Shown here: positions 1-54,584 of the stretch, piece after piece
Layout of the letters: each line of letters opens with the position of its first letter
How positions within the stretch are numbered: the first letter of the stretch is position 1
From: Bacteroidales bacterium
GTDB lineage: Bacteria; Bacteroidota; Bacteroidia; Bacteroidales; UBA932
Direction of reading: 5' to 3'
DNA: 54,584 nt
NCBI GenBank assembly: GCA_017480345.1
Contig: JAFVAU010000033.1
Span: 1-54,584, forward strand
The notes under the pieces: model-generated
The model's database searches: none
Told to the model about the DNA's origin: nothing
The model's input: only the letters and a program-made list of their open reading frames with translations
Made by a program: the position numbers and the translations under genes

Positions 1-98
1 AGTACAAATAAGTAGAAATGTTTGAACAACACCGTTTTAGGAAGTTGAAAAATCAAGTTTCTCTCTCGGTATAGCGTTTATTTTGGCCAATATCTTCT

Positions 99-548
99 TT
101 AGTTTAGCATTTGTGTATTTCCCATTCGGAACCCATTCTTCTCCAGCACCCGGGCCGATGCCAGGTTCTCCGGGAACACCTCGCCGATTATGCGCTCCAG
201 CGCCAGCTCCCGGAAAGCAATCCCGCAGATCTGCCGAACCGCTTCTGTGCCGATACCCTGGGACCAGAACGGTGTTAGAATCATATAGCCAATCGACCCA
301 ACGGAGCGATTCTCATTGGCCATCCTTTCCACGGAGATACTGCCGACAACCTGCCCGTCCACGACGATAGCCCGCCAGACGCCCTCCTTGCCGTCATTCT
401 CAGTCACCATACCCAGCCACCAGTCAGCATCCGCTTCGGTATAAGGATACGGCAGCCGGTCCGACAGGTATGTCCTGTCAACGGCATTGCAGAGCGCCAT
501 CAGCGCTTCCCGGTCAGCAGAAATCCACTTATGAAGGTCAATGGTCAT
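99..548 (-). CDS. GNAT-family N-acetyltransferase, C-terminus clipped
   Basis: Predicted cytoplasmic acetyl-CoA-dependent N-acetyltransferase of the RimJ/RimL type. Its 149 residues include the acetyl-CoA loop QGIGTEAV at 97-104 and the family motif RVLEKNGF at 133-140. Family members usually run 15-25 residues past NGF with a conserved tail; here the sequence leaves the family pattern after GFRM and stops within nine residues, so the C-terminal strand is probably missing or replaced. The ATG at 548 is the only good start and gives the usual N-terminus. It stands alone between the window edge and a gene-less region. A TAAATTTG promoter element lies 29 bases upstream. The acceptor substrate is unknown and activity is uncertain because of the short end. 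Confidence 0.75.
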   Translation of the reverse strand: MTIDLHKWISADREALMALCNAVDRTYLSDRLPYPYTEADADWWLGMVTENDGKEGVWRAIVVDGQVVGSISVERMANENRSVGSIGYMILTPFWSQGIGTEAVRQICGIAFRELALERIIGEVFPENLASARVLEKNGFRMGNTQMLN

Positions 549-576
549 ATTCGATTCAGTCCAAACAGATTGACTG

Positions 577-584
577 CAAATTTA
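577..584 (-). promoter_or_regulatory. -7 promoter element TAAATTTG
   Basis: Exact match to the Bacteroidetes -7 consensus TAnnTTTG, placed 29 bases upstream of the acetyltransferase ATG on the minus strand. Confidence 0.5.
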
Positions 585-612
585 GCTGTTATCGGGCAGA
601 CGGGCAAATCCC

Positions 613-673
613 GTCCACCGCTGTCCACCACTGTCCACCTTGTCCACACCGTCCACCGGTGGACAAAGTGGAC
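613..673. repeat. GTCCAC repeat array with helical spacing
   Basis: Five direct copies of GTCCAC start at 613, 623, 633, 642 and 651, so they are 9-10 bp apart, one helical turn. The last copy is part of a perfect 14 bp palindrome GTCCACCGGTGGAC (651-664), followed by another inverted copy GTGGAC at 668-673. All direct copies would face the same side of the DNA, as in iterons or a cooperative operator. No gene reads through it convincingly. Confidence 0.6.
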
Positions 674-1083
674 GGAAAGGGTTAGGCCGATGCCGATGAT
701 CCGGGCCGATGGTGCCCTGTTCCAGCGGCAGTGCCGATGCCAGGGTCGATATGGGAAGCGGTACTTGCTCGTCTGTCAGTTTGGTTCTCCGATGCGCTCC
801 GCCCCAAACCGCCAGACCAGCAACCTCTATTGCCACCCGTCGCTGTGAGACTGTGTCAGTTGCCGCCTCGGCGTCAACCGCCACAGACTCACGGCCGGCC
901 CCACGCTCCATTGGCCCACGCCTCCAGCTCCCGCACTTTTAAGGGAAAAGCGGTGTGCAAGACTGTGCCGGAGCAAGTCCGCCACAGACTTGCACCCTCT
1001 CATCCCCCCGGCCCCCAAGGGAGATAATCGCCCGGGAGCGTCAGTGCCAGTGCGAGCGTTGTGCCCCGAATCCCGCTTTCCAT

Positions 1084-1217
1084 AACATAATCCCATCGGA
1101 ATTGTGTAACAGCCGCCGGCACCCACATCACCCGCCCGGAGGGTATCAGTTATTGATGGGTCAGAAGCCCGCAGAAACGCCCTTCCAGGCGTCTGATTAC
1201 ACAATTCGGATTATGTT
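1084..1217. repeat. 21 bp inverted repeat
   Basis: AACATAATCC (1084-1093) plus GAATTGTGTAA (1099-1109) pair without mismatch with TTACACAATTC (1197-1207) plus GGATTATGTT (1208-1217), with one five-base bulge (1094-1098) on the left arm. The arms are AT-rich inside very GC-rich DNA, which makes chance pairing unlikely. They enclose about 87 bases. They could be the base of a long RNA stem or the ends of a MITE-like element. Confidence 0.65.
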
Positions 1218-1285
1218 AAGGACGCTCCGTCGTCAAGGTGCGAAGGTCCTCCCTTCGAATTCCCGGGCGAGGCGGCGGCAGACAA

Positions 1286-1465
1286 GCGGCCCCCTTCAAG
1301 GACCTCCGGCCTCCAGGCCCGTCAGGGGGCCGCGCACTTTGCGCTCCCTCGTATCAGCGTCAGCGGGTATTCCAGCAGCGCTCCACCCGCCGGCGGCAAA
1401 GCCGCCAGCGACTTCCGCTTGAAGTCTCGTATCAAAGGAAGAAGGTATGCCAGGGCGCAAAGTGC
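1286..1465. other. Nested stem candidates in the gene-less region
   Basis: GCGGCCCCC (1286-1294) pairs with GGGGGCCGC (1325-1333). Immediately next to it, GCACTTTGCGC (1334-1344) pairs perfectly with GCGCAAAGTGC (1455-1465). Between them are two local hairpins, GGCGGC-aaa-GCCGCC near 1391 and GACTTC-cgctt-GAAGTC near 1410. The stems stack next to each other without crossing, as a real RNA fold would. Confidence 0.5.
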
Positions 1466-1583
1466 CGGTACGAGCACCGTCAGTGCCTCTCCACCGTCTG
1501 TCTCTCGCTGGGAGCCTCGGTGGAGTGCGGGACAGTCTACCGCCTTAGGCGCTTCGCTTGGGGTCGGCCCGGCACCTCCAGTC

Positions 1584-1608
1584 GTGTGGCAGGACGAGCC
1601 TGCCACAC
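1584..1608. other. Perfect 10 bp hairpin
   Basis: GTGTGGCAGG (1584-1593), loop ACGAG, CCTGCCACAC (1599-1608). No T tract follows on either strand, so it does not look like a terminator. Confidence 0.55.
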
Positions 1609-2242
1609 CACTTCCGGCACCGTTCCTCCGCGGTACGGCTCCGCCGCGTTATCACCTGCCTGCTATTCCTCCAGGCCTTGTGTCTTTTCCGTCTTGTGCG
1701 CGGTCCTCGCTGCGCTGCGGTCCGTGCTCGTCTCCAAAGCCACAAAGCCTTCCGGGCAGGCAGGACACAGCCGTCCGCATCCGCTCCCGGCTGTTGGCGC
1801 AGACAGTGTCGGGATTCCGCTTCGCTGCACCCGCCACAGACTGCGCCGGGGGCATGGTGCCAGGCCTGACGGCCGCGAGCCTTCTACCTTCGATCCGGGA
1901 ATGGGCCGTTCCGTCCCAGACCCCGGAGGGAGTCTGCCCACCCACAACGTCGGTCTCTTCCGCTGTTCCAGGGAGCCTTGCGTCTCCCTTCCACGGCGCT
2001 CCAGAGCCCGCCGCCCCTCACGCTGCCAGACACCCTCCGGGGCCACGCTCCACTTCGTTCCGCGCCCTATGGCACTGGCAGACTCACAGCCGCCACCCGC
2101 AAGCCCGCACACACTCCCGGCAGCTGTGAGACTGCCAGCACCATAGGCCCACCAGGAGACTTACGCCCCGGCGTCAGTGTCACATCGACCGGCATCACCC
2201 GCCCGGAGGGGAAGAAAGGGGTATAAATATATACAACGGGAG

Positions 2243-2262
2243 GCAGCGGCTTGCGCCGCTGC
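2243..2262. other. 8 bp hairpin at the edge of the gene-less region
   Basis: GCAGCGGC, loop TTGC, GCCGCTGC. It lies between the gene-less region and the left end of the integrated element; no T tract follows. Confidence 0.4.
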
Positions 2263-2282
2263 GAGTGGTGGTAAGGAGCTTG

Positions 2283-2309
2283 TTTTGTGCGTAAAAATTT
2301 GCGCGTAAC
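2283..2309. repeat. Left end repeat of the integrated element
   Basis: TTGTGCGTAAAAATTTGCGCG begins here and is the inverted counterpart, with a small indel, of the sequence at 6380-6406 just upstream of the integrase gene. GTGCGTAAATTT-type words are written twice in each copy. They are probably integrase arm-type binding sites at the two ends of a 4.1 kb element. Confidence 0.45.
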
Positions 2310-2381
2310 TCGTTGAAAATAAATTTGTTATTCTCGGAAATTATGCGTAACTTGTACATAGATAACTAATTGATACTTGGT

Positions 2382-2666
2382 ATGCTTACACTCATAGATT
2401 TCATCAAAAACGTCGAGGACGAGGTCTTCGAGAAGGTGCTGTTCTACACCCGACATCAGGAGGATTACGGCCTCCTTCCCATGATCTGGGTTCACCAGTT
2501 GAAGGGAACGGTCTGCTTCAATGATGCACCCAGGGCCACCGGCTATGCCCATCTGCCTGTTTACAAGCTCTGTAATATGGATAGTGAGCTGAGGTGGATT
2601 CCGGACAAGAAGGCCATCAAGAAGTGGATCGAGGGTGAAGTTCTGATGCACTCGTTAAGCGCGTAG
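2382..2666 (+). CDS. Hypothetical protein, 94 aa, in integrated element
   Basis: No family recognised. The 94 residues are acidic at the start (DFIKNVEDEVFEKV) and basic towards the end (DKKAIKKW), with no signal peptide or membrane segment. I chose ATG 2382 because an upstream in-frame start would be a TTG (2370) with no support. It is the first gene inside the left end of the integrase element. The opposite strand is also open here (2328-2651) but reads as a shadow. Confidence rests mainly on the balanced composition and on the gene-less DNA before it. Confidence 0.45.
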   Translation: MLTLIDFIKNVEDEVFEKVLFYTRHQEDYGLLPMIWVHQLKGTVCFNDAPRATGYAHLPVYKLCNMDSELRWIPDKKAIKKWIEGEVLMHSLSA

Positions 2667-2735
2667 TTCCGACGCATGTATATTCCCTCTGAACTCCTTA
2701 TAAGCCATTGCCCTGCCCAAAACTTATAGCACCCC

Positions 2736-3479
2736 ATGCCCCGTTTCTATCCATCAATCCTGATCTCTGACGCCTACGGCTCCGTGGGCGATGTGACCTT
2801 CTATCACCGGAACGGGAAGTGCTACTACCGGAAGCGCTCCCATAGCCGCTATCCTGGCACCGCTGCCCAGACCTCGGCCCTGGATGTGCATCGCCGGGCG
2901 CTGGCGGCCTGGAGGGAGGTCCCGCACCAGACGCAGCAGGTCTGGAACCGGCTGGCAGAGGAGGTGGAGCCGCATCGGCCACCCTTCGACCACAAGGCCT
3001 TCATATCAGGGCAGAACCTGTTCGTGTCGGCATATCACGGATTTGCCGCGCTGGGCAATGAGCATCAGCCTTCGCCGGTGCCGTTTGAGTCTTTCCCGCC
3101 GTTTGCGGCTTTCCTGGGCGCTGCCGTGAAGATGAACGGGAGCCTGGTCATTCCCGCCCGGGTGGAAATCCCGCACTGCCCGGATGCATCCCGGTACCGG
3201 CTGCTGGTGAAGATCCAGCTCACAGCCCCCGGCCGCTGCCGGCATCTGGGGCTCCTCAGGAACTACCTTGCAGAAGGAGACTGCGCTGCAGGCGTAGTCT
3301 CCGTAGTGATTCCCGGCTATGCGGGGGTATGGGGATTTGATTTGGACCAGTTCCAGGTCTATGCCCGGTTCATCCTGCTGGACAGAATCACCGGCTACCG
3401 GAGCCAGTACCACGAATATGCTACTTTGATCCGAGCCACGGAAGGGACAGCCATAGGTCCAGCGTCTCAGGAAGATTGA
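2736..3479 (+). CDS. DUF6266-like hypothetical protein
   Basis: The 247-residue product opens with a pattern seen in a Bacteroidetes family of uncharacterised proteins (DUF6266-like): a short start, then GSVGDVTFYHRNGKCYYRK (residues about 16-34), then a Pro/Thr/Gln-containing segment and W-x-x-L-A. No signal peptide, membrane helix or catalytic motif is visible. Its last 59 bases overlap the 3' end of the convergent HTH gene at 3421-3795, so the final residues may be accidental read-through. It lies inside the integrase element as apparent cargo. The family assignment is from memory of the N-terminal motif and is moderate at best. Confidence 0.55.
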   Translation: MPRFYPSILISDAYGSVGDVTFYHRNGKCYYRKRSHSRYPGTAAQTSALDVHRRALAAWREVPHQTQQVWNRLAEEVEPHRPPFDHKAFISGQNLFVSAYHGFAALGNEHQPSPVPFESFPPFAAFLGAAVKMNGSLVIPARVEIPHCPDASRYRLLVKIQLTAPGRCRHLGLLRNYLAEGDCAAGVVSVVIPGYAGVWGFDLDQFQVYARFILLDRITGYRSQYHEYATLIRATEGTAIGPASQED

Positions 3480-3795
3480 CCTTGTTCCCGGCGAACACCA
3501 GGTAGTTGCTGTCCTTCCAGTTATAGACCGTCTGGCGGCTCACCTTCATCCAGGCAGCGAATTCCGTGATGCTGCAGGTGGCGTGGTTCCCGGAGAGTTG
3601 CTCCAGCCTGGCCACAAGTGCAGAATAGTCCTTGATCTTCGGAGCCGCCTCGTCCAGGATCGTCCTGATGTCAATCCTTTCCTTCCCGGCTTCCTTGAAC
3701 ATAGCCAGCAGGTCGTACGCCTTCGTAACGTCGACCTGCTGCATCAGTATGGTGATATCGCTTCTCGTCAGCATAGAATCATTAGAATATTTCAC
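3421..3795 (-). CDS. Small helix-turn-helix protein of mobile element
   Basis: A protein of up to 124 residues with a C-terminal helix-turn-helix: ITEFAAWMKVSRQTVYNW at roughly 76-93, followed by a wing-like segment and LPETLDLW. This layout matches the small excisionase- or DUF3853-like HTH proteins found next to integrases in Bacteroidetes elements. The first ATG (3795) overlaps the ATPase gene upstream by 14 bases; the internal Met eight codons in (MLTRSDI) is an equally good start and still overlaps slightly. It is probably co-transcribed with the ATPase. A role in element excision or regulation is inference. Confidence 0.65.
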   Translation of the reverse strand: MKYSNDSMLTRSDITILMQQVDVTKAYDLLAMFKEAGKERIDIRTILDEAAPKIKDYSALVARLEQLSGNHATCSITEFAAWMKVSRQTVYNWKDSNYLVFAGNKVNLPETLDLWLSLPWLGSK

Positions 3796-4921
3796 CGTTC
3801 CACAGCATCCTCAGGAAATCAAGCACAGTAATTAGCTCTATGTCATCGACTTTCCTCGTTATTGGATCTAACGACACAAATATCAAACGGCAGTCTGGAT
3901 GCTCTTCCTTAAAGGCCTTGAGTCCAGCTTTGTGTTTGGCCTTCACCTGCTCGGAGGATTTGATTTCAATGGCGACTTTGGCGTCTCCGATGACAGCATC
4001 AACTTCCTTCTTGTCGTATGTACGCCAGTAGGAGATGATGTCCTTTTTATCGTTATATCCTTTGTACGCAATGATCTCCTGCATCACAAAATGCTCAAAT
4101 GCATGCCCGTAATCGTCCGTGCCACGTTTTAGTGAATGGCGGCCCATAAGATAGTTGGCGAGACCCACGTCAAAGTAGTAAAATCGCGGTGCCTGGATAA
4201 TCTTCCTTTTGACCGCCTTCCTGTATGCCGGAATTTCGTATCCTATCAGTGTGTCATACAGAATCTTGAAGTAAGACTGCACTGTTTTGACGGAGACTCC
4301 ACAGTCTGAGGCGATGTTTGAATAATTCAGCATCTCCCCATCGGAGATGGCCGCCACTTCCATGAAGCGTTCGAATGCCTCGAGTTCCCTGACTTCTCCT
4401 TCTTCGCGGATTTCTTCGTTCAGATACACTTCAACGTATCCTTTCAGTCGCTTGGTGGCATCCGCTACCATATAATGGCGCGGAATCATTCCGTTCTGAA
4501 CAGCCCGGTCCAGTTGGAAGTCGGTTACTTCCGGCCAGACGAGTGGATAAAATGTTTCCGGAATGGCACGGCCCCCGAGGGTGTTTGCACCGGATTTCTT
4601 CAGCTTCCTGGCGCTTGAACCGCTAAGGATGAACCACAGTCCTTTTTCGACCATCAGAGTGTGGACGATATCCAGCAGTTCCGGCACTTTCTGAATCTCA
4701 TCTATGATGACCAATGTACCGGACGGTTTGTCCCAAAGTGCCTCCTTCAGGGAGTTAGGATTCCGTTTAAATGCTTTTCTCACATCGGGGTCCAATAAAT
4801 CGTAGTAAATCTTCCCCTTGAAGCGTTCTTTCAAAAGGGTGGATTTCCCGGTCTGACGTGCGCCAAACAGGAACATTGCTTCGTCCAACTTGTCCTCTAT
4901 GTCGAATATTCTCTTGTACAT
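3782..4921 (-). CDS. AAA+ ATPase with DUF4143 C-terminal domain
   Basis: Stand-alone ATP-binding protein of the AAA_14/DUF4143 group. The Walker A is GARQTGKS at residues 20-27, Walker B is LVIIDEIQ ending near 77 with D74/E75, and an LSGSSARK sensor segment lies near 100. The C-terminal part (about 215-360) has the PD-(D/E)xK-like core of DUF4143: FEHFVMQEI, then KEVDAVI and AIEIKSSE. Its 379 residues are normal for the family. These proteins are common single-gene cargo in Bacteroidetes genomic islands; their biological role is not established, and defence or toxin-antitoxin-like functions have been suggested. A palindrome in its leader suggests its own regulation. Confidence 0.85.
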   Translation of the reverse strand: MYKRIFDIEDKLDEAMFLFGARQTGKSTLLKERFKGKIYYDLLDPDVRKAFKRNPNSLKEALWDKPSGTLVIIDEIQKVPELLDIVHTLMVEKGLWFILSGSSARKLKKSGANTLGGRAIPETFYPLVWPEVTDFQLDRAVQNGMIPRHYMVADATKRLKGYVEVYLNEEIREEGEVRELEAFERFMEVAAISDGEMLNYSNIASDCGVSVKTVQSYFKILYDTLIGYEIPAYRKAVKRKIIQAPRFYYFDVGLANYLMGRHSLKRGTDDYGHAFEHFVMQEIIAYKGYNDKKDIISYWRTYDKKEVDAVIGDAKVAIEIKSSEQVKAKHKAGLKAFKEEHPDCRLIFVSLDPITRKVDDIELITVLDFLRMLWNGEIF

Positions 4922-4943
4922 AATACCTCCGAATTTCTTTACT

Positions 4944-4977
4944 ATACTCCAAATATTTATATGAATTTGTGGAGTAT
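4944..4977. promoter_or_regulatory. Inverted repeat in the leader of the DUF4143 gene
   Basis: ATACTCC (4944-4950) and GGAGTAT (4971-4977) form an inverted repeat that extends to ATACTCCAAAT / ATTTGtgGAGTAT with a two-base insertion. It lies between the -7 element and the start codon, over the expected transcription start, so it is either an operator or an mRNA hairpin. Confidence 0.5.
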
Positions 4978-4982
4978 GGTCG

Positions 4983-4990
4983 CAAATTTA
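4983..4990 (-). promoter_or_regulatory. -7 promoter element TAAATTTG
   Basis: Exact TAnnTTTG match 62 bases upstream of the DUF4143 ATPase start on the minus strand. Confidence 0.5.
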
Positions 4991-5032
4991 CTAAAGTTTA
5001 TCTGAATACCAAAATCTTTGCAAGATTATCCA

Positions 5033-6373
5033 CTACAGGCTTAAGGAGTTGGCAAACGTGTTCATTGCATCGGACTTGGTCTTGCCGGCAATGTCAATGT
5101 ATGGCTTCATGGACTTGTAGTCGCAGTGGCCGGTCCATTTCATCACAACCTGAGGCGGGATGCCGCTGGAGAGGGCCTGGCAGATGAATGTACGCCTGGC
5201 AGCATGCGTGCTTATCATCTCATATTTAGGGTAGGTCTCCTCGACGCGCTTCCCTGCACGGAAGCATACGCGCGTTATGGGGTCATTGAATCCGCATAGC
5301 TCGCAGAGGTCTTTCAGGTACTGGTTCATTTTCTGGTTACTAATTACCGGCAGCGCATGGTCTCCGACCGTGTCCAGGTCCTTGTACTTCTCGAGGATTG
5401 CCTTGGAGTATGGATTGAGGTCAATGGGAAGGCGGTCATTGGTTTTCTGGGTGGTAACATATATGTAGTTGTCGGCCACATCCGTCTTACGGAGATTGTA
5501 CATGTCAGAAAAACGCAGGGAGGTAAAGGCGCAGAAGCAGAACAGGTCACGGGCCTTGGCCAGAGCACCGGCTTCCTTGACAGTCTTTTCATACTCTTCG
5601 CCGTTCATGTTGACGAGTGTTACCTTGGTGCCATTCTTGGGAATCTCGTAATTGTACAGGGTCTTCAGCTCATCCTTATCCAAAAAGATGATAGGTTTCT
5701 CAACCACCTTGAACTTGGGCCGGTATTTGGTCACAGTGTCCTGCATGGTGTAGCCCTTCCGCAGCGCCCAGTTAACAAACCACAGCAGGTTCTTGTATTG
5801 CTTTCGGACGCTGTTGTCCTCCAGCCCCTTCTCCTGCCTCAGGTAAGTGACTAACTTATTTATGCCGGTTTCGTCGAAGTATTCCAGAGTGACATCCTTC
5901 TTGAATCCTTCCATATGATGCTGGAATGTCACGAAACACTGCTTCGTGGCATAGGCCCATTGCTGGACCGCTCCCTGCTCCTTTACAAATTCTTCCAGCA
6001 GCTGGAAGAACGATTTCTTCCGGGCTTTCTTGGTGGGTGCAGGCGCAGTGGTCTCCTCTTTATTCAGGGCCTTATCCAGCTGCTCCTTGAACTCATCCTT
6101 GGTGGGTCGCCTGGTCAACTGGTTGTCCCAGTCCAGGAAATGGTTTTCTATATTGTTCAGGCGCCTGTTGATTTCTGCGCCGGTGAGCCGCCGGGAATTG
6201 CGGTAGGTTCCTTTGGACACTCGGCTTCCAGACCAGACTGCCGGATCAACACTAATGCCGAATGTCGAGAGCATCTTCGCTCCCTTCACGTTTATCTGGA
6301 CACGTATCGGTAGTTCGCCTTCCTTGTTGGGCCTTTTGTCCAAAAAATAGTTAACTGCCATAACTCTGTACAT
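5033..6373 (-). CDS. Tyrosine recombinase / site-specific integrase
   Basis: Integrase of the Bacteroides mobile-element type, 446 residues. The N-terminal arm-binding domain starts with NYFLDKRPNKEGELPIRVQI; a SAM-like core-binding domain covers about 125-230; the catalytic domain follows. Catalytic residues are visible: Arg in FTSLRFSDM near 296, H390 and R393 in THAARRTF, H416 in WTGHCDY, and the nucleophile Y425 in KPYIDIA. It should excise and integrate the 2283-6406 element. GTGCGTAAATTT repeats sit directly upstream and at the opposite element end. Two other integrase tails in the window (8350 and possibly 14613) end with closely related residues. Confidence 0.93.
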   Translation of the reverse strand: MYRVMAVNYFLDKRPNKEGELPIRVQINVKGAKMLSTFGISVDPAVWSGSRVSKGTYRNSRRLTGAEINRRLNNIENHFLDWDNQLTRRPTKDEFKEQLDKALNKEETTAPAPTKKARKKSFFQLLEEFVKEQGAVQQWAYATKQCFVTFQHHMEGFKKDVTLEYFDETGINKLVTYLRQEKGLEDNSVRKQYKNLLWFVNWALRKGYTMQDTVTKYRPKFKVVEKPIIFLDKDELKTLYNYEIPKNGTKVTLVNMNGEEYEKTVKEAGALAKARDLFCFCAFTSLRFSDMYNLRKTDVADNYIYVTTQKTNDRLPIDLNPYSKAILEKYKDLDTVGDHALPVISNQKMNQYLKDLCELCGFNDPITRVCFRAGKRVEETYPKYEMISTHAARRTFICQALSSGIPPQVVMKWTGHCDYKSMKPYIDIAGKTKSDAMNTFANSLSL

Positions 6374-6379
6374 TTATCA

Positions 6380-6406
6380 TTTACGCACAAATTTACGCAC
6401 AATTTA
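6380..6406. repeat. Right end repeat of the integrated element
   Basis: Two direct TTTACGCACAA words, inverted relative to the left end at 2283-2309. The minus-strand -7 element TAAATTTG (6388-6395) for the integrase is embedded in it, so integrase binding here could also repress its own promoter. Confidence 0.5.
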
Positions 6407-6717
6407 CCTAATATCCAAATAAACTCCGTTTTATTTTAATGAACTAACTTATTTATTTTCAGCAAATTATAAAACCATATTAAACCCCCTTAAACTACAC
6501 GAATGGACTTCCCAGCACCACTTAAGCCGTTGATAATCAACGGCTTATTTTTTACCCTTCTCAAATGTTCCCGTTTTCTGCCCACATTGGGGCTACTTTT
6601 TTTCCAGCGATAGCATCAAGTTGGTGGTGCTGAAGGCACTCGAACCATTTTACGGCATTTGTAGGATGAAGGGAGATTGTCATGAACATCGGCCCCTCTG
6701 GATTGGAGAGAGACCGA
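6407..6717. other. Intergenic stretch beyond the integrase
   Basis: About 310 bases without a credible gene. It contains the strong hairpin at 6524-6553, the word CAGCACCAC (6512-6520) and, inverted, GTGGTGCTG about 115 bases later. I looked for a tRNA end or attachment core and found none I can support. Confidence 0.4.
6524..6553 (+). terminator. Rho-independent terminator
   Basis: AAGCCGTTGA, loop TAA, TCAACGGCTT, then ATTTTTTA on the plus strand. A clean 10 bp stem with a T tract. No plus-strand gene ends just before it in this window; it may belong to the locus into which the element inserted. Confidence 0.75.
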
Positions 6718-6808
6718 GGAAAATTTTCTATTTTCAGAGCAGTTTTAGCGCCATAAAGGTAAAATCATCGAAACTAAAATGGATTTCCGGGTAAAATTGT
6801 CGAAATCT
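6718..6808. repeat. Three operator-like repeats downstream of fic
   Basis: Copies related to GGTAAAATTGTCGAAAT start at 6718 (GGAAAATTTTCTATTTTC), 6759 (GGTAAAATCATCGAAACT) and 6790. The copy at 6789-6806 is identical over 18 bp to the one at 8332-8349 on the other side of fic, and each directly abuts a minus-strand stop codon. Confidence 0.7.
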
Positions 6809-8273
6809 AGAACTTTAGGATGTATTCCTGTTCATCCCGGAAGGCGTTGCACTGTTCCAAATAAGCCCTGAGCGCATCATAATCGGAGCCATCCAGGCCG
6901 CTACTCCAAAGGCGTACCCTTTCCATGGCGCGGATGATGGTTGCCGGCTCTCCGTTCTTGGTAAGTCGTTTCAAGGCGTCGATGTAGTCGATACGATACA
7001 CTGTGGGGATGATAATCTTGGGCATACCTGCCGCCGTGAGTTCCGCATTCATCATGATGCGGGATATGCGGCCATTACCATCCATGAAAGGATGGACCTC
7101 ACTGATCATGAACAGGATGAAGTATGCCTTTGCAACGGGGTCTTGAATGGCATTGTAAATCTCAAAACCTTTCTTCAATGTCCCGCGTACAAGACGATAA
7201 TCGACAAAATGCGAGTTCCCCGCCTTGTTGTTCTGTTCCTTGAAAAGTCCGGGCGTTTTTGTGGGTCTTGCAGACAGAAGGATCGAATGGCGGCGCTGGA
7301 GGATATTGATGAGGTCATCAGGGTCTTTGGGCAGGATGGACAACTCCTTTCTATTGGAGGTAATATAGAAAGTGCCTAGAACGTCGTGGCTGTCTTCATC
7401 TCTTGTAGGGAGAGCAACACCGGTATCAACAATCTGCTTGGCTTCCTCCACCTCGAACTCTGTTCCTTCAATATAGTTAGAGAAATAGCTTTCGAAGAAT
7501 GCGAAGTTCTTGTAGGCCGTCTCTGCCCCATTTATGTCAGTATAGTGCTTGAAATCTTTCTGGGAAAGATGTTCATACAGTGTGCTGAACAGGCTGATAC
7601 GCTCCGGGTCATACGGCTCTCCTGCCGCCCAGGCCTTGGCGGATTCTCCTTTCAGGGCCTCAGCTTCCCGAGTAGAAAGAATTGCGCCAATAATCTTATC
7701 AAGAAGCTTGAATTCGTTTTCTAATTGCAATTGCCTGGACATTCCACGAGCCTCATCACGAAGACGATTCAACTCGTTCTCTCCGTTTGCCAACAGCTTC
7801 TTTTCCAGTTTCTCTTCAAGTTGGGCCTGCGGGATGCACTTGGAAACTCCGTTCCTGACATAGCCCAGCTGAAGATTTTCCATGTATGCGCGGGCGGGAT
7901 TGGATATGAACAGACCGTCCAGATAGGGTATATCTTTCTCAATAGGTTTAGGGCCGGCCACGAGGTGCAGAGTAATACCTGGCAACGAGATGTTCTTAGT
8001 ATATGTATAAGTTAGATAGAAGTGACCATTTGCGGACGGCCGGAGTTCAAAGGCAGACCGGTGGCTTATCAAGGCGCCTGGATACAACTGGCCAATAATC
8101 TTGTAGAGGTTCCGACGAACGATGTTCTCCGGCGTATCAGTCAGATTGGTAGTATATACGCGGGATGCTATTTTTTGTAACTTCTCCTCCTGTTTGAGAC
8201 GTGTGATCATAGCCGACATTTTCTTGTCGGACGACGCAATCAAAATTTCTGGCAGCTGAGTATTTTTTTCCAT
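6807..8273 (-). CDS. Fic-domain protein with AbiEi-like N-terminus
   Basis: 488-residue protein in two parts. The N-terminal ~130 residues resemble the winged-helix plus linker module of type IV antitoxins (AbiEi-like: RLKQEEKLQKIASRVY, then ISHRSAFELRP). The C-terminal part is a Fic domain with the catalytic motif HPFMDGNGR at 394-402, which in this family transfers AMP or another nucleotide phosphate to a protein hydroxyl. An inhibitory-helix motif S-x-x-x-E-G (S265, E269, G270, in SNYIEG) precedes the Fic core, so this is a class II, self-restrained Fic. I placed the start at ATG 8273; the longer frame to 8378 runs through the operator repeats. The N-terminal domain may bind the flanking repeats (inference). 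Confidence 0.88.
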   Translation of the reverse strand: MEKNTQLPEILIASSDKKMSAMITRLKQEEKLQKIASRVYTTNLTDTPENIVRRNLYKIIGQLYPGALISHRSAFELRPSANGHFYLTYTYTKNISLPGITLHLVAGPKPIEKDIPYLDGLFISNPARAYMENLQLGYVRNGVSKCIPQAQLEEKLEKKLLANGENELNRLRDEARGMSRQLQLENEFKLLDKIIGAILSTREAEALKGESAKAWAAGEPYDPERISLFSTLYEHLSQKDFKHYTDINGAETAYKNFAFFESYFSNYIEGTEFEVEEAKQIVDTGVALPTRDEDSHDVLGTFYITSNRKELSILPKDPDDLINILQRRHSILLSARPTKTPGLFKEQNNKAGNSHFVDYRLVRGTLKKGFEIYNAIQDPVAKAYFILFMISEVHPFMDGNGRISRIMMNAELTAAGMPKIIIPTVYRIDYIDALKRLTKNGEPATIIRAMERVRLWSSGLDGSDYDALRAYLEQCNAFRDEQEYILKF

Positions 8274-8292
8274 TTTCGAACTTGATTTATTA

Positions 8293-8351
8293 CAAAGGTG
8301 GGTAAAATTTTCTAAATTCAGGCATCTTTTGGGGTAAAATTGTCGAAATTT
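8293..8351 (-). promoter_or_regulatory. fic promoter with tandem operator, 32 bp spacing
   Basis: Read on the minus strand: repeat A (8349-8332, ATTTCGACAATTTTACCC), repeat B 32 bp further (8317-8300, ATTTAGAAAATTTTACCC), then a near-consensus -7 box CACCTTTG (8300-8293) 19 bases before the fic ATG. The two copies differ at three of 18 positions. They fit a cooperative operator overlapping the core promoter. Confidence 0.6.
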
Positions 8352-8541
8352 ACTCTCCGAGCGCTTTTTCCATGGCATCCATGGCGTCGGACTTGGTGCT
8401 CATGGCGACGTCGATGTAGGGTTTCATGGATTTGTAGTCGGAGTGGCCGGTCCATTTCATGACGACATCCGGCGGGATGCCTTCGGAGAGGGCGTAGCAG
8501 ATGAAGGTGCGCCGGCCGGCATGGGTGCCTTCCGCTGACAT
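8350..8541 (-). pseudogene. Remnant of a tyrosine integrase (C-terminus)
   Basis: The last ~64 codons of an integrase of the same family as 5033-6373: THAGRRTFICYALSEG, then VVMKWTGHSDYKSMKPY and SDAMDAMEKALGE before the stop. The H-x-x-R, W-T-G-H and Tyr motifs are intact but the rest of the gene is gone; upstream sequence changes to unrelated DNA near 8541. The stop codon is contiguous with operator repeat A of the fic cassette. Confidence 0.85.
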
Positions 8542-8558
8542 CCCTTTGCGCACTACTC

Positions 8559-8604
8559 TTTGAGATTTCATACATATTTTTGCAGATAAATTTTGAGATT
8601 TCAT
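8559..8604 (+). promoter_or_regulatory. Orphan promoter with tandem repeat, 33 bp spacing
   Basis: TTTGAGATTTCAT occurs identically at 8559-8571 and 8592-8604. A -7 element TATTTTTG (8575-8582) lies between them on the plus strand. No plus-strand gene follows, so this looks like the promoter of a lost cassette gene caught between the integrase and primase-like remnants. Confidence 0.5.
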
Positions 8605-8815
8605 CAAAACGGGCTTTTTTTGTGTCCGGACAGGCGCGGATGTTCCGAGAGCTTCTCTTTCCAGTAGTCGAAGGCATCCACATCGGGAAAGACCAGGATC
8701 TGCCGGCCTTCCAGGATGTCCACTTTGGCACCCAGGCCGCTGCGGCAGCAGGTGTTCCCCAAAGAGACACTGGGTCATGGTCCAGCTGGCGGGAAGGATG
8801 CCCTGGGCTTTGAGC
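8604..8815 (-). pseudogene. Remnant of a DUF6371/toprim-like mobile-element protein
   Basis: Two frame-shifted pieces of one protein on the minus strand. First AQGILPASWTMTQCLFGEHLLP (about 8815-8748, written here in part), then, in another frame after a small deletion, LEGRQILVFPDVDAFDYW followed by EKLSEHPRLSGHKKSPF and a stop at 8604. GEHLL and hydrophobic-FPD-x-D-x-[FY]-D-x-W are hallmarks I associate with the DUF6371 primase-like proteins of Bacteroidetes elements. Gene decayed by deletion and frameshift. Family name moderate confidence; pseudogene status high. Confidence 0.6.
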
Positions 8816-8863
8816 CGGGGATGAGGCAGAGGGATGCCCGGACGGGCCGGGGATGAGGGTTGA

Positions 8864-9169
8864 TTATTTCAGGCGCTTCCAATAGCCGCCGTTGGAGGGG
8901 CCAACGTGTTCTACAAGTCCCATGTCCTGGAGGACTTTCATGTCACGCTTAATAGTGCGCATGACTACCCCAAATCTAGCCGCCAACACAACAGTGTTAA
9001 CCCTTTCATTTTTGGTGACATTTTCTATGTCACCGATAGGTAGCATTTCAAGTATAACTCGCTGTCTTTCAGTTAACTTTTTGGTGACATCTTTGGTGAC
9101 ATTTTTGGTGTCATCGGCCTTGATGAGCCTGCCGGTCTTGGGGTCTATCTGACCAAACGGCCTCCCAGT
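8864..9169 (-). pseudogene. C-terminal HTH fragment of an AlbA_4-type regulator
   Basis: An open frame with no start codon from a stop at about 9170 down to 8864. It reads DPKTGRLIKADDTKNVTKDV, then KLTERQRVILEML and a winged helix with RTIKRDMKVLQDMGLVEHVG and a final GGYWKRLK. This is the tail of the large AlbA_4/RecG-like DNA-binding proteins common in Bacteroidetes. A short version starting at the Met at 9046 (60 aa) could still be translated as a bare HTH. The N-terminal DNA-binding/ATPase-like part is absent. Confidence 0.65.
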
Positions 9170-9221
9170 TTATTGGATGGCCGAATTAAGGTGGTGCCTG
9201 GAGGAAGTGATGATTTGACAG

Positions 9222-9557
9222 TTATTCTGTCACAAGAGAGTAATTGGTGCTTCGGCCGCCTTCGTCATTTTTGCGGAGGATGCCTTTTTCAACAAGGTCT
9301 TTAATATCGTTCAGCGCCGTATCTGTCGAGCATTTTCCAATCTTGGCCCACTTGCCGGAAGTGAATTTGCCGAAGAAGCCGTCGAACTGCATGTTGATAA
9401 TCTTGCGCTGGCGCTCGTTCACTGCCAGGTCGCGGTGATTCTCCCAAAAGCGGGCCTTGGCAAGAACAGATGCAAGCGTCTCTTCCGTGGAGGATAGGGC
9501 CCGGTCGAAGCAGTCCAGGAACCAGAGGAGCCAGGCGGTAAAAAGCAAGTTATTCAC
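9222..9557 (-). pseudogene. C-terminal fragment of a DUF4172-type Fic protein
   Basis: About 111 codons matching the C-terminal winged-helix part of Fic proteins of the DUF4172 type: WLLWFLDCFDRAL, FWENHRDLAVNERQRKIINM, then KWAKIGKCSTDTALNDI and GGRSTNYSLV. The Fic catalytic motif and all preceding sequence are missing; the only start available is a GTG at 9557. It is a relic of a different Fic gene from the intact one at 6807-8273, so the site has hosted at least two Fic genes. Confidence 0.75.
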
Positions 9558-9560
9558 CGA

Positions 9561-9683
9561 TTATTTCTTCTTGAACGCCTCGCCAACGGCCTGGCCTATA
9601 TCCTTGCCGTGATTGGCGTGAACCGTTTTGAAAAGAAGGTTGACCAGCTCGGACGCATCATCGGAATAGACGAGCAGTAACGC
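9561..9683 (-). pseudogene. Unassigned coding fragment
   Basis: An in-frame piece without a start codon reading LLVYSDDASELVNLLFKTVH, then ANHGKDIGQAVGEAFKKK and a stop at 9561. Composition looks like a genuine protein end, but I do not recognise the family. It sits between the Fic relic and the sialidase-like gene. Confidence 0.4.
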
Positions 9684-9687
9684 TCAT

Positions 9688-10809
9688 CTACCAAACTCGA
9701 ACGACGCACACGTCCTCCTTGTTGACGGTGAGCGCTATCCAGAGGGTGTCGTCCTGGACGAATGCCTTGGGATAATTGTAACCGAGGGTCTTGTATCGGC
9801 CATCCTTCCTTCGCGAAGGCAAGTCCCCGGGACCGGCAAGCAGGTACGCCTTGTCAAAGAGGTAGCCGTCTTCAGAAAAGGCCAGCACAAGACAACGGCG
9901 GGATTTGCTGCCGGTGGGATTGCCCACCCAGAAGGACCGGCCGTCCGGCAGGGACCCGGCGCACTGCTTTGAGCGGGAATCCGGGATGTCGGAGAGCTGG
10001 GGCGCACTCCAGGACACTCCCCTGTCAGCCGACAGCGAGTAAAGCTTCCGGAAAGAGGACTGTTGGTCCCGGAAAAACATGACAAGGCGCCCGTCACGGG
10101 TCTCGTACTGGCTGGGCTCAAGCGGTTTTCCCTCGCCTTCAGGGAAGACCGCTTTCTTCCATCCTTCGGTTCCGGCGGGGTCATCCGTATAGACAGGGCA
10201 AAGCGTAGCGCCGGGCCGAAAATGAACGGCTCCGACAGTCCTGCCGCACGGAAGGGTCAGCGGGTCCTGCTCGAAAATGCCATCCACTGGCGTCCCGTTT
10301 GCCATGAGGACGGGCTCCGGTGCGCACCACCTCTCCCCATCCGTGGTCGATATGAAAAAGGCCTTCCCGCCCTTCGTGCGGTCGGTGGCGCAGATGTAGT
10401 TCACAAGGGCCGTGAGCGTATCTCCGCGAGGCAGCCATCCTCCAGGAGAAGCAAAGAAGTCCTCCGTGGGCGGAACAAGGAGGGATGGGGCCTCCCAGGA
10501 TCGGCCATCGACACTCCGAGAGAACATGATGCGGGTATCCGGCATGTCCTCGTCCTGCGCAGACTCCTGCCACATGCAGTAGAACTGTCCTTTAAAACGG
10601 GTCAGCACGGCATTGTTGACGTACCCGTCCGAACGGTGAACTTCCGCCCACTCGGAGCGGGCAAACCTGGGCAGCCCGAAGGACAGCGTGTCTTCAGGTA
10701 AGATGAGCCCTTTCTCCATCCTCGGGATTAACACGGAGGTCTCCACTTGGCAGCCGCTGAAAATGAGGAGCCACAGAAGGACGTATTTGGTGAGTGCGCG
10801 CATCGCCAC
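9688..10809 (-). CDS. Sialidase-like (BNR-repeat) lipoprotein
   Basis: 373 residues with a lipoprotein signal peptide (LLWLLIFSGC, lipidation Cys near 20), so probably anchored in the cell envelope. The body has repeated beta-propeller blades with Asp-box-like motifs: SRSVDGRSW, STTDGERW and the canonical SADRGVSW near 275. This fits the exo-alpha-sialidase/neuraminidase fold, found in many Bacteroidetes glycan-degrading proteins. Catalytic residues cannot be assigned with certainty by eye, so the glycan substrate is open. Start is MAMRAL or MRAL two codons later. It is divergent from the C69 dipeptidase, with back-to-back promoters in 78 bases. Confidence 0.7.
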   Translation of the reverse strand: MAMRALTKYVLLWLLIFSGCQVETSVLIPRMEKGLILPEDTLSFGLPRFARSEWAEVHRSDGYVNNAVLTRFKGQFYCMWQESAQDEDMPDTRIMFSRSVDGRSWEAPSLLVPPTEDFFASPGGWLPRGDTLTALVNYICATDRTKGGKAFFISTTDGERWCAPEPVLMANGTPVDGIFEQDPLTLPCGRTVGAVHFRPGATLCPVYTDDPAGTEGWKKAVFPEGEGKPLEPSQYETRDGRLVMFFRDQQSSFRKLYSLSADRGVSWSAPQLSDIPDSRSKQCAGSLPDGRSFWVGNPTGSKSRRCLVLAFSEDGYLFDKAYLLAGPGDLPSRRKDGRYKTLGYNYPKAFVQDDTLWIALTVNKEDVCVVRVW

Positions 10810-10829
10810 ATATTCATCTCGAATAGATG

Positions 10830-10837
10830 CAAAGATA
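10830..10837 (-). promoter_or_regulatory. -7 promoter element TATCTTTG (sialidase-like gene)
   Basis: Exact TAnnTTTG match 20 bases before the start of the leftward gene. Confidence 0.55.
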
Positions 10838-10850
10838 CTTCTTTTTTTTC

Positions 10851-10858
10851 TATCTTTG
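10851..10858 (+). promoter_or_regulatory. -7 promoter element TATCTTTG (C69 dipeptidase)
   Basis: Exact match on the opposite strand, 13 bases from the leftward element. The -33 region of this promoter overlaps the -7 region of the other, so the two genes probably interfere or are co-regulated. Confidence 0.55.
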
Positions 10859-10887
10859 TAAGGATGAGCATCACAACCCTTACATAC

Positions 10888-12423
10888 ATGAAACGTCTAT
10901 TCACCCTGCTGCTTACTGTAGTCTTTACCCTGCCGCTTCACGCGCAGGAATTTGACGGCCAAAGTTGTACCTCCATCATGGTGGGCCGGAAGGCCTCCGC
11001 AGACGGTTCCGTCATCACATCGCACACCTGCGACGGCAGGTATCGCACCTGGGTCCAGATGGAACCCGCCGCTGACCATGCACCCGGGTCGATGCACCCC
11101 GTACTCAGAGGCACCATGCAGACAAAATTCCGCGGCGACACCACCGGTGTCAAACTGATGGGAGAGATTCCCCAAGTGGCGCATACCTATGCCTATCTCA
11201 ACACGGCCTACCCCTGCCTCAACGAGAAGCAGCTGGCCATGGGCGAAACCACCTTCGGCGGGCCGGACACACTCGTTAACAAGGCCGGCTGGTTTACCAT
11301 CGAGGAGCTGGAGCGCGTGGCCCTGCAGCGCTGCGACAACGCCCGGGACGCCATCCGCCTCATGGGCGCTCTGGCGGAGCAGTACGGCTACGGGGACGGC
11401 GGCGAATGCCTCACGGTGGCCGACAAGAACGAGGTCTGGCAGTTCGAGATTGTGGGTATCGGCAAGGAGAAAATCGGTGCTGCCTGGGTGGCAAAACGCA
11501 TTCCCGACGACCACGTGGGCGTGTCGGCCAATATTCCGCGCATCGGAAAGATTGACCGCAAGGACAAAGACATGATGGCCTCCGCCAACGTGGAACAGGT
11601 AGCCAGGGACAACGGCCTCTGGGACGGGAAAGGCACGTTAGTTTTCTGGAAGGCCTTCAATACGGACTATGCCAAAGGCAAGAACTTCAACGACCGGGAG
11701 TGGTTCATCCTCAGCCATTTGGCACCATCGCTAGGCCTAACGTACGACATGGACGAACTCCCCTTCTCCGTGAAGCCGGACAAGCCCGTGGACATTCGCG
11801 AAGTGATGGCCCTCTACCGGGAGACCTACGAGGGGACGGACTTTGACATGACCAAGAACATAAAGCTAGCGCGCCCCGCTACCAAAAAGCACCCGGTCGA
11901 CACCGTAGTGAGCCCCGTAGCCAATCCCTGGCTCACCACCACCCTGCGCAACACCCTCAACACCATCGCCCCGGAAACCGTGGAGTTCCGCCGGACTGTG
12001 GCCGTGGCCTGGTGCGCCTACAGTCACATCACCCAGCTCCGCAGCTGGCTCCCGGACGAAGTGGGCGGCGTCTGCTGGATTTCCGTTGACAATCCCGGCC
12101 AGAGTCCCCGGATCCCGGTATTCTGCGGCACCACCACCCTCCCCGGGAACTTTGAGGTCTGCGGTCAGAAGCAGTATTTGCCGGACAGTTACCTGTGGCA
12201 GTTCCGCCGCGCCAATAAGTTGGCCACCCTGTCCTGGCAGACCACCAAGGAAGGCTTTAACAAGGAGATTCTCCGCTTGGAAGACATGGCCTTCAAGGGT
12301 CTTCCCGTCGCAGGCTCCCCCACCGTCCTCAACGCCTACACGGAATACATCTACAACGAGAGTGTCCGTGCCTGGCAGGCCCTGGAGGACAAATACTGGC
12401 TCCAGTTCGGAATGGGCTTCTGA
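10888..12423 (+). CDS. C69-family dipeptidase, exported
   Basis: Ntn-hydrolase dipeptidase of family C69 (PepD type), about 511 residues. A cleavable signal peptide (KRLFTLLLTVVFTLPLHA) is followed by Q-E-F-D-G-Q-S and then the expected catalytic cysteine in SCTSIMVGRKASADGS; in this family the Cys becomes the N-terminal nucleophile after pro-peptide removal. Later family landmarks include GETTFGG and YGYGDGGECLTVAD. Start at ATG 10888 gives the signal peptide directly; ATG 10864 in frame would add eight residues. Acts in the periplasm or outside on short peptides. Divergent from the sialidase-like lipoprotein; both could serve degradation of host or dietary glycoprotein (inference). Confidence 0.88.
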   Translation: MKRLFTLLLTVVFTLPLHAQEFDGQSCTSIMVGRKASADGSVITSHTCDGRYRTWVQMEPAADHAPGSMHPVLRGTMQTKFRGDTTGVKLMGEIPQVAHTYAYLNTAYPCLNEKQLAMGETTFGGPDTLVNKAGWFTIEELERVALQRCDNARDAIRLMGALAEQYGYGDGGECLTVADKNEVWQFEIVGIGKEKIGAAWVAKRIPDDHVGVSANIPRIGKIDRKDKDMMASANVEQVARDNGLWDGKGTLVFWKAFNTDYAKGKNFNDREWFILSHLAPSLGLTYDMDELPFSVKPDKPVDIREVMALYRETYEGTDFDMTKNIKLARPATKKHPVDTVVSPVANPWLTTTLRNTLNTIAPETVEFRRTVAVAWCAYSHITQLRSWLPDEVGGVCWISVDNPGQSPRIPVFCGTTTLPGNFEVCGQKQYLPDSYLWQFRRANKLATLSWQTTKEGFNKEILRLEDMAFKGLPVAGSPTVLNAYTEYIYNESVRAWQALEDKYWLQFGMGF

Positions 12424-12624
12424 TAACAACTTCAAGAATAGGCACTATGCGGACCTGTTTTATACACCTTTCCGAGAATTCTGCAAAATTTTCCCATCGG
12501 AATGGGAAATCCTTCGGGCGGTGTCTTTGGGCTTGTCGTATCGGCGTTTCCAGCCGATTTCCAGGTTCGCTCCGACATCACAACAAAGTCCCTGACAACC
12601 GACGCACGAGCGATTCCTTATACT

Positions 12625-13431
12625 TTATTGCTTTTGGTACGCTCCGGGAGGCATCCCTGTATGCCGCTTGAAATAGCGGTTGAAATAGGGAGCATCAGGA
12701 AACTCAAGCGCCTCGCTCACTTGCAAGGCTGTCTGACCTTGCGACAGCAGGAGCTTTGCCCGCTGGATGGTAGCCCGGTGAATCCAACTCATGGCACTTT
12801 CTCCGCTGACAGCTTTCACAATGGCCGAAAGATGGTGGGCCGATATCCCAAGTTTATCGGCATAGAAGGGAATTCTGCGATTTTGCATACACCATGCATT
12901 GACGGCTTCGATAAATTGGGTAAAAAGTTCCTCCGACCTCAAACTTTTCTTCCTTGGGGCAGCACCTTCAATCATCAGGGCTTTGGAGATAAATGCCTTG
13001 GAGAGGGTTTGGACATAATCCGTTGCCTTGTCCCGCAGCCCCCGCCAGATGGCTGTCATCAGCGCCTCCATGTCTTCTTTTTCTTCCCCCTGTGGGGAAA
13101 CCAGAACAAGGTGGTCCAAAGCCTCGTCTCCAAAAGCCATCAGGCGGACTTCCATATCCGGACTTCTTTCTAAAAGTTCTATGACGCAGCCGGGAGGAAC
13201 AATCATCAATGCTCCTGTCCGAAGTTCCACCTGCACAAGATTGACGAGGAATTGAGCCGTTCCCTGAAGGACATATATTGCCCTCATTTTGGGGGCAAGA
13301 TAAGGTTGCCCGGCCCGATATGGAATAAGGTCCATCGATACGCGGAGGTTCATGGCATAATCACCGGCGGCCATAATCGTGCTGCTGCGGTAGCCTTCCG
13401 GTACAATCAATGGTTGAATCTGCGACTTCAT
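12625..13431 (-). CDS. AraC-family transcriptional regulator
   Basis: 268 residues with an N-terminal cupin-like ligand domain (about 1-150) and a C-terminal double helix-turn-helix. The HTH is visible as FYADKLGISAHHLSAIVKAV and ALEFPDAPYFNRYFKRHTG ending in MPPGAYQKQ, the standard AraC tail. I set the start at ATG 13431 (MKSQIQPLIVPEG); the longer frame to 13539 adds residues unlike any family N-terminus and overlaps promoter DNA. It is divergent from the HXXEE membrane protein, with about 115 bases between, and probably regulates it and/or itself. Confidence 0.88.
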   Translation of the reverse strand: MKSQIQPLIVPEGYRSSTIMAAGDYAMNLRVSMDLIPYRAGQPYLAPKMRAIYVLQGTAQFLVNLVQVELRTGALMIVPPGCVIELLERSPDMEVRLMAFGDEALDHLVLVSPQGEEKEDMEALMTAIWRGLRDKATDYVQTLSKAFISKALMIEGAAPRKKSLRSEELFTQFIEAVNAWCMQNRRIPFYADKLGISAHHLSAIVKAVSGESAMSWIHRATIQRAKLLLSQGQTALQVSEALEFPDAPYFNRYFKRHTGMPPGAYQKQ

Positions 13432-13510
13432 AAAGACAAAAATAGGACAATCCATACAAAAAGACAATATTTCCATCCAAAAAGTCCAGCAAATACTCCT
13501 AATTTCACGG

Positions 13511-13518
13511 TAATTTTG
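13511..13518 (+). promoter_or_regulatory. -7 promoter element TAATTTTG
   Basis: Exact match 29 bases upstream of the HXXEE membrane protein start, in the divergent AraC intergenic region. Confidence 0.5.
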
Positions 13519-13547
13519 CAATGTGAAATAAAAAAGCAATACTGATT

Positions 13548-14174
13548 ATGAAAAAGTTCGGTTTCTGGATCTTGAAGAACAACATCCACATTATGACGCT
13601 CATCTTCTTAGGATGGGCCGTATGGGGCTTCTGCAACTGGCAAAACCTGATGCTTGTTCAGAAACTCACTCTTGGGCTGTACGCCTTCATGATTGTCCAC
13701 GAGTATGAGGAAAGTTATAAGGGCCGTTTCCTTGACCTCCTGGCAGGAAGGGTGCTCCAAATTGACTGGCGCTCGCTCACACCCGGAGTAACGCATATCT
13801 CGCAGGCATTGTACATTACACTGGCCTTTTCCGCAGCGATGATTTGGCCTGAACAATTATGGCTTACATTTGCAGTAATCATCCTCTGCATCTTTGAGGG
13901 TTTCGTTCATACCTGGGGCATCGTGATGTTTCGTTTGCACAGTGTGTCGCCCGGGTGGTGGACGGCGGTTTTGATGTGCGCATACGCTATATGGGCAATC
14001 ATTGTCATTAACAGAAATATAGACTACACCGGTATACAGTGGCTGTGGGGAGCACTATGCTTTCTGGGAAGTTTTCTGTGCATGGAAGTATTGTTCCAGA
14101 CCTTGTTGGATAAACCGATGAAAGAGAAAGTTGCATCGGCCCGGCGATTCTTTGGGGAACGTTTTGGCAAATAA
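13548..14174 (+). CDS. HXXEE-domain membrane protein
   Basis: 208-residue membrane protein with five to six hydrophobic segments (about 13-30, 38-50, 80-96, 104-125, 137-153, 161-180). The family signature H-x-x-E-E is present as HEYEES near residue 51, and a second conserved His appears in FVHTWG. HXXEE proteins have no established function; the His/Glu residues suggest metal binding or a membrane enzyme. It is divergent from an AraC regulator, so it is probably an inducible gene. A convincing terminator follows at 14273. Confidence 0.8.
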   Translation: MKKFGFWILKNNIHIMTLIFLGWAVWGFCNWQNLMLVQKLTLGLYAFMIVHEYEESYKGRFLDLLAGRVLQIDWRSLTPGVTHISQALYITLAFSAAMIWPEQLWLTFAVIILCIFEGFVHTWGIVMFRLHSVSPGWWTAVLMCAYAIWAIIVINRNIDYTGIQWLWGALCFLGSFLCMEVLFQTLLDKPMKEKVASARRFFGERFGK

Positions 14175-14272
14175 TCAAACAATTAAATACGACGATATTA
14201 ATCGAGTGCTGATTTCGCTGTATTTTGGGACGGTGATGCCGTAGTCCTGGACTCCAGTCCATCCGCCATCAG

Positions 14273-14302
14273 CGCCCTGGCCTCACGGCCGGGGCGTTTT
14301 CT
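14273..14302 (+). terminator. Rho-independent terminator
   Basis: CGCCCTGGCC, loop TCAC, GGCCGGGGCG (one T-G pair), then TTTTCTTT. It ends the HXXEE transcript. Confidence 0.75.
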
Positions 14303-14342
14303 TTGTCATGTTGTTGGATTTTAGTAAATTTACGCCGATAAA

Positions 14343-14552
14343 TTGAGATTTGAGGTTTTTATGAATATGTCTCTAAAGAATCGTATTTTTTACGGTAGCT
14401 TGTTTGCTGTGATGGCAGTTTTATGGCTGATTCAGATTCTACTTGATACCGGTTCAGTGGTACTTAAAATTCTTGGTTTCTCTGCATGTGTTGTTATAGC
14501 CACGGGGCATTTTGTCAGTTACTATAGGGAGAAAAAGAATTCAAACAAATAA
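14343..14552 (+). CDS. Small membrane protein, 63-69 aa
   Basis: Two hydrophobic segments (FYGSLFAVMAVLWLIQILL and VVLKILGFSACVVIATGHFV) joined by a short polar loop and followed by a basic tail (YREKKNSNK). No family recognised. The Met at 14361 (MNMSLKN) gives a more typical short N-terminus than the first ATG at 14343. A TAAATTTA word about 15 bases upstream could be a weak promoter. Probably a genuine two-helix inner-membrane protein; function unknown. Confidence 0.5.
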   Translation: MRFEVFMNMSLKNRIFYGSLFAVMAVLWLIQILLDTGSVVLKILGFSACVVIATGHFVSYYREKKNSNK

Positions 14553-14612
14553 GGTAAATTCAGATTTATAGGTATAACAAGGCCTCAGTAGTCCGGGTGC
14601 TCGCGGAAGTAG

Positions 14613-14657
14613 TCGGCCGATGCCATGGACGCGATGGAAAGAGCCCTCGCCGAATAA
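14613..14657 (+). pseudogene. Possible integrase tail remnant
   Basis: In-frame residues SADAMDAMERALAE before a stop, preceded at once by a stop codon. This resembles the end of the integrase remnant at 8350 (SDAMDAMEKALGE). The opposite strand is also open and reads MASADYFREHPDY before a stop, so the assignment is uncertain. If correct, it marks a third integrase scar. Confidence 0.35.
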
Positions 14658-14679
14658 GGAAAAATGTGGCGAGCTTGTG

Positions 14680-14738
14680 TTATTCGCCCCAAAAAGTGTA
14701 ACGATTTTGAATTATTCGCCCAAAAAAGTGTAAATTTG
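14680..14738 (+). promoter_or_regulatory. Tandem-operator promoter of DUF4143 gene, 32 bp spacing
   Basis: A 22 bp word beginning TTATTCGCCC and ending AAAAGTGTAA occurs at 14680-14701 and 14712-14733 with one mismatch. The second copy overlaps the -7 element TAAATTTG (14731-14738), 25 bases before the ATPase ATG. The layout matches the fic promoter: two direct repeats three helical turns apart, the nearer one on the -7 box. Confidence 0.65.
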
Positions 14739-14763
14739 CATCTAGACCATAGAACGAGCCCCT

Positions 14764-16185
14764 ATGCTTAAAAGAAAAATAGAAGAAACCCTGGTCCAGT
14801 GGAAGAATACGCCGGACCATCTTCCGCTTGTCATCAAAGGTGTCCGCCAGTGTGGCAAAACCTTCATCGTACAATGGTTTGCAGAACAGCATTACGAATC
14901 CGTTGTGTACGTCAACTTCGCCTTGGAAGCCGGCAAGATTACGGCCTTCCTCGGCAATAAAGACGTGAACACCATCCTGCTGAACCTCTCCACGTTAATG
15001 CCGGATGCCAAGTTTATCCCCGGCAAGACCTGCATCATTCTGGACGAGATTCAGGACTGTCCGGATGCGAGGACTTCCCTTAAATCCTTCAAGCAGGACG
15101 GACGCTTCGACATCATCGCCACCGGTTCATTGCTGGGCGTCAAGGGCTACGGTGACAAGAAGAAGAAAAAGAACAAGAAGCTGGGAAAGAATTCCGTCCC
15201 CGTGGGCTTCGAGACCATCATTTCCATGTGCCCCCTGGACTTCGAAGAATTCCTCTGGGCAAACGGCATCCGCCAGGAAGCCATCGATGCCGTCCGGCGA
15301 TGCTTCGATCAGGAGATTCCCGTTCCCGAAGGCGTCCACCACGCATTCAGGCAACTCTTCTTCCGCTATATAGTGGTTGGCGGACTTCCTGCCGCTATCA
15401 ATAAATTCCTGGAAACAAACCACATGGGCGAGGTGGCCGAAGTGTACAAATCCATCATCGACGAATACGAGGACGACATGGTTAAATATGCAGACGATGC
15501 CGACAAGCCGCACATCCGTGAATGCTTTGAATCCATCCCGGCACAGCTGGCCAAGGAGAACAAGAAATTCCAGTACGCCACCATCAAGAAAGGCGCCCGT
15601 GCCTCTCAGTACCTGGGTAGCCTCCAGTGGTTGGAAGACGCTGGCATCATCCGCCGTTGCTACAATACCAATACGCCGGAACTCCCGCTCGGCGGCAATA
15701 AGATTGACGACGTGTTCAAGGTCTATCCCACCGACATCGGCATCCTGATGGCCATGCTCGATACGGGCACCCGTGCCGATGTCCTACAAGGAAACCTCTA
15801 CGGATACAAAGGTGCCATCTTCGAGGGCATCATGGCCGATTTCCTTCACAAAAAAGGTCAGAACCTCTATTACTACCATAAAGACGGCGGCTTGGAATTG
15901 GATTTCCTGATCCGGCATAACGGCGAGTGCGTCCCCTGTGAAGTCAAGGCCAAGACCAGCAAAGCAAAGAGTATCACGACAGTCCTCAACCATCCGGAGA
16001 AATATCACATCTCTCACGTATTCAAATTCGGCGACTACAACGTAGGCCGTGACGGCGCTATTCTCACCGTTCCGTCATACATGGGCTTCCTGCTGGAGTT
16101 CGAAGGTGTTGAGGATATTGACCTTCCGATACTTGACATTGAAGAGGTGAACCGCCTGGCAAAAGAGATGCTGTCAGAGGAATAG
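14764..16185 (+). CDS. AAA+ ATPase with DUF4143 domain (second family member)
   Basis: 473-residue ATP-binding protein. The Walker A variant is GVRQCGKT at 26-33 and Walker B is CIILDEIQD with D94/E95; IATGSLLG is the sensor segment. The DUF4143 C-terminal region contains FRYIVVGGLP and a PD-(D/E)xK-like core, ELDFLI followed by CEVKAK near 395-415. The family is the same as 3782-4921, but the two proteins are only distantly alike, so they are independent acquisitions, not a duplication. It sits alone between remnants and has its own tandem-operator promoter. GGCCGAT words are absent from the gene, unlike most of the neighbouring native DNA to its right. Function of the family is unknown. Confidence 0.85.
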   Translation: MLKRKIEETLVQWKNTPDHLPLVIKGVRQCGKTFIVQWFAEQHYESVVYVNFALEAGKITAFLGNKDVNTILLNLSTLMPDAKFIPGKTCIILDEIQDCPDARTSLKSFKQDGRFDIIATGSLLGVKGYGDKKKKKNKKLGKNSVPVGFETIISMCPLDFEEFLWANGIRQEAIDAVRRCFDQEIPVPEGVHHAFRQLFFRYIVVGGLPAAINKFLETNHMGEVAEVYKSIIDEYEDDMVKYADDADKPHIRECFESIPAQLAKENKKFQYATIKKGARASQYLGSLQWLEDAGIIRRCYNTNTPELPLGGNKIDDVFKVYPTDIGILMAMLDTGTRADVLQGNLYGYKGAIFEGIMADFLHKKGQNLYYYHKDGGLELDFLIRHNGECVPCEVKAKTSKAKSITTVLNHPEKYHISHVFKFGDYNVGRDGAILTVPSYMGFLLEFEGVEDIDLPILDIEEVNRLAKEMLSEE

Positions 16186-16397
16186 AATCACATCACCCTG
16201 AGGGGCCGAGGGATAACCCAAGAATTGGATGTACTTGATGACAAGTGCGTAGTTGGCTCGGACTCCGGCCGTACTCTTTGTTCCGGCTGCATCTTATTTC
16301 AAAATCATTGTACGTTTTCTGCACTCCCGGTAATTCTTCCGGAAAAAATGATAAGACAAGCTGGAATGGCGATAACGGGATAACGAATCGCTTCCAT

Positions 16398-16405
16398 TAC
16401 CTTTG
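16398..16405 (+). promoter_or_regulatory. -7 promoter element TACCTTTG
   Basis: Exact match 55 bases upstream of the aldo/keto reductase ATG. Confidence 0.5.
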
Positions 16406-16460
16406 CATCCGGAAACCCAATATGCAATTGAAATAGAAGGATCATCAAAACCATCGAATA

Positions 16461-17408
16461 ATGAAACGCATCTTAACCCTTGCAGCCATCCTCCTTGCAA
16501 TAGGCTGCGCATCCCAGAACAAAACACAAAACACCTTACCCATGAACCAGACAACTCTTACCCTTAACAACGGCGTCGTGATTCCGCAGTTCGGACTCGG
16601 CGTCTACTCCATCCCCGACGGGGAAATCACGTACAACTCCGTACTGGCAGCTCTGAGGGCCGGTTACCGGCACATTGATACAGCCCACGCCTACGGCAAC
16701 GAGCGCAGCGTAGGCCGCGCCATCAAGGACAGCGGCATCCCGCGCGACAGCATTTGGGTTACTTCCAAACTCTGGCCCAACGAGTACGGCGAAGACATCA
16801 CACCCAAGCAGCTGGACAAGATGCTGGAGCGCCTTGGCCTTGAATACCTTGACCTGGTTTATCTGCACCAGCCCCTCCGCGACTACAACGGCGGCTGGAA
16901 GGCTCTGGAAAATGCCCTTGAGGCAGGTAAGGTCCGCGCTTTCGGCATCAGCGACTTTGACTTTGACGACGACCTGTTTAACTCCATCGTGGAGCCCGCC
17001 CGCATCAAGCCCCAGATGTTCCAGATCGAGTGCCACCCTTATGCCCAGCGCGAACATTGGCAGGAAATGGCAAAGAAGTATGACATCAAGATTGAATGTT
17101 GGTTCCCGCTCGGGGGACGTGACTCCCACGGTGAAATCCTACGCAATCCGGTCATCAAAGAGATTGCCAAAACCCATGGAAAATCAGCAGCGCAGATCAT
17201 TATCCGCTGGCACCTCCAAAAGGGATTCAGCGTGGTGCCCGGTTCCTCCAATCCCAAGCACATCCAGGAGAACATCGAGGTCTTCGACTTTGAACTTAGC
17301 CCGGAAGAAATGGCCAAGATGGCTTCCTTGAACCAGGAGAAGCGCTACTTCACCATGAATTACCAGCAAATCAAAGACTGGATGGAAAACTACGAACTCT
17401 GGGACTAA
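16461..17408 (+). CDS. Aldo/keto reductase with lipoprotein leader
   Basis: NADPH-type aldo/keto reductase, 315 residues. Core motifs: GYRHIDTAHAYGNE (catalytic Asp and Tyr), the Lys in VTSKLWP, the His in VYLHQP, and the C-terminal cofactor motif VVPGSSNPKHIQEN. The N-terminus is unusual: MKRILTLAAILLAIGCASQ is a perfect lipoprotein signal with lipidation Cys16, while most AKRs are cytoplasmic. An internal Met at 16542 (MNQTTLT) begins the normal AKR fold, so a cytoplasmic form is also possible. It converges with an AraC regulator, overlapping by four bases at the 3' ends, and is near a flavodoxin. Confidence 0.87.
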   Translation: MKRILTLAAILLAIGCASQNKTQNTLPMNQTTLTLNNGVVIPQFGLGVYSIPDGEITYNSVLAALRAGYRHIDTAHAYGNERSVGRAIKDSGIPRDSIWVTSKLWPNEYGEDITPKQLDKMLERLGLEYLDLVYLHQPLRDYNGGWKALENALEAGKVRAFGISDFDFDDDLFNSIVEPARIKPQMFQIECHPYAQREHWQEMAKKYDIKIECWFPLGGRDSHGEILRNPVIKEIAKTHGKSAAQIIIRWHLQKGFSVVPGSSNPKHIQENIEVFDFELSPEEMAKMASLNQEKRYFTMNYQQIKDWMENYELWD

Positions 17409-18214
17409 GCCTTCCGGGAACGATACTCGGAAGGTGTGAGGCCGATGGTGCGCTTGAGATAGCGCGTAAGCATCGGCGGCGCCGGGAAATGCATCCGGTC
17501 CGTGACCTCCGTAAGGGTCAGGGCCGGATTGTTGAGTAGCAGAAGGATCTCGTGAAGGGTGTAGTACTCAATCCAGTAGGCAGCACCCTTCCCGGTCATT
17601 TTCTGACAAACGGCCGACAGGTATTTGGGCGTGACGCACAGCTCTCCGGCATACCAGGCCACCTCCCGCTGCTCCCGGCAGTTCTGCCTAAGCATCGTCA
17701 GGAAACGCATAAACAGGCTGGCCGATGTCTCATCGGTATCGGCCTTTTCCATCTCGCGGGAGTAGATACTCCACATGTCCATCAGAAGAAGCTGGAAGAC
17801 TCGGCCCACCTTCTCGTCGTGGAAGAGTTCGAAACGCGAATGGATGCGGCGTCGGAACTGGTTGAAATCGGCCTCAATCACGTCCCATTCGTCGCTTTCC
17901 AGATGGAAGACCGGGTTGTTTTTGATGTACACGTAGCCCTTGGTGGCCCATACCTGCTCCGGATTGTAGAGGTTCAGGAAAGGATTGGAAATGAGCACGA
18001 AATCGGCATCAAAATCGGCCGAATACTTAACGTTGGAGACGGCCGTCGTCATCTGCCAGATTACAAGGTCTCCGGAACCGGCAGCGAAAGTCTTTCCAAC
18101 CGCATCAAACTGCATCTCACCGCTCCGGCAAAGGATGTGGCAGTGATAGTTTTCCTTGAAGGAATCCGGATACTTCCCGTCTTCCAAAGTATTGTATATC
18201 AAAAAATCTTCCAT
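17405..18214 (-). CDS. AraC-family transcriptional regulator
   Basis: 269 residues. The N-terminal sensor domain (CHILCRSGEMQFDAVGKTF, cupin-like) is followed by an AraC double HTH from about 175: VAWYAGELCVTPKYLSAVCQ, then TEVTDRMHFPAPPMLTRYLK and the tail TIGLTPSEYRSRKA. It converges with the aldo/keto reductase and follows the flavodoxin gene on the same strand, 41 bases downstream of it. A regulator of this redox pair is the natural reading (inference). Start ATG 18214 is preceded by no better alternative. Confidence 0.85.
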   Translation of the reverse strand: MEDFLIYNTLEDGKYPDSFKENYHCHILCRSGEMQFDAVGKTFAAGSGDLVIWQMTTAVSNVKYSADFDADFVLISNPFLNLYNPEQVWATKGYVYIKNNPVFHLESDEWDVIEADFNQFRRRIHSRFELFHDEKVGRVFQLLLMDMWSIYSREMEKADTDETSASLFMRFLTMLRQNCREQREVAWYAGELCVTPKYLSAVCQKMTGKGAAYWIEYYTLHEILLLLNNPALTLTEVTDRMHFPAPPMLTRYLKRTIGLTPSEYRSRKA

Positions 18215-18255
18215 AACCGCGAAGTTACGGAAGATTTATCGCTTATCAAAATTTC

Positions 18256-18774
18256 TTATTTCGCTTGCTCCAAAACCAGATTGATTTCACGGTCACAATG
18301 GGAGGCGGCGGCACCGTGGATAGCCACGCCTGCGGTTAGGTTGGCTTCCGGGACAGTCAGCTTGATCTGACGGATGCTGCCGCCCAGGCCGCTGCCCTCG
18401 TGGGAGCAGAACGGGACAATCTTCTTCCCCGCAAAGTTGTAGCTTTCCAGAAAGGTGAAAACAGCCATCGGCGGCACGCCCCACCAGTTGGGATAGCCCA
18501 GGATAATGGTGTCGTACTGGTCCATATTTTCCACTTTGGCAGTGAGCTCCGGACGGGCTTTTGCGCGGAGTTCCTGCTTGGCCTCCTCAATGCACACCAT
18601 ATAATCGGCCGAATATTTCTTTACGGTATCAATCCGGAAGACATCGGCCTCCGGGAGGAGCGCCTTAATCTTCTCTACAATAACCTCATTATTGCCTTTG
18701 GACAGGTTTCGGATGCTTCCGTCCACATAGTTTTGTCCCCTGCGGGAGTAGAATGCAATCAGTGTGTTTGCCAT
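18256..18774 (-). CDS. Flavodoxin-like protein
   Basis: 172 residues of the flavodoxin_4 type. The FMN phosphate loop region is SRRGQNYVDG near the N-terminus; the 90s-loop segment is LGYPNWWGVPPMAVFTFLE, followed by CSHEGSGLGGS, typical for these quinone/flavin electron carriers. I chose ATG 18774 (MANTLIAFYS); the ATG four codons earlier (18786) is also possible. Cytoplasmic, single-electron/hydride shuttling. Upstream of the AraC gene on the same strand and near the aldo/keto reductase, which fits a small stress- or carbonyl-responsive redox cluster. Confidence 0.87.
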   Translation of the reverse strand: MANTLIAFYSRRGQNYVDGSIRNLSKGNNEVIVEKIKALLPEADVFRIDTVKKYSADYMVCIEEAKQELRAKARPELTAKVENMDQYDTIILGYPNWWGVPPMAVFTFLESYNFAGKKIVPFCSHEGSGLGGSIRQIKLTVPEANLTAGVAIHGAAASHCDREINLVLEQAK

Positions 18775-18894
18775 AGTCGTAATCAATTAACTGATGCAAA
18801 GGTCGGAAGTTTTTCCGAACGGCGTATTATCAATTTTTCCGGAAGAATTATCGGGAGCGCAGAAAACGTACAATCCCGATTTATCGGTGCGAAT

Positions 18895-19074
18895 TTACCG
18901 AACCGGCTCAGTGACAGATTTGTATTCTCTCACACAAGCGCGATAGTCGGATGGGGACATCCCTACAATCCGTTTGAAATATCGTCCGAAGAACGATTGC
19001 GTGGGTACTTCGCTGTCATATTCATTTGCGATGCAAAGTATTCCACATTCGGCGAGGGCTTTATCTTTGTTCAT
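18895..19074 (-). pseudogene. AraC C-terminal HTH remnant, 59 aa
   Basis: A short frame from ATG 19072-19074 to a stop at 18895. It reads AECGILCIANEYDSEVPTQS, then FFGRYFKRIVGMSPSDYRAC, which is the second helix-turn-helix and closing motif of an AraC regulator (compare SRYFKRxxGxSPxxYR). The sensor domain and first helix-turn-helix are absent. It begins only six bases after the stop of the phosphoesterase gene. Either a decayed regulator or a mini-protein that could interfere with AraC sites. Confidence 0.65.
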
Positions 19075-19080
19075 TCAAGT

Positions 19081-20154
19081 TTACAAAACTAAATGCAGCA
19101 CTACATACTCCGAGCGGGTGCCTATGCGGAACTTTCCGCCCCAGATGCCCAGGCCGGAGCTTATGTAATAGCGCGTATTCCCCCTTTGATGCGGGCCGAA
19201 TGCCTTTTCGTACATGGCATCCGTCACCCAGTTCAGGGGCCAGACCTGCCCATGATGCGTATGCCCACTGAATTGGAAATCAATTCCGGCCTCCTCCGCT
19301 TCTTCCAGGTGGAAAGGCTGGTGATCCAGCAGGATGGTGAAACTGGAATCGGCCTTCTCATATTCAAAGAGGGCCTTGCGGGAAGGGTTGCTGCGGTCGT
19401 CCCGGCCGATCAGCGTGATGCCGCAGACAGTGGCCTGCGCGTCTTTCAGGAGGCGGATGCCGGCCTTGGCATAGAAGGCCTCCGATGAATCGATGCCGGT
19501 GATATACTCGTGATTGCCCAAGCTGGCATAAACCGGGGCGGAAATGCGGCGGAATTCCTCATCGTACTTCCATTCCGTTGCCGGGCGGATGGCTCCGTCC
19601 AGGATGTCACCGGCAAAAAGCACCAGGTCCGGATGCTCGGCATTAATCAAATCCACCCAGCGGGCCAGTTCGGCCTTCCTGTTGTGGTAGCCCACATGCA
19701 AGTCGCTGGCCAGGACAATGGTGAGCGGCTTTTCCAGCGCCTTTTCGGTGGCGAACACAATCTCTTCCCGGTACTTGTGATGGTAGTGAAAGCCTCCGTA
19801 AACCAGCAAGCCTGCTATGATGCCCAGCACCGTCATGCTTCCTGCCACCGAGTCTTTCAGGAAACTTCCCGGGACCAGATGCACCAGCCGGCCTATCCCC
19901 AGCAGCGCAAAGAGAATCACCGCATACAGGAAGAAAATCATCCATGAATTGCCCAGTTCATAGGCGGCTGTGGCCAGCCCCAGCGGCAGGGTATTCCTCC
20001 AGACGAAATTGGCGAAAACCAGCAGAAAAGAAAAGACATAGACCACTGTGAAAGGCCATTTCCAGGCCCTTGGAAGGATCATCCAGAAATGCCAGGACGT
20101 CCATGAGACCAGCCCCAGCACCGCCAGCAATATGAATAATAAACCAGTTCGCAT
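19081..20154 (-). CDS. Membrane-anchored metallophosphoesterase
   Basis: 357 residues: four N-terminal hydrophobic segments (about 3-26, 33-53, 70-90, 103-122) followed by a calcineurin-like phosphoesterase domain. The metal-binding motifs are in order and intact: SDLHVG, GDILDG, GNHE and GHTHHGQ. This is the YkuE/YpbG type, whose substrates are often UDP-sugar lipids or unknown. The active site is probably in the cytoplasm or periplasm depending on the helix count, which I cannot settle by eye. Promoter TAAATTTG at 20175-20182. Confidence 0.88.
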   Translation of the reverse strand: MRTGLLFILLAVLGLVSWTSWHFWMILPRAWKWPFTVVYVFSFLLVFANFVWRNTLPLGLATAAYELGNSWMIFFLYAVILFALLGIGRLVHLVPGSFLKDSVAGSMTVLGIIAGLLVYGGFHYHHKYREEIVFATEKALEKPLTIVLASDLHVGYHNRKAELARWVDLINAEHPDLVLFAGDILDGAIRPATEWKYDEEFRRISAPVYASLGNHEYITGIDSSEAFYAKAGIRLLKDAQATVCGITLIGRDDRSNPSRKALFEYEKADSSFTILLDHQPFHLEEAEEAGIDFQFSGHTHHGQVWPLNWVTDAMYEKAFGPHQRGNTRYYISSGLGIWGGKFRIGTRSEYVVLHLVL

Positions 20155-20174
20155 GCTTCAGGAATTTAATGGGG

Positions 20175-20182
20175 CAAATTTA
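20175..20182 (-). promoter_or_regulatory. -7 promoter element TAAATTTG
   Basis: Exact match 21 bases before the phosphoesterase start. Confidence 0.5.
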
Positions 20183-20215
20183 GCATGAATTGTGGGATAA
20201 TCTGTAATATTTTCT

Positions 20216-20223
20216 TAATTTTG
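20216..20223 (+). promoter_or_regulatory. -7 promoter element TAATTTTG next to the gre start
   Basis: Exact match only four bases before the ATG of the Gre-factor gene. Transcription would start at or just after the start codon, so the mRNA may be leaderless. Confidence 0.5.
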
Positions 20224-20227
20224 TGAC

Positions 20228-20695
20228 ATGGAATACCTGTCCAAAGAACGATACATGGAGATATCGGCCGAGCTGGACCATCTTATCACCGAGGTTTATC
20301 CCAAGGTGACGGAAGACCTGGCGGAAGCCAGCGCCCAGGGAGACCGGAGCGACAATGCGGGATACCGGGAAGCCAGGCGCATTCAGGGAAAGACCATCAG
20401 CCGTATCCGTTTCCTGCAGAGGATTCTGGAGCATGCCCGCGTCATAGACCCGGACGTCCTTCCCAAAGACAGGGTGAGCCTGCTGAGCCGGGTGGAATTT
20501 ACGAACCTGGCCACTGGCGTCCGCATGAAATTCCAGATTGTGAGCCCGCATGAGATGGATCTGGAGGCCGGCAAGATTTCACTGAAATCCCCTATCGGCG
20601 CCGCCCTGATGGGTAAAAAAGTGGGTGAAATAGCTAAGGCCGATGTTCCCTCAGGGACCTTGTGCCTGAGAATCGAAAGTATCCTGTCAGACTAA
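20228..20695 (+). CDS. greA: Transcription elongation factor GreA/GreB family
   Basis: 155 residues with the two-domain Gre layout: an N-terminal coiled-coil (YLSKERYMEISAELDHLITE to about 75) that enters the RNA polymerase secondary channel, with the acidic tip DLAEASAQGDRSDNAGY (DNAEY-like in the family), and a C-terminal FKBP-like domain ending PSGTLCLRIESIL. It rescues backtracked polymerase by stimulating transcript cleavage. The start at 20228 matches family N-termini, but the -7 promoter box lies four bases upstream, which implies a leaderless message or use of Met10. Confidence 0.9.
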   Translation: MEYLSKERYMEISAELDHLITEVYPKVTEDLAEASAQGDRSDNAGYREARRIQGKTISRIRFLQRILEHARVIDPDVLPKDRVSLLSRVEFTNLATGVRMKFQIVSPHEMDLEAGKISLKSPIGAALMGKKVGEIAKADVPSGTLCLRIESILSD

Positions 20696-20794
20696 AGTTC
20701 AAGAATAAAAAAGACTATAAAAAACGTTTATCTTTTTACTGCGCTGCTAGCCCTTTGCTGCTGCACCAACGGAAACCAAACCAAACAGACTCAA

Positions 20795-21388
20795 ATGAAT
20801 ACAGATCTTCAGGAAGTGGCCGGGAGGAAGAATTTCGGCCCCAATCATGCCCTTGTCACCACTCCCCAGCCCTGCGTGATGATCGCCACTTGGGACAAAG
20901 GCAAGAACCCGGACGTGATGATGGCCGCCTGGGCCGGCCAGTACGACGCCAGGCAGATCGTAATAAGCCTGTCCAAGCACAAGACCACGGACAATCTGGA
21001 ACTCACCGGAGCCTTCACCGTGAGTTTTGCCGACGAGCGCACCGTCAAGGAAAGCGATTATTTTGGCATGGTGAGCGGCCACAATGTCCCCGACAAGGTG
21101 GCCAAGGCCGGTTTTGCCGTCACTCCCAGCCCCAATGTGGACGCCCCCATCATCAATGAATATCCCCTCACCCTGGAATGCAAGGTGGTCAGTTTTGCCG
21201 ACGGCACCCTTATCGGCGAAGTGGTGAACATGAGCGCCGATCCGTCCATCCTGAACGAGAACGGAGTGGTGGATCTGGCCCTGCTGAAGCCCATCGTCTT
21301 CGATGCGGCCGGTGTTTGCTACCGAGCCCTTGGCGAGGTGGTTGGAAAGGCTTGGGGCGCCGGAAAGGCCATCTCCGAGCAGAAATAG
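20795..21388 (+). CDS. Flavin reductase-like (flavoredoxin) protein with hidden lipoprotein leader
   Basis: 197 residues of the FMN-binding split-barrel flavin reductase family: NHALVTTPQPCVMIATWDKG, MMAAWAGQYDARQIVISLSK, then SGHNVPDKVAKAGF and ECKVVS, as in flavoredoxin. ATG 20795 is the first usable start. However, the frame stays open upstream and spells KKTIKNVYLFTALLALCCC directly before it, a convincing lipoprotein signal, with ATA (20705-20707) where an ATG would be expected. Either the start codon mutated, or the gene uses ATA. The aldo/keto reductase at 16461 has the same arrangement with an intact ATG. Confidence 0.85.
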   Translation: MNTDLQEVAGRKNFGPNHALVTTPQPCVMIATWDKGKNPDVMMAAWAGQYDARQIVISLSKHKTTDNLELTGAFTVSFADERTVKESDYFGMVSGHNVPDKVAKAGFAVTPSPNVDAPIINEYPLTLECKVVSFADGTLIGEVVNMSADPSILNENGVVDLALLKPIVFDAAGVCYRALGEVVGKAWGAGKAISEQK

Positions 21389-21407
21389 ATTAGACAATAA
21401 CGTGAAA

Positions 21408-22550
21408 ATGAAACCTATTACCACAATTATTCCCGTCCAGGACCGCAAGCAGCTCAAGGCATTTATCCGCTTTCCCCTGGACCTTTACAAAGACTGCGAG
21501 AACTGGGTTCCTCCCTTCGAGGACGATGAATTCAAATCCCTGGGAGACCAGAATCCATCCCTGGAGTTCTGTGAAAGGGAGCTTTATCTGGCCTACCAGG
21601 ACAATAAGATTGTGGGGCGCGTGGCCGCCATCATCAACCACAAGGCCGACAAAAAATTCGGCGAAGTCACCGTCCGTTTTGGCTGGATAGACTTCATCGA
21701 AGACTTCGATGTGGCACAGGCCCTTATCAAGGCCGTCATGGTCTGGGGAGCCAAACGGGGCGCTACGCATATCAAGGGCCCCCTGGGCTTTACGGACATG
21801 GACCGCGAAGGCCTGCTGGTGGAAGGATTCGAGCGGGAAAGTCCCTTCACCGTCATCTATAACTATCCCTATTATCCGGAGTACCTGGAGCGCATGGGCT
21901 TCACCAAGGATGCCGACTGGACCCAGCGTTACATGGACTTTGACGGCACCCTGCCGTCCATGTACCAATATACAGACCTGGTGGAAAAACGCTTCGGCCT
22001 GCATATTTACCGCGCAAAGAACATCAAGCAGATGATTCGCCGGGGCCGGGAGATGTTCTATGTGCTCAATGCCGCCTTTGATCCGCTGTACGAGTACACC
22101 AAACTCTCCGAGGAGCAGATAGAGAACTATGTGAAGCAGTACGCCCCCGTCATGAACAAAGACCTGGTGGCCTTCGTGGTGAATGAGAAAGACGAACTGG
22201 TTTCCTTCCTGGTAACCATGCCGCACATCAGTTCCGGCGTTCGGAAAGCCAAGGGACGCATCTTCCCCTTCGGCTGGATGCACATCCTTCCCCAACTCAA
22301 CGCCAAGAAGAACCACATTACGGAAGGCCTCCTGATTGGTGTTCTGCCGGAGTACCAGGCCAAAGGCGCGGTGCTTCTCATGCTCAAGTACCTGCATGAA
22401 AATTACATCCGCCTGGGAATCAAGCGGATGTTAATGAACCCGCAGCTGGAAGACAACCATAAGGTGCAGACTCTCTTTGGAGACTACAACCCGCAGCCGT
22501 ATCAACGCCGCCGCAGTTATGTAAAGGAATTGCGGGCTGAAGAGCTCTAG
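21408..22550 (+). CDS. GNAT-like protein, paralogue A
   Basis: 380 residues of an uncharacterised family with a GNAT-like fold. Landmarks: FPLDLYKDCENWVPPFEDDE near the start, IVGRVAAIINHK, IKGPLGFTDMDREGLLVEGF near the middle, and a C-terminal half with EGLLIGVLPEYQAKGAV resembling the acyl-CoA-binding stretch. It is clearly paralogous to 39178-40305, which shares LDLY-x(5)-VPP, VGRI-x-G-I-I and GPL-x-[FY]-x-D-x-[DE]-REG-[LM]-LVEGF. Its stop overlaps the stop of the convergent ACP gene in the palindrome CTAG. ACP genes sit beside both paralogues, so an acyl-ACP-dependent acyltransferase is my inference; no function is established. Confidence 0.8.
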   Translation: MKPITTIIPVQDRKQLKAFIRFPLDLYKDCENWVPPFEDDEFKSLGDQNPSLEFCERELYLAYQDNKIVGRVAAIINHKADKKFGEVTVRFGWIDFIEDFDVAQALIKAVMVWGAKRGATHIKGPLGFTDMDREGLLVEGFERESPFTVIYNYPYYPEYLERMGFTKDADWTQRYMDFDGTLPSMYQYTDLVEKRFGLHIYRAKNIKQMIRRGREMFYVLNAAFDPLYEYTKLSEEQIENYVKQYAPVMNKDLVAFVVNEKDELVSFLVTMPHISSGVRKAKGRIFPFGWMHILPQLNAKKNHITEGLLIGVLPEYQAKGAVLLMLKYLHENYIRLGIKRMLMNPQLEDNHKVQTLFGDYNPQPYQRRRSYVKELRAEEL

Positions 22551-22792
22551 GAAAGAGCCTTCAGCACCGCATCGCATACTTCCCCGACGGTTGTGGGCAT
22601 AGCCACTCCGTCGGGGAATTTCATACCAAACTTTTCTTCCGTGGCCAGGGCCAGCAGAAGCATGGACAGGGAGTCCACGCCCAGCCCGCGGGAAAGTTCC
22701 GTCTCATAGCTTACGCCCGTCAGGTCCGTGGCGGGGCGGATGACCGAGAGAACCTCCTTGAGGCCGGCCAGAACTTCTTCCTTCGTCATCAT
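22547..22792 (-). CDS. Acyl carrier protein (dedicated)
   Basis: 81 residues, acidic, with the phosphopantetheine attachment motif GVDSLS (Ser at about 42). Its ATG overlaps the stop of the acyl-ligase gene in ATGA, so the two are translationally coupled, and an ATGATG start gives two possible first codons. It differs from the second ACP at 41324-41557 (GADSLD), which looks like the housekeeping type. It is most likely the acyl acceptor of the adjacent AMP-forming ligase. Its stop shares CTAG with the convergent GNAT-like gene. Confidence 0.85.
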   Translation of the reverse strand: MMTKEEVLAGLKEVLSVIRPATDLTGVSYETELSRGLGVDSLSMLLLALATEEKFGMKFPDGVAMPTTVGEVCDAVLKALS

Positions 22793-24288
22793 ATACGGGA
22801 CACTTTCATGCTGCCGGTGCGCTTGAAATCTTCCGTGCGCACGGTGACTTTGCGGATCTGATGGGTGGAAGGAAGGGTGGCGTTCACCTTGTCCACCAGG
22901 GCGTTCATATAGGCTTCCACCTCTTCCCAAGGCTTGCCGTCAAAGGCAGGCATGAAGGGCAGAATCTCCACGGCGATCACCTGGTTTCCATTGAGCTCGT
23001 CTTCCTTCACCATGGCGTCGCGGACGCAAGGATCGGCATAGAAGGGCTCTTCCAGGCTCTCCGGGCTCACGTTTTCACCGTTGGAAAGCACAATGACGTT
23101 CTTGATGCGGCCGGTAATATACAGGAAGCCGTCCTCGTCAAAGCGGCAGAGGTCTCCGGTACGCAGCCAACCGTCCTCCGTAAGGGCCTCGGCGGTGCGC
23201 TCGGGGTCTTTGTAGTAACCGGAGAAGACGTTGTCTCCCTTAATCCACAGTTCTCCGTCCACCAGCTTGGTCTCCTGACCGGGATATACGCGGCCGATGG
23301 AATGAGGATTGGGCAGCGGATCCTTGTTGGCCGATGTCAGGTTGGCGCCTTCCGTAAGGCCGTATCCGAAGCAGAACTTCACACCCAGCTTGGTGAAGAT
23401 GTCCACCAGGCGCGGCGGCACGTTGGCGGCGCCGGCAATGATCTGACGCAGGTTTCCGCCCAGGAACTGCGGACCGTACATCTTCACAAGTCCGGCCAGG
23501 ATGTCGCAGATACCGGGCACAATGACAAGGATGGTGGGCTTGATGGCGGGAAGCTGGCCCACGGCGGCTTTCATGTCTTCACAGGTGAAGATGAGGTTGC
23601 CGGTATAGAAGCAGCCCATGGTGCCGGCGATGAGGCCGAAAACGTGGCTGAAGGGCAACAGGGCCAGGTAGCGATCCTGCCCAATCACGGGACCCGGGCG
23701 GTAAGTGGCGTTGAAGTTACCGCGCATGAGGGCGCGATGGCTGAGTACGGCACCCTTGGGAGCGCCGGTGGTGCCGCCCGTGAAGAAAATGGCGGCCGTG
23801 CTCTCGGGATCCACCTGGGTGGAAGGAGCACCCGTTTCAGCAATAGAGGCGGCAGGGCATACCTTTACGCCCTGCAGTTTGCCGGTAAGCGGCATGAATT
23901 CCTCACGCACGAAGACGGCGGCAATGTCAAATTTCATGCAGGAACCCACCAGGGCCATTTCCGGAAGACCGGCAGGGATGTTCATAGCCACATAGCCGGC
24001 AGAGGTGATGGCCAGGAACAGCTCGATGGCATCCAGGCTGTTGCGGTCAAAAATGCCGATATGGGCACCCTTGGGAAGGCCCAGGCCTTCAATGAAGGCA
24101 CGGCGCCGTGCAATCCGCTCTCCCAGCTCCTGGTAGGTGTAAACCTTACCCTGGTGCGAAACGGCGGGGTTGGACGCATACTCAGTGGTGAACCAGTCCA
24201 CGAACTGAGGCATGGTGGGTAAATACTTTAGGCGGCTCAGCTCCTCCGGAGTGAGCAGGGACTCGAAGTACTCTTTGCTTGTAATCAT
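22789..24288 (-). CDS. AMP-forming acyl-CoA/acyl-ACP synthetase
   Basis: 499 residues of the adenylate-forming (ANL) superfamily. The P-loop is FFTGGTTGAPKGAVLSH; A5 is GYGLTEGAN; A7/A8 include GWLRTGDLCRFDEDGFLYI and GRIKNVIVLSNGENVSPE; the C-terminal Lys region is KRTGSMKVSR. It activates a carboxylate, by family and context a fatty acid, as the acyl-adenylate and passes it to CoA or, here more likely, to the ACP encoded next. It is third in a minus-strand operon (priA, serine hydrolase, ligase, ACP). A similar ligase-ACP pairing is known for acyl-ACP synthetases that feed aminolipid or natural-product pathways. Confidence 0.88.
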   Translation of the reverse strand: MITSKEYFESLLTPEELSRLKYLPTMPQFVDWFTTEYASNPAVSHQGKVYTYQELGERIARRRAFIEGLGLPKGAHIGIFDRNSLDAIELFLAITSAGYVAMNIPAGLPEMALVGSCMKFDIAAVFVREEFMPLTGKLQGVKVCPAASIAETGAPSTQVDPESTAAIFFTGGTTGAPKGAVLSHRALMRGNFNATYRPGPVIGQDRYLALLPFSHVFGLIAGTMGCFYTGNLIFTCEDMKAAVGQLPAIKPTILVIVPGICDILAGLVKMYGPQFLGGNLRQIIAGAANVPPRLVDIFTKLGVKFCFGYGLTEGANLTSANKDPLPNPHSIGRVYPGQETKLVDGELWIKGDNVFSGYYKDPERTAEALTEDGWLRTGDLCRFDEDGFLYITGRIKNVIVLSNGENVSPESLEEPFYADPCVRDAMVKEDELNGNQVIAVEILPFMPAFDGKPWEEVEAYMNALVDKVNATLPSTHQIRKVTVRTEDFKRTGSMKVSRI

Positions 24289-24305
24289 AAAAATATGGTT
24301 TAAGT

Positions 24306-25442
24306 TTATTGAAAAATGATTGATTCAATGTCTTTCATAACCTCATAACGGTCCCAATCGGCCCGGTTGGCGAAAATCAGGAGCAGCGCGTCTTCCTCCG
24401 GATAACGGACGGCCAGAATCTTGAAGCCGCCGTTGTCTCCGGTATGGTAAATGCGCCTGGGCCCTCCGTCATGGGCCGATTCGATGAACCAGCCGTATCC
24501 GTACCAGGTGTGAGGCCGGTTCTGATACAGGCTCCAGGGGCTGTCTGAAACCTGTATATGCGGAGTCATGGCCTCTTGAAGGAGTTCATTTGAAAGGACA
24601 CTCCCCTTCCTCAAGGCATTCTCCCACTGGACGAATTCATGGGTGGAGGTATAGATGCCGCCGTCGGGCCGGGTGGCGAAGAAGGTCTCTTCACCATAGT
24701 CATATTCGTACCATGCATGCGGGCCTTTGGGCCTTTCCACCGCCGTCCTTTCTTCCGGCATGTCGGAAACATCGGCATATTCATAGCCGTGCGCGGCCTG
24801 AGGGTCTTGCGCATTCCGGTCAAAATAGACGGTGCGCTCCATTCCGGCCGGTTTGAAGACATGCTCCTGAACATAGTCTGTAAAAGCTTGTCTGCTAACC
24901 CTTTCCACCAGTTGTCCCAGCAGGACGAAGGTGGGGTTGATGTACTCGTAGTTGGTTCCGGGAGCGAAGTTCCGGTGGTCCAGGGTTTTCAGGTATTCCG
25001 TGGCCAGGGCTTCATCTCCCTCTATTTTCTCTTCCCGGCTAAGATAGCCACGCTCGTCCGGAACGCCCGAAGAGTGGGACAGCAGATGCTTGAGTTGGAT
25101 TTCCTTCCAAATATCGCTCTCAAATTCCGGGAAATACATGCTCACAGGGTCTTCCAGGGAGATTTTTCCCTCTTCCACCAGTTGGAGTACGGCCACAGCC
25201 GTGAACTGTTTGGAGACGGAGGCAATGTTGAAAGCGGTGTTCCCGTCTATGGACGCGCCAGTCTCCAGGTTGGCCAGGCCATATCCTTTGTCAAAAATCA
25301 CTTGGTCTCCTTTCATCACCAGTACGGCTGCACCGGGTTCTGAGGAAGGGAAAAGCGGGGAGAGCAGCCGGTCCATCTGACGCTCCGGGGAAGGAGTGCA
25401 GGAAACGGCCACAAGGGCACTTATGAGGGCTATTCGTTTCAT
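24306..25442 (-). CDS. Class C beta-lactamase-like serine hydrolase, lipoprotein
   Basis: 378 residues with a lipoprotein signal (ALISALVAVSC, Cys15). The penicillin-binding-protein/class C fold motifs are present: SVSK (S-x-x-K nucleophile) near 78, Y-x-N as YIN near 169, and H-T-G in YHTGDNGG near 340. Family members are esterases, D-amino-acid peptidases or peptidoglycan-trimming enzymes; true beta-lactam hydrolysis is not implied. Its ATG lies one base after the priA stop, and the ligase gene starts 17 bases after its own stop, so it is in the same transcript. Substrate unknown; envelope-located. Confidence 0.85.
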   Translation of the reverse strand: MKRIALISALVAVSCTPSPERQMDRLLSPLFPSSEPGAAVLVMKGDQVIFDKGYGLANLETGASIDGNTAFNIASVSKQFTAVAVLQLVEEGKISLEDPVSMYFPEFESDIWKEIQLKHLLSHSSGVPDERGYLSREEKIEGDEALATEYLKTLDHRNFAPGTNYEYINPTFVLLGQLVERVSRQAFTDYVQEHVFKPAGMERTVYFDRNAQDPQAAHGYEYADVSDMPEERTAVERPKGPHAWYEYDYGEETFFATRPDGGIYTSTHEFVQWENALRKGSVLSNELLQEAMTPHIQVSDSPWSLYQNRPHTWYGYGWFIESAHDGGPRRIYHTGDNGGFKILAVRYPEEDALLLIFANRADWDRYEVMKDIESIIFQ

Positions 25443-25443
25443 G

Positions 25444-27147
25444 TTATGCAGGATCTACGTCTATTATTATATGGCCGGTATACTTCCGGGCTTTCTCAAA
25501 GGAGGAAACGGTAAGGGCCATTTTCTGTTTTCTTTCCACAAGGGCTTTGTCCCGGGGAAACAGGAGCCGGATTTCATCCTTGTATGCCTCCATGGGAACG
25601 TCTATGGGTTTCAGTTCCGCCATCAGTTCCCGGGAGAGGAATTCCCTCCGTTTTTCATTGCTGTCCTTCAGGAGCAGCTTGACCAGGCGCGTATAGGGCG
25701 GATAATGGCAGAAGCGGCGCTCCTCCAGCATTCGGGAGAGGAAATCTCCGCCTTCCATGAGGGCCGAGAATACCGGATGGCCAGGCTCCCGCGTCTGAAT
25801 CACAAAGCGGCGGCCCGGATGACGGAAGCGCCCCAGGAGCTGGAAGGCCCTTTCGTCGGCCCGGAAGTCCTGGCGGGAGAGGATGCCGTCGGCCGATACC
25901 AGGGCCACGAGCCCAATTTTCTCGCTTTCGAATCCTCTGCCTGTGAAGGCGTTGACAATCATTATCTCAAACTCCCCTTCCATAAAGGAGCGGATGGTTT
26001 GGGCCTGATCTTCGGCCGTCCCGTCCAGCAGGCCGATGCGGGCCTGAGGGTACAGTTCCTGCACTTCCGTTTCCAGCCTGCGGCCTTCCTCGAAAGTGCG
26101 TTTGGGGCCCACCAGGAGCACTTGCTGCCCGGCGTCCATCGTCTCCTTGATATGGGCCAGCAATTTCAGGGATAGACTGCCCACCATTCCCTTTTTCCTA
26201 TACTCTGCGCCCGTATCGATGATTTCCCAGTTTTCCTGGCTCCGGGAGCTTGAGTCTTTCTTTAAGTTAACCTGTACAAATCGTACATTCTGAGCGTTAT
26301 AGATAGATTCCAAAGAAGGGGTGGAACTGGAGAGAAGCACACCCGCCTTATGGACGGAGGCCAGCATGATGGCGCTTTCCCGGGCATGGTAGCGCGGAGC
26401 CGGGGAATCCTGCTTGTAGGAAGGGTCCTGCTCTTCGTCCACAATCACCAGCCCCAGGTTCCGGAACGGGAGGAACAGGGCGCTGCGGGTTCCCAGAATG
26501 AGGTGGGGCTCCCCTTCCCTTACCTGCTGCTCCACCACTTTCCGTTTGGCTGCAGAAAGCCCGCTGTGGTACTTGAGCGTGCAGGGGAAAGCCTCCGAAA
26601 GGGCAATCTCCGGCACCAGCACAAGTACGCTCTTCCCTTCTGCAAGGGTGTCCAGGGCCAGTTCCAGGAACACATCGCTCTTTTTCCGGGCCGATATTCC
26701 CGTCAGGAGGACGGGTTTTCCGCTCTGAAGACCCTCACGAATCTGCGGAAGCAGGTTTTTATCCGGCTCTTCTGTCCGGGGACCGGGCAGTTCTGCACGA
26801 TCCGCCGCCTTGAGCCGGGAACCGTGGTTTTTCATGGCAGGATAGGCCGCTTTGTAGACTTCCCCGATGGTGCACAGATAGTATTGGGAAAGGGTTCTCC
26901 AGAAAAGAATCTCTTGCTCCGAGATGGCCGGCAACTTGTCTTCCACGCCTTCCACAGGCTGGATTTTCTCCGGAGTCAGGCCGGGCCGGATGCCCGCTGC
27001 GCTTACACAGCCAACATAAAAGGCCCCGGCAAACAGAACCCGGACACGGTCACCAAACTTTACTTGCATTCCCTCCGGAACGCGGTAATAAGGTTCCCAC
27101 TCCAGCTTGAGCGGTAAAATGACCTGTATGAAACACGGCTCTGCCAT
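25444..27147 (-). CDS. priA: PriA-like protein with lost ATPase and zinc motifs
   Basis: 567 residues, against about 730-820 for normal primosomal helicase PriA. The N-terminal DNA-binding domain (VILPLKLEWEPYYRVPEGM) and the helicase skeleton (VLVLVPEIALSEAF, LILGTRSALFLPFRNLGLVI, PRYHARESAIMLA, NAFTGRGFESEKIGLV) are clear. But Walker A, normally GxTGSGKT, reads TGISARKKS at 149-157 with no GK[ST], the DEEH box is DEEQD at 237-241, and the cysteine-rich zinc module between the two helicase halves is missing. It is therefore probably a replication-restart scaffold without helicase activity, as reported for Deinococcus PriA. Start ATG 27147 chosen because the -7 box lies just upstream. Confidence 0.85.
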   Translation of the reverse strand: MAEPCFIQVILPLKLEWEPYYRVPEGMQVKFGDRVRVLFAGAFYVGCVSAAGIRPGLTPEKIQPVEGVEDKLPAISEQEILFWRTLSQYYLCTIGEVYKAAYPAMKNHGSRLKAADRAELPGPRTEEPDKNLLPQIREGLQSGKPVLLTGISARKKSDVFLELALDTLAEGKSVLVLVPEIALSEAFPCTLKYHSGLSAAKRKVVEQQVREGEPHLILGTRSALFLPFRNLGLVIVDEEQDPSYKQDSPAPRYHARESAIMLASVHKAGVLLSSSTPSLESIYNAQNVRFVQVNLKKDSSSRSQENWEIIDTGAEYRKKGMVGSLSLKLLAHIKETMDAGQQVLLVGPKRTFEEGRRLETEVQELYPQARIGLLDGTAEDQAQTIRSFMEGEFEIMIVNAFTGRGFESEKIGLVALVSADGILSRQDFRADERAFQLLGRFRHPGRRFVIQTREPGHPVFSALMEGGDFLSRMLEERRFCHYPPYTRLVKLLLKDSNEKRREFLSRELMAELKPIDVPMEAYKDEIRLLFPRDKALVERKQKMALTVSSFEKARKYTGHIIIDVDPA

Positions 27148-27156
27148 AAAATCTTT

Positions 27157-27164
27157 CAAAGATA
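27157..27164 (-). promoter_or_regulatory. -7 promoter element TATCTTTG (priA operon)
   Basis: Exact match nine bases before the priA ATG; the leader would be very short. Confidence 0.55.
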
Positions 27165-27233
27165 CGAAATTATTCCCGCAAATCCAATGTGGAACTTTGT
27201 GGAACAATTGTTGGGGATGCCGTTTTTTTTACC

Positions 27234-27241
27234 TATTTTTG
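27234..27241 (+). promoter_or_regulatory. -7 promoter element TATTTTTG (parA operon)
   Basis: Exact match 33 bases before the parA ATG. Confidence 0.5.
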
Positions 27242-27274
27242 TAGACTTAAAGAAGTTAGAAAAATAGCTCAAAT

Positions 27275-28051
27275 ATGGGAAAAATCATTGCTATAGCCAA
27301 TCAGAAAGGCGGTGTAGGCAAAACCACCACAGCCATCAACCTGGCCGCCTCGCTGGCTGCACTGGAGAAGAATGTCCTGGTAATAGACGCTGATCCTCAG
27401 GCCAATACCACCTCCGGTCTCAACTTCGACCCGGAGAACGAGCAGCACCGCACGCTGTATGAGATTCTGATCGGCAAGATTGCCGCTACGGACGCCCTCA
27501 TCCAGACGGAGCTTCCCAAGCTGCACATGATTCCCTCCCACATCAACCTGGTGGGAGCGGAAATCGAGTTGCTGGAAACCCCGGAGCGCGAGTCCATCCT
27601 CAAGAAGGCCCTGGCTCCCATCAAAGACCGGTACGACTATATTATCATAGATTGCTCCCCTTCCCTCGGACTCATCACCGTGAACTGCCTCACCGCGGCG
27701 GATTCCGTCATGATTCCCGTCCAGCCGGAGTTCTTCGCCCTGGAAGGCCTGGCCAAACTCATCCAGACCATCCGCCTGGTGCAGAACGGCATCAATCCGG
27801 GCCTTACCATTGAAGGCTTCGTGGTAACCATGTTCGACGGCCGCACCAAAGTGCACAACCAGGTGGTGGCCCAGCTCCGGGACCACTTCAAGGACATGGT
27901 GTTCAATACCGTCATCCAGCGCAGCATCCGCCTGAGCGAGGCTCCCAGCTACGGAAAGCCCATCATCCTGTACGACGTGATGAACAACGGTACCTCCAAT
28001 TACCTCAATCTGGCAAAAGAAGTTTTAGACAAGAATAAAGATGGCGAATAA
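27275..28051 (+). CDS. parA: Chromosome partitioning ATPase ParA/Soj
   Basis: 258 residues. Deviant Walker A KGGVGKTT is near the N-terminus (ANQKGGVGKTTTAINLAASL), followed by DADPQANTT and the Walker B segment YIIIDCSPSLG. It binds DNA as an ATP dimer and moves ParB-parS complexes. Its 3' end overlaps parB by 11 bases, the usual chromosomal soj-spo0J arrangement; no plasmid replication genes are present, so this is the chromosomal pair, normally found near the origin of replication. Confidence 0.95.
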   Translation: MGKIIAIANQKGGVGKTTTAINLAASLAALEKNVLVIDADPQANTTSGLNFDPENEQHRTLYEILIGKIAATDALIQTELPKLHMIPSHINLVGAEIELLETPERESILKKALAPIKDRYDYIIIDCSPSLGLITVNCLTAADSVMIPVQPEFFALEGLAKLIQTIRLVQNGINPGLTIEGFVVTMFDGRTKVHNQVVAQLRDHFKDMVFNTVIQRSIRLSEAPSYGKPIILYDVMNNGTSNYLNLAKEVLDKNKDGE

Positions 28052-28961
28052 TCCGTCCCGCCTGGGAAAGGGCCTGGGTGCCCTCCTGGGAGGAGAAGAC
28101 CTCTCCGAACTCCGCAAACCCGTAGGATACATCAACAAACAGGTGGTCACCGAGACCGCCGTCCAGCCCAAGGACACTTCGGACGTGCTCCGCATCCCGG
28201 TGAACCTCATCGAGCCCAATCCCTACCAGCCCAGAATGAGTTTCGACGCCGATGCCATGCAGGAACTCTCGGAGTCCATCCGCACCTTCGGCCTCATCCA
28301 GCCCATCACGGTGCGCCGGAAGGGAGAGAAATATCAGATCATCAGCGGTGAGCGCCGCTACCGCGCCTCCATCATGGCCGGTATGGAAATGGTTCCCGCC
28401 TACATCCGGGACGCTTCCGAGCAGGGCATGCTGGAGATGGCCATCGTGGAGAATATCCAGCGGGAAAACCTGGACCCTATCGAGGTGGCCATGAGCTATC
28501 AGCGCCTCATGGAGGAGTGCAACCTCACCCAGGAGCAGATGGCAGACCGTGTGGGCAAGAAAAGGGCTTCCGTTGCCAACCAGCTGCGTCTTCTGAAACT
28601 GCCCGCCAAGGTCCAGCACGACCTCAAGGTGGGCCTTCTGAGCGTGGGACATGCCAAGGTGCTGCTGGGCGTGGAAGACCCTGCCGCCCAGGAAATGCTC
28701 TGCGACCTCATTGTCAAGGGCGGTCTCTCCGTGCGTCAGCTGGAAGAGAAAATCAAGTCCCTGGACAAGAAGCCGGCCGCGCCCAAGGAAGACCCCGGCG
28801 CCCTTCCGGAGATGTACTACAAGCTCCTGGAAAACGTGGGCAAATACTTCGGGGACAATCTCTCCCTCCGCCGCACCCGGGAAGGGAAGGGCACCCTTAC
28901 CATCAAGTTCGAATCCGACGCCCAGATGGAGCAGTTCCTCAGGGCCCTGGAGCAGAGATGA
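28041..28961 (+). CDS. parB: Chromosome partitioning protein ParB/Spo0J
   Basis: 306 residues. It starts RLGKGLGALLGGED, and the CTP/ParB box is SGERRYRASIMAGMEMVPAY (GERRxRA motif), followed by the HTH MADRVGKKRASVANQLRLLK that recognises parS. It loads as a CTP-dependent clamp and works with ParA. The start overlaps parA by 11 bases; the stop overlaps the next gene in ATGA. I saw no exact TGTTTCACGTGAAACA-type parS in the window. Confidence 0.95.
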   Translation: MANNPSRLGKGLGALLGGEDLSELRKPVGYINKQVVTETAVQPKDTSDVLRIPVNLIEPNPYQPRMSFDADAMQELSESIRTFGLIQPITVRRKGEKYQIISGERRYRASIMAGMEMVPAYIRDASEQGMLEMAIVENIQRENLDPIEVAMSYQRLMEECNLTQEQMADRVGKKRASVANQLRLLKLPAKVQHDLKVGLLSVGHAKVLLGVEDPAAQEMLCDLIVKGGLSVRQLEEKIKSLDKKPAAPKEDPGALPEMYYKLLENVGKYFGDNLSLRRTREGKGTLTIKFESDAQMEQFLRALEQR

Positions 28962-29866
28962 GCCTGAAAAGACTCATAGCGCTGGCTACCGGATGCATGG
29001 TTTTCATGCTTCCCCTGCGGGCGCAATACAGGGACGACCAATTCAAACGGGACGCCTTTACCCAAACCTACGCGGACACCACGGAAAAGACCAAGACGGA
29101 CACCAGTTCCCTCTTCAGCTTCCGGGAGTTCTTCGGCGGCCTGGCCCATAAGAACACGGCCTCGCTCAAGAACCTGTCCATCGGATCGGCCGTATTCATA
29201 GGCGGCAACCAGATTTACCACAAGCAGTACTGGAAACTTCCCATCATCTATGGCGGAATAGGTGCCGGCATCTATGGCGGCATCCGCTTCAATCAGCTTT
29301 ACAACACCACCCAGGACACCAAATACAAGACCTACAGTACCCTTTCCTATATAGGGGCCGGTCTGGTCTGGTGGGGGTCCATCATGGACGGCGTGGTCTC
29401 CTACAAGGGAAACCGGAAACCGGACCCGGGCAAGGCCACCGTCTTCTCCCTCCTTCTGCCCGGCATGGGACAGGTCTACAACGGAGAGTTCTGGAAAGTG
29501 CCCATCTATTGGGGCCTGATGGCCGGCAGTATCCACTTTATAATAGACAACCAGGCCCAGTATATGCGCTGGAAGTGGACGTACGACCAGGCCAACAGCA
29601 CCGTAGAAGGAATGTCCGCCCCCCCGCAGAGTGCAGAGAATGCCAAGTATTACCGGGATTCCTTCCGGCGCCTCAGGGACTATTCCATCCTGGCGCTGGC
29701 CGTTTCCTATCTGCTTCAAGTCATTGACGCCAACGTATTTGCCTACATGCAGGATTTCGAGGTCACGGATGAAATCTCCATGAAGGTGCAGCCTTCCATC
29801 CAGCCTCTTGACAGTTACGCCATGGCGCCCCCGGCGGTGGGCCTCTCCGTCGGCTTTAAATTTTAG
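28958..29866 (+). CDS. DUF5683 membrane protein
   Basis: 302 residues with a signal peptide (LKRLIALATGCMVFMLPLRA) and several hydrophobic segments: LPIIYGGIGAGIYGGI, YIGAGLVWWGSIMDGVV, FSLLLPGMGQVYNGEFWKVP. The LPGMGQ-x-YNG-x-[FY]-WK motif is the DUF5683 signature found after parAB in many Bacteroidetes. Exported or inner-membrane; function unknown. ATG 28958 overlaps the parB stop (ATGA), so it is translated by coupling; a longer upstream frame lies within parB and is a shadow. Confidence 0.85.
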   Translation: MSLKRLIALATGCMVFMLPLRAQYRDDQFKRDAFTQTYADTTEKTKTDTSSLFSFREFFGGLAHKNTASLKNLSIGSAVFIGGNQIYHKQYWKLPIIYGGIGAGIYGGIRFNQLYNTTQDTKYKTYSTLSYIGAGLVWWGSIMDGVVSYKGNRKPDPGKATVFSLLLPGMGQVYNGEFWKVPIYWGLMAGSIHFIIDNQAQYMRWKWTYDQANSTVEGMSAPPQSAENAKYYRDSFRRLRDYSILALAVSYLLQVIDANVFAYMQDFEVTDEISMKVQPSIQPLDSYAMAPPAVGLSVGFKF

Positions 29867-29869
29867 TGT

Positions 29870-31276
29870 ATGAAAAAAATCATCCTCATAAGCCTTTCCC
29901 TCCTTGTTTTTCTTCTTCCGGCCGATGCCCAGCGCAAGAGCCGCAAGCAGCTTGAAACTGAAAATCAGCAGATGCTTGAGCGCATTGCCGCTTTGGAGGC
30001 CGAGGTGGCTGCCTACAAGACGGACGCCGTAGACCGGGAATACATAGAGGAAGAGCTTTCCGGAGAGAACGAGAACAAAGTGTCGGCCGGCCTGGAGGAC
30101 TATACCTCCGAGAGTACGGACACCCTCCTGAGCCAGTGGTACATGCACCGTCAGTCCCGCATCCCGGGCCGGGAGCAGTACAACATGGATTCCGTGGTGT
30201 TCTCCACCAATGTCCCCGACAGTGTCCTCATGCGCCGTCTGGAGGAGATGAATTCCTTCATCACCCTCCCCTTCAACGAGACGGTGAAAAACTACATGGT
30301 GCTGTATTCGGAGAAGATGCCCACCAAGATGTCGGAGATGATGGGCCTCTCCGAATACTATTTCCCGCTTATTGAGGAAACCTTCCGCCGCTACGACATC
30401 CCCCTGGAACTCAAGTATGTAGCCATCATAGAAAGCGCCTTCAACCCCCGGGCTCAATCCCGCGTGGGCGCCATGGGCATGTGGCAGTTCATGTACCGCA
30501 CGGCCCTCAGCTACGGCCTCCGGATAGATTCCTATGCCGACGAGCGCATGGATCCCCTGGCCTCCATGGATGCGGCCGCCCGCTATTTCAAGGACGCCTA
30601 CCGCATCTTCGGAGACTGGTCCCTGGCCATTTCCTCCTACAACTGCGGCTCCGGCAATGTGAACAAGGCCATCAAGCGGGCCGGCGGCCGCAGGGATTTC
30701 TGGAGCATTTACGAGTACCTCCCCCGGGAGACGCGCGGCTACGTTCCGGCCATGGTAGGGGCCATGTATGCCTTCCGCTATGCCAATGAGTATGGCCTCA
30801 CCCCCGCTCCTACGGCCGTTCCCTCCTACGTGGACACCTTCCATGTGCACAAGAACCTGCACTTCCGCCAGATAAGCGAGGTCCTGGGCATTCCCCTGGA
30901 CGACGTGCGGGACCTCAATCCCATGTACTACAAGGATATTGTGCCCGGAGCCCATTCAGACGAGGTCATCCGCCTTCCCTTCAACTACACGTCGGCCTTC
31001 CTGGATATGCAGGACAGCATTTACCGCTACAAGGCCGATGTCCTCTTTGCCACCAGCATAGAGGACGGGCGGGAATCCGTGAACGGGCAGAAAGTAGCTA
31101 CACGCCCCTCCGCAAGCGGAAAGGCGCAGTGGGTCTATTACAAGGTCAAGTCCGGGGACAATCTGGGCAAGATTGCCCGGAAGTATCACACCAACGTCCG
31201 CCAGCTCAAGAGCTGGAACAATCTCAAGAGCGACCGGATTGCCGTGGGCCAGCGCCTGAAAGTGGGAAAACGCTAA
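29870..31276 (+). CDS. mltD: MltD-like lytic transglycosylase with LysM
   Basis: 468 residues: signal peptide (ILISLSLLVFLLPADA), a coiled-coil stretch (QLETENQQMLERIAALEAEV), then an SLT lysozyme-like domain with the catalytic Glu in AIIESAFNPRAQSRVGAMGM and the G-x-W-Q-F motif, ISSYNCGSGNVNKAI, and a C-terminal LysM (YKVKSGDNLGKIARKYHTNV). A second, weaker LysM-like segment lies near 330-370. It cleaves peptidoglycan glycan strands in the periplasm. Four bases after DUF5683, in the conserved parAB cluster, which may tie wall cleavage to chromosome segregation. Confidence 0.9.
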   Translation: MKKIILISLSLLVFLLPADAQRKSRKQLETENQQMLERIAALEAEVAAYKTDAVDREYIEEELSGENENKVSAGLEDYTSESTDTLLSQWYMHRQSRIPGREQYNMDSVVFSTNVPDSVLMRRLEEMNSFITLPFNETVKNYMVLYSEKMPTKMSEMMGLSEYYFPLIEETFRRYDIPLELKYVAIIESAFNPRAQSRVGAMGMWQFMYRTALSYGLRIDSYADERMDPLASMDAAARYFKDAYRIFGDWSLAISSYNCGSGNVNKAIKRAGGRRDFWSIYEYLPRETRGYVPAMVGAMYAFRYANEYGLTPAPTAVPSYVDTFHVHKNLHFRQISEVLGIPLDDVRDLNPMYYKDIVPGAHSDEVIRLPFNYTSAFLDMQDSIYRYKADVLFATSIEDGRESVNGQKVATRPSASGKAQWVYYKVKSGDNLGKIARKYHTNVRQLKSWNNLKSDRIAVGQRLKVGKR

Positions 31277-31849
31277 TCAGAACCTGTCCATAGCGGAGAA
31301 GATTCTCTCCCTTACTTCCTCGATGGTGCCAACGCCGTCAATCTCGTTGTATTTGCCGGCCTTCCTGTAGAACTCAATCAGGGGTTCCGTCTTGTCGTGA
31401 TACGTCTTGATGCGGTTCTCCACCACTTCGGGGCGGGCATCGTCGGCCCTTCCTTCAATCTGGGCCCGGTGGGCGATCCGCTCATGGATGAGGGCGTCGG
31501 GAATCATGATGGAAACGCAGGCCGTCACCTGCTCGCCGTTCTTGGCCAGGATGGCATCCAAGGCATCCGCCTGGGCCAGCGTACGGGGGAAGCCGTCCAG
31601 CAGGAAGCCGTCCACGCCTTTCACGGAGCGGAACTTATCCTCTATCATACCTTCCACCACGGAGTCCGGCACCAGGTTGCCGGCCTCTATGAGTGCTTTG
31701 GCCTGGAGCCCCAGGGGCGTTCCGGCGGCAATCTCGCTGCGGAGGAGTTCTCCGGTGGAAAGGTGGCAAAGGTTGAAGCGCTCCACCATGGCGCCGGCCT
31801 GGGTGCCCTTACCTGCACCGGGAGGACCAAATAGCACGTAGTATTTCAT
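31277..31849 (-). CDS. adk: Adenylate kinase
   Basis: 190 residues. P-loop GPPGAGKGTQ near the N-terminus, the AMP-binding HLSTGELLRSEIAAGT, then DGFPRTLAQADAL. It interconverts ATP, ADP and AMP. The lid is the short form without the zinc cysteines, normal for Bacteroidetes. I chose ATG 31849 (MKYYVLFGPP); the longer frame runs into hpt. Its start is one base after the hpt stop, so the two are one operon, and its stop abuts the stop of convergent mltD. Confidence 0.96.
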   Translation of the reverse strand: MKYYVLFGPPGAGKGTQAGAMVERFNLCHLSTGELLRSEIAAGTPLGLQAKALIEAGNLVPDSVVEGMIEDKFRSVKGVDGFLLDGFPRTLAQADALDAILAKNGEQVTACVSIMIPDALIHERIAHRAQIEGRADDARPEVVENRIKTYHDKTEPLIEFYRKAGKYNEIDGVGTIEEVRERIFSAMDRF

Positions 31850-31850
31850 A

Positions 31851-32402
31851 TTATTCGTCCAGTACGTAAATGTCCTTGATATTGCGGCCCAGCTCGTCGT
31901 AATCCAGGCCGAAGCCCACGATGAAGCGGTTGGGAATCTCCATGGCCACATAGTCCAGCTTCACATCCTTCTTGTACACCTCTTTTTTCAGCAGCAGGGT
32001 GCACACGCGGGCGTCCTTCACCTTTCGCTCCTTCAGGAGCTGCGTCATGGCCACGATGGTGTTGCCCGTATCCACAATGTCTTCCACAATGAGGACCCGC
32101 TTCCCTTCCAGATGGGCCGGCAGCGGCACTTCCGTCTTCACCACGCCGGTGGACTGGGTTCCCTCATAGGAAGAGAGCTTGCAGGCTTTCAGCTCCAGGG
32201 GGAAATTCAGGCGTTTGAGCAGTTCCGCGGCAAAGATGACGGCGCCGTTCAGCGTGCACAGAAGGATGACGGGATCTTCGTCGGTGGCCTGGGCATAATC
32301 TTGATTGAGCCGCTCTGCCACAGCATCGATGGCCTTTTCAATTTGCTCGTTGGGGATAAAGAGTTTGAAGGTTTTGTCGTGAAGCTTGACTTTGTTTTCC
32401 AT
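31851..32402 (-). CDS. hpt: Hypoxanthine phosphoribosyltransferase
   Basis: 183 residues of the type I phosphoribosyltransferase fold. The PRPP-binding motif is VLIVEDIVDTGNT, with the hood segment VILLCTLNGAVIFAAELLKR and KLDYVAMEIPNRFIVGFGLD binding the purine. It salvages hypoxanthine/guanine to IMP/GMP. It is co-transcribed with adk from a TAATTTTG promoter at 32426-32433, giving a small purine-nucleotide operon. Confidence 0.95.
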   Translation of the reverse strand: MENKVKLHDKTFKLFIPNEQIEKAIDAVAERLNQDYAQATDEDPVILLCTLNGAVIFAAELLKRLNFPLELKACKLSSYEGTQSTGVVKTEVPLPAHLEGKRVLIVEDIVDTGNTIVAMTQLLKERKVKDARVCTLLLKKEVYKKDVKLDYVAMEIPNRFIVGFGLDYDELGRNIKDIYVLDE

Positions 32403-32425
32403 CGATTCTTGAATTTATTTTGCTG

Positions 32426-32433
32426 CAAAATTA
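32426..32433 (-). promoter_or_regulatory. -7 promoter element TAATTTTG (hpt-adk)
   Basis: Exact match 24 bases before the hpt ATG. Confidence 0.5.
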
Positions 32434-32519
32434 GTAAAAAACACACAAAAAGCATGTGAAACAACACAATTTATCTTACGATTCTGTTTTTTTCGCCTCT
32501 GTCTGTTTATCTTGCGGCC

Positions 32520-34145
32520 ATGAGAAAATGGATTCTGGCAATTCTGATGGCATGTTTACCGGCTTTATCCAGTGCACAGGAAGAGTCGGTGCTCCGGGCG
32601 GCGCTTTTTCTGACCGGCGCCGCGTCCGAGGAAGAAGTGGATGAGGAGTGGATCCGGCGTCTGGAGTGGACAGGAAAGCTTAAAATCAATTCCGGGAGGC
32701 TCCGTCCCGGCCTTCTGACAGATTCCCAGATAGCCTCGATAGGCCGATACAGGGCTTCCTACGGAGACATCCTTTCCTGGGAAGAGCTGGCCCTGGTGGA
32801 TGGTTTTGACCGGGAAACGGTGAACATCCTCCGGCCTTTCCTTTCCCTGGAATCCCGCCGCCTTCCCGGAGTTACGGATACGGTTAAAGTCCGCTCCGAG
32901 GCTATCCTTCGGGGAATGCTCAAAAATTTCGGCCTCAAGGCCAAAACAGGCACGGACACCTGGAGGGTGGGAGGAGCCTGGCGGGCGCCGGACTGGACGG
33001 CCCATGCGGAGTGGTCCGGCGGCCCGGTGCGTCTGATCATCGGAGATTTCAATGCCCGCTACGGGGAAGGCCTCTGCTTCTGGAGCGGCTTCTCCATGGA
33101 AAGCCTGGGCACGGTGGATGCCTTTTTCAAGCGCCCGACCGGCCTCTCCCCCGTCTGGTCCTATTCATCGGCCGATGTTCACAGGGGCCTGGCGGCAGAA
33201 TATGAGGGTACCGGCTGGCGGGTCTCCGCCTTCGGGACGCTCAAAAAAGTATTCGGACTTCATGGCGAATATCTGGGCCGATATGGCCAGGTGGGCGCGA
33301 TGGCGGGCTGGTCACAGGCCGATGGCTGGAGTGTTTCCCTGTCCGGCCGGGCGAATCTTCGGGGCTGGGACTTGGGGGCCGAAGCCGCCCTCCGGCACGG
33401 GATGCCGGCCGGAAAGCTTTCCTTAAGAAGCAGAGCGGGAGAAAACGGAAAATGGGCCCTCCAGGCCCGCGTTATCCCCAGCCGCTTCAGCGGGAAGAAG
33501 AACGGAGAATATGCCCTGGCCGCCGGCTATTCCCTCAAAAGCGGCCGATGGGTATCCCTGGCCGGTCAAAGCGGATTCGGCAGTTCCGTTCCGGCCTGGA
33601 ACCTTTCTTTGACGGTGGACGCTTCCCTGCTGCCCCGCCCCGGAGTGGACCCGCGCCGCCATCAAGTCAGGGCCTATCTGACGGGCAGCTGGCAATTTGC
33701 ATCGGCCTGGAAGGGGGAACTCAAAGTGACGGAGCGCTACCGGAACTACGAACCCTCCCGGCTTTCTGTCAGGGGAAGCCTGCAATTTGCCTATGGCCCC
33801 TGGCTGTCCGTCTTCCGGGCAGAGGGCGTCCACTGCAAGGATTGGGGCTTCCTATCCTATCTGGAAGGCGGTTATAAAGGGTCCTCCCTGCAGGCCTATC
33901 TGCGTTTCTGCGGCTTTTCCATCGCAAACTGGGACGACCGTATCTATGTCTATGAACGGGATGCCCCGGGGAATTTCTCCGTTCCGGCCTATTCGGGAAA
34001 GGGACTGTCCCTACAAGGAATGGCAGGCTACAAACTCCGCCTGGGGAAATGGACTTTGAAAGCATATTTGCGGGGCGGCTACATGCTAAGGGTACAGAAA
34101 GAGCCGTCTCCCACGCTGGCCGTGCAGTTACAGGTGCAAAGATAG
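32520..34145 (+). CDS. Helix-hairpin-helix outer-membrane barrel protein
   Basis: 541 residues: signal peptide (ILAILMACLPALSSAQ), a ComEA-like helix-hairpin-helix region (LLTDSQIASIGRYRASYGDI, then WEELALVDGFDRETV at about 60-105), and a long C-terminal half of alternating aromatic strands typical of an outer-membrane beta-barrel, with the family motif GDFNARYGEGLCFWSGF. It ends VQLQVQR, a plausible barrel end. This Bacteroidetes family is uncharacterised; the HhH suggests DNA contact near the outer membrane, and a link to DNA uptake has been only speculated. It precedes the MMPL operon on the same strand. Confidence 0.75.
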   Translation: MRKWILAILMACLPALSSAQEESVLRAALFLTGAASEEEVDEEWIRRLEWTGKLKINSGRLRPGLLTDSQIASIGRYRASYGDILSWEELALVDGFDRETVNILRPFLSLESRRLPGVTDTVKVRSEAILRGMLKNFGLKAKTGTDTWRVGGAWRAPDWTAHAEWSGGPVRLIIGDFNARYGEGLCFWSGFSMESLGTVDAFFKRPTGLSPVWSYSSADVHRGLAAEYEGTGWRVSAFGTLKKVFGLHGEYLGRYGQVGAMAGWSQADGWSVSLSGRANLRGWDLGAEAALRHGMPAGKLSLRSRAGENGKWALQARVIPSRFSGKKNGEYALAAGYSLKSGRWVSLAGQSGFGSSVPAWNLSLTVDASLLPRPGVDPRRHQVRAYLTGSWQFASAWKGELKVTERYRNYEPSRLSVRGSLQFAYGPWLSVFRAEGVHCKDWGFLSYLEGGYKGSSLQAYLRFCGFSIANWDDRIYVYERDAPGNFSVPAYSGKGLSLQGMAGYKLRLGKWTLKAYLRGGYMLRVQKEPSPTLAVQLQVQR

Positions 34146-34167
34146 AGGATTATTCCCTGAAAATGTG

Positions 34168-34175
34168 TATATTTG
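34168..34175 (+). promoter_or_regulatory. -7 promoter element TATATTTG (MMPL-fak operon)
   Basis: Exact match 23 bases before the MMPL ATG, so the lipid operon has its own promoter apart from the HhH gene. Confidence 0.55.
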
Positions 34176-34198
34176 CAAGTTTTAACAAACCAAAGCTT

Positions 34199-36688
34199 AT
34201 GCACAGAATCTTTCTGCCCGTATATCATTTCTTCAAAGACCGCAAGGCCCTGTTGTATACCCTTCTGATAGCTTCTACGGCTGTCTTTGCCTGGTTCGGT
34301 TCCAAGATCCAGCTGGAAGAGGACATTGTCAAGCTCCTCCCCCGCTCCTCTACCTCCAACGAACTGGCGTTCAGTGATATCGGCCTCATTGACAAAATCT
34401 TTGTCCAGGTCACTTCACGGGATACGTTGAATCCGGTCCCCTCCAAGAAACTGGGGCAGGTGGCAGAGCAGTTCTGCGACGCCGTGATGGAAAGGGACAG
34501 TGCCACGCATTACCTGACGGGGGCGCTGGCCGGGCTCAGTATAGACACCGCCATGGAAGCGATGGATTTCGGCCTCACGCACCTGCCCACATTCATTGAT
34601 ACGGCCTGGTACAAGTACATTGACGCCGCCCTGGAACCGGAAGCCTTCGCAGAGCAGATGGAGGCCAACTACCAGCTGGTCATGGAAGATGAGACCGGAG
34701 ACGACTCCCAGCTGGCCAGCATGGATCCGCTGGGCCTGAGGAACGCCCTGTTCCAGGATTTGTTCGCAGACAGCAACATGGGCGGTTTCGCCATGGAGGA
34801 CGGCCACCTTTTCTGCCCGGACAAAACCGTAGCCCTGGGCTTTCTCACCCCCGGTTTCGCCTACACCAATTCCGGGGAGGCCACCCGCATGATTGCCATG
34901 CTTGATAAGGTGGCGGCCGAACTTGAGGCCCAGAACCCTGATGTGCGCATCATGATGCACGGAAATCCCCATGGCAGCGTATCCAATGCCGGCACCATCA
35001 AGAAAGACCTGATATGGACCATCGGCCTGTCCCTGCTCATTATCCTGGTTATCATGATGTTGAGCTTCCATCATCTCTCCTATATCTGGCAGCAGGTGGT
35101 CCCTGTGGTATATGGCTCCCTCTTTGCCCTGGCCTGCATGTACTGGCTCAAGGGCGTCATGTCCCTGATGGCGCTGGGACTCAGTGCCGTGGTCATGGGT
35201 GTAGCCATCAGCTACTGCCTGCACCTGCTCATCCACTATTATTACAGGGGGGATGCGGAACAGACGCTCCGGGAAGAGTCCACGCCCATCTTCCTGGGCT
35301 GCCTCACCACCATCGGCGCCTTCCTGGGCCTCCTGTTCACGGAAAGCGAGCTGCTGAGGGATTTCGGTCTCTTTGCCACCTTCGCCCTCATCGGCAACAC
35401 CTTCTTCGTACTGGTGTTCCTTCCCCATTTCCTGCGCCCTTCCCAGATCCGCTTCAAGCGCACGCACGGCTTCCCGCTGGTGGAAAAAATCAACAGCCTG
35501 CCCTGGGACCGCAATCCCTGGGTCATCGGCACCATGGTGGTCCTCATCCTCGTAGGTGTGGTCATGAGCCCCCGCGTGAAGTTTGACAGCGACCTCAATA
35601 ACCTGGACTACGACAATGCCACCCTGCGGGAAAGCCAGGACTTGTACAACCGCAAGAACAACGACGGCTACATGCATGAGTTCTTTGCGGCCTGGGACCA
35701 GGACAACCTGGACAAGGCGCTGGAATACAACGAGGGCTTCATCCATGTGCTGGATTCCCTGAAGGAGGAGGGACTGGTTCATTCCTATGCTCCCATTGGC
35801 AAACTCCTTCTGCATTCCACCGCCAAACAGCAGCAGCGCATAGATGCCTGGAATGCCTATTGGACACGCTCCAAGGTGCGGGACGTAAGGCTCCGCCTGG
35901 CCGAGGCCGAGCGTCAGTATGGCCTTCCTGCGGGCTTCTACGACCCCTTCCTGGGCTTCATCCGCGGCAAATACGAACCCGGAGACCTCATTAAATCCGG
36001 CATCGTGCCGGCCGGCCTCCTCTCCAATTATGTAGAGAAGCAGGAAAGTGGCCGATACATGGTGTTCACGGATGTGTCCTATGACAAGGAAGTCACTGCA
36101 CCCCTGTACAAGCAGCTCACCTCCACGGACCATGTCTTCGTGCTGAATCCCTTCTATTATTGCCGGGACATGGTGGAGATTGTGCATGACGATTTCGATA
36201 CCACCCTGTGGATTTCCAGTATCTTCGTGCTGCTGGTGCTCCTATTCAGCTTCCGCAACATCTGGATAGCCCTGGTGGCCTTCTTCCCTATGTTCGTGAG
36301 CTGGTATGTGATGCAGGGATACATGGCCCTCTTCGGCCTGGAATTCAACCTGATCAATATTGTTATCTCCACCTTCATTTACGGTATCGGCGTGGATTAC
36401 AGCATCTTTGTGATGGAGGGTCTGCTCTCCGAAGCCCGCAAGGGAGAGAACAAGGTGCTTAAATTCCACAAGGTGGCCATCTTCTACAGTGCCCTCATCC
36501 TGGCTGTGGTCACCTTCTCCCTCATCTTCGCCCGCCATCCGGCCATCCATTCCATCGGCCTTATCACGCTCATTGGAATGGCGTCCACCATCCTGATAAC
36601 CTATTCCCTTCAGCCCTGGATTTTCCGCAAGCTGTGCAAGATTCCTTTCTTCCGCCGCGGATTCCGCATTCCTGAAAACCTCGAATGA
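34199..36688 (+). CDS. MMPL/RND-superfamily lipid exporter
   Basis: 829 residues with the RND layout: TM1 near 18-36, a large periplasmic loop, TM2-6 about 265-420 (TIGLSLLIILVIMMLSF, SLMALGLSAVVMGVAISYCL), TM7 near 487, a second periplasmic domain, and TM8-12 about 655-815 (IVISTFIYGIGVDYSIFVM). The GVDYSIF segment is the expected RND/SSD signature for proton coupling in TM10. MMPL proteins export lipids or lipid-linked molecules. Start at ATG 34199 follows a promoter; the longer frame begins inside the HhH gene. Its stop overlaps the FakA-like start in ATGA, first of five tightly spaced lipid genes. Confidence 0.88.
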   Translation: MHRIFLPVYHFFKDRKALLYTLLIASTAVFAWFGSKIQLEEDIVKLLPRSSTSNELAFSDIGLIDKIFVQVTSRDTLNPVPSKKLGQVAEQFCDAVMERDSATHYLTGALAGLSIDTAMEAMDFGLTHLPTFIDTAWYKYIDAALEPEAFAEQMEANYQLVMEDETGDDSQLASMDPLGLRNALFQDLFADSNMGGFAMEDGHLFCPDKTVALGFLTPGFAYTNSGEATRMIAMLDKVAAELEAQNPDVRIMMHGNPHGSVSNAGTIKKDLIWTIGLSLLIILVIMMLSFHHLSYIWQQVVPVVYGSLFALACMYWLKGVMSLMALGLSAVVMGVAISYCLHLLIHYYYRGDAEQTLREESTPIFLGCLTTIGAFLGLLFTESELLRDFGLFATFALIGNTFFVLVFLPHFLRPSQIRFKRTHGFPLVEKINSLPWDRNPWVIGTMVVLILVGVVMSPRVKFDSDLNNLDYDNATLRESQDLYNRKNNDGYMHEFFAAWDQDNLDKALEYNEGFIHVLDSLKEEGLVHSYAPIGKLLLHSTAKQQQRIDAWNAYWTRSKVRDVRLRLAEAERQYGLPAGFYDPFLGFIRGKYEPGDLIKSGIVPAGLLSNYVEKQESGRYMVFTDVSYDKEVTAPLYKQLTSTDHVFVLNPFYYCRDMVEIVHDDFDTTLWISSIFVLLVLLFSFRNIWIALVAFFPMFVSWYVMQGYMALFGLEFNLINIVISTFIYGIGVDYSIFVMEGLLSEARKGENKVLKFHKVAIFYSALILAVVTFSLIFARHPAIHSIGLITLIGMASTILITYSLQPWIFRKLCKIPFFRRGFRIPENLE

Positions 36689-38316
36689 ACCTGAACGCCA
36701 GACTATACCTGAACCTGATCAGGGGCGGAGCCGCCCGCCTGGCAGAGAACCGCCAGGAGATTAACGACCTCAATGTGTTTCCCATTCCGGACGGAGACAC
36801 CGGAGACAATATGTACATGACCATCGAGGCCGGTACCCATGCCTCCGGGGAAAGCCTGGGAGAAATGGCCGCAGCGGTTTCCGGCGGCATGCTGCTGGGG
36901 GCCCGGGGTAATTCCGGAGTTATCCTTTCCCGCATCTTCGCCGGCATGGGCAAGGCTTTCACGGGCCTTGACGAGGCCGATGTCCAGGCCTTCGGGAAAG
37001 CGATGGAAGCCGCTGTGAAAGAAGCCTACGGCGCGGTTTCCCAGCCGGTGGAAGGAACCATCCTCACGGTGCTCCGGGAAGGCGTTGCCGCCGCCGAAGG
37101 CTCCTCTTCCCTGGAAGAATACATGGACCTGATGATAGCCGGCATGGACCTTTCCCTGCAGCATACGCCGGAGCTTTTGGACGTGCTCAAAAAGGCCGGC
37201 GTGGTGGACAGCGGCGGAGCCGGGCTCCTTTCCATTGCAGAAGGCATGAGGGATGCCCTGAAAGGCAGATTCCCGGTCGAGGCCGGGAATGACGGAAATG
37301 GTCTGCCCGGGAATGAAGCCCCGGTCATGCCCGGCCCCGTTCGGGCATCCATTGATTTCAATGCCTTCACGGAAGACAGCGAGCTGGAATTCGGCTATTG
37401 CACGGAATTCCTCCTGCGGCTCCAGCGCTCCAAAGTGGATCTGGAGCATTTTGACGAGAGCGTCATATCGGCCTGGCTGGCCACACAGGGAGATTCCCTG
37501 GTCTTTTTCCGCGACGGTTCCATCGTGAAGGTACACGTCCACACCAAAGACCCCGGCGCGGTGCTTTCCAAGTGCCGGCAGTGGGGCGAATACCTTACCG
37601 TCAAGGTGGAGAACATGACGCTCCAGCACCATGAGAACCACATGGACCAGCGCTTCAAGAGAAACGCAAAAGCCCTTGGCATCGTGACGGTTGCCGCCGG
37701 AGAAGGCCTGGAAGCCACTTTCCGGGAAATGGGGGCCGATGCCGTCATCCGGGGCGGTCAGACCATGAACCCCTCCGTGGAAAGTTTCCTGGAGGCCTTC
37801 AAGGCCGTACAGGCCCAGACCATCCTGGTCTTCCCCAACAACAGCAACATCCTCCTGACAGCCCGCCAGGCAGCCGGGCTCTATAAAGACGCCCGCGTGG
37901 AGGTGGTTCCCACCAAAACGCTGGGAGAAGGCTATTACGCCATGGCAAATCTCCAGCCGGACCTTCCTTTGGAAGAGCTTCTGCCCAGCCTGGAGGAAGC
38001 CGCGGCCTCCGTCACCACCGGCTCCGTCTCCAAGGCCATCCGCACCACGGCCGAAGCCCGCGAGGGAGATTACATCGGTTTCAGTGGAAAAGACATCCTC
38101 TGCAGCAGCCCTTCCCGCGAAGAGACCTTGAAGGCGCTTGCCGCCAAGTTGGATGCCGCATCGGCCGACATCGCTATCCTGCTGCAGGGAGAAGGCGTTC
38201 CCCCGGAGGAAGCCCACAGCTTGCAGGAAACCCTTCAGAAGGCCTCTCCCCTGTCGGAGGTCATCCTGATAGACGGAAAACAACCTGTTTACGATTATAT
38301 CTTAGTGCTATGTTAA
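36685..38316 (+). CDS. fakA: FakA-like fatty-acid kinase (DAK2 domain)
   Basis: 543 residues, close to the ~550 of Firmicutes FakA. The N-terminal DAK2 kinase domain carries the ATP/Mg motif NVFPIPDGDTGDNMYMTIEA and ARGNSGVILSRIFAGMGKAF; a middle domain and a C-terminal FakB-binding region (about 330-543, starting near NAKALGIVTVAAGEGLEATF) follow. In Firmicutes, FakA phosphorylates a fatty acid held by FakB to acyl-phosphate. It overlaps MMPL by four bases and the FakB-like gene by seven. Function here rests on homology and on the adjacent fakB and plsX. Confidence 0.85.
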   Translation: MNLNARLYLNLIRGGAARLAENRQEINDLNVFPIPDGDTGDNMYMTIEAGTHASGESLGEMAAAVSGGMLLGARGNSGVILSRIFAGMGKAFTGLDEADVQAFGKAMEAAVKEAYGAVSQPVEGTILTVLREGVAAAEGSSSLEEYMDLMIAGMDLSLQHTPELLDVLKKAGVVDSGGAGLLSIAEGMRDALKGRFPVEAGNDGNGLPGNEAPVMPGPVRASIDFNAFTEDSELEFGYCTEFLLRLQRSKVDLEHFDESVISAWLATQGDSLVFFRDGSIVKVHVHTKDPGAVLSKCRQWGEYLTVKVENMTLQHHENHMDQRFKRNAKALGIVTVAAGEGLEATFREMGADAVIRGGQTMNPSVESFLEAFKAVQAQTILVFPNNSNILLTARQAAGLYKDARVEVVPTKTLGEGYYAMANLQPDLPLEELLPSLEEAAASVTTGSVSKAIRTTAEAREGDYIGFSGKDILCSSPSREETLKALAAKLDAASADIAILLQGEGVPPEEAHSLQETLQKASPLSEVILIDGKQPVYDYILVLC

Positions 38317-39176
38317 AATTATACACGGACACCGATACCGACATCACCCCTTCGCTGGCGGCGGAATACGGTTACAGCCTCATCTCCATGCCTTACAGCA
38401 TCGAGGCGCAGACCACCTATCCTTACGTGGATTTCGAGACCTTCGACGCGCATGCCTTCTATGACAGGCTCCGTGGCGGCGTATTGCCCACCACCAGCGC
38501 CATCTCCAAGGAGCAGTACATCCAGTTCTTCGAGAAGGACTTTGCCGCCGGAAACCAGATTCTTTATGTCCACTTCTCCCGCGCCATGACCAATACCTTC
38601 GACGCCATGGACCAGGCGGTTGCCGAACTCAGGGAGAAGTACCCGGCCGCCCGTTTTGAGGAGATTGACACCAAGGGCATCACCACCATCAGCTACGCCA
38701 TCGTGCGTGAGGTGGGAGACCTGGTGAAGGCCGGCAAGACCCTGGACGAAATCCTGGCCTGGGCGGCCGACGAGGTGGACCACTTCGCCATGTATTTCTT
38801 TGCCGATGACCTCAAGTTCTTCCGCCGTAGCGGCCGTGTGGGAGGCCTTGCGGCCACCATGGGCACCCTGATCGGCGTGCGTCCCCTCATCCACATGAGC
38901 CAGGAGGGCAAGATGATTTCCGTGGGCACCGCCAAGGGACGTCCCAAGGCCATCGACTTCCTTCTGAATAAGGTGGGTGAACTGGGAGACGACCTCCAGA
39001 ACCACCGCATCTGTATCGGCCATTCCGACGCTCCGGAGATTGCCCATGAACTGGGCCGTCTCATCGAGGAGAAATACGGGAAACAGAATCTTGTCTATGT
39101 GGACGTGAACCCCACCGCCGGCAGCCATTGCGGCCCCAACGGCGTGGGCGTCTGCTTCCACGCCAAGCACCGTTAA
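38310..39176 (+). CDS. fakB: FakB-like fatty-acid-binding protein (DegV family)
   Basis: 288 residues of the DegV fold. Landmarks: YTDTDTDITPSLAAEYG near the start, the fatty-acid carboxylate loop PTTSAIS at about 63-69 (TSxxS type), RRSGRVGGLAATMGTLIGVR, and a C-terminal GSHCGPNGVGVCF. DegV/FakB proteins bind a fatty acid for phosphorylation by FakA. Paired directly with the FakA-like kinase (seven-base overlap, ATGTTAA). The single fakB suggests one main acyl-chain specificity, which cannot be read from sequence. Confidence 0.85.
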   Translation: MLKLYTDTDTDITPSLAAEYGYSLISMPYSIEAQTTYPYVDFETFDAHAFYDRLRGGVLPTTSAISKEQYIQFFEKDFAAGNQILYVHFSRAMTNTFDAMDQAVAELREKYPAARFEEIDTKGITTISYAIVREVGDLVKAGKTLDEILAWAADEVDHFAMYFFADDLKFFRRSGRVGGLAATMGTLIGVRPLIHMSQEGKMISVGTAKGRPKAIDFLLNKVGELGDDLQNHRICIGHSDAPEIAHELGRLIEEKYGKQNLVYVDVNPTAGSHCGPNGVGVCFHAKHR

Positions 39177-39177
39177 T

Positions 39178-40305
39178 ATGATAGAAGTCAAAGAGGTTGC
39201 AACTGTAAAGCAGCAGAAGGAGTTCCTAAACTTCGCGCTGGATCTGTACCAGGGCAATGGCTGCTATGTCCCTCCGCTTTATGGAGACGAGAAGAAGATG
39301 TTCCGGGAAGACTATGTGTACCGGAGCAGCTGCGATTCCGTCTTTTTCAACGCCTATGAAGACGGCGTCATGGTGGGCCGCATCCAGGGCATCATCCAGA
39401 AGGATGCCAATGCCAAGAACGGGGAGAAGCGCTGCCGTTTCTGCCGTTTTGACGCCATAGACAAGCTGGAAGTGTCCCGCGCCCTGTTTGCCGCCGTAGA
39501 AAAATGGGCGCAGGAAAAAGGCATGGACACGCTGGTGGGCCCTCTCAATTATTCCGACCTGGAGCGCGAAGGCATGCTGGTGGAAGGCTTTGACCAGCCC
39601 TCCACCTTTGAGCAGAACTACAATTACGCCTACTACAAGGACCATGTGGAGGCCCTGGGCTTCCAAAAAGAAATTGACTGGACGGCCAGCCGCCTTTACG
39701 GTGCACGCGATGCAGAGACCCTGGAAGAGCTGGAGCAGTTGATAAATTTTATCTTCAAGCGTTACAAGCTGCATTACGGGACAGCCAAAAACGGCCGTCA
39801 GCTGTTGAAAAAATACGCCGACGGCATGTTTGACCTCATTGACCGCTCCTATGAAGGCTTGTACGGGACCGTGCCCTTCACCCCCGGCATGCGGAAACTG
39901 GTGCTGGACAATTTCTCCCTGGTCATCAGCCCCCAATATACGGCCGTCATCCTGGATGAGAATGAGAAGATCGTATGCTTCGGCCTGGCTTTCCCTTCCC
40001 TCAGCCGTGCGCTGGTAGGGACCCGCGGAAAGCTCCTTCCTTCCACGCTTCTGAACCTGCTGGACTGCATCAAGAACCCGGACATCCTGGATCTCTGCCT
40101 GGTGGGAGTGGACCCCGAATACCTGAACAGGGGCATCTCCGGCGCCCTTTCCCTGGCCATCATGAAGATGCTCCGGGACAATCCCCGCCTCCGCTGGGCC
40201 GATACCAACCTGAACCTGGAAGACAATTACGCCATCCTGAACCAGTGGCACCGCTTCAAGCGTGAAGAGTGCAAACGGTTCCGCTCTTACGTGAAAAGCC
40301 TATGA
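39178..40305 (+). CDS. GNAT-like protein, paralogue B
   Basis: 375 residues, paralogue of 21408-22550. Shared landmarks: FALDLYQGNGCYVPPLYGDE, VGRIQGIIQ, LVGPLNYSDLEREGMLVEGF, and a C-terminal LVGVDPEYLNRGISGALSLA that looks like the cofactor-binding stretch of GNAT enzymes. One base separates it from fakB, and its stop overlaps the plsX start in ATGA, so it is translated as part of the fatty-acid activation operon. An acyltransferase using acyl-ACP or acyl-phosphate is my inference; no member of the family has a function I know of. Confidence 0.8.
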   Translation: MIEVKEVATVKQQKEFLNFALDLYQGNGCYVPPLYGDEKKMFREDYVYRSSCDSVFFNAYEDGVMVGRIQGIIQKDANAKNGEKRCRFCRFDAIDKLEVSRALFAAVEKWAQEKGMDTLVGPLNYSDLEREGMLVEGFDQPSTFEQNYNYAYYKDHVEALGFQKEIDWTASRLYGARDAETLEELEQLINFIFKRYKLHYGTAKNGRQLLKKYADGMFDLIDRSYEGLYGTVPFTPGMRKLVLDNFSLVISPQYTAVILDENEKIVCFGLAFPSLSRALVGTRGKLLPSTLLNLLDCIKNPDILDLCLVGVDPEYLNRGISGALSLAIMKMLRDNPRLRWADTNLNLEDNYAILNQWHRFKREECKRFRSYVKSL

Positions 40306-41321
40306 TTAAGATCTTAGTAGACTGTTTCGGCGGAGACCATTGCCCCGAGGCGCCTGTAGAGGGTGCTCTGAAGGCCCTTGCGGCCAATCCTGACCTGAAA
40401 ATCGGCCTTTTGGGAGATGAGACCGTCCTGAAGGGTCAGCTGGAGGGAAAGGATTATGATGTCTCCCGCGTGGAGATTATCCATGCGCCGGAAGTGATTG
40501 GCTGCGACGAGAAGCCCACCGATGTGGTGCGGCTCAAACGCAATTCCTCCATGATGAAGGGCATCATCCTGCTCCGGGACAGCGACGACGTGGCCGCCCT
40601 GGTTTCCACCGGCTCCACCGGAGCCCTGGTGACGGGCGCTCTGGTACGCCTGGGACGCATCCCCGGCGTTATCCGGCCGGCCTTCTGCCCCCTCCTTCCC
40701 ACTATGAATGGCGGCCTGGTGGGCATTTGCGACAGCGGCGCCAATGTGGAAGTGACATCGGCCCATCTGCGTCAGTTCGCCATCATGGCTTCCCTGTACA
40801 TGGAGAATGTGTATGGCGTGAAAAACCCGCGCGTGGCCCTTTTGAACGTGGGTTTGGAGGCCGAAAAGGGAGATACCGTCCGGCAGGAGGCCTATCCCTT
40901 GCTCCGGCAGACGGAGGGGCTCAACTTCGTGGGAAACATGGAAAGCCGGGACCTTCTGAGCGGAAAATACGATGTGGTGGTGGCCGACGGATTCAGCGGC
41001 AACGTGCTGGTGAAAACCACCGAAGGCACGGCGCTGGAACTCCTCAAGAAGATTAAAAAAGATATCTACAGCCGCTCCCTGTACAAGATGGGCGCCCTCC
41101 TGATGAAACGGATGTTCAAGGAGGAAAAAGAGTTCATGAACTATCAGAACTATGGCGGAAGCGTGCTCCTGGGCACCGCCAAGGTGGTGGTGAAGGGACA
41201 TGGCTCCTCCAACGCCGTGGCGGTGGAAAAATGCATCGAACAAGCCTATCGGATGGAGGTTTCCGGCTTATCGACCCAAATTGAAAAAGAAATTGCCAAA
41301 TACGAACATTACGAAGACTAA
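40302..41321 (+). CDS. plsX: Phosphate acyltransferase PlsX
   Basis: 339 residues. PlsX landmarks: ILVDCFGGDHCPEAPVEGAL near the start, VSTGSTGALVTGALVRLGRI, RPAFCPLLPTMNG, VVADGFSGNVLVKTTEG, and KVVVKGHGSSNA. It interconverts acyl-ACP and acyl-phosphate at the membrane. With FakA/FakB upstream and an ACP immediately downstream, acyl-phosphate made by the kinase could be moved to ACP here. The upstream frame extension to 40269 is inside the GNAT-like gene; ATG 40302 is the family start. Confidence 0.93.
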   Translation: MIKILVDCFGGDHCPEAPVEGALKALAANPDLKIGLLGDETVLKGQLEGKDYDVSRVEIIHAPEVIGCDEKPTDVVRLKRNSSMMKGIILLRDSDDVAALVSTGSTGALVTGALVRLGRIPGVIRPAFCPLLPTMNGGLVGICDSGANVEVTSAHLRQFAIMASLYMENVYGVKNPRVALLNVGLEAEKGDTVRQEAYPLLRQTEGLNFVGNMESRDLLSGKYDVVVADGFSGNVLVKTTEGTALELLKKIKKDIYSRSLYKMGALLMKRMFKEEKEFMNYQNYGGSVLLGTAKVVVKGHGSSNAVAVEKCIEQAYRMEVSGLSTQIEKEIAKYEHYED

Positions 41322-41323
41322 CT

Positions 41324-41557
41324 ATGTTTGAAAAAGTACAAACCATCCTGGCCAAGCAGCTTCGCCTGGATCCTTCCCGGATTACTCCGGAATCCCTAAT
41401 CAAGAAAGACCTGGGGGCCGATTCCCTGGACATCCTTCAACTGCTCATGCGCATCGAGGACCAGTACGGGATTGTGATTCCGGACCAGGCCCTGGCCAAA
41501 TTCGAAACGGTGAAAGACGTAGTGGACTATCTGGAAAAACAGCAAGTTCAGTTGTGA
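41324..41557 (+). CDS. acpP: Acyl carrier protein
   Basis: 77 residues, acidic four-helix ACP with the phosphopantetheine site GADSLD (Ser at about 34) and the typical IEDQYGIVIPDQAL helix. Three bases after plsX. It carries acyl chains as thioesters in fatty-acid and lipid synthesis. It may be the general ACP or one private to this operon; a second ACP (22547-22792) pairs with the acyl ligase. Confidence 0.93.
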   Translation: MFEKVQTILAKQLRLDPSRITPESLIKKDLGADSLDILQLLMRIEDQYGIVIPDQALAKFETVKDVVDYLEKQQVQL

Positions 41558-41574
41558 AATAGCGTCTAATTTCG

Positions 41575-41582
41575 TAAATTTG
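41575..41582 (+). promoter_or_regulatory. -7 promoter element TAAATTTG
   Basis: Exact match 17 bases before the nucleoside kinase ATG. Confidence 0.5.
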
Positions 41583-41599
41583 CGTCCAAAACTTACCCC

Positions 41600-43255
41600 A
41601 TGGTCCAGGTCTATTGCAAAAACACCAAAGAAAACAAACGTTTCCCGGAAGGCACCTCCCTTGCCCAGATGCTCTCGGAGTTCGACTGCAAGTCTCCCTA
41701 TCCCATCGTATCGGCCAAGGTGAACAACGTGTCCCAGGGACTCAAGTTCAAGGTCTACCAGAATAAGGACATCGAATTCATAGATGTCCGTGAGTCGAGC
41801 GGCATGAGAGTTTACTGCCGCTCGCTTTATTTTCTGCTGTACAAATCGGCCTGTGACCTCTTCCCCGGCAGCAAGCTCTACATAGAGCACCCCATCTCCA
41901 ACGGTTATTTCTGCCATATCCGCAAGGCCGATGATACGGAGATCACGCCCGAGGATATCCTGAAGCTGGAAATCCGGATGAAGGACCTGGTGGGCAAGGA
42001 CCTCCCCTTCCACCGGTATGACGTGCAGACGGAAAGGGCCATCAAGGAGTTCCGCAAGGCCGGTTTCGAAGACAAGGTGCGCCTGCTCCAGACCAGCGGG
42101 GAAGCCTATACGGACTATTACACCCTGGGAGAAACGGCCGACTATTTCTACGGGAAACTGGTTCCTTCCACCGGTTATCTCACCGTCTGGGCCATCCAGC
42201 CTTACCATGACGGACTCCTGCTCAGAGGACCGTCTCACAAAGACCCTTCCCGGGTGGAAGAATTTGTGGACCAGCCCAAGACCTTCGAGATGTTCAAGGA
42301 AGCCCTCCGCTGGAACATCATCATGGGCCTGAGCACCGTGGGAGACGTGAACGAGGCCTTCCTGAACGGACGCGCCAGCGAACTTATCCAGATAGCGGAA
42401 GCCCTGCAGGAGAAGAAAATCGTCCAGATTGCGGAGGAGATTGACCGTCGCTACCACAGCGAAAATCCCCTTCAGGTTGTCCTTATCACCGGCCCCTCCT
42501 CTTCGGGTAAAACCACCTTCTGCAAGCGGCTGTCCGTCCAGCTCAAGGCCTGCGGACTGCACCCCATGTCCATGAGTACGGACGACTATTTCGTGAACCG
42601 GGTGGAAACCCCCAAGTTCCCGGACGGCTCCTACGATTTCGACAATTTTGACACGGTGGACCACGACCTCATGGAGGCCGATATCATGAAACTGATCGCC
42701 GGAGAGGAAGTCTCCGTTCCGGAATACAACTTCGTGACGGGCCTCAGGGAATACAACGGCAAGAAGCTCAAGCTGGGAGAAGGCCGCATCCTCCTTATCG
42801 AAGGAATCCATGCCCTGAACCCTGCGCTCACCAGCAAGATTCCCGAAAGCGCCAAATTCCGGATTTTCATCAACACCCTCACCGGAACCCTCCTGGACGA
42901 CCACAACAGCATTCCCACCAGCGACAACCGCCTGCTGCGCCGTATCGTAAGAGACTACAACGCCGGCTCCTTCACCGCCCGCGAATCCATCTCCAACTGG
43001 CAGAACGTGCTGGATGCGGAAACCAAGTGGATCTATCCCTATCAGGAAATGGCCGATGTCATGTTCAACAGCGCCTATCTCATCGAGTTCGCGGTGCTGA
43101 AGAACCATGCGGAGCCCATCCTTCGGAGCGTTCCCCAGAACTGTGCGGAATATGCGGAGGCCCATCGGCTCCTCAAATTCATCCACTATTTCACGCCCGT
43201 TCCGGACAAGGAAATCCCCGCCACTTCCCTCCTTCGCGAATTTATCGGAGGATAG
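41600..43255 (+). CDS. Nucleoside kinase (TGS/ThrRS-like plus uridine kinase)
   Basis: 551 residues in three parts: a TGS-like domain (about 1-65), a second domain like the threonyl-tRNA-synthetase editing region (about 70-200, with YFCHIRKADDTEITPEDI), and a C-terminal uridine-kinase-type P-loop domain with VVLITGPSSSGKTTFCKRLS near 295-313 and MSTDDYFVNR after it. The fusion is standard in Bacteroidetes. It probably phosphorylates a pyrimidine nucleoside using a nucleotide donor; the role of the synthetase-like half is unknown. Own promoter upstream; follows the lipid operon. Confidence 0.88.
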   Translation: MVQVYCKNTKENKRFPEGTSLAQMLSEFDCKSPYPIVSAKVNNVSQGLKFKVYQNKDIEFIDVRESSGMRVYCRSLYFLLYKSACDLFPGSKLYIEHPISNGYFCHIRKADDTEITPEDILKLEIRMKDLVGKDLPFHRYDVQTERAIKEFRKAGFEDKVRLLQTSGEAYTDYYTLGETADYFYGKLVPSTGYLTVWAIQPYHDGLLLRGPSHKDPSRVEEFVDQPKTFEMFKEALRWNIIMGLSTVGDVNEAFLNGRASELIQIAEALQEKKIVQIAEEIDRRYHSENPLQVVLITGPSSSGKTTFCKRLSVQLKACGLHPMSMSTDDYFVNRVETPKFPDGSYDFDNFDTVDHDLMEADIMKLIAGEEVSVPEYNFVTGLREYNGKKLKLGEGRILLIEGIHALNPALTSKIPESAKFRIFINTLTGTLLDDHNSIPTSDNRLLRRIVRDYNAGSFTARESISNWQNVLDAETKWIYPYQEMADVMFNSAYLIEFAVLKNHAEPILRSVPQNCAEYAEAHRLLKFIHYFTPVPDKEIPATSLLREFIGG

Positions 43256-43261
43256 AAGGTC

Positions 43262-43618
43262 TTATCGGGCGATGAGGCCGCAGCCCAGCATGATGAGGAA
43301 AACGCCCACCCATTGCTGCCACACCACCGTCTCCTTGAAGAAGATGATGGCGATGAACATGCCCAGCAGGAAGCTCATGGAAGAAAGCGGATACACCTGG
43401 CTGAAGGGATAACTCTTGAGCATGTACATCCATTCAATAACGCCTGCAATGCCACAGACGCCGGCGGCCAGCAGCCACCAGTTGCAGAGCACGCTGCCTC
43501 GGAAGAAGCCCCAGGTCCAGGAAAAAGGGTCCATGTGATTGGCCGCTACCTTGAAGAGCGACTGCGCGCTGCACATGAGCACCGACTGGATGAATGATAA
43601 TAAAAGTAGTCTGAACAT
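43262..43618 (-). CDS. Small EamA/SMR-like transporter
   Basis: 118 residues with four hydrophobic segments (FRLLLLSFIQSVLMCSAQSL, WWLLAAGVCGIAGVIEW, LSSMSFLLGMFIAIIFF, WVGVFLIMLGCGLIA), the size and layout of half-size drug/metabolite transporters that act as dimers. Motifs PLSSMSF and FFKETVV match EamA-type helices. Substrate unknown. I placed the start at ATG 43618; the open frame continues upstream through the deoxyhypusine-synthase-like gene but as a shadow. It converges with the nucleoside kinase, with six bases between the stops. Confidence 0.8.
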   Translation of the reverse strand: MFRLLLLSFIQSVLMCSAQSLFKVAANHMDPFSWTWGFFRGSVLCNWWLLAAGVCGIAGVIEWMYMLKSYPFSQVYPLSSMSFLLGMFIAIIFFKETVVWQQWVGVFLIMLGCGLIAR

Positions 43619-43624
43619 TATTTG

Positions 43625-43632
43625 CAAATATA
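43625..43632 (-). promoter_or_regulatory. -7 promoter element TATATTTG
   Basis: Exact match six bases before the transporter ATG, so the message is leaderless or nearly so. Confidence 0.45.
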
Positions 43633-43653
43633 GCGTTTCTCGTCTTTTTTTCC

Positions 43654-43661
43654 TAATTTTG
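43654..43661 (+). promoter_or_regulatory. -7 promoter element TAATTTTG
   Basis: Exact match 62 bases before the deoxyhypusine-synthase-like gene, in a divergent promoter region. Confidence 0.5.
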
Positions 43662-43723
43662 CAGTGAATCCGGAGGTTGGAAGCCACAGACTGGCTTCGC
43701 CGCCGGAAGTAAAACAAACAAAA

Positions 43724-44698
43724 ATGGAAAAGGGACCTATCTCTCAATTCATTACCCATCACTACCGTCATTTCAATGCGGCCTCCCTGGTAGACGCCGC
43801 CAAGGCTTATGAAGACCTCCTGAACAAGGGTGGTAAAATGTTCCTGGCCATGGCCGGTGCCATGTCCACCGCCGAACTGGGCCTTTCCCTGGCAGAAATG
43901 ATCCGCCAGGACAAAATCTCCTTCGTCTGCTGCTCTGCCAACAACCTGGAGGAAGACATCATGAACCTGGTGGCCCACAGCCACTATTATCGCGTACCCG
44001 GTTACCGTGACCTCACCCCCAAGCAGGAACAGGAACTGCTGGACAACCACTACAACCGCGTTACGGATACCTGCATCCCCGAAGAAGAAGCTTTCCGCCG
44101 CCTGGAAAAGCACCTGGTAGAGGTGTGGGACAAGGCCAAGGCAGAAGGAAAGAGATACCTCCCCTACGAGTTCATCTATCAGATGATCCGCAGCGGCGTT
44201 CTGGAGCAGTACTACGAAATCGATCCCAAGGACAGCTGGGTTGTAGCCGCCTGCGAGAAGAACATCCCCATCATCTGCCCCGCCTGGGAAGACTGCACCA
44301 CCGGTAACATCTTTACCGCCCACGTGATTCGTGGAGAATATGATCCGCACATGGTCATCCAGGGCGTGGAAGTGATGATGTTCCTGGTAGACTGGTACAA
44401 GAAGAACAGCCAGGGCGCCGGTGTGGGCTTCTTCCAGATTGGTGGCGGCACCGCCGGTGACTTCCCCATCTGCTGCGTTCCCATGATGGAGCAGGACCTG
44501 GGCTGGACAGGCACTCCCCTCTGGGCCTATTTCTGCCAGATCTCCGATTCCACCACTTCCTACGGTTCCTATTCCGGCGCCGTCCCCAACGAGAAAATCA
44601 CCTGGGGCAAGCTGGCTCCGGATACGCCCAAGTTCATCGTGGAGTCCGACGCCACCATCGTGGCACCGCTCATCTTCTCCTATGTCCTGGGCTGGTAA
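43724..44698 (+). CDS. Deoxyhypusine-synthase-family protein
   Basis: 324 residues of the deoxyhypusine synthase fold (NAD-dependent aminobutyl transfer). Landmarks: FLAMAGAMSTAELGLSLAEM, the GNIFTAHVIRGEYDP segment, VGFFQIGGGTAGDFPICC, and DSTTSYGSYSGAVPNEKITW near the C-terminus. In the last block the catalytic-lysine region of the family reads EKITWGKL. Bacteria lack eIF5A, so bacterial members are thought to make homospermidine or act on other amines; the product here is unknown. ATG 43724 chosen; an earlier in-frame start at 43664 lies at the transcription start. It ends in a terminator at 44721. Confidence 0.85.
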   Translation: MEKGPISQFITHHYRHFNAASLVDAAKAYEDLLNKGGKMFLAMAGAMSTAELGLSLAEMIRQDKISFVCCSANNLEEDIMNLVAHSHYYRVPGYRDLTPKQEQELLDNHYNRVTDTCIPEEEAFRRLEKHLVEVWDKAKAEGKRYLPYEFIYQMIRSGVLEQYYEIDPKDSWVVAACEKNIPIICPAWEDCTTGNIFTAHVIRGEYDPHMVIQGVEVMMFLVDWYKKNSQGAGVGFFQIGGGTAGDFPICCVPMMEQDLGWTGTPLWAYFCQISDSTTSYGSYSGAVPNEKITWGKLAPDTPKFIVESDATIVAPLIFSYVLGW

Positions 44699-45092
44699 GA
44701 AATCCATCAAAGCGCATTTCAAGAGCCTGTTCCTCAGAGAGCAGGCTCTTTCTTCTTCCACGTCCAAGGAACGCATCCGGTCCATTCTGGACAAGTGGGT
44801 GGAAGAAAAGGGCTACCGTCTCCCCCACCGCTCCGTTTCTGAAGCCGCTGCCAGCATAGGCCTGGCCTCCTCCACCTTATATAGATATTTCAAGGCCGAT
44901 GGCACCGATTTCCGCTCTTGGCGCACCCGCCTGAGGCTGGAAGATGCCAAGAAACTTCTTCTGGAAGAGCCCGAAACCCCGGTTTCCCTTATCGGCCGGC
45001 GGGTAGGCATCCTGGACCGAAGCAATTTCTCCCGTTCTTTCAAGGAATATACGGGACTCACCCCCGAGGCCTGGCGCAAGCGTCATCTTTAG
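44682..45092 (+). CDS. Short AraC-type HTH protein, uncertain start
   Basis: Up to 136 residues containing only an AraC-type DNA-binding module: SVSEAAASIGLASSTLYRYF, then ETPVSLIGRRVGILDRSNFS, RSFKEYTGLTPEAWRKRHL. No ligand domain. The sole ATG (44682) lies inside the preceding gene, overlapping it by 17 bases, and the next 70 bases contain a terminator-like hairpin, so translation probably depends on read-through from that gene or uses a non-ATG start further in. HTH-only AraC proteins occur as complete genes in Bacteroidetes. Target unknown. Confidence 0.6.
   Translation: MSWAGKKSIKAHFKSLFLREQALSSSTSKERIRSILDKWVEEKGYRLPHRSVSEAAASIGLASSTLYRYFKADGTDFRSWRTRLRLEDAKKLLLEEPETPVSLIGRRVGILDRSNFSRSFKEYTGLTPEAWRKRHL
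44721..44757 (+). terminator. Hairpin terminator inside the AraC-type frame
   Basis: AAGAGCCTG (44721-44729) pairs with CAGGCTCTT (44742-44750), followed by TCTTCTT. It should end the deoxyhypusine-synthase-like transcript and act as an attenuator for the AraC-type gene that starts before it. Confidence 0.6.
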
Positions 45093-45130
45093 TGACAACT
45101 AATCAATTGACTACCAGTTACTTCCTGTAC

Positions 45131-45197
45131 ATTTCTCGTTCGATTTTTGAACGAGAAATATCATACAACTCTTTGAGTGATTGACAGTTAGCTGTCA
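45131..45197. promoter_or_regulatory. Two inverted repeats upstream of the ABC operon
   Basis: A perfect 11 bp hairpin ATTTCTCGTTC / GAACGAGAAAT with a T-rich loop (45131-45159), and TGACAG..CTGTCA (45182-45197). Either may be a protein-binding site; neither has a T tract after the stem. Confidence 0.45.
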
Positions 45198-45243
45198 CCA
45201 AAATTTTCTTCAAAAATATTTTGGTATTTAATTATTTTCTTTA

Positions 45244-45251
45244 TACCTTTG
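45244..45251 (+). promoter_or_regulatory. -7 promoter element TACCTTTG (ABC operon)
   Basis: Exact match 34 bases before the ABC ATPase ATG and directly next to the operator at 45252. Confidence 0.55.
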
Positions 45252-45277
45252 CAGTGTACTAATGAACTAATACACTG
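45252..45277. promoter_or_regulatory. Probable GntR operator
   Basis: Perfect inverted repeat CAGTGTA (45252-45258) and TACACTG (45271-45277) with the near-symmetric core CTAATGAACTAA. It starts at the -7 box and covers the expected transcription start, the right place for repression by the GntR/YtrA-type protein encoded third in the operon. Confidence 0.6.
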
Positions 45278-45285
45278 TAAAAGTT

Positions 45286-46110
45286 ATGATAACTGTTAAA
45301 AACCTATCGTTCAGCTACGGCTCCAAGAAGGTGTTGAATGACATCAACCTGGAGATCAAGGGAGGCAATATCTACGGCCTCCTGGGAGAAAACGGCGTGG
45401 GCAAGACCACCCTTCTCACCCTCCTCTGCGGCCTCAAGAAGCCCAAGACCGGTACCATTGACACGGACGGCCGAGACCCCTTTGACCGCACTCCTTCCCT
45501 GCTGGCAGAACAATTCTATCTCCCGGACGAGGTGGCTCCTGTACACAATACGACCATCCAATTCGGAAAGGAGCACGGAAAGCTCTGGCCCACTTTTGAC
45601 TATGACAAATTTCTTACTATCCTGAAGGAGTTTGAAGTGGATCCGGACCAGCTGATGGATTCCATGAGCGCCGGTCAGCTCAAGAAGACCTGGATTTCCT
45701 TCGCCCTGGCCTGCAATGCCCGCCACTATTTTATGGACGAGCCCACCAACGGCCTGGACATCCCCTCCAAGTCCCAGTTCCGCAAGGCCATAACCAAATA
45801 CACCTCGGAAGAGAGCGCCATCATCATCTCCACCCACCAGGTTCGGGATCTGGAAGAAATCATCGACCCCATCATCATCCTGGACAAGGAGGCCGTGCTG
45901 CTGAATGCCAGCCTGCAGACCATCTCCCAAAAGCTTTATTTCGACTATGGAACGGCCCTGCATCCGGAGTCCCTCTATCTGGAGCAGACGCCCTCCGGTG
46001 CCATCCAGGTTTATCCCAACACCACCGGCGAGGAGTCCAAAGTGAATCTGGAGGCTCTCTTCAACGCCGTTCATTCCCACAAAGATGTAGTTAAAGCCTT
46101 ATTCCAGTAG
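45286..46110 (+). CDS. ABC transporter ATP-binding protein
   Basis: 274 residues. Walker A GENGVGKTT at 34-42, signature MSAGQLKK, Walker B YFMDEPTNGLD and the switch His in ISTHQVRDLEE. The signature is SAGQ, not SGGQ, as is usual in the YtrB-like branch. It energises export with the membrane protein encoded five bases downstream. The operon, with a YtrA-like GntR repressor, resembles the ytr systems induced by cell-wall antibiotics. Export substrate unknown. Confidence 0.92.
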   Translation: MITVKNLSFSYGSKKVLNDINLEIKGGNIYGLLGENGVGKTTLLTLLCGLKKPKTGTIDTDGRDPFDRTPSLLAEQFYLPDEVAPVHNTTIQFGKEHGKLWPTFDYDKFLTILKEFEVDPDQLMDSMSAGQLKKTWISFALACNARHYFMDEPTNGLDIPSKSQFRKAITKYTSEESAIIISTHQVRDLEEIIDPIIILDKEAVLLNASLQTISQKLYFDYGTALHPESLYLEQTPSGAIQVYPNTTGEESKVNLEALFNAVHSHKDVVKALFQ

Positions 46111-46114
46111 CCTT

Positions 46115-46927
46115 ATGAAAAACGAAGTATTCTCCGGCCAGCGTTTCTGGACCTATTTCAAATACGACCTCACCCAGATGTGGCGCAACCACATGAAGGC
46201 CGCCATCGTAATTGGCCTGGCGGGTCTTATCTACTACATTATCGGCATTGCTTTCAACGCCACCTTCAATCATGTCTGGCAGGCTCCCGGTTTCAAGGGA
46301 CGTCTGGTCATTTTCATCCTCTCCGCCGTGGTGCTGCAATTGTATCAGGCTCGCACCTACGGATACTTGACAGACCGGAGGAAAGGGGCCGCCTGGCTCA
46401 TGATTCCGGCATCGGCTTTTGAAAAATGGCTGTCCATGACCCTCATCACCCTCCTTGTGATTCCCGTGGCTTTCCTCTGCACTTATGCCGCCGTGGACGG
46501 CATTCTGAGCTTGGCCGATCCCACCTACGGAAAAGTCCTTCTGACTTCCATCACCCAGGGTATCAAGGACATGAACGAAGCGTTGATTGAGACCAACGTA
46601 GAGTATAACACTACCTGGAATCTGGGCGTTTTTGTATTGCCGCTGCTGGTTTCGCATTGCGTGAATTACCTCTATTTCCTCCTCTGCGGCATCTGCTTCA
46701 AGCGCAACAAAATTCTCTGGGCCATCCTGCTTGTCTTTGGAATCAGCATTGTCTGGTCCACGCTGGCTACCTTCCTGGGAATCAACTATTCCATTGACAT
46801 AGAAGATGTTGCGGAAGCAGAAGCAGTCATTCGCCAGGGCCTTACCTGGGCAAGCATAGTCGGTGCCGTCGTAAGCGCAGCTCTTGCCTACGGCATCTTC
46901 TACAGAATCAAAACCTTAAAGCATTAG
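46115..46927 (+). CDS. ABC transporter membrane subunit
   Basis: 270 residues with six hydrophobic segments (AAIVIGLAGLIYYIIGIAF, LVIFILSAVVLQLYQA, TLITLLVIPVAFLCTYAAV, LGVFVLPLLVSHCVNYLYFL, ILWAILLVFGISIVWSTLA, IVGAVVSAALAYGIFY). No conserved permease motif of import systems, consistent with an exporter. It follows the ATPase gene by four bases and precedes the GntR gene by four. Predicted partner of the ATP-binding protein. Confidence 0.85.
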   Translation: MKNEVFSGQRFWTYFKYDLTQMWRNHMKAAIVIGLAGLIYYIIGIAFNATFNHVWQAPGFKGRLVIFILSAVVLQLYQARTYGYLTDRRKGAAWLMIPASAFEKWLSMTLITLLVIPVAFLCTYAAVDGILSLADPTYGKVLLTSITQGIKDMNEALIETNVEYNTTWNLGVFVLPLLVSHCVNYLYFLLCGICFKRNKILWAILLVFGISIVWSTLATFLGINYSIDIEDVAEAEAVIRQGLTWASIVGAVVSAALAYGIFYRIKTLKH

Positions 46928-46931
46928 AATT

Positions 46932-47273
46932 ATGGACTTTCACGGAGAAAAACCCATCTATCTTCAGATTGCCGAATTGTTCTCGGAGAACATCCTTTCC
47001 GGCACCCTGAAGGCCGATGAGCGCATCCCGTCGGTCCGCGAGTACGGTGCACAGATAGGGGTGAACCCCAATACTGTCATGCGTGTCTATGAAAAACTTA
47101 CCGCTGACGGCATCATCTACAACAAACGCGGAATCGGCTATTTCATATCGGCCGATGCACGGGAGAAGATACTGGCTTCCCAGAAGGCCGAATTTCTGGA
47201 AAAGGAAGTGCCCGCCATCCTTCGGAAGATGGAACTGTTGGGCCTGGATGCAAGTATATTCAATAAACAATAA
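46932..47273 (+). CDS. GntR-family repressor (YtrA type)
   Basis: 113 residues: the winged-helix DNA-binding domain of GntR (IYLQIAELFSENILSGTLKA, RIPSVREYGAQIGVNPNTVM, RVYEKLTADGIIYNKRGIGY) followed by a short dimerising helix pair and no large effector domain. This is the YtrA subfamily, which usually represses its own ABC operon. Here the gene is third, not first. The inverted repeat at 45252-45277 is the likely operator. Confidence 0.9.
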   Translation: MDFHGEKPIYLQIAELFSENILSGTLKADERIPSVREYGAQIGVNPNTVMRVYEKLTADGIIYNKRGIGYFISADAREKILASQKAEFLEKEVPAILRKMELLGLDASIFNKQ

Positions 47274-47279
47274 CGTATC

Positions 47280-47972
47280 ATGAAAAGATTTTTGATTGCT
47301 CTGAGCACCGTGGCCGTTTTAGCCGGCTGCACTTGCTCCGTGAACCTGGGCCAGGGATTTGGCGGAGGGAAACGCGTCGTCTGCAAAGGCCCGGTGGAAG
47401 ACCGCCTGCTGGATAGCCTCCGTGGTTTTGACCAGATCAGGGTGAGCGGCCAGGCCGACCTCAAGTATGTCCAGAGCACCGACGAGTACGTTCGGGTAAA
47501 AGCCAATGCGGAGGTGTTCGACTACCTGGATTTCGAGGTGGAAGACGCTACGCTGGTTATTAAGACCAAGGACGGAGTCCAGATCAAGGCCGACGAATTC
47601 GACGTCTATGTGGGCTCAAAGGTCCTTAAAAGCCTGAAAGTAAGCGGTGCGGCCGATGTAGACATTACCGGCGTCCATTCCGCCGAAGACCTCACCGTCT
47701 CCATCAGCGGCGCCGGCGACTGCAAAATGAAGGACATCAAAGTCTCCTGCCTCACTTATTCCGTGAGCGGTGCCGGAGATCTGGATGCAGAAGGATTGGA
47801 TGTGGAGAAACTCTATGTGAGCATCAGCGGTGCCGGCGATGTGGACCTTGCCGGTAAGGCGGGCTATGCCAGCCTGAGCGTATCCGGTGCAGGTGATATT
47901 GACGCCCGCCAGCTGGACTGCCCTCAGATTGAGAAGCATAAATCCGGCGCAGCCAGCATCAAGACCAAGTAA
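47280..47972 (+). CDS. DUF2807 (head-GIN) lipoprotein
   Basis: 230 residues with a lipoprotein signal (ALSTVAVLAGC, Cys17) and a right-handed beta-helix-like DUF2807 domain: DQIRVSGQADLKYVQ followed by several repeats of the type S-[IV]-SGAGD (VSISGAGDCKM, YSVSGAGDLDA, VSISGAGDVDL, LSVSGAGDIDA), about 20 residues apart. Surface- or periplasm-exposed. It follows GntR by six bases, so it is probably the fourth gene of the operon. DUF2807 proteins often accompany such ABC systems and may sense or mitigate envelope stress; function is not established. Confidence 0.88.
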   Translation: MKRFLIALSTVAVLAGCTCSVNLGQGFGGGKRVVCKGPVEDRLLDSLRGFDQIRVSGQADLKYVQSTDEYVRVKANAEVFDYLDFEVEDATLVIKTKDGVQIKADEFDVYVGSKVLKSLKVSGAADVDITGVHSAEDLTVSISGAGDCKMKDIKVSCLTYSVSGAGDLDAEGLDVEKLYVSISGAGDVDLAGKAGYASLSVSGAGDIDARQLDCPQIEKHKSGAASIKTK

Positions 47973-48503
47973 TTAGCCCAGCGGATAGAAAAGGGATTCG
48001 TAGCGGCTGTTCCAGCTGCGGTCGTAATGACGGCGGATCACCCGGGCGCTGGCAAACGCATTGAAATTGGCCCAGGCCTCCAGAAACAGTACGGCAAAGT
48101 CCGTCCTGTCATGGAGCGCCAGGGCCATAAGCGTATATACAGCAACGATATACACCATGGCACGCTCCCGGTCGTCGGCCTGGGGGTTGGACGGCGTTAC
48201 CAGGATAAGCCGTTCCGCCTGGGCAAAGGCCAGGTCTGCGATGACATCGGCCAGACGGGCCTCCTCTGAGGGTTTGTAAAGCTGGCTGCAATACCTCTGC
48301 GCGGAGCAGCTCCGGGCCGATACTTCCTTCTCCATGGCCTCGAAGGGGCTGAGAAGGGCGCTCTGAAAGTAACGGGCGAAGTCGGCCTCCCCTTTCAGGA
48401 ACTGAAGGGCCAGCACGCAGTAATCCCGCACGGAGGCTTCCACCACCATGGAATAAGGGGCCCCAGGGTCTATGCGGCCCAATATTTCCTTAACACTGGC
48501 CAT
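47973..48503 (-). CDS. Hypothetical all-helical protein, 176 aa
   Basis: No family recognised. The 176 residues look all-helical, with alternating charged and hydrophobic stretches (ADVIADLAFAQAERLILVTP, AMVYIVAVYTLMALALHDRT) and a final NSRYESLFYPLG. There is no signal peptide. Some similarity in feel to the ligand-binding half of TetR regulators, but no HTH is present, so I do not assign it. I use ATG 48503; the frame extends four codons to a TTG. It is convergent with DUF2807 (stops adjacent) and divergent from the dehydrogenase. Confidence 0.6.
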   Translation of the reverse strand: MASVKEILGRIDPGAPYSMVVEASVRDYCVLALQFLKGEADFARYFQSALLSPFEAMEKEVSARSCSAQRYCSQLYKPSEEARLADVIADLAFAQAERLILVTPSNPQADDRERAMVYIVAVYTLMALALHDRTDFAVLFLEAWANFNAFASARVIRRHYDRSWNSRYESLFYPLG

Positions 48504-48512
48504 TAGTGACGT

Positions 48513-48520
48513 CAAATATA
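48513..48520 (-). promoter_or_regulatory. -7 promoter element TATATTTG
   Basis: Exact match nine bases before the minus-strand ATG 48503. Confidence 0.45.
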
Positions 48521-48532
48521 CAAATTTTCTAT

Positions 48533-48540
48533 TATTTTTG
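48533..48540 (+). promoter_or_regulatory. -7 promoter element TATTTTTG next to the dehydrogenase start
   Basis: Exact match five bases before the ATG; a leaderless message is likely. Confidence 0.5.
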
Positions 48541-48545
48541 TATTC

Positions 48546-49472
48546 ATGAAAATTGTCTTTTTAGATTCCATCTCCATGGGAGACGCCTCCCTGGAAGAAA
48601 TGGCCGCCCTGGGGGAACTGGTCTGCTACCCTTCTTCTACTGCGCAGGAGGCCCGTGAAAGGGTAAAAGATGCCGATGTGGCCTGTCTTAACAAAGTAAT
48701 TGTGGATCAGGCCTTCCTGGATGCCGCCCCAAAGCTCCGGCTCATCTGCGAGGCCGGCACTGGCATCAACAACATAGACGTGAAACTCTGCGAGCAGCGG
48801 GGCGTCATCGTGCGGAACGTGGCGGCCTATTCCACGGATTCCGTGGCCCAGACGGCCTGGATGCACATTCTCAACCTGGCCGGCCGCGCTTTCCATTACC
48901 AAGATTTCGTCACCAGCGGAGCCTACAGCAAGAATCCCGTGCATGTGGATTTCGCTCATCCTTTCATGGAACTGGCGGGGAAAACACTGGGCATCGTGGG
49001 CATGGGTGCCATCGGCCGGAAAGTGGCTGCCATCGGCCGCGCCATGGGAATGGAGGTCATCTATTATTCCACCTCCGGCACTTCGCATTGCAAAGAATAT
49101 CCCTCCGTTTCCCTTCAGGAGCTTCTGGAAAAGGCCGATGTCATCTCCATCCATGCGCCGTACAATGAGAAGACGGCCGGGCTCATCGGCTACAAGGAGC
49201 TCTGCCGGATGAAACCCACGGCCTACCTGGTGAATACAGGGCGCGGCGGCATTGCCGTAGAGGCCGATCTGGCCCGCGCCCTGGACGAAGGATGTATTGC
49301 TGGCGCCGCCCTGGACGTTTATGTGAAGGAGCCTCTTTCAGCCGACAGTCCCCTCCTTCACCTGGTGCATCCGGAGCGCCTGCTCTTCTCTCCCCACATT
49401 GCCTGGTACTCCCGCGAGGCCCGCGCCAGGCTGGCCCATGAGATGGCGGAAAACATCCGCAAGGGCTGGTAG
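48546..49472 (+). CDS. D-2-hydroxyacid dehydrogenase
   Basis: 308 residues, NAD-dependent D-isomer-specific 2-hydroxyacid dehydrogenase. Motifs: EAGTGINNIDV, the NAD-binding GIVGMGAIGRKVAAIGRAMG (GxGxxG), VNTGRGGIAVEADLARAL with the catalytic Arg, the Glu in VYVKEPL, and His in SPHIAWYSREA. It reduces a 2-keto acid such as hydroxypyruvate or pyruvate; the exact substrate cannot be told. Cytoplasmic. The -7 element is only five bases before the ATG. Confidence 0.9.
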   Translation: MKIVFLDSISMGDASLEEMAALGELVCYPSSTAQEARERVKDADVACLNKVIVDQAFLDAAPKLRLICEAGTGINNIDVKLCEQRGVIVRNVAAYSTDSVAQTAWMHILNLAGRAFHYQDFVTSGAYSKNPVHVDFAHPFMELAGKTLGIVGMGAIGRKVAAIGRAMGMEVIYYSTSGTSHCKEYPSVSLQELLEKADVISIHAPYNEKTAGLIGYKELCRMKPTAYLVNTGRGGIAVEADLARALDEGCIAGAALDVYVKEPLSADSPLLHLVHPERLLFSPHIAWYSREARARLAHEMAENIRKGW

Positions 49473-49508
49473 GGACGAAGGGACGAACGGCTCCAAGGGC
49501 TTATTTTC

Positions 49509-49548
49509 GTCCCAAAATCGGCCTTTTTGTCCCAGAATAGGGCTTTTG
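49509..49548. repeat. Tandem 20 bp repeat after the dehydrogenase
   Basis: GTCCCAAAATCGGCCTTTTT (49509-49528) is followed directly by GTCCCAGAATAGGGCTTTTG (49529-49548), 16 of 20 positions alike. The T-rich ends hint at termination, but there is no proper stem. Confidence 0.45.
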
Positions 49549-49602
49549 GTCACTTCTGCCGTGCAGGGGTGACATTTCTTTTATCAGCCTGCGGGGATGC
49601 GG

Positions 49603-49610
49603 TAATTTTG
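49603..49610 (+). promoter_or_regulatory. -7 promoter element TAATTTTG
   Basis: Exact match 23 bases before the acyltransferase ATG. Confidence 0.5.
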
Positions 49611-49633
49611 CAGCAACAAAAGGATAAACCGAA

Positions 49634-50911
49634 ATGACAACTGCAATTCCCGATACCCTGAAACTGGACAACGCAGCCAACATTTACCCTGCGTCCATGT
49701 CCAAGCATTATTGCTCCCAATATAGAATGAAGGTCACTTTGTGCGAAAATGTAGACAAGGAGATTCTTCAAAAGGCCCTGGAAACGGTTTCCGAGCGCAT
49801 TCCCACCTTCCGCTGCACCTTGAAGGCCGGCGCCTTCTGGTGGTATCTCAAACGTATCAATGCCACGCCTTCCATCCTGCCGCTGACTCCGCTCAGGCAT
49901 CCCGACTTCAAGGAGCAGAAGGGCCTTCTGTACCGCGTTAGCGCGGAAGATGCGTCCATTTACTTGGATGTCTTCCATGCCCTGGCCGATGGAAACGGCT
50001 CCCTGTGCTTCCTGCTCACCCTGACGGGCGAATACATCCGGCTCAAGTACGGTTCCTCCATCCGCTACAACCGCCTGGTGCTGGATCCGAAGCTTCGGCC
50101 GGCCTATTTTGAGGTGGAAGACAGCTTCAAGACGGTCTTCAGCGGTCGGCACGGGCAGCTGGAGCAGAATGTGGACGCCTACCATATCCGCGGCCATGCA
50201 CTCCCCCACGCCGCTGTGCGGGACCTTAGGGCGGTGATACAGATGGAACAGATTCAGACGGTCTGCCGGCGCTTTGCCTGCACGGTTACGGAGCTCCTCA
50301 CGGCCGCCATGCTCTGGGCCCTGCAGGAAGAATATCGCAACGACCCTTCGGAGAAAAAGCGCTCCGTGCTCAAGGTGTCCGTACCCGTGAATTTGCGTCC
50401 CCTCTATGACAGCCGCACCGTACGGAATTTCTCCTCCTACGTGAACCTGGGCGTAGACATCAAGGACGGATATTTGAGCTTTGAGCAATTGGTATCGGCC
50501 GTGAAGGCCCAGAAGGCCCATGACCTGCAGAAAGAGCAGCTGGAGCCCAAAATTGCCGCCAATGTGGAGTTGGAAGAGATGTTCATCGTGCGCATGCTGC
50601 CCCTGGCGCTCAAGCACCCCATCATTGACATCATCAACCTGCTGCACGGAGACCGCTTCTGCTCCCAGACCCTCTCCAACATGGGCCTTGTGCAGCTCCC
50701 GGAAGCCATGACGCCCTATGTAAAAGACCTGGACTTCATCCTGGGCCGCCAGCGGGGCAACAGCGGTGCCTTCTCCTGCGTGGGCTACAACGGCAAACTC
50801 TACCTCCACATGACCCGCAAAATAGAAAGGAACGCCTTTGAGCAGGCGTTCCTTGAAAAACTTTCCTCCTTGGGAATCGGCTTTCAGCTCAGCCTCTCCA
50901 ACCTGGCTTAA
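49634..50911 (+). CDS. Condensation/PapA-like acyltransferase
   Basis: 425 residues of the CoA-dependent acyltransferase superfamily (condensation domain, PapA, alcohol acetyltransferase). The catalytic H-x-x-x-D-G motif is intact as HALADG near residue 117. Other landmarks: AANIYPASMSKHYCSQYRMK near the start, the central SVPVNLRPLYDSRTVRNFSS, and a C-terminal NSGAFSCVGYNGKLYLHMT. It should transfer an acyl group to an alcohol or amine, perhaps a lipid. No thiolation or adenylation domains are attached. A 9 bp perfect hairpin lies in its last codons (GGAACGCCT / AGGCGTTCC, near 50830-50853). Confidence 0.75.
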   Translation: MTTAIPDTLKLDNAANIYPASMSKHYCSQYRMKVTLCENVDKEILQKALETVSERIPTFRCTLKAGAFWWYLKRINATPSILPLTPLRHPDFKEQKGLLYRVSAEDASIYLDVFHALADGNGSLCFLLTLTGEYIRLKYGSSIRYNRLVLDPKLRPAYFEVEDSFKTVFSGRHGQLEQNVDAYHIRGHALPHAAVRDLRAVIQMEQIQTVCRRFACTVTELLTAAMLWALQEEYRNDPSEKKRSVLKVSVPVNLRPLYDSRTVRNFSSYVNLGVDIKDGYLSFEQLVSAVKAQKAHDLQKEQLEPKIAANVELEEMFIVRMLPLALKHPIIDIINLLHGDRFCSQTLSNMGLVQLPEAMTPYVKDLDFILGRQRGNSGAFSCVGYNGKLYLHMTRKIERNAFEQAFLEKLSSLGIGFQLSLSNLA

Positions 50912-50915
50912 GTTA

Positions 50916-51052
50916 CGTCATTGCCGGCTTGACCGGCAATCACCTCTCGTCATGCCCGGCCCCGACCGGGCATCTCATACCTTATCGTCATGCCCGGCTC
51001 CGACCGGGCATCTCATACCTTATCGTCATGCCCGGCTCCGACCGGGCATCTC
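50916..51052. repeat. Palindromic repeat cluster 1 (one type A, three type B)
   Basis: Type A at 50916-50941 has the stem ATTGCCGG-CTTGA-CCGGCAAT. Type B copies at 50948-50976, 50986-51014 and 51024-51052 have the stem ATGCCCGG-(CCCGA or CTCCGA)-CCGGGCAT. All begin CGTCAT and end ATC(TC). The three B copies form a 38 bp tandem repeat with the 9 bp linker ATACCTTAT. They lie between two plus-strand genes. Confidence 0.85.
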
Positions 51053-51078
51053 CTCTTGTACAGAAGCGACATTTTACG

Positions 51079-51086
51079 TATTTTTG
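51079..51086 (+). promoter_or_regulatory. -7 promoter element TATTTTTG
   Basis: Exact match 22 bases before the C11 peptidase ATG. Confidence 0.5.
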
Positions 51087-51108
51087 CAAGATAAAATCCA
51101 ATCAAACG

Positions 51109-52536
51109 ATGAAAAACTATATTCATTCCATTATCATCGGCCTCAATATCGCCCTGGCCATGAGTTTTGTCTCCTGCAACAAAGACAACAGTACCGACGA
51201 ACCGGTAAACACCACCCCGGCCAAATACACTATCATGTTCTACGGTAGTGGCGGCGGGAACGTCGACGGCATGCTGGAAGGCGGCGTCCAGGACTACCTC
51301 AAAGCAATGGGCATAGGTAATAAGGACGTTCGTTTTGCTGTCCAGTGGAACATGTCCAAAACAGGTGAGTACTATTCTGATTATGAGAAAAACCAGATGT
51401 TCGGCGAATGGGGCAAATGCTACCGCTATGAGCTCACAGATAAGACAGACTTTACCAAAGAGGGCTACAAGCAGTACATCTACAAGGATGCCTCCGAGGT
51501 TCCCATGTACAAGCAATCCACGCTGGTAGAGTTCATCAACTGGGTAAAAAAGAATGTCCCCGCAGAGAATTATATCTTCGTTCCCACGGACCATGGCGGC
51601 GGCTTTGACCTGGATCATGAAACGCTTACCAAGGCCATTATCTACGATGACAACCACAACCTGAAGGGGCTGTCCAGCAAAACCATCACCGTCGCTTTCC
51701 AGGAGACCAACACCCACCTGAAGGCCATCCTCTGGTTCTGCTGCCTCATGGGCCAGATAGAGGTTCTCACCGAGACGGCTCCCATCTGCGACTATCAGTT
51801 TGCCAGTTCCCATGTTTCCCGTACTGTCATGGGGGTTGTATCCTATCTGATAGAAGGTATCAACACATACCCGGATGATTTCGAGAAAGCCGCCAAACTG
51901 CATAAGGACAAGCTGGAGAAGATCTACATCGAAAGCTTTCAGAATATTCCCGATGAGAAAATCGCGGACGTCTATCACCAGGAAAACTGCGACTTCAGCT
52001 GCTGGCGTTCGAATAAGATTGCAGGCATCAACGCCGAGGTGAAAAAACTGGCGGATTTCCTCGTAAAGTACTACAAGACCGACGAAAAGGACAATATCGA
52101 CATGGCTACCCATCAGGTGTACCTTTTTGAGAAGGACGGTTCCTATGCCGATCTCCTGGACATTCCCTATAATCTACAGAAGAACATAAAGGGCGAGGCT
52201 GCTTTAAAAGAGGTGGAAGCCATCCTGAACTCTCTCACCAAAGCCATTGACGATGCCCGTGTCACCGCCATTATCGGCGCCAATCGCGTGGATGCCGGTG
52301 GAGTTTGTATCCTCCCGGAGCACAAAGCTTTCAGCATCGGCATTTCCATTTATTCCAAGGAAAAAGACGAACCTTACCAGAAATATGGCAGCAACTATAT
52401 TTCCACCGCTTTCAACGACGCCACCCAGTGGAGCAACTGGCTCGATATCAACCAGGCTTCTGTGATGGACGGGATTAATCTCAACCCCTGCAACGACTCC
52501 ATCTGGGAACTCTACTGGCTGGTAGATCCCGAATAA
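51109..52536 (+). CDS. Clostripain-like (C11) cysteine peptidase lipoprotein
   Basis: 475 residues with a lipoprotein signal (IIIGLNIALAMSFVSC, Cys near 23). The C11 fold is recognisable: IMFYGSGGGNVDGMLEGGV, the catalytic His in PTDHGGGFDL, and the Cys box WFCCLMGQIEV. In most family members this box is F-D-A-C-L-M-G, so the residue pair before the nucleophile has changed. It probably cleaves proteins after basic residues outside the cell, as clostripain relatives of gut Bacteroidetes do. ATG 51109 follows a good promoter; the longer frame reads through palindromic repeats and is not real. Flanked on both sides by the repeat family. Confidence 0.85.
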   Translation: MKNYIHSIIIGLNIALAMSFVSCNKDNSTDEPVNTTPAKYTIMFYGSGGGNVDGMLEGGVQDYLKAMGIGNKDVRFAVQWNMSKTGEYYSDYEKNQMFGEWGKCYRYELTDKTDFTKEGYKQYIYKDASEVPMYKQSTLVEFINWVKKNVPAENYIFVPTDHGGGFDLDHETLTKAIIYDDNHNLKGLSSKTITVAFQETNTHLKAILWFCCLMGQIEVLTETAPICDYQFASSHVSRTVMGVVSYLIEGINTYPDDFEKAAKLHKDKLEKIYIESFQNIPDEKIADVYHQENCDFSCWRSNKIAGINAEVKKLADFLVKYYKTDEKDNIDMATHQVYLFEKDGSYADLLDIPYNLQKNIKGEAALKEVEAILNSLTKAIDDARVTAIIGANRVDAGGVCILPEHKAFSIGISIYSKEKDEPYQKYGSNYISTAFNDATQWSNWLDINQASVMDGINLNPCNDSIWELYWLVDPE

Positions 52537-52553
52537 TCTCCCTTTAACCCATT

Positions 52554-52616
52554 CGTCATGCCCGGCCCCGACCGGGCATCTCTTTTTTCGTCATTGCCGG
52601 CTTGACCGGCAATCTC
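52554..52616. repeat. Palindromic repeat cluster 2 (one B, one A)
   Basis: Type B at 52554-52582 and type A at 52589-52616, both in the same orientation as cluster 1, just after the C11 peptidase stop. Probably also usable as a transcription terminator (TTTTTTC follows the B copy). Confidence 0.85.
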
Positions 52617-52622
52617 ATTGAC

Positions 52623-52685
52623 AAATTGCGGATAAAATTCCGCAGTATTTTACAAAAATTGCGGAATGTTTCCCGCAATTTTTGT
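52623..52685. promoter_or_regulatory. Orphan tandem/inverted repeat, 33 bp spacing
   Basis: AAATTGCGGA occurs at 52623-52632 and 52656-52665, 33 bp apart. The second copy is one arm of a perfect 13 bp inverted repeat, ACAAAAATTGCGG (52652-52664) and CCGCAATTTTTGT (52673-52685). The layout resembles the tandem operators at 8293, 8559 and 14680, here without an intact gene. Confidence 0.55.
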
Positions 52686-52794
52686 ATGTCTCGCTGTAAA
52701 ACAACCGCAACATGAAGGATATGTATTCAAGGATGACATAGAATATGTGCATGACAACCAGGTTCCCCTTTGGATGTTCGGATTCCTGTACTAA
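52666..52794 (+). pseudogene. Possible tail of a lost gene, 42 aa
   Basis: A short frame after the orphan operator reading QPQHEGYVFKDDIEYVHDNQ, then VPLWMFGFLY and a stop. The ending VPLWMFGFL resembles the C-terminal strand of DUF4143 ATPases, so this could be a deletion derivative of such a cassette in which promoter and tail remain. Weak evidence. Confidence 0.3.
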
Positions 52795-52815
52795 TCCAAG
52801 CAGAAGGGCCTTTCC

Positions 52816-52905
52816 CGTCATGCCCGGCCCTGATCGGGCATCTGTCGTCATGCCCGGCCCCGACCGGGCATCTCCTCCGTCATTGCTGGCTTGACCGGCA
52901 ATCTC
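52816..52905. repeat. Palindromic repeat cluster 3 (two B, one A)
   Basis: Type B at 52816-52844 (right half-stem changed to TCGGGC) and 52846-52874, type A at 52878-52905. The last copy runs into the GIY-YIG gene: its end supplies two bases of that gene's TGA stop (52904-52906). Confidence 0.85.
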
Positions 52906-53209
52906 ACATATCAGGGTCACGGACTATCTGGGCCGATAAATCCTCCCATCCCGGATTGAACTCATTCACCAACTGATTCTTCCACTCCCTCTTGAAGTGT
53001 TTCAGCTGCTTCTCCCTCGCAATTGCCTGCTCAATATCCGGAAACACCTCATAATAAACCAATTTTTCACAGTTGTACTTTGCGGTGAATATAGCCCCTC
53101 TCCCCTCCCCATGTTCCGTCATTCGCCGTGTCAGACTATTTGTTACTCCGATATACAAAACAGAATTGCTTCTGTTTGTCATAAAATAGACATATCCTCC
53201 TTTCTTCAT
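52904..53209 (-). CDS. GIY-YIG nuclease associated with palindromic repeats
   Basis: 101-residue single-domain GIY-YIG protein (UPF0213/YhbQ-like). The signature is spread over VYFMTNRSNSVLYIGVTNSL (Y-x-[FY] ... YIG), followed by the Arg in LTRRMTEH, and Glu/Lys-rich helices EQAIAREKQLKHFKREWK. This is the minimal endonuclease fold also found in homing enzymes and UvrC. It stands alone, with palindromic repeat clusters on both sides; one copy forms part of its stop codon. No partner gene is in operon. A role in moving or processing the repeats is my inference. Confidence 0.85.
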   Translation of the reverse strand: MKKGGYVYFMTNRSNSVLYIGVTNSLTRRMTEHGEGRGAIFTAKYNCEKLVYYEVFPDIEQAIAREKQLKHFKREWKNQLVNEFNPGWEDLSAQIVRDPDM

Positions 53210-53243
53210 GTTCTTCCCCCTTGCAAATTACGCGCCTCCCTTC

Positions 53244-53373
53244 CGTCATTGCCGGCAATCTTATTCGTCATGCCCGACCTGATCGGGCATCTCTCGTCAT
53301 TGCCGGCTTGACCGGCAATCTGTTTTCCGTCATGCCCGACCTTTCCGTCATGCCCGGCTTGACCGGGCATCTC
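53244..53373. repeat. Palindromic repeat cluster 4 (five whole or partial copies)
   Basis: 53244-53260 is a type A copy that has lost its loop and right stem start (CGTCATTGCCGGCAATC); 53266-53294 is type B with both stem halves changed (GCCCGA / TCGGGC, a compensatory pair); 53295-53322 is type A; 53328-53342 is half a B copy; 53346-53373 is a B stem with the A-type loop CTTGA. Same orientation as all others. Confidence 0.85.
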
Positions 53374-53404
53374 TTGCCACTGCCGACCTAATTGTCTACC
53401 TCCT

Positions 53405-53412
53405 TATATTTG
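53405..53412 (+). promoter_or_regulatory. Orphan -7 element TATATTTG
   Basis: Exact match on the plus strand, but no plus-strand gene follows before the window end. Perhaps the promoter of a lost gene. Confidence 0.3.
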
Positions 53413-53485
53413 CAGTACATAGCGGAACTAAACTCAGCACTATCGTCCCCCGAGGAAATTGACCTTGGCAACGGCGACAGGCGCA

Positions 53486-53686
53486 CTATGCCGCCTGTAG
53501 GGCTGTTTCCCTATCGGTAAGGGCTTTCTCCACTTCATAGATGGCGTAGGCACGGAAGGCATACGGGATGGTCTCGGAGCGGTTGAGCTGTTTGAGGCGC
53601 TTCTCCAGGTCTGAGGCATAACCAATCTTGACGTACTCCGGGAAGGAGGGATTGGTGAGGATGTATATGCAGCCGGTGTCTTTCAT
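53486..53686 (-). pseudogene. Truncated T5orf172/GIY-YIG protein
   Basis: 66 residues: GCIYILTNPSFPEYVKIGYA, SDLEKRLKQLNRSETIPYAF and RAYAIYEVEKALTDRE. This is the N-terminal half of the T5orf172/MUG113 branch of GIY-YIG nucleases (Y-I-L-T-N-P ... VKIGYA). Full members go on for another 30-150 residues with a catalytic Glu; here the frame ends in ALQAA and the following sequence in another frame does not resume the family. It starts seven bases after the methyltransferase-like gene, so it was its operon partner. Confidence 0.65.
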
Positions 53687-53693
53687 AAAACTC

Positions 53694-54440
53694 CTACTTT
53701 TGACCGCCGAGGAAAGACTCCCTTAGTTTGTATAGACTGACTCCGTTGAAAGAGAAGTACCTTGGTCCTTGACAGACGCCCGATACACTCCGTTTGTTAC
53801 GAGGCAGATACTTGGCTGTAAACTGCGCCAATGTGTATTTCTCGCCTCCATATTCAACCTCGTTATTCCCCACGACGGTCAACTCCATATCAGTCGGAGT
53901 ATAGACTATGGTATCGCCAACATTGACTCCACATTCAAGAAGGTCAAAATTACCAAATTCAGGATCAATTAGGTCATCACCCGCAAAGAGAGCATCTCCC
54001 TCCATCGGCTTTATCATTGACTCGATGTAATCGATGTCCGCTCGGATGAAATTGTATTTCCGATATAACTCACCATCAGTCCAGGGCTTAGTCCAGTCCT
54101 GAATCGGTACAAATTGGAATACAGAACTGGGGTTATCCTGTGTTTTCTTTTTGATAGATACCATATAGCGGAAGAACCGAGTTTGTATATATGAGATGAT
54201 ATTCTCGCACTCAGTTTTCGAGAAAATATGCTTGGCTGGATCATATCCAATTACAAGATATGTCTGGGAACAGACACTGCCCGGCTCGCCATAAAATGGA
54301 CGACCTAAAACAATGGGATCTGAACCTGAACCTCCAACTTTGGGAATATAAATCTTATGTAATGGAATGACATTCAGATTCTTAGGAATATCAGATTTCT
54401 TTATCCATGCCACGCCTGATTTCTCCAAAGTCTTGTTCAA
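53694..54440 (-). pseudogene. C-terminal part of an Eco57I-type methyltransferase/RM protein
   Basis: 248 residues with no good start (a TTG at 54440 just after a stop). The first ~135 residues match the target-recognition end of Eco57I/type IIG adenine methyltransferases: VPLHKIYIPKV-like opening, GRPFYGEPGSVCSQTYLVIG, ENIISYIQTRFFRYMVSIKK, FVPIQDWTKPWTDGELYRKY. The last ~60 residues (YTLAQFTAKYLPRN to FNGVSLYKLRESF) look like a RAMA-type DNA-associated domain. The catalytic N-P-P-[YF] methylase half is missing; the break lies at about 54441, within the window. So this is a 5'-truncated gene, not one merely cut by the window edge. Confidence 0.7.
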
Positions 54441-54584
54441 GTAGGTAACTACTCAGGTGCCCCTGACCTGTAAATAAGCTGAGGTTGGTGCGAGGCTTTC
54501 ACCACCCGGAAATAACTTTTTTCAAAAATTTTTCTCATGCTGCGAGGTGCGTTTTCAAGCCGCTAAAAACCAGTCGATTTGCGG
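54441..54584. other. Unassigned sequence at the break
   Basis: 144 bases that do not continue the methyltransferase frame. They include the poly-T/A stretch ACTTTTTTCAAAAATTTTT. Possibly the end of an insertion sequence that cut the gene, but no inverted repeat or transposase can be seen before the window ends. Confidence 0.3.

Follow-up and report, generated by a model that had tools for sequence, protein, structure and literature searches.

A compact locus in a Bacteroidales genome raises the question of whether a fatty-acid kinase system could feed N-acyl chains to an acyltransferase. The window, a stretch of 54,584 nucleotides (contig JAFVAU010000033.1), contains at 34199-41557 on the + strand the genes for an MMPL exporter, FakA, FakB, a GNAT-type acyltransferase (GNAT1), PlsX, and an acyl carrier protein (ACP), in that order. 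The reading favored here, with a probability of roughly 0.56, is that free fatty acids are activated by Fak and PlsX and loaded onto the dedicated ACP for use by GNAT1, an N-acyltransferase of the ceramide synthase family, which would then form a ceramide-type lipid.

Organization and boundaries of the locus

The locus and its flanking elements comprise the following features.

34168..34175, + strand: probable operon promoter (TAnnTTTG), ending 23 nt before the MMPL gene
34199..36688, + strand: MMPL/RND-type exporter, 829 aa, variable member (PF03176, 67.5 bits, cut-off 20.5)
36685..38316, + strand: FakA/YloV-type fatty-acid kinase (Dak2, FakA-like_M, and FakA-like_C; TIGR03599, 496.6 bits, cut-off 396.1)
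38310..39176, + strand: FakB/DegV fatty-acid-binding partner (PF02645, 170.3 bits)
39178..40305, + strand: GNAT1, tandem-GNAT acyltransferase, 375 aa, homologous to bacterial ceramide synthases of the CC_1154/YghO type (PF00583)
40302..41321, + strand: PlsX acyl-phosphate:ACP acyltransferase (TIGR00182, 335.5 bits, cut-off 243.4)
41324..41557, + strand: operon ACP (PF00550, with the GADSLD serine)
41575..41582, + strand: TAnnTTTG motif match ahead of the uridine-kinase-like gene, likely downstream boundary
41600-43255: uridine-kinase-like gene, next after ACP, on a strand that differs among loci

The five junctions are, in sequence, an ATGA overlap, an ATGTTAA overlap (at 7 nt the longest), a spacing of 1 nt, an ATGA overlap, and a spacing of 2 nt, the widest gap. 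Coordinates, domain matches, and junctions therefore bear out the sequence-only reading of this DNA, which had described six overlapping or nearly touching genes in this order. The MMPL start is taken as 34199, since homologues align from residue 1 of that start; the longest frame opens earlier, at 34049. TAnnTTTG, which we take to be the Bacteroidetes-type -7 promoter motif, occurs 38 times across the window against 19.28 expected, a count reached by 0 of 100 shuffles. After the match at 34168-34175, the next ones on the + strand lie at 41323, where the match falls on the start codon of ACP and is likely fortuitous, and at 41575-41582; these positions suggest, without proof, one transcript running from MMPL through ACP and ending there. 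The uridine-kinase-like gene at 41600 was rejected as an operon member, because it is preceded by a separate -7 motif and is not on a constant strand across loci.

Recurrence in relatives

The six-gene order exceeds chance, as it recurs in 80 homologous loci. When only genes on the same strand as GNAT1 and only loci with room are counted, PlsX lies near GNAT1 in 79/80 of them, FakB in 76/77, FakA in 73/74, and ACP in 74/78, so that the GNAT1 sub-clade is not found mostly away from acyl-activation genes, in keeping with the association that the sequence-only reading had proposed. MMPL, counted upstream of FakA, is present in 58/68 and missing in 10/68, and it is absent from all seven divergent genus loci (7/7) with at least 5 kb upstream of FakA; the exporter once placed in the unit is thus present here but is a variable rather than a constant member. 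Its best PDB sequence matches are HpnN (5khn, 6wu0) and MmpL4, and it resembles HpnN and the MmpL lipid transporters of the RND superfamily in its MMPL domain; unlike HpnN, however, it matches only in the C-terminal region and scores far below the HpnN model cut-off (129.7 vs 751.85).

Among 25 genomes of the genus, PlsX occurs in 8, FakA in 8, and GNAT1 in 7. Deviating arrangements include a genome that carries GNAT1 without other operon genes nearby (G283), a Clostridia locus with no Fak genes upstream (L170), and the GNAT1 homologues of Vescimonas and Chloroflexota, which have different gene neighborhoods; the Chloroflexota homologue adjoins a DegV-family gene on the opposite strand. In a genome of a related family (G027), a PlsC-like acyltransferase occupies the slot between FakB and PlsX, which indicates that the supply set is not bound to one product, and a PlsX-ACP-acyltransferase set is present in two further genomes (G004 and G011). 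The supply set also occurs in Clostridia genomes, and the compact gene set is carried by gut and rumen bacteria.

GNAT1 and its family

Judged by its sequence, GNAT1 is a homologue of the bacterial ceramide synthases, a family that includes CC_1154 of Caulobacter and YghO of E. coli. It has 25.6% identity to YghO over 100% of the query (7e-27), and the earlier description of this protein as an orphan no longer applies. YghO is assigned as a ceramide N-acyltransferase within a complete ceramide gene set (PMC9386255). GNAT1 keeps all 30 family-wide columns (30/30, conserved at ≥93% in a set of 114 sequences that includes 24 of GNAT1), and at 18 of these columns the four ceramide-synthase anchors share the same residue. 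The GNAT1 sequences also group on a long branch and have 13 positions specific to their clade, from which it follows that their substrate may differ from that of the family.

The sole domain match of GNAT1 at E up to 0.01 is PF00583 (22.4 bits, cut-off 20.7), and the same search reported no PF13444 (Acetyltransf_5), presumably the accession of the GlsB/OlsB-type N-acyltransferases of glycine and ornithine lipids. A plain PDB sequence search returned two weak unrelated matches (best E 0.18), and the fold matches listed include no solved ceramide synthase of the CC_1154/YghO family, which is no argument against membership. Because the GNAT superfamily occurs in 189/198 Bacteroidota genomes and GNAT paralogues are found also in genus genomes without an SPT (serine palmitoyltransferase) match, the acceptor is not fixed by family membership alone.

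The window also carries a parallel set around a second paralogue.

21408..22550, + strand: GNAT2, second ceramide-synthase-family paralogue, 31-33% identical to GNAT1, start inferred from homologue alignments
22547..22792, - strand: ACP2, convergent with GNAT2, start inferred
22789..24288, - strand: AMP-forming acyl-CoA/acyl-ACP synthetase-like ligase, adjoining ACP2 and GNAT2

The same genome hence has an AMP-ligase/ACP/GNAT2 set beside the kinase/PlsX/ACP/GNAT1 set.

Acyl supply

FakA keeps the Asn, the Asp-Gly-Asp-Thr motif, the Cys of FGYCTEF, and the His-Val-His that correspond to the catalytic residues described in PMC9136124. Both kinase components pass the broader models (YloV for FakA, DegV for FakB) yet remain below the equivalog cut-offs, with 398.2 vs 975 for NCBIfam FakA_VfrB and 92.6 vs 350 for FakB1. 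An SGR motif of FakB aligns with the GGR of DegV homologues and may hold the counterpart of Arg173 in S. aureus FakB1. The genome has no PlsX match besides the one in the operon, the operon ACP is distinct from an 80-aa ACP encoded elsewhere, and no AMP-forming acyl-ACP synthetase was found among the operon genes or the scanned neighbors. Since Fak and PlsX turn fatty acids into acyl-ACP in other bacteria, as published work describes, the operon likely supplies acyl-ACP by analogy.

PlsY (PF02660) has no match in this genome and is found in 0/25 genomes of the genus (58-98% complete), whereas PF02660 was found in 10 of 16 genomes drawn one each from 16 other families of the order. With no PlsY found, the operon PlsX cannot work as it does in the PlsX/PlsY route.

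Serine palmitoyltransferase in carrier genomes

The genome itself encodes SPT (484.9 bits to 3a2b), which is not linked to the operon, as it lies on contig C15 and the operon on C26. Across 200 genomes of the genus, SPT is present in 37/40 GNAT1 carriers vs 63/160 others, a comparison not corrected for phylogeny. The 3/40 genus carriers without SPT are 82-85% complete, and about five would be expected from gaps. The 63 genomes with SPT and without GNAT1 imply that GNAT1 is not required for ceramide synthesis. Divergent carriers fit less closely, with only 3/8 picked loci in genomes with SPT, these assemblies being of unstated completeness; three of the four Clostridia loci among the eight are without SPT, and one locus comes from a genome already counted among the 200.

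These distributions bear on two proposals of the sequence-only reading. Its suggestion that a Bacteroidetes fatty-acid kinase system is tied to an acyltransferase and channels scavenged acyl chains into an N-acylated lipid is supported. Its example of an aminolipid product holds as far as N-acylation is concerned; a generic aminolipid is less likely than a ceramide-like product, because SPT is found in almost every carrier of the genus.

Proposed route and alternatives

In the favored reading, FakB would bind a free fatty acid that FakA phosphorylates to an acyl-phosphate, and PlsX would run from acyl-phosphate to thioester, loading the operon's own ACP; this direction is proposed because no PlsY was found to consume acyl-phosphate. 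GNAT1 would use acyl-ACP as donor and acylate the amino group of 3-keto-sphinganine or sphinganine, the long-chain base being supplied by the SPT encoded elsewhere in the genome, and the outcome would be a (dihydro)ceramide-type lipid. Where present, as here, MMPL may extract this lipid, or a compound derived from it, from the inner membrane. In this scheme, we infer the donor, acceptor, and product of GNAT1 as well as the MMPL cargo.

The same supply unit could instead serve a GNAT1 that acylates another amine (capnine for sulfonolipids, an amino acid, a small amine, or a head group) to give a non-sphingoid aminolipid, which appears rather unlikely. This would suit the cysteate-C-fatty-acyltransferase homologue of the genus (503-517 bits in G013) and the gene of this class in G021, on the operon's contig and ~12 kb away, as well as the paralogues in genomes lacking an SPT match, the SPT-free carriers, and the clade-specific positions of GNAT1. 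However, the cysteate class, identified by structure-sequence search for one member, occurs in only 3/7 carriers among the 25 genomes, while GNAT1 tracks SPT in the genus and yields no PF13444 match at E up to 0.01.

It is improbable that Fak and PlsX make acyl-ACP for general glycerophospholipid synthesis, with GNAT1 replacing PlsY or acting as a side gene. Fak/PlsX serve phospholipids in Firmicutes, according to PMC12594616 and PMC11586512, and the absence of a PlsY match from the 25 genus genomes, the PlsC-like gene of G027, and the sets in G004 and G011 agree with such a role. Nevertheless, PlsY is missing from 25/25 genomes but GNAT1 from 18 of these same 25, and GNAT1 was accordingly rejected as the missing PlsY and is no general substitute for it. 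PF01553 acyltransferases are present in 25/25, GNAT1 belongs to an N-acyltransferase family, and the presence of PlsX and FakA in only 8/25 weakens the operon as the general phospholipid route of the genus.

Protein acylation is common among GNAT enzymes, and GNAT1 might by the same token act on proteins or regulate the fatty-acid kinase pathway (e.g., by lysine acylation) and form no lipid, a reading that we consider very improbable. A paper on protein lysine acetyltransferases of E. coli (PMC6199490) names YghO, but this protein is encoded within a full set of ceramide genes, where it is given as the ceramide N-acyltransferase.

Relation to known systems

In other bacteria, according to published work, sphingolipid synthesis draws on specialized ACPs and acyl-ACP synthetases. 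The rhodobacterial dihydroceramide module consists of AasR, AcpR, SPT, CerR/epi, and CerS/aca (CC_1165, CC_1163, CC_1162, CC_1164, and CC_1154; the E. coli yghO locus), and AasR/AcpR is the closest characterized system, with acyl-AcpR shown to serve SPT, not the N-acyltransferase (PMC9386255). The operon shares with this module the N-acyltransferase family, an ACP, free-fatty-acid activation, and SPT in the genome; in contrast, it activates through FakA/FakB and PlsX (acyl-phosphate) rather than the AMP-forming AasR, contains no SPT, and has MMPL beside it where known ceramide clusters have LptF2/LptG2-type genes nearby. The AMP-forming synthetase beside an ACP, a trait of AasR/AcpR, is missing in the operon but present in the GNAT2 set of the window.

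The Firmicute FakAB-PlsX pathway (S. aureus, E. faecalis) resembles the operon in FakA with conserved catalytic residues, FakB, PlsX, and ACP; the operon differs in having kinase components that fall short of the FakA and FakB1 equivalog models, no PlsY match in the genome, an N-acyltransferase-family gene inside it, and a Bacteroidales host. In another family of the order, an SPT - GNAT - epimerase run (G035, L089) holds a GNAT 36% identical to GNAT1 and, unlike the operon, links it directly to SPT and the epimerase, with no acyl-supply genes recognized within the 9.9-kb contig read.

Biological significance

No report of such an operon appeared among the best-ranked open-licence literature on Fak/PlsX, ceramide, bCerS donors, Cryptobacteroides, and Bacteroidales. 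A broader proposal, put forward tentatively and at somewhat less than even odds, is that acyl-ACP supply for sphingolipids was assembled a second time and independently, by re-use of acyl-phosphate chemistry: Fak and PlsX without PlsY, a dedicated ACP, and a ceramide-synthase-type enzyme would turn dietary or host fatty acids into ceramide N-acyl chains, a dedicated pump would export the product where MMPL is present, an AMP-ligase, ACP, and GNAT set would operate in parallel, and the supply set would be exchangeable between acyltransferases and shared with Clostridia.

Gut Bacteroides sphingolipids modulate host immune and metabolic functions, as PMC10865984 states. Should the favored reading be correct, uncultured Bacteroidales of the gut and rumen would make ceramide-type lipids directly from surrounding free fatty acids, by a route joining two known systems that are not joined in the best-ranked open-licence literature. 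PlsX and fatty-acid kinase would gain a role in a lineage in which no PlsY was found, and the kinase/PlsX/ACP/GNAT1 set beside the AMP-ligase/ACP/GNAT2 set would amount to a two-channel design. The operon would thus represent a new way of feeding sphingolipid-like fat synthesis, combining an unusual phosphate route with a relative of the ceramide enzyme.

Organization and conservation of the operon

The six genes that the sequence-only reading had placed between 34199 and 41557 are all found there on the + strand, and they are tightly packed. The end of the MMPL gene overlaps the start of FakA by ATGA and FakA overlaps FakB by ATGTTAA; a single nucleotide separates FakB from GNAT1, the operon acyltransferase of the bacterial ceramide synthase family (CC_1154/YghO), which shares ATGA with PlsX (start at 40302), and 2 nt lie between PlsX and the acyl carrier protein (ACP) gene. 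The motif TAnnTTTG, which we take to be the Bacteroidetes -7 motif, is present at 34168, upstream of MMPL. The next + strand matches occur at 41323, on the ACP start and probably by chance, and at 41575, preceding the gene downstream of ACP. Across the whole window the motif is found 38 times versus 19.28 in shuffled sequence, a twofold excess reached by 0 of 100 shuffles. Upstream of the operon, positions 32520-34145 encode a protein of 541 aa that neither Pfam nor NCBIfam matches; its homologues adjoin Fak operons, on the opposite strand, in divergent genomes, and in the genome G018 one lies close to a GNAT paralogue. The assembly that holds the window as its contig C26 comprises 2.22 Mb and is 91% complete, and its relatives are uncultured Bacteroidales of the rumen and gut.

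Gene order was compared at the best 80 of at least 487 confirmed candidate loci, a gene being counted if it shared the strand of the GNAT gene and lay no more than 5.5 kb before it or 2.5 kb after it, and only at loci with room for it. Among these best 80, PlsX accompanies GNAT in 79/80, FakB in 76/77, FakA in 73/74, ACP in 74/78 and MMPL in 58/68, with median gaps between unit genes of -7 to +8 nt and single gaps of up to 1.8 kb. The locus L172 (Candidatus Cryptobacteroides choladohippi) is the same as a locus in G406, a genome placed in the window's genus. Thirteen further genus loci (L274-L286) were chosen mostly for divergence, and two of them duplicate loci among the 80; FakB-GNAT-PlsX-ACP is retained in 12 of the 13, with PlsX and ACP swapped in L278, and GNAT1 stands in L276 (G283) without other unit genes nearby. 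MMPL is absent from all seven divergent loci having at least 5 kb upstream of FakA, and is present in L167, L169 and L174 despite a GNAT identity of only 57%. From these counts, FakA-FakB-GNAT-PlsX-ACP forms the core of the unit, to which MMPL is added patchily, though commonly in close relatives. Elsewhere, L230:8121-10585 of the genus genome G011 carries FakA and a somewhat shorter FakB with no GNAT1 or operon-type PlsX adjoining, and may represent the unit in decayed or simplified form.

Four loci assigned to Clostridia, three of them from their record titles and the fourth being Candidatus Apopatosoma, fall inside the GNAT1 clade. PlsX is present in all four and FakA in two (L161 and L171), the short locus L164 holds part of FakB, and no Fak genes lie upstream in L170. 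The clostridial PlsX proteins cluster with the operon PlsX and are separated from eight further PlsX sequences of the order, with weak inner supports. Movement between phyla is suggested by this grouping, although mis-binning of single assemblies may account for these loci instead.

Proposed fatty-acid activation in genomes with no PlsY match

PlsY (PF02660) has no match in the window's own genome or in 24 other genus genomes (58-98% complete), so acyl-phosphate lacks its usual consumer here; of 16 genomes, one for each of 16 further families in the order, 10 carry PlsY. PlsX scores above the cut-off in 8 of the 25 genus genomes, the same eight that carry FakA; two of the eight, G004 and G011, have a divergent PlsX. 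In alignment, the operon FakA retains nucleotide-site Asn/Asp residues, a catalytic Cys and a His-Val-His pair, as described for Staphylococcus aureus FakA in PMC9136124. For Enterococcus faecalis, PMC11586512 reports that Fak and PlsX together convert free fatty acids almost completely into acyl-ACP in vitro.

Besides the operon ACP, an ACP of 80 aa is encoded elsewhere in the genome. One ACP gene with identical flanking genes appears on both C13 (near 56984, L297) and C39 (near 7171, L298) and is probably an assembly duplicate, and a 2407-aa reading frame on C11 (about 41798-45001; L296, L299) with two carrier-protein domains is perhaps an NRPS/PKS-like gene.

Association with serine palmitoyltransferase

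The serine palmitoyltransferase (SPT) of the window's genome, on contig C15, scores 484.9 bits against the closest solved SPT, 262 against the next SPT, 249-260 against KBL-type enzymes and 222 against cysteate-C-fatty acyltransferase. Among 200 genus genomes, 40 carry GNAT1 (called at E up to 1e-90) and 100 carry SPT (at least 290 bits), two of the latter as fragments. SPT is found in 37 of the 40 GNAT1 carriers versus 63 of the 160 others (Fisher p = 6e-10, shared ancestry ignored); at 90% completeness or above, with SPT-positive genomes selected by rounded completeness, the counts are 15/15 versus 27/65 (p = 2e-5, shared ancestry ignored). At the carriers' mean completeness of 87%, about five SPT genes would be expected to be missed, and three are missing. 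Against a background of 14/25, SPT shows no tracking with two other paralogue clades (10/18 and 10/17 genomes) and does track the clade of GNAT2, the paralogue in the window (8/10).

Several observations run counter to a sphingoid acceptor. SPT is found in the genomes of only three of eight loci picked from divergent carriers (one of the eight being from a genome already in the 200); three of the four clostridial loci in this set lie in genomes that lack it, and the match in one of these is KBL. SPT without GNAT1 occurs in 63 genomes, and the operon of G021 has a gene of the cysteate-acyltransferase score class about 12 kb away. Cysteate-C-fatty-acyltransferase homologues also occur at L272:6665-7795 in G013, a member of the genus in which SPT has no match, and, 77% identical to it, at L273 in G017; sulfonolipid production may occur in part of the genus.

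The GNAT2 set and possibly exchangeable supply genes

Features of the related gene sets are as follows.
Window 21408-24288: GNAT2/ACP/AMP-forming ligase set, GNAT2 convergent with ACP
L231:744-2117 (G027): PlsC-like acyltransferase
L078:1314-2633 (G004): PlsC-like acyltransferase
L310:2069-3385 (G011): PlsC-like acyltransferase

GNAT2 is 31-33% identical to GNAT1, and the ACP gene facing it abuts or overlaps that of an AMP-forming acyl ligase. In 8 of 12 GNAT2-clade members the GNAT gene has a ligase of this type no more than about 2 kb away, and its orientation differs between members; G005 has GNAT, ligase and ACP together on a single strand. As the window holds both this set and the GNAT1 operon, the genome pairs two ceramide-synthase-family enzymes each with an ACP and a means of fatty-acid activation.

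G027 belongs to another family of the order, and there the place of GNAT, with FakB on one side and PlsX on the other, is taken by a PlsC-like acyltransferase whose zinc-ribbon match is weak and does not reach the Pfam cut-off; a different contig ends with FakA and the first part of FakB. This enzyme is 48-49% identical to those of G004 and G011, where it follows a divergent PlsX grouped with its own ACP. Since it holds the position of GNAT in G027, we read the supply genes as a cassette that can pair with different acyltransferases. PlsC-type acyltransferase domains also occur in frames of about 1050-1300 aa, including L073:3-1922 (G005), where an MMPL match in the same frame gives the appearance of a fused exporter and acyltransferase.

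Proposed pathway

The most likely route leads from fatty acid through acyl-phosphate and acyl-ACP to an N-acyl long-chain base, with MMPL moving a product where present. Judging from homology and published chemistry, FakA/FakB would form acyl-phosphate and PlsX would transfer the acyl group to the operon ACP. The family to which GNAT1 belongs, its place in the operon and its association with SPT make it the candidate enzyme passing the acyl group to a long-chain base, and gene position suggests that MMPL, where it occurs, may move a product. In the rhodobacterial system, the special acyl-ACP was shown to serve SPT (PMC9386255); by analogy, the operon acyl-ACP may feed SPT too, alongside GNAT1 or in its place.

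Scavenging by fatty-acid kinase and PlsX is already known, as is the provision of specialised acyl-ACP to sphingolipid synthesis in bacteria; among the open-licence papers listed, none describes the two joined in a single operon of a lineage in which PlsY is not found.
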